20,940 bases of DNA, taken from the IMG/VR virus record IMGVR_UViG_3300035670_001423, positions 1 through 20,940 of that record; one strand, 5' to 3'. This DNA comes from a virus. The notes beneath the pieces were generated by a model, which saw nothing but the letters and a program-made list of their open reading frames with translations, had not been told where the DNA came from and searched no databases. The translations under genes were made by a program, and so were the position numbers. Below are positions 1 through 20,940 of this stretch, one piece after another (positions within the stretch are counted from its first letter, which is position 1; each line of letters starts with the position of its first letter).

Positions 1-1327
1 TTTCTACTTTAATTACATTTGGAATACCACCACGAGTAATACCTGCAGGAGCAAACCAAGGAGCACTTACTTCATCAGTAAAGGCAAATACACCACCCAT
101 TAATACAGAGGCAGGAACCCATACTAACTTACCCATAGCAGAACTAAATACTTGACACCAAGGCCAATAAGTAGCACCATAGCTAGAATTAGAAGCATTA
201 GCAGCTGTAGCAGCACTTGTAATATTACCACCGTAAGGTACTGGATCAACTACTGCTAAAGCATCAGCTCTACCTTCACACAAAGCAATTGGATCAGCAT
301 TATTAGCTCCTAAGTTAATAGCAGCGTTACCACCGGCTAAGAACAAACCTGGAGTTAATAATAAATTGAACATATATTCGTCTGTATTGCTTAGTAAATT
401 CAAAGCAGGAGCATAATCAGCAGTTGTAAATCCTTGAGCATTAGTTACACCACTAATAATGTTTTCAAACATGTTTCTAGATAAGCTAGTATCTACAACA
501 CCACCATTAAAAGCACCATCTACAGAACCACTTCCAAGAGCTGGTAAGCTAGAGCTGTAGTCTCCTGCTTGATAAAATCCATTATTATTGAATGTGTTAT
601 ATTGAGCTTGAGGAACAGTAGCTACTCTAATATATCTAGAAGCATTAGGAAAATCACCATTGTATTCAATATATCCTTGACCATCTGCAGCAGAATAAGT
701 GTAAACAGGTTTAGTATCGCCAATTACACGGCCAATATAGTTAGGTTGGTTAACATCCATAGACAAGTTAGTCCATGTTTCAAGAATATTCTTTTGAGCA
801 TTAGTATCATCACCACTTCTAACTAATAAGGTAAATGTACCATTAGTGTAGTTAACTTGGTTAACTTCCCAACGAACATTTTGAGCACTACCACTTGGTA
901 AAGCACCTGATACTACAGTACCACCTTCGTTATTCATTTGAGCACCCCAAGCTAAAGTTTCAAGGGTAAAGCTAGTTGCTAAAGCACCACTTGAAGGTAC
1001 ACTTGCTGATGCAAAACTAGATAATGCTGAACTGCCTGTTCCAGCGTTTGTAATTCTAGTTACTAGCATGGTGTTACCACCATTTTCAAAGTAATTTTTT
1101 GCAGCGATAGATGTGAAATATTCTGCTACTCCGCTAGCTCCATTTTCAAAGGTAGTACCAAACTTAGCGATATAATCACTATAAGAGGTAACAATAGTAG
1201 GTACATAAGGAATGCCATTTACAGTTGGACCTACAATAGCGGCGCCAACCACAACAGGACCTTGCGATACAGCACTCTGGTCATTTTCATTGGTATATAC
1301 ACCAGGGGAGATAATTGCTTCTGCCAT
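1..1327 (-). CDS. Tail sheath protein, T4 gp18-like (3' end outside window)
   Basis: The gene runs off the left edge; 442 codons from the N-terminus are present. It starts MAEAIISPGVYTNENDQS, which matches the start typical of contractile-tail sheath proteins (T4 gp18 begins MALLSPGIELKE), where a short segment before and after 'SPGV' makes the inter-subunit contacts. Further sheath-like stretches are GPTVNGIPYVPTIVTSYSDY (about residues 35-54), a 'GGNTMLVTRI' strand, and near the cut edge 'KLVWVPASVLMGGVFAFTDE' followed by 'APWFAPAGITRGGIPN', the conserved 'P-W-x-A-P-A-G' block of phage sheaths. The product would polymerise around the tail tube and contract on infection. The missing C-terminus normally holds the rest of the conserved inner domain. 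The ATG at 1327 is preceded by an A-rich leader without Shine-Dalgarno. Family is recognised by eye; identification is strong, subfamily is not certain. Confidence 0.9.
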   Translation of the reverse strand, partial: MAEAIISPGVYTNENDQSAVSQGPVVVGAAIVGPTVNGIPYVPTIVTSYSDYIAKFGTTFENGASGVAEYFTSIAAKNYFENGGNTMLVTRITNAGTGSSALSSFASASVPSSGALATSFTLETLAWGAQMNNEGGTVVSGALPSGSAQNVRWEVNQVNYTNGTFTLLVRSGDDTNAQKNILETWTNLSMDVNQPNYIGRVIGDTKPVYTYSAADGQGYIEYNGDFPNASRYIRVATVPQAQYNTFNNNGFYQAGDYSSSLPALGSGSVDGAFNGGVVDTSLSRNMFENIISGVTNAQGFTTADYAPALNLLSNTDEYMFNLLLTPGLFLAGGNAAINLGANNADPIALCEGRADALAVVDPVPYGGNITSAATAANASNSSYGATYWPWCQVFSSAMGKLVWVPASVLMGGVFAFTDEVSAPWFAPAGITRGGIPNVIKVE

Positions 1328-1365
1328 TTTGTATTTTTATTTAATTTTGATAGGTTTTGTCTAGC

Positions 1366-1374
1366 TATAAATAT
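1366..1374 (-). promoter_or_regulatory. Putative late promoter element upstream of the sheath gene
   Basis: On the coding strand this reads ATATTTATA, 38 nt before the sheath ATG. The downstream leader contains TAGACAAAAC, also present just after the element before the 347-aa fibre gene (coding strand, about 17130-17120), so the two leaders look related. Role as promoter is inferred from recurrence before several genes. Confidence 0.45.
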
Positions 1375-1403
1375 TCTAAAACCATTACAAAACTAAATTA
1401 GGG

Positions 1404-1682
1404 TTATTTAAGTTCGCCAGTTTCTAAATCTACTGTTTTCATTCCGTATTTATCGCCTAATTGAGCACTAAGTGATGCTTGTCTTTCAGCAAGAACGTCA
1501 ATGTGTGATAATAGATCAATACGTTCACCATTTACTTCATCAAGTCTTTTTTTAAGCCTATTAATTTCAATCTCTAGTGTGCCCAGATCGTATACTGCTT
1601 TTTGAGAACCTTCATATACATCTTTAAATTCTTTAAGTTCTTCAGCTGTTAATTTTTGTCCGTTTTTTGATTGTTTAATCAT
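1404..1682 (-). CDS. Small coiled-coil protein, unknown function (92 aa)
   Basis: A 92-residue protein predicted almost wholly helical. It begins MIKQSKNGQKLTAEELKEF and carries a heptad-like stretch from about residue 32 to 72 rich in Leu, Ile, Glu, Lys and Arg (for example LEIEINRLKKRLDEVNGE). It ends with a short non-helical tail KYGMKTVDLETGELK, a kind of ending I associate with small uncharacterised proteins of environmental T4-like phages. No catalytic motif, signal peptide or membrane segment is visible. It lies between the giant Thr-Pro protein and the tail sheath gene, so it is probably made late and may be a virion component or assembly helper, but that is inferred only from position. 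Start ATG at 1682 follows a leader of 21 nt after a putative promoter element. Confidence 0.8.
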   Translation of the reverse strand: MIKQSKNGQKLTAEELKEFKDVYEGSQKAVYDLGTLEIEINRLKKRLDEVNGERIDLLSHIDVLAERQASLSAQLGDKYGMKTVDLETGELK

Positions 1683-1703
1683 AACTTTGAGTTTTTTGTT
1701 TGT

Positions 1704-1712
1704 TATAAATAT
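1704..1712 (-). promoter_or_regulatory. Putative late promoter element upstream of the 92-aa gene
   Basis: Coding-strand sequence ATATTTATA, 21 nt before the ATG at 1682, inside a 61-base gap. The leader is ACAAACAAAAAACTC-like and its ACAAAC start directly after the element is the same as in the phoH leader. Confidence 0.45.
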
Positions 1713-1743
1713 AATATTTTTTTCTTACATATCCAAACTACTT

Positions 1744-4700
1744 TTAAGTAGTTCCTAGATCTAATAATACAATTGTCATATCACTTAGATATCCCCGAGC
1801 ACCACTAGCTTCAACATCAAGCTGCCAAGCTATTGTATTTGAAGTACCAGAGAAAGTTACTATCCGAGATATTACAGTAGGTAGTTTTTCTGAAGTTGCA
1901 TTAGGCTCACGGAATTGTTGAACGCAATAGTCAGTAGATGTTGTAGTGTTCCGGAGTTTACATGCAAATGATGAGGCTGTGCTACTGCCTGATAGATAAG
2001 CACTTGCTAATAATAGGTGTTTGTTTGATGGATTTACTATATTAAATGTTGTGCTATAAGCATTTACATAAGAAGTACTAGTAGTAGAGAAAGGACTTAT
2101 ACTTTCACCATAATACACATTTTCAAATTGAGATGTATCTAAAGCTAACATACTAGCTTGTAACATAATACCTTGGTTAGAACCATCACCTCTATATTGT
2201 AAATTAAATGTTGTATTACTTGCTACTGTTTTCCTAAATACATGCCAGAATGGAGAACGATTAGAAGCATCTTGTAAGAATACGTCTGTCATTTCACCAT
2301 AGCTAGTTGTACCATCAAATATTCTGAATCTAGGATTACCTGCTGTGCTATTAGAACCAATAGCAGCAGAACCTACAATAATATAAGTACCTGCAGGTAC
2401 TGTTACTCCAGTTTTAGTTGCATAAGTTGTACTTGTAGTATTTGATGCTGCTGAACTAGAGCTATATGTATCAGATGCTACTAACCTTAAAGCAGCCATT
2501 GCATATCCTGAATAGCCTTGATCCTCCCCTGAATCTTCTCCTGATTCTTGAATTGTCCACCGTTGTGTATTATCACTATCATATGGTAACATACCTCCTA
2601 CAGATATTCTGTCTGTAGTGTCTTGAGGTTCCATATTATTTAATTGGATAACAGTAGTAGCCCGTGATCCTGTAAGTCTCATTCTTACATCTGTATCAGT
2701 AGCACTGTTATCCATATTACCCATCCAGAAGATAACACTATTGGTTCCTGCAGAACCTATTACTTCTACGTTTGCTATATTAAGATATGTAGTAGAAGAT
2801 CTAACTGATCTTGATGCAGTGTATGGTGATTCAAAGAATGTTCTTACAATAGCACCCCCACCTTGGCTTGGAGTAATAGATGGTGTTAATGTTCGTGTTG
2901 GTGTAACAGTTGGTGTACGTGTCCGTGTTGGTGTAATAGTTCTTGTTGGTGTAATAGTTCTTGTTGGTGTAATAGTTCTTGTTGGTGTTGGTGTTGCTGT
3001 AAGTGTAGCTGTTGGTGTAGGAGTAACACCAGCACAAGGTCCTTCAGTAGCAGTAGGTACAGGGGATACACCATTAACAGCAACCCATGTAGTTATTTGC
3101 CATGGGTATGTTACATTGTCTCCACTAGAATAATATAAAGTAAGAGTTGATGTATCTCTTAATTGCCAGTTAGTTCCATTCCATGATATTCTAAGAGTAC
3201 CGAAATCATAAGCATTTCTACTATTAATTGTTCCAACAACTGCATAAGTTCCATTAACTAAGGTTGTTCCTGCTCCTGCTATACAAACACTATTATTATT
3301 AACTCCTGAAGTTGAAGGAGTAACAGTTGGTGTTGCTGTGATTGTAACTGTTGGTGTTGGTGATGTTGCAACACAATCTCCTTGAGTTACTGTAGGTACT
3401 GGGGCAATTCCATCAAATGTTACCCATGTTATTGCTTGATAAGGGAATGATACATCCTCATAACTTTCATAGTATACTAACGATACGTTAAAATCATAAA
3501 TCCCCCAACCTCCACTATATTGTATTCTTAAATTTGTATCTCCGTTTTTTACGTATCTTGGTCTACCATTAGTGGTTCCATTTTGTGTATATGTTCCATT
3601 AGCAACAGAAGTACCTGCTCCAGCTACACACACAGTACTAACTCCCCCACTTGAAACAGTAACTGTTATGCTTGGAGTAGCAGTTTGTGTTGGAGTAATA
3701 GTTCTTGATGGTGTAACAGTCCGAGTAGGGGTGATAGTTCTTGATGGTGTTATAGTCCGAGTTGGAGTGATACTTGGAGTAATAGTTCTTGATGGTGTTA
3801 TAGTCCGAGTTGGAGTGATACTTGGAGTAATAGTTCTTGATGGTGTTATAGTCCGAGTTGGTGTTATAGTCCGAGTAGCAGTTATACTAGGAGTTATAGT
3901 TGCTGTTGGCGTTATTGTTTTAGTAGGTGTAATTGATGGAGTAATAGTTCGTGTTGGAGTAATAGTTCTTGATGGTGTTACAGTTGAAGATGGTGTAATT
4001 GTCCTTGTAGGTGTAATTGATGGAGTAATAGTTTTAGTTGGTGTAATTGTAGCTGTAATTGTAGGTGTAATTGTAGGAGTTATAGTCCGAGTAGCAGTTA
4101 TACTAGGAGTTATAGTTGCTGTTGGCGTTATTGTTTTAGTAGGTGTAATTGTCTTTGTTGGTGTAACTGTCCGAGTTGGAGTTATACTAGGAGTAATAGT
4201 AACAGTTGGTGTTATTGTTCTAGATGGTGTAATTGATGGAGTAATAGTCCGTGTTGGTGTAACTGTTCTTGAAGGTGTTATAGTTGGAGAAGGTGTAACT
4301 GTTTTTGTCGGAGTAATTGTAGGAGTAATAGTACGAGTAGCAGTAATACTTGGAGTTATTGTTGCTGTTGGTGTTATTGTTCTACTAGGAGTAATAGTAA
4401 CAGATGGTGTAATTGTCCGAGTTGGAGTAATTGATGGGGTTATTGTTACCGTTGGTGTTATTGTCCGAGTAGCAGTAATACTTGGAGTAACAGTTTTAGT
4501 TGGTGTTATAGTTTTAGTTGGTGTTATAGTTGGAGAAGGTGTAACTGTTTTTGTCGGAGTAATTGTAGGAGTAATAGTCCGTGTTGGTGTAATAGAAGGA
4601 GTAACTGTTTTTGTCGGAGTAACAGTTCTTGTTAAAGAAGGTGTTATACTAGGAGTAATTGTTTTAGTAGGTGTTATTGAGGGAGTTATACTACTAGTTG

Positions 4701-7194
4701 GTGTAACAGTTCTTGAAGGTGTTACAGTTACAGATGGTGTAATTGTTTTACTTGGAGTAATAGACGGTGTTATTGTTACTGTTGGTGTTACTGTCCGAGT
4801 AGCAGTAATACTAGGAGTAACAGTTTTACTAGGAGTAACTGTTTTTGTTGGTGTGACTGTCCGAGTTGGAGTAATTGATGGAGTTATTGTTATACTAGGA
4901 GTAATTGTTTTAGTAGGTGTTATAGTTGGTGTGATAGTTCTTGAAGGTGTAACTGTCTTTGTTGGTGTAATTGTCCGAGTAGGTGTTATAGATGGTGTAA
5001 TAGTAGTAGTTGGAGTAATAGTTCTTGAAGGTGTTATGCTAGGAGTAACAGTTTTACTAGGAGTAATAGTTGAGCTTGGTGTAATAGTTCTAGTAGGTGT
5101 TATACTAGGAGTAATTGTTGCTGTTGGAGTAATAGTTCTTGAAGGTGTTATAGACGGGGTAATGGTTCTTGTTGGTGTTATAGTAGCACTTGGAGTAATT
5201 GTTCGTGTTGGAGTAATTGATGGGGTTATTGTTGCTGTAGGAGTTATAGTTCTGCTAGGGGTAATTGATGGTGTAATAGTTACAGAAGGTGTAACTGTTT
5301 TTGTCGGTGTTATAGTCCGAGTTGGGGTAATTGATGGTGTAATAGTTACAGAAGGTGTAACTGTTTTTGTCGGTGTTATAGACGGTGTAACAGTTACACT
5401 TGGAGTAATTGTTTTACTAGGAGTTACTGTTGGTGATGCTGTTATACTTGGAGTAATTGTCCGTGTTGGTGTTATTGTTCGAGTTGGTGTAATTGAAGGT
5501 GTTATAGAAGCTGTTGGTGTAATTGTTCTAGATGGTGTTATGCTAGGAGTAACAGTCCGAGTTGGTGTAACAGTTACTGAAGGTGTAACTGTTTTTGTCG
5601 GTGTAATTGATGGAGTTATTGTTGCTGTAGGAGTAATAGTACGAGTTGGAGTAATACTTGGAGTTACTGTTACAGAAGGTGTAACAGTTTTACTTGGTGT
5701 TACAGTTGGAGAAGCAGTTATTGATGGTGTAACAGTAACAGATGGAGTTATAGTTCTAGTTGGTGTAATTGAAGGTGTAATTGTAATAGATGGTGTTACT
5801 GTTGAACTAGGAGTTATTGTTCTAGAAGGTGTAATTGACGGTGTAATAGTAACAGTTGGAGTAATTGTTCTACTTGGTGTAATTGATGGTGTAACAGTTT
5901 TACTAGGGGTAACAGTAGCACTAGGAGTAATAGTTCTTGAAGGTGTTATCGAAGGTGTTATTGTTACTGTTGGTGTTACAGTTCGAGTAGCCGTTATACT
6001 AGGAGTAATTGTTACTGATGGTGTAACAGTTTTGCTTGGTGTTACAGTTGGAGATGCTGTTATACTAGGTGTAATAGTAACAGAAGGAGTTATTGTTCTA
6101 GAAGGTGTAATTGACGGTGTAATAGTAACACTAGGTGTAATGGTAGATGATGGAGTTACAGTTCGAGTTGGTGTAATTGAAGGAGTTATTGTTACAGTTG
6201 GTGTTATAGTTCTACTTGGTGTAATTGATGGTGTTACAGTTACTGATGGAGTAATAGTTGAACTTGGAGTTATTGTTCTAGTTGGTGTAATTGAAGGTGT
6301 AATCGTTGTTGTTGGAGTTATAGTTCTAGTTGGAGTAATACTAGGAGTTATTGTTACTGATGGAGTAACAGTACTAGATGGAGTAATTGTTCGTGTTGGT
6401 GTTATAGATGGTGTAATTGTTACACTTGGAGTAATAGTAGAACTAGGAGTAACAGTTGGAGAAGCAGTTATACTAGGAGTTACAGTAACAGTTGGTGTTA
6501 TTGTTCTAGATGGTGTAATAGAAGGAGTAACAGTTACTGTAGGTGTTATTGTTCTAGAAGGAGTAACAGTAGGAGATGCTGTTATTGAAGGAGTTATTGT
6601 TGCGCTTGGTGTTATTGTTCTAGAAGGAGTAATTGATGGTGTTATTGTAACAGTTGGAGTTACAGTTACAGAAGGAGTAACAGTGCTAGAAGGTGTAATT
6701 GTAGGAGTTACAGTTACAGAAGGAGTAACAGTACTAGATGGTGTAACAGTTCTAGTTGGCGTTATTGATGGAGTGATTGTAACTGTAGGAGTAACAGTAG
6801 CACTTGGAGTTACAGTTCTTGTTGGTGTAATAGAAGGTGTAATTGTAACAGACGGTGTAACAGTACTAGAAGGTGTCACTGTTACGGAAGGTGTAATAGT
6901 AACAGATGGAGTAATTGTACGAGTTGGTGTAATTGATGGAGTAATAGAAGGAGTTACAGTTACAGATGGAGTAACAGTTCTTGAAGGTGTTGGTGGAGGT
7001 GTAAATTGATCATACCCATACCAGCTGCTCAATCTAAAAGGAGCGCTAGAATCAGGTTGATAAGGTGAATAAGGATTTAAAGGTACATATTCACCTAAAG
7101 ATGCGCTAGTTAGAGAAAATGGTGCTTGGGCCGGTATACCCAATTCATTTCTAACATCGTCAAGTGATATAGATCCTGTTAACTGTAACGGCAT
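1744..7194 (-). CDS. Giant Thr-Pro-Ser repeat protein, putative tail-associated fibrous adhesin (1816 aa)
   Basis: Order of parts: residues 1-64 a small N-terminal domain (SISLDDVRNELG, then 'SWYGYDQF'), of a type I associate with N-termini of phage tail proteins; 65 to about 1178 a repeat of TP[ST]xT[IV] and TPSI units containing only T, P, S, I, V, A, R, K plus rare L/Q; about 1186-1274 and 1300-1387 two homologous modules of about 88 residues, each starting [ST]VC[VI]AGAGT and ending with a Cys (QGDC, EGPC); 1388-1444 a second short TP-rich linker; 1445-1816 a C-terminal region that looks like three related beta-rich repeats of about 120 residues, each ending in an 'LxALDT'- or 'LLDLG'-like strand. 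No signal peptide, no enzyme motif. The gene sits between tail-completion genes and the sheath gene, so a virion fibre or whisker that binds the cell surface is the best guess. The reading frame is intact through more than 3 kb of repeats, which argues for function. Function is inferred, not recognised. Confidence 0.85.
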   Translation of the reverse strand: MPLQLTGSISLDDVRNELGIPAQAPFSLTSASLGEYVPLNPYSPYQPDSSAPFRLSSWYGYDQFTPPPTPSRTVTPSVTVTPSITPSITPTRTITPSVTITPSVTVTPSSTVTPSVTITPSITPTRTVTPSATVTPTVTITPSITPTRTVTPSSTVTPSVTVTPTITPSSTVTPSVTVTPTVTITPSITPSRTITPSATITPSITASPTVTPSRTITPTVTVTPSITPSRTITPTVTVTPSITASPTVTPSSTITPSVTITPSITPTRTITPSSTVTPSVTITPSITPTRTITPTTTITPSITPTRTITPSSTITPSVTVTPSITPSRTITPTVTITPSITPTRTVTPSSTITPSVTITPSITPSRTITPSVTITPSITASPTVTPSKTVTPSVTITPSITATRTVTPTVTITPSITPSRTITPSATVTPSKTVTPSITPSRTITPTVTITPSITPSRTITPSSTVTPSITITPSITPTRTITPSVTVTPSITASPTVTPSKTVTPSVTVTPSITPTRTITPTATITPSITPTKTVTPSVTVTPTRTVTPSITPSRTITPTASITPSITPTRTITPTRTITPSITASPTVTPSKTITPSVTVTPSITPTKTVTPSVTITPSITPTRTITPTKTVTPSVTITPSITPSRTITPTATITPSITPTRTITPSATITPTRTITPSITPSRTITPTATITPSITPTRTITPSSTITPSKTVTPSITPSRTITPTTTITPSITPTRTITPTKTVTPSRTITPTITPTKTITPSITITPSITPTRTVTPTKTVTPSKTVTPSITATRTVTPTVTITPSITPSKTITPSVTVTPSRTVTPTSSITPSITPTKTITPSITPSLTRTVTPTKTVTPSITPTRTITPTITPTKTVTPSPTITPTKTITPTKTVTPSITATRTITPTVTITPSITPTRTITPSVTITPSRTITPTATITPSITATRTITPTITPTKTVTPSPTITPSRTVTPTRTITPSITPSRTITPTVTITPSITPTRTVTPTKTITPTKTITPTATITPSITATRTITPTITPTITATITPTKTITPSITPTRTITPSSTVTPSRTITPTRTITPSITPTKTITPTATITPSITATRTITPTRTITPSRTITPSITPTRTITPSRTITPSITPTRTITPSRTITPTRTVTPSRTITPTQTATPSITVTVSSGGVSTVCVAGAGTSVANGTYTQNGTTNGRPRYVKNGDTNLRIQYSGGWGIYDFNVSLVYYESYEDVSFPYQAITWVTFDGIAPVPTVTQGDCVATSPTPTVTITATPTVTPSTSGVNNNSVCIAGAGTTLVNGTYAVVGTINSRNAYDFGTLRISWNGTNWQLRDTSTLTLYYSSGDNVTYPWQITTWVAVNGVSPVPTATEGPCAGVTPTPTATLTATPTPTRTITPTRTITPTRTITPTRTRTPTVTPTRTLTPSITPSQGGGAIVRTFFESPYTASRSVRSSTTYLNIANVEVIGSAGTNSVIFWMGNMDNSATDTDVRMRLTGSRATTVIQLNNMEPQDTTDRISVGGMLPYDSDNTQRWTIQESGEDSGEDQGYSGYAMAALRLVASDTYSSSSAASNTTSTTYATKTGVTVPAGTYIIVGSAAIGSNSTAGNPRFRIFDGTTSYGEMTDVFLQDASNRSPFWHVFRKTVASNTTFNLQYRGDGSNQGIMLQASMLALDTSQFENVYYGESISPFSTTSTSYVNAYSTTFNIVNPSNKHLLLASAYLSGSSTASSFACKLRNTTTSTDYCVQQFREPNATSEKLPTVISRIVTFSGTSNTIAWQLDVEASGARGYLSDMTIVLLDLGTT
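3736..3861 (-). repeat. Exact 48-nt tandem duplication within the Thr-Pro array
   Basis: Positions 3736-3783 and 3784-3831 are identical, and 3832-3861 continues the same sequence for about 30 more bases before diverging. This corresponds to 16 codons repeated in frame and looks like a recent unit duplication. Confidence 0.9.
3863..4151 (-). repeat. Identical 73-nt direct repeat pair within the Thr-Pro array
   Basis: Positions 3863-3935 and 4079-4151 read the same base for base. The offset is 216 nt, an exact 72 codons, so the copies are in frame. The bases between them are ordinary degenerate repeat units. Confidence 0.88.
4274..4578 (-). repeat. Identical 59-nt direct repeat pair within the Thr-Pro array
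   Basis: Positions 4274-4332 and 4520-4578 are identical; the offset of 246 nt is 82 codons. Both copies encode a TPTITPTKTVTPSPTITP-type segment, one of the few places with the PSPT variant. Confidence 0.85.
5258..5381 (-). repeat. Tandem 66-nt duplication (58 identical bases) within the Thr-Pro array
   Basis: Positions 5258-5315 and 5324-5381 are identical, giving a 66-nt (22-codon) period that differs from the usual 48-nt period. Both copies encode TPTKTVTPSVTITPSITP. Confidence 0.85.
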
Positions 7195-7221
7195 TACTGA
7201 TTTAAACGTTTAATCAGTAAT
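7193..7221 (-). promoter_or_regulatory. Palindrome/hairpin covering the start codon of the giant gene
   Basis: Ten-base perfect arms lie at 7193-7202 and 7212-7221 (attactgatt / aatcagtaat on the plus strand). Between them is AAACGTTT, itself a palindrome, plus one unpaired base, so the whole element folds almost completely. In the mRNA the 3' arm contains the A and U of the AUG at 7194, and the 5' arm overlaps the end of the putative promoter element by three bases. It could be a DNA operator or an RNA hairpin that limits translation of the 1816-aa protein. The structure is seen; the role is inferred. Confidence 0.6.
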
Positions 7222-7227
7222 AAATAT
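7219..7227 (-). promoter_or_regulatory. Putative late promoter element upstream of the giant gene
   Basis: Coding-strand ATATTTATT, 24 nt before the ATG at 7194, directly followed by the palindrome described at 7193-7221. Confidence 0.42.
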
Positions 7228-7238
7228 TTGTTACTTAG

Positions 7239-7472
7239 TTATTTAATCCATTTATTTTCAGGACATGACTCTTTATCTTCAGCAAATATCTTTTTATTTA
7301 GTGGACACCCACATAAATTGCAATAGTAAAAATCAATAAGCGTAGTATTTTGCTTACGATGCTCACAACCATTGCATATCTGAGCCCTATGTTTAGCTTT
7401 TTCAAGAGCCTCGGGGCTAGGATTAGCCGCTGTTATCCAGGCATTTGCTATTTCTTTGAATTTTTTAAACAT
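7239..7472 (-). CDS. Small six-cysteine, probable zinc-binding protein (77 aa)
   Basis: Residues 1-30 are helical and basic (MFKKFKEIANAWITAANPSP, then EALEKAKHRA). They are followed by a cysteine cluster: C33-x2-C36, C51-x2-C54-x-C56 and C70, in the context ICNGCEHR, YYCNLCGCPLNKK and ESCPENKW. This spacing fits a compact zinc ribbon or treble-clef-like fold. I associate this small 'CNxC...CGCPL...SCPxNKW' protein with environmental T4-like phages, where its function is not known to me. It lies between the gp15-like gene and the giant repeat gene. The 38-base gap upstream lacks the exact promoter-like element; the closest match on the coding strand is TATTTTATA, so it may be transcribed from the neck cassette. 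No DNA-binding role can be claimed from sequence alone. Confidence 0.8.
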   Translation of the reverse strand: MFKKFKEIANAWITAANPSPEALEKAKHRAQICNGCEHRKQNTTLIDFYYCNLCGCPLNKKIFAEDKESCPENKWIK

Positions 7473-7510
7473 AATTTAAGATAATAACTTTTTATAAAAT
7501 AACCAAATTT

Positions 7511-8386
7511 TTATAGATTTCCTGCTCTTATGTTGTCGATGTTCTTAACTACTTCGTTTGTAATTGTAACAGTAGATTTAGAAAAGAATTGACGTTTACC
7601 ATTTGTAGCCATATCTTTATTCATTGTATCAGGGATAATATAACCATATAAAGTTATACTCATATTTGTTCTTGCAACACGTTGTTCATTTACAGAATAT
7701 TCAGCTGTTGAATCAAATCTGTCTATGTATGTTCTAAATTGAAATCTATTTTTATCTCCCCAATATGAATCAGAAGCAAATTCTATTGATTCAATTATTT
7801 TATTGTTTTCCTGCATGTAATTTGTAAACACAATACAATCATATGTCAGATTGATATAGTCAGGTACTGGGGTTAGATAGAATTTATCAGATGGGGTCCA
7901 ATTATTTAGTATATCAAATGGTGTATATTGATTTTGTTGATTATATCTTGCTTTAGAGACAGCAAAATTATTTACATTATTCCCATCTAATTTATTTGCT
8001 AGTGTTCTATTTTTTTCAAATCCTGTTCTCCTCACCATAATGATAGGATACATGATTCTACCATTTTTATCTCTCCAATATCCATCTTGTTGAATAGAAA
8101 CCCAACGTTCTTGAGAACCATAACTTACAGGAACACTAACTTTATTACCATTTTGAATTACAGTAGGTTTAATTACATTATTGAAATAATAAAATACAGC
8201 TTCATCTATATCTTGTAATCCAATAGTAAACGGTTTGATATCATTTTCAATATCAACCGAAATTTGATTTGCACGAGTAATTTGTTCCTCAGGTAAAAAA
8301 GGTTGAGTTCCAGGAATATAAGGATCAATTTGATCTCTTACTCTTTCAGCTGGTGTGTTTGGTAATATGGGTAGTTGTCTTGGCAT
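7511..8386 (-). CDS. Tail sheath stabilizer and completion protein, T4 gp15-like (291 aa)
   Basis: The assignment is based on remote resemblance to T4 gp15 (272 aa), which caps the tail and joins it to the neck. Matching blocks, in order: VPVSYGSQERW at residues 85-95 (T4: VPITYASKEHF); LTYDCIVFTNYMQENNKIIE at 180-199 (T4: MIYELSIFTRYEDDMFQIVE); and VARTNMSITLYGYIIPD at 237-253 (T4: RRRIEWSLTFEVNGWMYPP). The first 60 residues are proline-rich and poorly structured. The start ATG overlaps the stop of the gp14-like gene by one base (TAATG), which indicates translational coupling. There is no Shine-Dalgarno sequence. The neighbouring gp13- and gp14-like genes support the call. In a mature virion it would form a hexameric ring at the tail end. 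Confidence 0.78.
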   Translation of the reverse strand: MPRQLPILPNTPAERVRDQIDPYIPGTQPFLPEEQITRANQISVDIENDIKPFTIGLQDIDEAVFYYFNNVIKPTVIQNGNKVSVPVSYGSQERWVSIQQDGYWRDKNGRIMYPIIMVRRTGFEKNRTLANKLDGNNVNNFAVSKARYNQQNQYTPFDILNNWTPSDKFYLTPVPDYINLTYDCIVFTNYMQENNKIIESIEFASDSYWGDKNRFQFRTYIDRFDSTAEYSVNEQRVARTNMSITLYGYIIPDTMNKDMATNGKRQFFSKSTVTITNEVVKNIDNIRAGNL

Positions 8387-8883
8387 TATCTAGATTGAGT
8401 TATACCTAATAGTTCAGGAGAAACATAATGAGCAAAACATATAATAGAAAAACTTGCACCAAAATTATCTAGATATTCTCCTCCATAATTGTATTGAGGT
8501 ACTTTACCTACTATATCTTGGTTTTCGTTTACTAAATTTACTTCATAATAATCATTATTCCATAATATAATATCACCTATTTGAGGTACTACATTTTGTA
8601 CTACTAAATCACTACGTAAAAATCTAAATCCAAAATTTCTTGTAATATCAGGACCTAAACTATCATAATTACCTTCATAATCTCCTCTATCAATTAAGCA
8701 TTGAATCAATACAGGAGGAAGATACATTTTAGTACCGTTAGCTGCTTCACCATAAACATTTTGAGGAGTTTCTTGTAATGATATTTGATAATATCCTATA
8801 TTTTGCTCAATAATGTTATGTATCAACTCAGTGTTGATAACATGAAAAAATGAAATATCGCGAGCACTACCGTATAGAGCCAT
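8386..8883 (-). CDS. Head-completion neck protein, T4 gp14-like (165 aa)
   Basis: The protein is shorter than T4 gp14 (256 aa) but keeps its middle. 'KMYLPPVLIQCLIDRGDYEG' at residues 52-71 sits where T4 has 'CYYVPREYV'. GDIILWNNDYYEVNLVNENQ at 103-122 matches T4 [20 protein letters not shown], and is followed by a GK-containing turn (IVGKVPQY) and an 'AHYVSPELLG' end. The N-terminus MALYGSARDISFFHVINTEL, like the whole protein, resembles short neck proteins of environmental T4-like phages. It would close the packaged head together with the gp13-like protein. It begins two bases after the stop of the 110-aa gene and ends in a one-base overlap with the gp15-like gene. The assignment is by motif and gene order, without database support. 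Confidence 0.75.
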   Translation of the reverse strand: MALYGSARDISFFHVINTELIHNIIEQNIGYYQISLQETPQNVYGEAANGTKMYLPPVLIQCLIDRGDYEGNYDSLGPDITRNFGFRFLRSDLVVQNVVPQIGDIILWNNDYYEVNLVNENQDIVGKVPQYNYGGEYLDNFGASFSIICFAHYVSPELLGITQSR

Positions 8884-8885
8884 TA

Positions 8886-9218
8886 TTAGTAATTTCTAAT
8901 TTTTAATAATGTTTTTGTTCTAACATAAAACTTCAATAGTCCTGGTATTTTTAGAGCTTCATGTTTGATCATTTTGATAGTATCTATTGCATTACCTTCA
9001 GAAATAAATTTTATTTCAAGTAAGGTATATTTGTAATCATCAGTTGAAGCAGCGTCTAATTTTTCGGTATCAATTACTTTAACTACAACTACATCTCTAA
9101 TACCACGAATTTGATTGTATATTTCTGTAAAGTTAAAGTCGGTTCTCATTTTGATGACTACTTGTACAAAAGATGTCTCAAATGTTGCTTCGTTTAATAT
9201 AGTTTGTAATGATATCAT
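8886..9218 (-). CDS. Unknown 110-aa protein in the neck cassette
   Basis: I do not recognise a family. The protein begins MISLQTILNEATFETSFVQV and shows an alternating beta-alpha-beta pattern. A strand (FVQVVIKMRTDF, about 17-28) is followed by a helix (FTEIYNQIRGI), a strand (VVVVKVID), a loop, a long strand (KYTLLEIKFISE), a helix (AIDTIKMIKHEALKI) and a last strand (LLKFYVRTKTLL). That order is typical of a small ferredoxin-like fold. There are no cysteine clusters or enzyme motifs. It starts one base after the gp13-like stop (coding strand TTTTAAAATG) and ends two bases before the gp14-like ATG, so it belongs to the same translationally coupled cassette. A minor neck or tail-completion role is plausible from position only. 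Confidence 0.8.
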   Translation of the reverse strand: MISLQTILNEATFETSFVQVVIKMRTDFNFTEIYNQIRGIRDVVVVKVIDTEKLDAASTDDYKYTLLEIKFISEGNAIDTIKMIKHEALKIPGLLKFYVRTKTLLKIRNY

Positions 9219-9219
9219 T

Positions 9220-10392
9220 TTAAAATATGTAAAAGCCCATTGGCACGTTAGCTAATGTTTTGTTTAAATTATCAGCATTTGCTGCTTGTTTTTCAAGTTG
9301 TTTTTGTCTTCCTGTTTCTGCTAGTGTTTCTCTTAATTGCAACAATAATGCTTCTTTTGTTGATCTAGCATCTGTAAGTAAATCTTGTTGATTAAGAGTA
9401 ACTTCAGATCCAGGGATAGGTACTGTTGAATATTTACCCCTTACATATCCTAAAATTTCACGACATAATGCTAATGTATATTGATAAACCCACATTCTAC
9501 CTATTGAATTAATATAGTTGTAGTTTGGATTTATATAAGGTACATTTGAAGGATTTGTAATAAGATTTGTTTGAGCAGATCCACTTGCACTTCTTCCTCC
9601 TACAACACTATCTCTTTCACTTCCTTTAACATATTGGATCCATAAAGTATAGTCAATTAAAGGAATAGGGAATATTTTAAGTTGGTTATTTATAATTTCA
9701 AAAGAGAATGCTGCTTTTCTTATTTGATCATTTAATTCAATTGCTTGAATTCTTTGTAAGTCAAAAAACAAAGGCATCAACATAAAGGTAATGGCAGGAG
9801 AGTAGGCTCCAAAACCAAAGCTATTAAGTAAACCCTCATAGCTATATCCTATACCAACATATGGATCAAAATATCTTAAAGCAGCTGGAGGTGCTTCAAA
9901 AAATACTCTCTTTACTTCAATATAATCTCCAGGAGCAAGTGATGCTGATTGTAAAGCCCATGTATCTAAGTCATATGATTGTGTAAGAGCGTGTAAATGT
10001 ATTGCACCACTATACCATGTAACATCACCACCAACGCCTGCTTCTTCTCCGTAATCAGATGCAATTCTAATCATTCCTCCAAGTGAAGGAGTCATTAGTA
10101 ATTGGTTAAACGGACCAGAACCTGTTGGGTTTCCTTCCATAGAGAGCATGTTCTCTCTAATTTGGAATTGGTAGACTTCATTACCATATACTGTAACAGC
10201 TTCTTCAAAAGCTGTGTATATTTGAACTGGTTGTAATTCTACAACTTCAATAGGCCATCCTAGTCGCCTTGTAACAAAAGTTACAACAGCATCGGCATCT
10301 ACTTGAAAATCATATTGATAATCGTAGAAACCAAAGGCAGTATCCCCAGGAAAAAACGAGGAACTACCAGCATATACAGGAATATTGGCCAT
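9220..10392 (-). CDS. Head-completion neck protein, T4 gp13-like (390 aa)
   Basis: T4 gp13 (309 aa) seals the portal with gp14. Here residues 37-71 contain VVTFVTRRLGWPIEVVEL followed by QPVQIYTAFEEAVTVYG, matching T4 VILRRLGAPIINVEL ... QIYDCIQRALELYG. The C-terminal part has 'GRMWVYQYTLALCREILGYV' (T4: RWVKDYATALAKELNGQIL) and PGSEVTLNQQDLLTDARSTK (T4: PGGVTIDGQRLIEEARLEK), followed by EALLLQLRETL. Compared with T4 there is an N-terminal extension of about 30 residues (MANIPVYAGSSSFFPGDTAF...) and a longer C-terminal helix rich in Gln/Lys ending PMGFYIF. It is the first gene of the neck cassette, 15 nt downstream of a putative promoter element, without Shine-Dalgarno. I am confident in the family, less so in any fine role of the extensions. 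Confidence 0.83.
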   Translation of the reverse strand: MANIPVYAGSSSFFPGDTAFGFYDYQYDFQVDADAVVTFVTRRLGWPIEVVELQPVQIYTAFEEAVTVYGNEVYQFQIRENMLSMEGNPTGSGPFNQLLMTPSLGGMIRIASDYGEEAGVGGDVTWYSGAIHLHALTQSYDLDTWALQSASLAPGDYIEVKRVFFEAPPAALRYFDPYVGIGYSYEGLLNSFGFGAYSPAITFMLMPLFFDLQRIQAIELNDQIRKAAFSFEIINNQLKIFPIPLIDYTLWIQYVKGSERDSVVGGRSASGSAQTNLITNPSNVPYINPNYNYINSIGRMWVYQYTLALCREILGYVRGKYSTVPIPGSEVTLNQQDLLTDARSTKEALLLQLRETLAETGRQKQLEKQAANADNLNKTLANVPMGFYIF

Positions 10393-10407
10393 CTATTGTT
10401 ATTTTGG

Positions 10408-10416
10408 TATAAATAT
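10408..10416 (-). promoter_or_regulatory. Putative late promoter element upstream of the neck cassette
   Basis: Coding-strand ATATTTATA, 15 nt before the gp13-like ATG, inside a 28-base gap. If it acts like a -10 element the transcript would have a leader of only about ten bases. Confidence 0.48.
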
Positions 10417-10420
10417 TAAA

Positions 10421-13400
10421 TTACTCTGGTTTATTTTTTGTTTTAGGTTTGCGAGTTTTTTTAGGTTTTTCAATGCCTTTAAGCTCATTTATTTCGTCTT
10501 TAAGTTCCTTAATACATTGTATAAGGAAAGGAACTAATTTTTCATACTTAACTGCTTTATACCCATTATTTCTAGTTGTTACTACTTCAGGTAATATTTC
10601 CTCAATTTCTTGGGCTACAACTCCTATATCACGACCTCTAAACCCATGCATTGCTATTAAGTCTTCATCTTCTTTCCAATCAAAGGTATAACCTTGTATA
10701 TTATCTAATTTGTATAAAGCATTAGCAATTGGCTTAAGATTTTCTTTAAGTGCTCTATCAGAAGTAGAGAAAGATACAACATCATTTGTAGCATCAATCC
10801 TACCTACAACAGCGGATCCTGTTGTACCTACACCTAATGAACTTGTTACATGCAATGAGCCTGTTATTATAGTTGAAACAGCTATAGATCCTGTACCGTT
10901 ACTTCCACTTGTAAATTGTATTTTAATATTACCACTACCATCAGCAATAATAATATTATTATCAAGAGTAGATGGTAATCCTTTTATATTAGCACCTAAT
11001 ATAGTATTATTACTACCAGAAGCCATTCCAAAACCAGGCATATAGCCTACTATAGTATTATTGCTACCTGTTCCTAAATTTTCTGCTGTTGTCCTTCCTA
11101 CAAAGACGTTGTTACTACCTGATCTTAATGTATAACCAGCAGCTTGTCCAAGTGCCGTATTAGAAGATCCGCTTACCATATTGTATAAAGCAAAATCACC
11201 AAAAGCAGCATTATAATCATCTGATGTATTTCTGTACAATGCATAGGAACCAAAAGCATTGTTTACTTCACCTGTAGTGTTGAAGGCTAATGCATAAGCA
11301 CCAAATGCATTATTTCTAAAACCAGTAGACCCTGTTGTGTAAAACAAAGCATAAGCACCTACAGCAGTATTTCTATTATTAGTTGCATATCTTAAAGCAC
11401 CATATCCTACGGCAACATTTTCAACTCCGGAAACTAATTCAGCTAATGTATAATCTCCTATAGCTATATTACGGTTAGTTCCTGCACTAGCACTTCTGAG
11501 TGTTGCATATCCAAAAACTAAATTATTTCCAGTGCTAGCGGAATAATATGCTCTACCTATTGTTATAGGTTCTGATGTGGCACTTCTTATAAGAATATCT
11601 GTGCTACCTGTTATTGAACCTGTTACTGAAAGTGAACCTGTTAAGCTAAATGAACCAGTAATTATTACACTTTGAGTAAGTGGATTAATATACGATGCTG
11701 TATTAGCATTTAGAGTTTGAGAAGCAGATACAGCAAAACTAGCAGTTCCAAATAATGAGCCTGTTACTTGTGTAATATTTGCTATACTAGCTGTTATAAA
11801 AGAAGCAGTAATAGAGCTAATATTATATAGATCATTTCCTCCAAGACCTAAATCATTAGACATTTGTCTTCCACCATCAACAAGCAAGTATTGAGGGTGA
11901 TCATCCGCACTTAATCCTAACAAGTTACCGTGTACTGCAGAGGCATTAACTCCGGAGGCTTGGAAACCAATTACAGGACGTATGTCTTCAATTTGGGTTA
12001 TGTTAGCAGATCCTGACTGTACATAGACAGCAGCTATTGATACAACACCATCATTAAAGTAACTTGGTATGTTTGGTAAATTAGCTCCTTCTGCTTCAAC
12101 TAATGTTGAATATTGGTTATTATTAACTACTAAAAAGTATTTTTCATTAGCTCCATCTCCTACCAAAAATACTATATGTTTAGTATAGTAAGAAGCAGAC
12201 ATTGGAATTAATTGGCTTCCAGAAGCATATACACTACTAGGTACAAGTGATGAAGTATATGTTGCCCATCCAGAACCACTTGTATAGTATTGATTTAAAT
12301 TAATAGAAGAGGTACCAGCAGGAGTAAATTGGTTTTCTGAGAAGAAATAGACACCTGAGGTTACATCTAGTTGAAAAGGAGTAGTATCTGCTGTTACAAT
12401 AGAACCTTGAGAATATACAGGTCCTAAGGCTTCTCTATTAAATGTGGAGATTTTATTAGACATATGTTCTCCATCATATGGGCTTTGATCTATAAATTCT
12501 ATTGTAGTATCATTAGTTACTACTCGACCTAATATAATATTAGTTGCATTATCAGGAACAGACCCAGCAGCTGATAATATTGAATTATCATTAAAGTAAA
12601 TATAGTTGTTTGTATTAGCTGCTAAAATTAAAGTACTATTACTCCAATCTATTCTTTCGTATACATCTAGATTTAAGGAGTTTTGTAAATAACCAAAACC
12701 AGCAGCTACGTTAATTGTTAAACCACCAGAAACAGATAAAGTACCACCTTGCATTACCCCCATTGGGGATCCTTTAAATATAAGAGTTGTAGCATCTGTG
12801 TGGGTACCATCAGCAAATGTTACGGATAATTTACGAGTAACGTCATTTTCACCGTCAGCATCATCTAAGAAATTCCAATATACTTCACTACTTACATTAT
12901 TTATTTTACTATGATCTGCTATACCTTGAAAACGACCTTGTGTTCCTGTTTTTTGTATGTATAAATCATAAGTAAGAGAATCGTGAATCATTCCTCCTAC
13001 TACTCTAAAAGTAGGAGCGTTTCCTATATTAGGTACTTGTATACCATATTCCCAATTTTGAACATCAAGTCCAGCTATTTCAGCTATAGCTCTATCTGCT
13101 AAATAAATTGCACTAGAACCAGACACTGAATCTCCTGCAAACACAGAAGTATATAGATCTAATTCAGCTCCACTTCCTATAGCATAATTACCTGTAGAAA
13201 CAGTACCTGAAGGGAATAGGTAGTAGTTTTCCATGTTGGCATTAGCCATTATCCCTCCACTAGCAGATACATAAGTACCATAGCTAAAAGAACCATTAAT
13301 ATCTACATACTCACCAAAGAATTGAGTTGGAGCAGAGGTACCTATTACTTTTACACCATAATCAGATTCATAAATTGATATTTTATGAACTAATGAAAAT

Positions 13401-15493
13401 CCATCTATATTTTCACAAAGAATAGCAGCATATCCAGATCCTGCTCCTCGTATTGTCATAAAAGATAATTCATTAGAATTACCTAATTTAAATATGTTAT
13501 GGTTACTACCTGAAGCTATAACTTCAGTAGTTTGTATATCAGAACCTACTATACTAATATATGGTTTTCCTGTTAAATCAATTTCTTTTTCTATAAATTG
13601 ACCAGGACCTACTTCAATTACATACCTATTATTTTCTGAGGAGTCAGTAATGTAAGCAACTGAAGCGCTGATAGAGGTGAAATCGCCTCCTTTTTTGTTT
13701 ACAGTTATTTTTCTTTGATCAGTATTAACCTCATATAAAGGAGCTTCATATGGTATAATTGTTTTTAAAAATGTATCGTTTCCTTGAACTTTGCCTATTG
13801 ATCCAGTATGTTCAATAAATACATCTCTAGTACAGTTTTCAAAGTTAAGAGCAATAGCATCAATACTTGGAGCAGATCCTGTTTGAGGAGCCCAAATACC
13901 ATTAGTCCATCTTTGGAAGTTAACTCCTGTTAATCTTAAAACACCACCATTATATACTTTAAATCCGGTTCCAAGAGAAGATCCTACTGCTCTTGTTAAT
14001 AAACATCCATTAACAATGAATGCACAACCAGGAGCGTCGGCTAGGGCAAATATTTGATTTGGATCAGAACCTTCTATACCACCATTTGTAGAAGTTACGT
14101 TACGTAATTGCATTCTACCTATGCTACCATTGCTGCCTGTTACATGGAAACCAATATCAAATGATTTTACACTAGCATCTGTGAATCCACCATATTTTAC
14201 ATTGGAACATTGTAAAATACAGTTTCCACTTCCAGAACCTTCACAAGTTGCATTTGTATAGTTGGTACCAAAACGAATATTTTCTGCGTATGCAATTGCA
14301 TTTGTTTGTGGTGTTGTAGCAGATGAATAATAAATTGCAGAAACACCAGGAGCAGTAGCACCTTGTATTTGCATATCTATGACCATAGTTTGGTCTGACA
14401 TTATAAATATGCTAGCACTTGGGTTAGAAGCAGATACAACAGTTGATGTTGAACTTTCACCCTTAACTGCTACATAAGAAGGTACTGTAATTGTATCTTC
14501 GATATAAACACCAGGGTATACTTTTACAGTATAAGTATTATTTACAGAAGCATCTGTAATGCTATCTACAGCAGTTTTAATTGAATTATAATCAGTATCA
14601 CTGCCAGGTAAACCTACAGTTATAAAATTATCTATAAAATTAGGAGCTGAATTTTCAGCATATGAAGATGTTATTGAGTAAGAAGCAGAAGTAACAAATA
14701 ATGAAGATGTTGATACTGCTGTTGGATAATTATTTGAAGCTCCTATCCAAGTATATCCTGGTTGTATGTTTGGTAAATTAGATGGACCTGAATTAAATAC
14801 TACTCCTTGCCCCCCACTTCCTTCTTTAGTTACGTATCCTAATACTTGGATTATGGCAGAACCAGTAGGGCGAGTTGAAGTCCAACCACCACCTACACCT
14901 ATAAATATTTCTGTTCCTGCAGGGTATCCTGTTGTATCAACACCTTTAATTAAACCTAATGCTATACCCCTACCTGTTCCTCCCGGTGCAATAGTATCTG
15001 CTGTAATATAGACTACGGGCATTTTTAAAGCGTTACCTGCATCTGCTACATAAACTATAGAAGCAGCTCCTATAGAACCTGAAACATATACTGGTGTTCC
15101 TTTTGTTATAGTGGTAACTTCACCGTTGTATATTTCTTCATATATTGTTTTAACATATTGTAATGATAAAGTACCATTACCATCTGTTTGTATAAATGAT
15201 TCTTCACCATTATCTGCTATAGGATATAATAATCCACTAGCTGTGAATGAATTTGATACGTTAAATGTAGTAGCATATGATGATGTAGTACCATAGGAAG
15301 CACTTAAAATACTATTTGAGCCATAAGGACCAAATACATTAGAACTCGTTATAAATGATGAAGTTATTGCTTGAGAAGCCGATACAGCAAACGATGCTGT
15401 GCCAAACAAGGAGCCGGTTATACCATTATCGACAGTAAGAGAGTTTAGGCTAGCATTCGAGCCTGATACAATGACTTTTTTCCAGTTTGGCAT
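10421..15493 (-). CDS. Large tail fibre/tailspike with beta-helix modules, YadA-like repeats and S74 chaperone (1690 aa)
   Basis: I chose ATG 15493 because MPNWKKVIVSGSNAS aligns with the start of the 347-aa fibre protein; an in-frame GTG at 15532 would add 13 unrelated residues. Parts from this start: 1-23 shared N-terminal tag; 27-75 GSLFGTASFAVSASQ-type Ser/Ala repeats; about 118-250 a beta-rich module (KGTPVYVSG, GRGIALGLIKG); about 288-580 and 596-865 two right-handed beta-helix, pectin-lyase-like modules, each opening with a VKVYPGVYIE- or IEVGPGQFIE-type strand; 1188-1202 HGNLLGLSADDHPQY; about 1335-1515 repeats of the NTAVGAYAL / NNAFGSYAL type as in YadA-like head domains; 1578-1690 a Peptidase S74 intramolecular chaperone with Ser1578 and Lys1583 in SDRALK, the spacing of the endosialidase self-cleaving dyad, plus IGVVAQEIEEILPEVV and a basic tail. 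A trimeric fibre that cuts off its own chaperone is expected. The beta-helices might bind or degrade polysaccharide; no catalytic site is evident. Confidence 0.9.
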   Translation of the reverse strand: MPNWKKVIVSGSNASLNSLTVDNGITGSLFGTASFAVSASQAITSSFITSSNVFGPYGSNSILSASYGTTSSYATTFNVSNSFTASGLLYPIADNGEESFIQTDGNGTLSLQYVKTIYEEIYNGEVTTITKGTPVYVSGSIGAASIVYVADAGNALKMPVVYITADTIAPGGTGRGIALGLIKGVDTTGYPAGTEIFIGVGGGWTSTRPTGSAIIQVLGYVTKEGSGGQGVVFNSGPSNLPNIQPGYTWIGASNNYPTAVSTSSLFVTSASYSITSSYAENSAPNFIDNFITVGLPGSDTDYNSIKTAVDSITDASVNNTYTVKVYPGVYIEDTITVPSYVAVKGESSTSTVVSASNPSASIFIMSDQTMVIDMQIQGATAPGVSAIYYSSATTPQTNAIAYAENIRFGTNYTNATCEGSGSGNCILQCSNVKYGGFTDASVKSFDIGFHVTGSNGSIGRMQLRNVTSTNGGIEGSDPNQIFALADAPGCAFIVNGCLLTRAVGSSLGTGFKVYNGGVLRLTGVNFQRWTNGIWAPQTGSAPSIDAIALNFENCTRDVFIEHTGSIGKVQGNDTFLKTIIPYEAPLYEVNTDQRKITVNKKGGDFTSISASVAYITDSSENNRYVIEVGPGQFIEKEIDLTGKPYISIVGSDIQTTEVIASGSNHNIFKLGNSNELSFMTIRGAGSGYAAILCENIDGFSLVHKISIYESDYGVKVIGTSAPTQFFGEYVDINGSFSYGTYVSASGGIMANANMENYYLFPSGTVSTGNYAIGSGAELDLYTSVFAGDSVSGSSAIYLADRAIAEIAGLDVQNWEYGIQVPNIGNAPTFRVVGGMIHDSLTYDLYIQKTGTQGRFQGIADHSKINNVSSEVYWNFLDDADGENDVTRKLSVTFADGTHTDATTLIFKGSPMGVMQGGTLSVSGGLTINVAAGFGYLQNSLNLDVYERIDWSNSTLILAANTNNYIYFNDNSILSAAGSVPDNATNIILGRVVTNDTTIEFIDQSPYDGEHMSNKISTFNREALGPVYSQGSIVTADTTPFQLDVTSGVYFFSENQFTPAGTSSINLNQYYTSGSGWATYTSSLVPSSVYASGSQLIPMSASYYTKHIVFLVGDGANEKYFLVVNNNQYSTLVEAEGANLPNIPSYFNDGVVSIAAVYVQSGSANITQIEDIRPVIGFQASGVNASAVHGNLLGLSADDHPQYLLVDGGRQMSNDLGLGGNDLYNISSITASFITASIANITQVTGSLFGTASFAVSASQTLNANTASYINPLTQSVIITGSFSLTGSLSVTGSITGSTDILIRSATSEPITIGRAYYSASTGNNLVFGYATLRSASAGTNRNIAIGDYTLAELVSGVENVAVGYGALRYATNNRNTAVGAYALFYTTGSTGFRNNAFGAYALAFNTTGEVNNAFGSYALYRNTSDDYNAAFGDFALYNMVSGSSNTALGQAAGYTLRSGSNNVFVGRTTAENLGTGSNNTIVGYMPGFGMASGSNNTILGANIKGLPSTLDNNIIIADGSGNIKIQFTSGSNGTGSIAVSTIITGSLHVTSSLGVGTTGSAVVGRIDATNDVVSFSTSDRALKENLKPIANALYKLDNIQGYTFDWKEDEDLIAMHGFRGRDIGVVAQEIEEILPEVVTTRNNGYKAVKYEKLVPFLIQCIKELKDEINELKGIEKPKKTRKPKTKNKPE

Positions 15494-15524
15494 ATCAAAT
15501 ATTTTGTTTTTATTGCGGTTAGAT

Positions 15525-15547
15525 ACATACACTTATGCCGTGTATAT
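15525..15547 (-). promoter_or_regulatory. Hairpin in the long leader of the 1690-aa fibre gene
   Basis: On the coding strand ATATACAC-GGCATAA-GTGTATGT forms an eight-pair stem (one G-U) with a seven-base loop. It lies within an 87-base segment between the putative promoter element and the ATG that is richer in G and C than other leaders here. Regulatory role is a guess. Confidence 0.35.
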
Positions 15548-15580
15548 GCCTACTTCCCGTTAGGGCCAGCAATATTCCAC

Positions 15581-15589
15581 AATAAATAT
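15581..15589 (-). promoter_or_regulatory. Putative late promoter element upstream of the 1690-aa fibre gene
   Basis: Coding-strand ATATTTATT six bases after the stop of the 74-aa gene and 87 nt before the fibre ATG, an unusually long spacing compared with 14-41 nt for the other copies. Confidence 0.4.
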
Positions 15590-15595
15590 GCTAAA

Positions 15596-15820
15596 CTATT
15601 TCTTGGCTTGTTGTCTTTCCTTGTCGAGGGCGATTGCTTTTTCTAATTCCGCGGTTTTTTTTTCGCTCATCATGTTATTAATTTCTGTAATTTCATGTTC
15701 TAATTTATTTTGCAAATTAGCTAGAAATTTTGCATCTTTACCCGTAATGTTTACAACATCAGATGCTTGACGCATGAAAATTAATTCATTAAGAGTGAAA
15801 TCTACTGAGAATAGATCCAT
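15596..15820 (-). CDS. Small helical protein in the fibre block (74 aa)
   Basis: A 74-residue protein beginning MDLFSVDFTLNELIFMRQAS. After a short strand and loop (VVNITGKDAKF, about 22-32), the rest is an uninterrupted charged helix with coiled-coil character (LANLQNKLEHEITEIN, then KKTAELEKAIALDKERQQAKK). I know no function for it. It is preceded directly by another small protein gene (two bases between stop and ATG) and followed by the large S74 fibre gene. That position and its size resemble T4 gp57A (79 aa), a coiled-coil chaperone for fibre trimerisation, but there is no sequence match I can point to, so the chaperone idea is an inference. Stop is TAG. Confidence 0.75.
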   Translation of the reverse strand: MDLFSVDFTLNELIFMRQASDVVNITGKDAKFLANLQNKLEHEITEINNMMSEKKTAELEKAIALDKERQQAKK

Positions 15821-15822
15821 AA

Positions 15823-16029
15823 CTATTTATTTTTTACTTTGGTGTGTTGGTTTTGGAGTTTAAAAGCTGTATTGTAAATTAATTCTACATGTTCGCCTTT
15901 AAATGTTGTTTGTTTTAACAACATAAGTAAAAACTCTAGTTCCTGAGTGTTTAATTGGTCAGGAGCTAGAGTTTCTGTATTTTGTGGTTGTATACCTTTT
16001 TGTTGGTTAATTTTATCTAATAATCCCAT
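15823..16029 (-). CDS. Small protein in the fibre block (68 aa from the preferred start)
   Basis: Preferred start is ATG 16029 (MGLLDKINQQKGIQPQNTET), 19 nt after the stop of the 347-aa gene. In-frame alternatives are ATG 16074 and TTG 16083, but the extra residues are only the shifted reading of the 347-aa protein's conserved C-terminus (GNIFIGTDENIWIYS), which makes them doubtful. The body has a disordered Gln/Thr/Pro stretch (about 10-28). It is followed by a helix pair TQELEFLLMLLKQTTFKGEH and VELIYNTAFKLQNQ, and a basic end (HTKVKNK). The pattern 'LEFLLxLLKxxxFKGxxVELIY' looks like a small family I associate with environmental phages. Function unknown; a fibre assembly helper or fibre-attached minor protein is possible from position. 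Stop TAG, two bases before the next ATG. Confidence 0.7.
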   Translation of the reverse strand: MGLLDKINQQKGIQPQNTETLAPDQLNTQELEFLLMLLKQTTFKGEHVELIYNTAFKLQNQHTKVKNK

Positions 16030-16048
16030 AACTAGTTTTAAAAATGTT

Positions 16049-17092
16049 TTATGAATAAATCCAAATATTTTCATCTGTGCCAATAAATATATTACCTTTT
16101 GCTTGGTATCTTGAAGCTACTGCTGTTGGATCTGTACTTGCTCCTACTAAAGCAGCCGCTACAAAAGCATCTGGTGTGAATGAGCTGCTGGCAGCGTTAA
16201 ATGAGCCTGTAAATGCCCATCTTGTAGCTCCACTATCAAAAGCAAATAATTCACCTACATTTTGAGTATCTTGTTGTACTATAATACCACCATCACCTGC
16301 AGTATTTGAACCAGAAGCTAACAATACAAATCTATCAGCTACTTCTAAGTTAACTGTGTTTTGGAAAGATGCTGTACCTAATACTGTTAAGTCTTGATTA
16401 ACTGTTAAATTACCTCCAATAGTAACATTATTAGGTAAACCAATAGTTACTGTTTGACCGGCTACTGATGTTTCAATTTCATTAGCAGTACCAGCAATAG
16501 TTAATGCTTGGGTCTTTAAATTTACTGTACCATCACCTGTAGAACCGGATACTGCTAATACTGTAGCAATGCCTGTTAAGTTACTGCCATCACCAGCAAA
16601 TGAACCTGTAAATGAACCTGTTAATACTGAAGAAGCTCCTGTTAATTGGATTGATGAAGCACCACTAAGTATAGAACCATTATCTGTTATACTAGAATTT
16701 ACAAATTTACCATCTGCCGAATTCCATTTAACAATAAGATCGTTAGTTAATTGAGCAGCACCACTAACAGCTACAGTCCGAGCTGCGGTACCATCAAAGC
16801 TAAAAGGAACAATACCTGCTCCTTGTGACAATGCATTTGATAAGAATGAAGCAGAAATACCACTTAATCCACTACCATCACCTTGGAAAGAACCACTAAA
16901 GGAACCCGAGATAGAAACACTTGTAGCACCAGTAGTTGCTAAAATATCACCAGTACCATTAATAGGGGTTGATGTTAAATCGCCTGTAACACCACCACCG
17001 ATAACAACTGATCCTGATGTTAGATTGTCTACCTGTAATGTAGCTAATTCGGCGCTACTACCGGAGACTATGACTTTTTTCCAAGTTGCCAT
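16049..17092 (-). CDS. Tail fibre/structural protein with WKKVIVSGS N-terminus (347 aa)
   Basis: The N-terminus MATWKKVIVSGSSAELATLQ matches that of the 1690-aa fibre (MPNWKKVIVSGSNASLNSLT), so both probably dock to the same virion partner. The rest is beta-rich, low in charge and full of fibre-type repeats: GSFSGSFQGDGSGLSGI near residue 62 and GSFTGSFAGDGSNLTGI near 158, a strand series 'NNVTIGGNLTVNQDLTVLGT', and 'NLEVADRFVLLASGSNTAGD' with 'GGIIVQQDTQN' further on. It ends in a short beta segment GNIFIGTDENIWIYS that also looks like a fibre tip or foldon-like end. No chaperone domain, enzyme motif or cysteines are evident. It is preceded by a putative promoter element 41 nt upstream. Product is a trimeric fibre segment or baseplate-attached structural protein; the exact organelle cannot be told. 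Confidence 0.82.
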   Translation of the reverse strand: MATWKKVIVSGSSAELATLQVDNLTSGSVVIGGGVTGDLTSTPINGTGDILATTGATSVSISGSFSGSFQGDGSGLSGISASFLSNALSQGAGIVPFSFDGTAARTVAVSGAAQLTNDLIVKWNSADGKFVNSSITDNGSILSGASSIQLTGASSVLTGSFTGSFAGDGSNLTGIATVLAVSGSTGDGTVNLKTQALTIAGTANEIETSVAGQTVTIGLPNNVTIGGNLTVNQDLTVLGTASFQNTVNLEVADRFVLLASGSNTAGDGGIIVQQDTQNVGELFAFDSGATRWAFTGSFNAASSSFTPDAFVAAALVGASTDPTAVASRYQAKGNIFIGTDENIWIYS

Positions 17093-17133
17093 TTATTTTA
17101 AAATTTTGTCGTTTTATAGTTGTTTTGTCTAAT

Positions 17134-17142
17134 AATAAATAT
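17134..17142 (-). promoter_or_regulatory. Putative late promoter element upstream of the 347-aa fibre gene
   Basis: Coding-strand ATATTTATT, 41 nt before the ATG at 17092, followed by TAGACAAAAC as in the tail sheath leader. It lies five bases after the stop of the 706-aa gene. Confidence 0.45.
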
Positions 17143-17146
17143 TTAT

Positions 17147-19267
17147 CTAATCTAAGCCCACATACATTGCTGTTGAAGTAAACCAAATAGTCCCAGCATC
17201 TGTTGAACCTGTTGGCGCAGAAGCTTGTGGAACTATGCGAACTACACTTTCACTTATAGTAAATACGTCTTGTTGGGTAGCACTGTTTTGTACAGTAAGA
17301 CCATTTCTAATTAATAAAAAATCACTAATATCTAATGAACCTGTTAATTCATGTTGATTATTACCAAACAGTATTAACTTAGCATTTTCAATTTCGTTTA
17401 TACCACCGGCGAATAATGTTACTTTTGTATTTCCACTACCAGATGTTGCACCTAAAATTAAATGATGAGAATCAGTAAATACATAAGCATCACCTGCTGC
17501 ACTAGGATATATATCACCTCTTACATAATTAGTTGAAGCTATACCTATATCAATAAATCCAGCTAATTGTCCAACAGGATCTATATTGTTATATAATGCT
17601 AAATCCGCCGATGCTGAAACTCCAGCATTTGCATTAGATATTCCTACTTGAGAATAATTATCAACATTACCTTTAACTTGTACTAAATTATATGTATTTG
17701 ATCCAGATATTCCTTCAATCCAAAGAGATGCTGGGTTTATTGGGTCATATTGGTCTGTATTAATGCTAATAGTTCCTTGGTCGTGAATCCATAATCTAGC
17801 ATTTTCTATTATATTAAAGCCACCATTAAAGAATACAATTTGTTTTCCCTCAGTTGCATTACCTATGTATAAATTTTCACCAGTATTGTATAGGTATGCA
17901 TCTAAAGCTCCACCAATTATATTAGAGCCATATCCTGAACTATTAATACCTAAATTGACATAATTAGATTCTTCATCTCCGGTATCAGCAGTAGCAACAA
18001 TATCAGATGAAGCTGAAGGGCCATTGCTAGTGTTTTTGATATTAATTTGGAGATAGTTATTTACTTCTCCTTGAGTTGTTACAGCATTAAATGACTCAGT
18101 ATTAGATTGATATATAAACAATGCTTCAGGAGCTATAATACTACCTGATGTATTATTGATTATAATAGTAGATCCAGATTGGTATATAGCACTTGAAGAT
18201 ATAGTGTTGTTACTATTAAAAAATGCTATGTAATTTTCTTCAAAATATATGTTTGATTGAAAACTAGATGTTTGAGAATTTATAGCATTTTCGGCTTCAA
18301 GAGCATATGAAGCAGTACCATATAAAGAACCAGTAATTCCATCTACTACAATTAATGATCCTTCTATATCTAGTGATCCCGTCATTTCATGGAGATCATC
18401 AGGATTTAAAACAAATTTTTGGAAATTTTCAACTAAACCACCACCAACAAAAAAACGAATATGTTTATTAGGAGTAGCATTACCTATTGTTAAATCATTA
18501 CCCGTAGAATATACATAAGCATCATTAGGACCACCAATAGAACCTGTAAAGGTACTACTGTTAATACCCATATTAACAAAGTTAATAAACTCATCTCCAT
18601 TATCTGCAGTAGCAACAACATCAGATGATGCTAGATTTCCACTACTTTCATTTCTAACATTAAATTGAGAATAATTATCTACATTACTTTCAGCAGTAAT
18701 TATGTTTATAGATTCTGTATTCGGTTGGAATACAAATAGAGCTTCTGGGGCATTGCCTGTGCCAAAATCTCTATTGATTATAATGCTATACGAATTTGAC
18801 TGGTGTATAGCACTAGATGATAAGCTATTTTCAGTATCAAATAATGCTACATACTTGGTAAGGCCATTTATGTTACTTGAATAACTAGAGGTTGCAGCAA
18901 AAGAAGCAGTTATAGCGAAAGAAGCACTTGTAGCAAAAGAAGCACTATCTACACTAATATTAGTTAATCCACTTCCATCACCTGCAAATGAACCTGTAAA
19001 AGAGCCTGTATTATATGATGAGGTAAAGTTATCAAATGAACTTGTTAATACAAAACTGCCGGTATCAATATTGATACTGCCTGAGGGACCTTGTGGTCCT
19101 TGTGGGCCGGGAGGACCTTGTGGTCCCGGTGTTACAACCTCAATAATGTTAGTTAATGTTTGAGGTATAACAAGAATATTACCATTACCGTTGTCGATGT
19201 CAACTGTATTTGTTGATACATTTACATCAACACTGTTAACCATTGTATTTACTTCAACTTGGCTCAT
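17147..19267 (-). CDS. Tail fibre with collagen-like segment and three tandem modules (706 aa)
   Basis: Residues 1-46 form a beta-rich attachment region of Val/Asn/Asp (VEVNTMVNSVDVNVSTNTVD). Residues 48-63 are five Gly-Pro-x triplets (GPQGPPGPQGPQGPSG), a collagen-like triple-helix segment that implies a trimer. Residues 89-105 hold GSFTGSFAGDGSGLTNI, shared with the 347-aa protein. Residues 106-130 are Ala/Ser heptad-like repeats (SASFATSASFAITASFAATS). Then come three related modules, about 138-300, 346-500 and 510-650, each with '[EA]xLF/W...', 'VxNY[SL]Q', '[AS]SSD[IV]VATAD'-like, 'xNxGIxSS' and 'DAY[VL][YF]' blocks and ending in a GSLDI-like or related strand. It ends AGTIWFTSTAMYVGLD, a fibre-type tip. 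Its ATG overlaps the stop of the 124-aa gene by one base (TAATG). A host-binding fibre is likely; receptor unknown. Confidence 0.87.
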   Translation of the reverse strand: MSQVEVNTMVNSVDVNVSTNTVDIDNGNGNILVIPQTLTNIIEVVTPGPQGPPGPQGPQGPSGSINIDTGSFVLTSSFDNFTSSYNTGSFTGSFAGDGSGLTNISVDSASFATSASFAITASFAATSSYSSNINGLTKYVALFDTENSLSSSAIHQSNSYSIIINRDFGTGNAPEALFVFQPNTESINIITAESNVDNYSQFNVRNESSGNLASSDVVATADNGDEFINFVNMGINSSTFTGSIGGPNDAYVYSTGNDLTIGNATPNKHIRFFVGGGLVENFQKFVLNPDDLHEMTGSLDIEGSLIVVDGITGSLYGTASYALEAENAINSQTSSFQSNIYFEENYIAFFNSNNTISSSAIYQSGSTIIINNTSGSIIAPEALFIYQSNTESFNAVTTQGEVNNYLQINIKNTSNGPSASSDIVATADTGDEESNYVNLGINSSGYGSNIIGGALDAYLYNTGENLYIGNATEGKQIVFFNGGFNIIENARLWIHDQGTISINTDQYDPINPASLWIEGISGSNTYNLVQVKGNVDNYSQVGISNANAGVSASADLALYNNIDPVGQLAGFIDIGIASTNYVRGDIYPSAAGDAYVFTDSHHLILGATSGSGNTKVTLFAGGINEIENAKLILFGNNQHELTGSLDISDFLLIRNGLTVQNSATQQDVFTISESVVRIVPQASAPTGSTDAGTIWFTSTAMYVGLD

Positions 19268-19641
19268 TAGTCTACTACGGTAACTTCTTTACTTAATTTA
19301 ACTTTTCCTTCTAAAATCCTAGTAACTATAGGACAATCACTACCTGAGATAATGTCTAGGTCATATAGTGCTTCATTAAAAGTTAATAATGAGGATGTAC
19401 AAGAGGCTATAAAAATTCCTATACTTCCCGAGGCAGCATTAGTCATATTTAATCCAGTACCATCTGCGTTTAGGCTACTGCTTAAAGTTAAAAGAGGAGC
19501 AGATGTATATGTCTCTCTAATTTGCATTTTAGAGTCATATCCCGTTAAATTTACCGGATTTCCGTTAGAGTCTTTATAAGTAATAGAGAAATCTGTAGTA
19601 GATCCCTGTTCTATAATAAACGAATATTTACCTGCTGCCAT
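19267..19641 (-). CDS. Putative baseplate-associated / fibre-anchor protein (124 aa)
   Basis: The sequence follows a pattern common in small phage proteins encoded just before tail fibres. It opens with a strand 'GKYSFIIEQGSTTDFSITYK', then 'DSNGNPVNLTGYDSKMQIRE' (a 'V-[ND]-L-T-G-[YW]-x-[AS]-x-[MW]-x-I-R' block as in BppU-type N-terminal domains). It continues with 'GSIGIFIASCTSSLLTF', then 'ALYDLDIISGSDCPIVTRIL' and an ending 'EGKVKLSKEVTVVD'. This is an all-beta immunoglobulin-like or BppU-N-like domain. In characterised siphophages such domains attach receptor-binding proteins to the baseplate. In this phage the coupling to the 706-aa fibre by a TAATG overlap supports a similar adaptor role, but that is inference. 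Leader of 30 nt, no Shine-Dalgarno. Confidence 0.75.
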   Translation of the reverse strand: MAAGKYSFIIEQGSTTDFSITYKDSNGNPVNLTGYDSKMQIRETYTSAPLLTLSSSLNADGTGLNMTNAASGSIGIFIASCTSSLLTFNEALYDLDIISGSDCPIVTRILEGKVKLSKEVTVVD

Positions 19642-19671
19642 ACTTTGTAGAAATTACTGGCTATAAATATT

Positions 19672-19680
19672 GTTTTTGTT
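19672..19680 (-). promoter_or_regulatory. Putative late promoter element upstream of the 124-aa gene
   Basis: Coding-strand ATATTTATA, 30 nt before the ATG at 19641 and one base after the phoH stop codon. It would drive the fibre block. Confidence 0.45.
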
Positions 19681-19681
19681 A

Positions 19682-20350
19682 TTATTTACCGTATTCGTAT
19701 TCGAGTATTTTCCCGACTAGGTCCGATCTGTGGTTTTCTTTTAATTTAATCCACTTAATTTCGTCGATTTTTTTAGATAGTTCAATAACATACGACAATC
19801 CATTTATTTCACCCGTTGATGTTTTAATATCGGTTTGTTCATTATCACCATTTATGACAATTTTACCGGTTTTACCTAAACGGGTTAATATAGCTAGCAT
19901 TTCACCTTTAGTTAGATTTTGTGCTTCTTCTACAATTAAAATATCATCGATTGTTTTACCACGAATAAATTGTACTGGTAGTGCTTTTACTTTGCCTTCT
20001 TCAATTAGAGCAGGTACTTCATTTTTATTTGAACAGCATTTATTAAGATTTTCAACAAGTGCTTCCATATATGGATCAAACTTTTCACTTAATGCACCTG
20101 GAAGATATCCTAAAGATTTACCTACTTCAATTGCTGCTCTTGTATTGTAAATACAGCTAATTTGTTTTTTCTTAAGAAAATCTAAAGCAGCTTGAGCACA
20201 TACTAATGATTTACCTGATCCGGCTCTGCCTGTTACTACTACTATTTGATTCTCTACAATTAACCTTTTTGCTTCTTTTTGCTCCTCATTTAATTGAACA
20301 GCATTAATAGCTTTGATATCGTTTTTTCTTTCACGATTTGGTTCCCTCAT
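19682..20350 (-). CDS. phoH: PhoH-like P-loop ATPase (222 aa)
   Basis: A complete, short PhoH-family ATPase of the superfamily-1 helicase-like fold. Motifs: NEEQKEAKRL at 21-30 (Q-motif-like region); Walker A GRAGSGKS at 41-48 after VVVT; TRAAIEVGKSLGYLPGALSE at 70-89, the 'GxxLGfLPG' block typical of PhoH; FIRGKTIDD at 128-136; Walker B ILIVEEAQN at 137-145; GDNEQTD at 168-174; and an arginine-containing NHRSD at 206-210. PhoH genes are frequent in environmental phages; the name derives from the E. coli phosphate-starvation gene, but a role in phosphate metabolism is not shown for the phage forms, and RNA-related activity has been proposed for the family. It sits alone between the capsid terminator and the fibre block, with its own putative promoter. 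I see no Pho box in the short upstream gap. Start ATG 20350; leader 14 nt. Confidence 0.93.
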   Translation of the reverse strand: MREPNRERKNDIKAINAVQLNEEQKEAKRLIVENQIVVVTGRAGSGKSLVCAQAALDFLKKKQISCIYNTRAAIEVGKSLGYLPGALSEKFDPYMEALVENLNKCCSNKNEVPALIEEGKVKALPVQFIRGKTIDDILIVEEAQNLTKGEMLAILTRLGKTGKIVINGDNEQTDIKTSTGEINGLSYVIELSKKIDEIKWIKLKENHRSDLVGKILEYEYGK

Positions 20351-20364
20351 GCAACAATGTTTGT

Positions 20365-20373
20365 TATAAATAT
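20365..20373 (-). promoter_or_regulatory. Putative late promoter element upstream of phoH
   Basis: Coding-strand ATATTTATA, 14 nt before the phoH ATG. It is directly downstream of the T-run of the capsid terminator, so terminator and element form one joined unit of about 40 bases. Confidence 0.48.
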
Positions 20374-20403
20374 AAAAAAAGAGTCGAGCTTTCGCTCGAC
20401 TCT
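20374..20403 (-). terminator. Intrinsic terminator of the major capsid gene
   Basis: On the coding strand AGAGTCGAGC-GAAA-GCTCGACTCT is a perfect ten-pair stem with a GAAA (GNRA-type) tetraloop, followed by a run of Ts. It starts 22 nt after the capsid stop codon. It is the only strong intrinsic terminator I found in the window. It should uncouple high-level capsid transcription from phoH and the fibre genes. Confidence 0.92.
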
Positions 20404-20425
20404 CTTATTATCATCATTCTAATGA

Positions 20426-20940
20426 TTAGTTAATACCAAGGGCGTTTAAGCCATTAACATAAACTTTACCATAGAATTCAGGACGTACCATTTTCTTAGC
20501 GTAACGAGTCATGATACCTTTTCTTGGTACGAAAGTTTCTGGATCGTACACAAGAGGGGTCATCAACAATGGTACATAAGGAGCATAAACAGCACCTGAT
20601 TCAAGGAACTGAGCACCTTTGTAACCCATTAAGATCACGTTATTGCTAAAGTAAGGGTTAACATATACTTTGAAACGAGAGTTCAAAGAACCGATCTTTT
20701 GGCTACCGAAGTTAAATACTTTCTCAAGATCAGCACCTGCATCAGAAGCATATCCTGGGATAGACTGCATGATAGTAGCGATCTGAGGAGAAATAACTAA
20801 GAAGTTAGCTTGACCACGAAGAGTCTTTTGTAAGATCTTGTTAGATACAGACTGAAGAACAGTACCTAAAGTTGCAAACCAACCACCTTGTGTGTTATAG
20901 AAACCACCAGTTGTAGTAGAAGTTTGAACGAAAGTTGAAC
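20426..20940 (-). CDS. Major capsid protein, T4 gp23-like (5' part outside window)
   Basis: The C-terminal 170 codons are present; the gene enters from the right edge and the reading frame stays open to 20938. An internal Met at 20770 is not the start, since the frame continues upstream with conserved sequence (GGWFATLGTVLQSVSNKIL, then RGQANFLVISPQIATIMQ). Matching gp23 features: NFLVISPQIATIMQSIPGY (T4-type 'N.iv.S..va..L'), RFKVYVNPYF, NVILMGYKGAQFLESGAVYA, PYVPLLMTPLVYDPETF (cf. FxPYVPL in gp23) and PRKGIMTRYAKK (cf. PRIGFKTRYG). It ends VYVNGLNALGIN. The protein forms the hexamers of the HK97-fold capsid. An efficient terminator follows. This is the most secure marker that the phage is T4-like. 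Confidence 0.93.
   Translation of the reverse strand, partial: STFVQTSTTTGGFYNTQGGWFATLGTVLQSVSNKILQKTLRGQANFLVISPQIATIMQSIPGYASDAGADLEKVFNFGSQKIGSLNSRFKVYVNPYFSNNVILMGYKGAQFLESGAVYAPYVPLLMTPLVYDPETFVPRKGIMTRYAKKMVRPEFYGKVYVNGLNALGIN

Follow-up and report, generated by a model that had tools for sequence, protein, structure and literature searches.

The window, that is, the entire 20,940-base IMG/VR viral contig IMGVR_UViG_3300035670_001423, comes from a large myovirus, a tailed phage known only from metagenomes, and encodes an 1816-residue protein that we read, with moderate confidence, as a gp38-like receptor-binding protein (adhesin) docked on a tail fibre and carrying an extreme flexible tether, rather than as a neck whisker or a stiff 300-nm rod. 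The gene content, all on the minus strand, comprises a capsid-protein-like fragment, a PhoH-like gene, several fibre-type genes, a fibre tipped with an S74 domain, neck/adaptor genes, the tethered-protein gene, a gene for a 92-residue protein, and the tail sheath gene. The closest named relative by tail sheath is Flavobacterium phage immuto (53% identity), followed by Microcystis phage Mel-JY01 (44%). The original prediction had placed the gene between neck genes and tail sheath, and this held: neck/adaptor genes adjoin it on one side and the 92-residue gene and the sheath on the other. The gene thus sits in the virion operon. The features are as follows.

1744 to 7194, minus strand: complete tethered-protein gene, 1816 amino acids, ATG start at 7194.
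7003 to 7194, minus strand: putative N-terminal docking module, amino acids 1 to 64, delimited by alignment; homologues in 18 viral contigs and in named phages.
3649 to 7002, minus strand: tether, amino acids 65 to 1182 (1118 residues), an unbroken Thr/Pro/Ser/Ile/Val chain with Arg/Lys.
3370 to 3639, minus strand: headA copy 1, amino acids 1186 to 1275, delimited by alignment.
3031 to 3300, minus strand: headA copy 2, amino acids 1299 to 1388, delimited by alignment.
2863 to 3027, minus strand: second, short TP linker, amino acids 1390 to 1444.
1747 to 2862, minus strand: terminal head, amino acids 1445 to 1816, based on 62% identity to the L002 protein, a fold match, and the C2-versus-C3 score; its domains are C1 (about 1450 to 1574), C2 (about 1571 to 1690), and C3 (about 1691 to 1816).
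10421 to 15532, minus strand: proposed partner, a 1703-residue tail fibre with a C-terminal S74 intramolecular chaperone (PF13884, E = 5e-15).
About 10580 to 10762: S74 domain (Peptidase_S74) of this fibre (Pfam PF13884, E = 5e-15).
7239 to 10392, minus strand: neck cassette and small genes, encoding a 390-residue adaptor (Ad2-like), proteins of 110, 165, and 291 residues, and a 77-residue Cys-rich protein.
2 to 1682, minus strand: tail sheath (partial) and the 92-residue gene, downstream of the tethered-protein gene, in synteny with immuto and Mel-JY01.

The 706-residue fibre-like protein encoded at 17147 to 19267 (minus strand) has a short collagen-like GPPGPQGPQGPSG stretch near its N terminus.

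Profile searches identified homologues of the N-terminal module in 18 viral contigs, including that of a sister phage (IMGVR_UViG_3300008116_000011; 174 kb; L003, or G001 as a genome). They are N-terminal and 55 to 65 residues long, residues G7, E17, G34, and W58 to Y61 are invariant across the aligned relatives, and the parts that follow are mutually unrelated (for example, a DUF5122 beta-propeller). A profile-profile comparison of the modules gave 98.2%. A profile built without the rows of the window or the sister recognized the sister's copy at 1.5e-18 and the modules of named phages at 2e-3 to 6e-8, its only further matches in those genomes being two extra copies in 1.081.O and one in the 178-kb genome G006. 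The link from the window to named phages came via the relatives' sequences, as direct tblastn with the N- and C-terminal ends of the window protein found no match in named phages. Hosts of the module include T7-like, N4-like, T4-like, jumbo, and environmental phages; none was found in bacterial genome contigs searched with one sequence pattern. AlphaFold produced a poor model of the module (pLDDT, 60); structure comparison with it returned no chain.

In residues 1 to 64 of the window protein and in BUCT194 gp065, the module may be built from three short pseudo-repeats with the pattern (S/T)G.(I/V)S..D....G(K/R). Among the named-phage modules, only segment 1 versus segment 3 was significant (P = 0.001, with limits set after seeing the sequence), the other pairs being nonsignificant. 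By analogy with the three helices of gp38, a pseudo-threefold repeat may suit a trimeric fibre end.

The gene order around the module was counted in 18 contigs other than the window and the sister (L002 and L009 to L025). These are partly redundant (L011/L012, L015/L016, L018 to L020, and L021/L024/L025 are alike), with several lineages remaining. The module gene lies directly behind a fibre gene ending in S74 in 15 of them, with a gap of -17 to +103 bases, and one small ORF separates the two genes in the other three (L009, L019, and L023). Pfam analysis of ten upstream proteins detected S74 in all of them, and in L009, L019, and L023 there are S74 hits in the contig. The HMM search of the N-terminal module that had been suggested as a check matched proteins encoded behind tail fibres in named phages: the module gene is immediately behind the S74 fibre gene in BUCT194, BF, AD45-P1, OLIVR5, and AG-345-L05, mostly with overlapping stop and start codons; in EniLVp02 (Straboviridae) it follows the gene for the long-tail-fibre distal subunit, which is the gene-38 position of T-even phages; and in Pasto it follows a T7-type fibre gene. 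The distal parts of the Pasto, AG-345-L05, and OLIVR5 module proteins are Gly rich. By these comparisons, the module is widespread among phages and linked in gene order to S74-matured tail fibres. The predicted virion anchor thus survives in part, since residues 1 to 64 behave as a shared docking module, but one tied to S74 fibre genes and not to necks.

Some observations count against docking on a fibre. Five genes separate the fibre and tethered-protein genes in the window and likewise in the sister, direct adjacency being found among the module's relatives, and the module copies in nt-1, 1.081.O, and PA5oct do not adjoin fibres. An S74 fibre is nevertheless present in the same genome as the tethered protein in the window, and the sister genome contains a single S74 hit and a single module.

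The sister contig carries the same gene at the same place. Neighbouring genes are 92% to 99% identical between the two phages, residues 1 to 64 are 98% identical, and both proteins have two headA domains. The terminal head, however, is swapped: tandem jelly rolls in the window stand against a Gly-rich domain in the sister, whose PHROG matches carry the names tail fiber assembly and minor tail protein, while module and tether are kept; glycine-rich motifs are absent from the window head. The S74 fibres (window, 10421 to 15532; L003, 499 to 4773) are 38% identical overall but 84% identical in the first 60 and 88% in the last 130 residues. A fast-changing fibre shaft and head with fixed ends would be the behaviour of host-range loci. 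In L002, a 458-residue protein encoded 9 bases behind an S74 fibre gene consists of the same type of N-terminal module, a poly-Thr linker, and a C terminus 62% identical to that of the window protein. Because L002 carries the same head on a different linker, module, linker, and head are separable parts, and the originally predicted C-terminal binding heads do look exchangeable. In G006, 12 bases behind an S74 fibre gene, a 1411-residue protein (G006, 46984 to 51219, minus strand; within contig piece L181) begins with the module and continues as small Cys-rich beads on TP linkers. As G006 is an independent case, TP linkers have been joined to module proteins in at least two lineages. The sister genome also encodes a second TP protein of 2350 residues (13255 to 20307, minus strand), whose small domains are separated by many TP runs and whose gene lies close to baseplate-type genes.

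The globular ends that had been predicted were confirmed. Alignment of the two headA copies scored 205, versus 30 ± 5.7 for shuffles, which marks headA as a duplicated domain, and C2 and C3 resemble each other with a Z score of 6.5 against shuffles. The predicted model of residues 1178 to 1816 was usable only for the last two domains (pLDDT mostly 60 to 85), which match C1q, TNF-family proteins, the PLTL and BC2L-C lectins, and the cyanophage A-1(L) short-tail-fibre domain with Z scores of 11 to 13.5; they also match an uncultured phage protein (root mean square deviation, 2.7 over 243 columns). According to this modest-confidence model, C2 and C3 are C1q/TNF-like ten-stranded jelly rolls. Model confidence is low for headA and C1, and therefore we claim no fold for them; C1 is probably a third jelly roll. 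The top-ranked matches are single-chain trimers of C1q and BAFF-type proteins, which a pseudo-trimer of tandem domains would fit, with C1 modelled at low confidence. A Pfam match of headA to BARF1_ig2 (E = 3.5e-4, under its cut-off) was taken as chance. HeadA-like domains also occur in other viral contigs without clear TP or S74 context.

The tether contains 431 Thr, 202 Pro, 153 Ile, 141 Ser, 84 Val, 58 Arg, 24 Ala, 23 Lys, 1 Leu, and 1 Gln, so that Ser and Thr make up 51% and Pro 18%. The original prediction of more than 1,100 residues devoid of Asp, Glu, Gly, Cys, and aromatic residues is borne out, His, Met, and Asn being absent as well. The predicted regular placing of Arg and Lys was likewise found, with 80 of the 81 basic residues within T[PA][ST][RK]T and the remaining one in SLTRT, and successive Pro residues are most often spaced by 6 positions (136 cases) or by 4 (52 cases). 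Third codon positions differ in about 52% of copy pairs of the 6-mer units, whereas nearly every Thr and Pro is retained. Since synonymous sites vary while Thr and Pro are kept, and since the sister has the same kind of protein, the tether is, on codon-level comparison, a selected protein sequence; a slippage artefact or noncoding repeat was rejected on the grounds of near-saturated synonymous change and the conserved orthologue. A plus-strand open frame of 1145 codons (3572 to 7009), antisense to the tether and without Thr-Pro character, was rejected as a gene and regarded as a mirror or by-product of the repeat; similar but shorter antisense frames occur in the sister.

Length and TP pattern, but not charge, are conserved, because the sister tether, 1100 residues long, follows the same TP grammar yet contains 34 Arg and lacks Lys altogether, giving a net charge of +34 versus +81 in the window. 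Even basic charge, which had been put forward as a key feature, is therefore not one. Nor did the proposed stiff rod of about 300 nm hold up. As Pro accounts for just 18% of residues, the calculated length of about 350 nm is the contour of the fully stretched chain only, and a flexible tether would probably average about 20 to 100 nm end to end, depending on stiffness. TP linkers are common in environmental phages (at least 119 stretches; at least 43 ORFs whose runs reach 60 or more), and among the matches listed only an end-open run in L054 (1463) is longer than the unbroken 1118 residues seen here. Our search of the literature on Thr-Pro linkers in phages found nothing relevant.

We propose that the N-terminal module would dock onto the tail fibre, most likely at the distal end of the trimeric 10421-to-15532 fibre after the S74 chaperone has been cut off. 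The protein, as a presumed virion component, would present two head classes on its tether, the duplicated headA and the tandem C1q/TNF-like jelly rolls. The probably flexible Thr/Pro/Ser chain would enlarge the space within which the heads can encounter their surface ligand, which is probably a glycan, and head swapping would change the ligand.

The original prediction pictured instead a neck whisker, that is, a T4 wac-like protein whose module binds the neck and whose heads wave from the collar. Its gene does lie between neck genes and sheath in both the window and the sister, but in every one of the 18 other contigs the module goes with S74 fibres, including L002, L015, and L016, where the same neck genes are located elsewhere, and searches of Pfam and PHROGs found no similarity to fibritin; we consider a whisker unlikely. 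Genes downstream of fibres often encode chaperones (PMC7289586), and the module might accordingly help the fibre to fold, with the protein then released, like T4 gp38 or V22 gp27. S74 fibres already have their own chaperone, though, and in a helper one would hardly expect a tether of 1.1 kiloresidues with swapped, lectin-like heads, which makes this reading quite unlikely. Both readings fit less well than a fibre-docked adhesin.

Two further alternatives concern the tether itself. It could be a mucin-like shield or spacer, a heavily O-glycosylated Thr/Ser chain that mainly coats or stiffens the fibre region, as its 51% Ser plus Thr with regular Pro might suggest; by eye, several long ORFs of the sister genome resemble glycosyltransferases. 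We regard this as improbable, as most phages have the module without a tether and the heads sit at the tether's far end. Alternatively, selection might act on the repeat DNA itself, which would provide a track for recombination when heads are swapped and yield the protein tether only as a by-product. Such a track would accord with the swap between the window and the sister and with internal exact repeats in the window core that reach about 80 bases, versus at most 40 in synonymous shuffles. However, near-saturated synonymous sites destroy long DNA identity, and the longest stretches shared with the sister and with the second TP gene measure 35 and 32 bases, the same as in shuffled controls, so that we give this idea very little credence.

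In both phages, CGG codons for Arg are nearly restricted to TP genes. CGG accounts for 23 of 90 Arg codons in the tethered-protein gene versus 1 of 127 elsewhere in the window (P = 4e-9), and for 14 of 100 in the two TP genes of the sister versus 4 of 1797 elsewhere in its genome (P = 1.3e-15; contig pieces L162 to L170). The sister encodes tRNA-Arg(CCG) (L167, 3719 to 3791), which reads CGG, together with tRNA-Thr(UGU) (L164, 18473 to 18547) and tRNA-Leu(UAA), and its two TP genes hold 30% of its Thr codons. This pattern may serve to provision the TP genes or may be left over from their origin. A general rule that phage tRNAs match TP genes was rejected, as G006 has 29 tRNA genes and CGG is common there. 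The sister also has a tmRNA (L164, 19337 to 19726, minus strand; Rfam RF00023, 56.8 bits) with the predicted tag DEMSTMTFDDLMAFVGADEATFA.

Taken to its full extent, and only tentatively, the system could resemble a fishing line: an adhesin with tandem jelly-roll heads on an unbroken Thr/Pro tether of more than 1,100 residues, attached to the tip of an S74-matured fibre through a module as yet without a name, which serves many phage families as a common plug for exchangeable adhesins, with the sister's small tRNA set including one that reads an Arg codon nearly exclusive to its TP genes. An unannotated module of 55 to 65 residues is now tied to S74-matured tail fibres, and the order of module gene behind S74 fibre gene offers a testable rule for finding separate fibre-borne adhesins that are now annotated as hypothetical proteins. 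The tether suggests that phages may place binding heads on extremely long disordered chains and not only on rigid fibres.

In S16, the fibre has a self-cleaving chaperone at its C terminus, and a single gp38 caps it by inserting three N-terminal helices into three pockets of the gp37 trimer (PMC7289586, PMC6851490), whereas other proteins encoded behind fibres, such as T4 gp38 and V22 gp27, can be nonretained chaperones (PMC7289586). Like the gp38 adhesins of T2/S16-type T-even phages (PDB 6F45; PMC6851490, PMC12892980), the tethered protein would be a separate receptor-binding protein with an N-terminal attachment domain and an exchangeable distal head. The systems further share a fibre with a self-cleaved C-terminal chaperone and, at the family level of the module, a position behind the distal fibre gene, and the sister head and some named relatives are Gly rich, as gp38 is. 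However, the window heads are jelly rolls and not a polyglycine sandwich, the tether has 1118 residues where gp38 has a short linker, and five genes intervene between fibre and tethered protein in the window. Two module profiles searched against all PDB sequences matched none of the solved gp38 chains, a comparison at the sequence level, the module model being poor. The system thus appears gp38-like in gene order (at the family level) and architecture, and we do not place it in the gp38 family.

Hypothetical proteins encoded behind fibres (BUCT194 gp065, BF gp259, AD45-P1 gp019, OLIVR5 gp116, EniLVp02_0085, and Pasto_053; PHROG 21885) have a homologous N-terminal module and the same gene order, but they are short (170 to 360 residues), lack a TP tether, and have unrelated heads. 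The TP-linked multidomain proteins of environmental phages (the 1411-residue G006 and 2350-residue G001 proteins; phrog_15511) join small domains by TP[ST] repeats, as here, and the G006 protein additionally bears the module and is encoded behind an S74 fibre; their linkers are mostly shorter and interrupted, whereas the window has one unbroken stretch. The last two domains of the window protein share their fold with the trimeric heads of C1q, the PLTL and BC2L-C lectins, and the cyanophage A-1(L) short tail fibre, a fold that alone shows no function, but in the window they are arranged in tandem in one chain.
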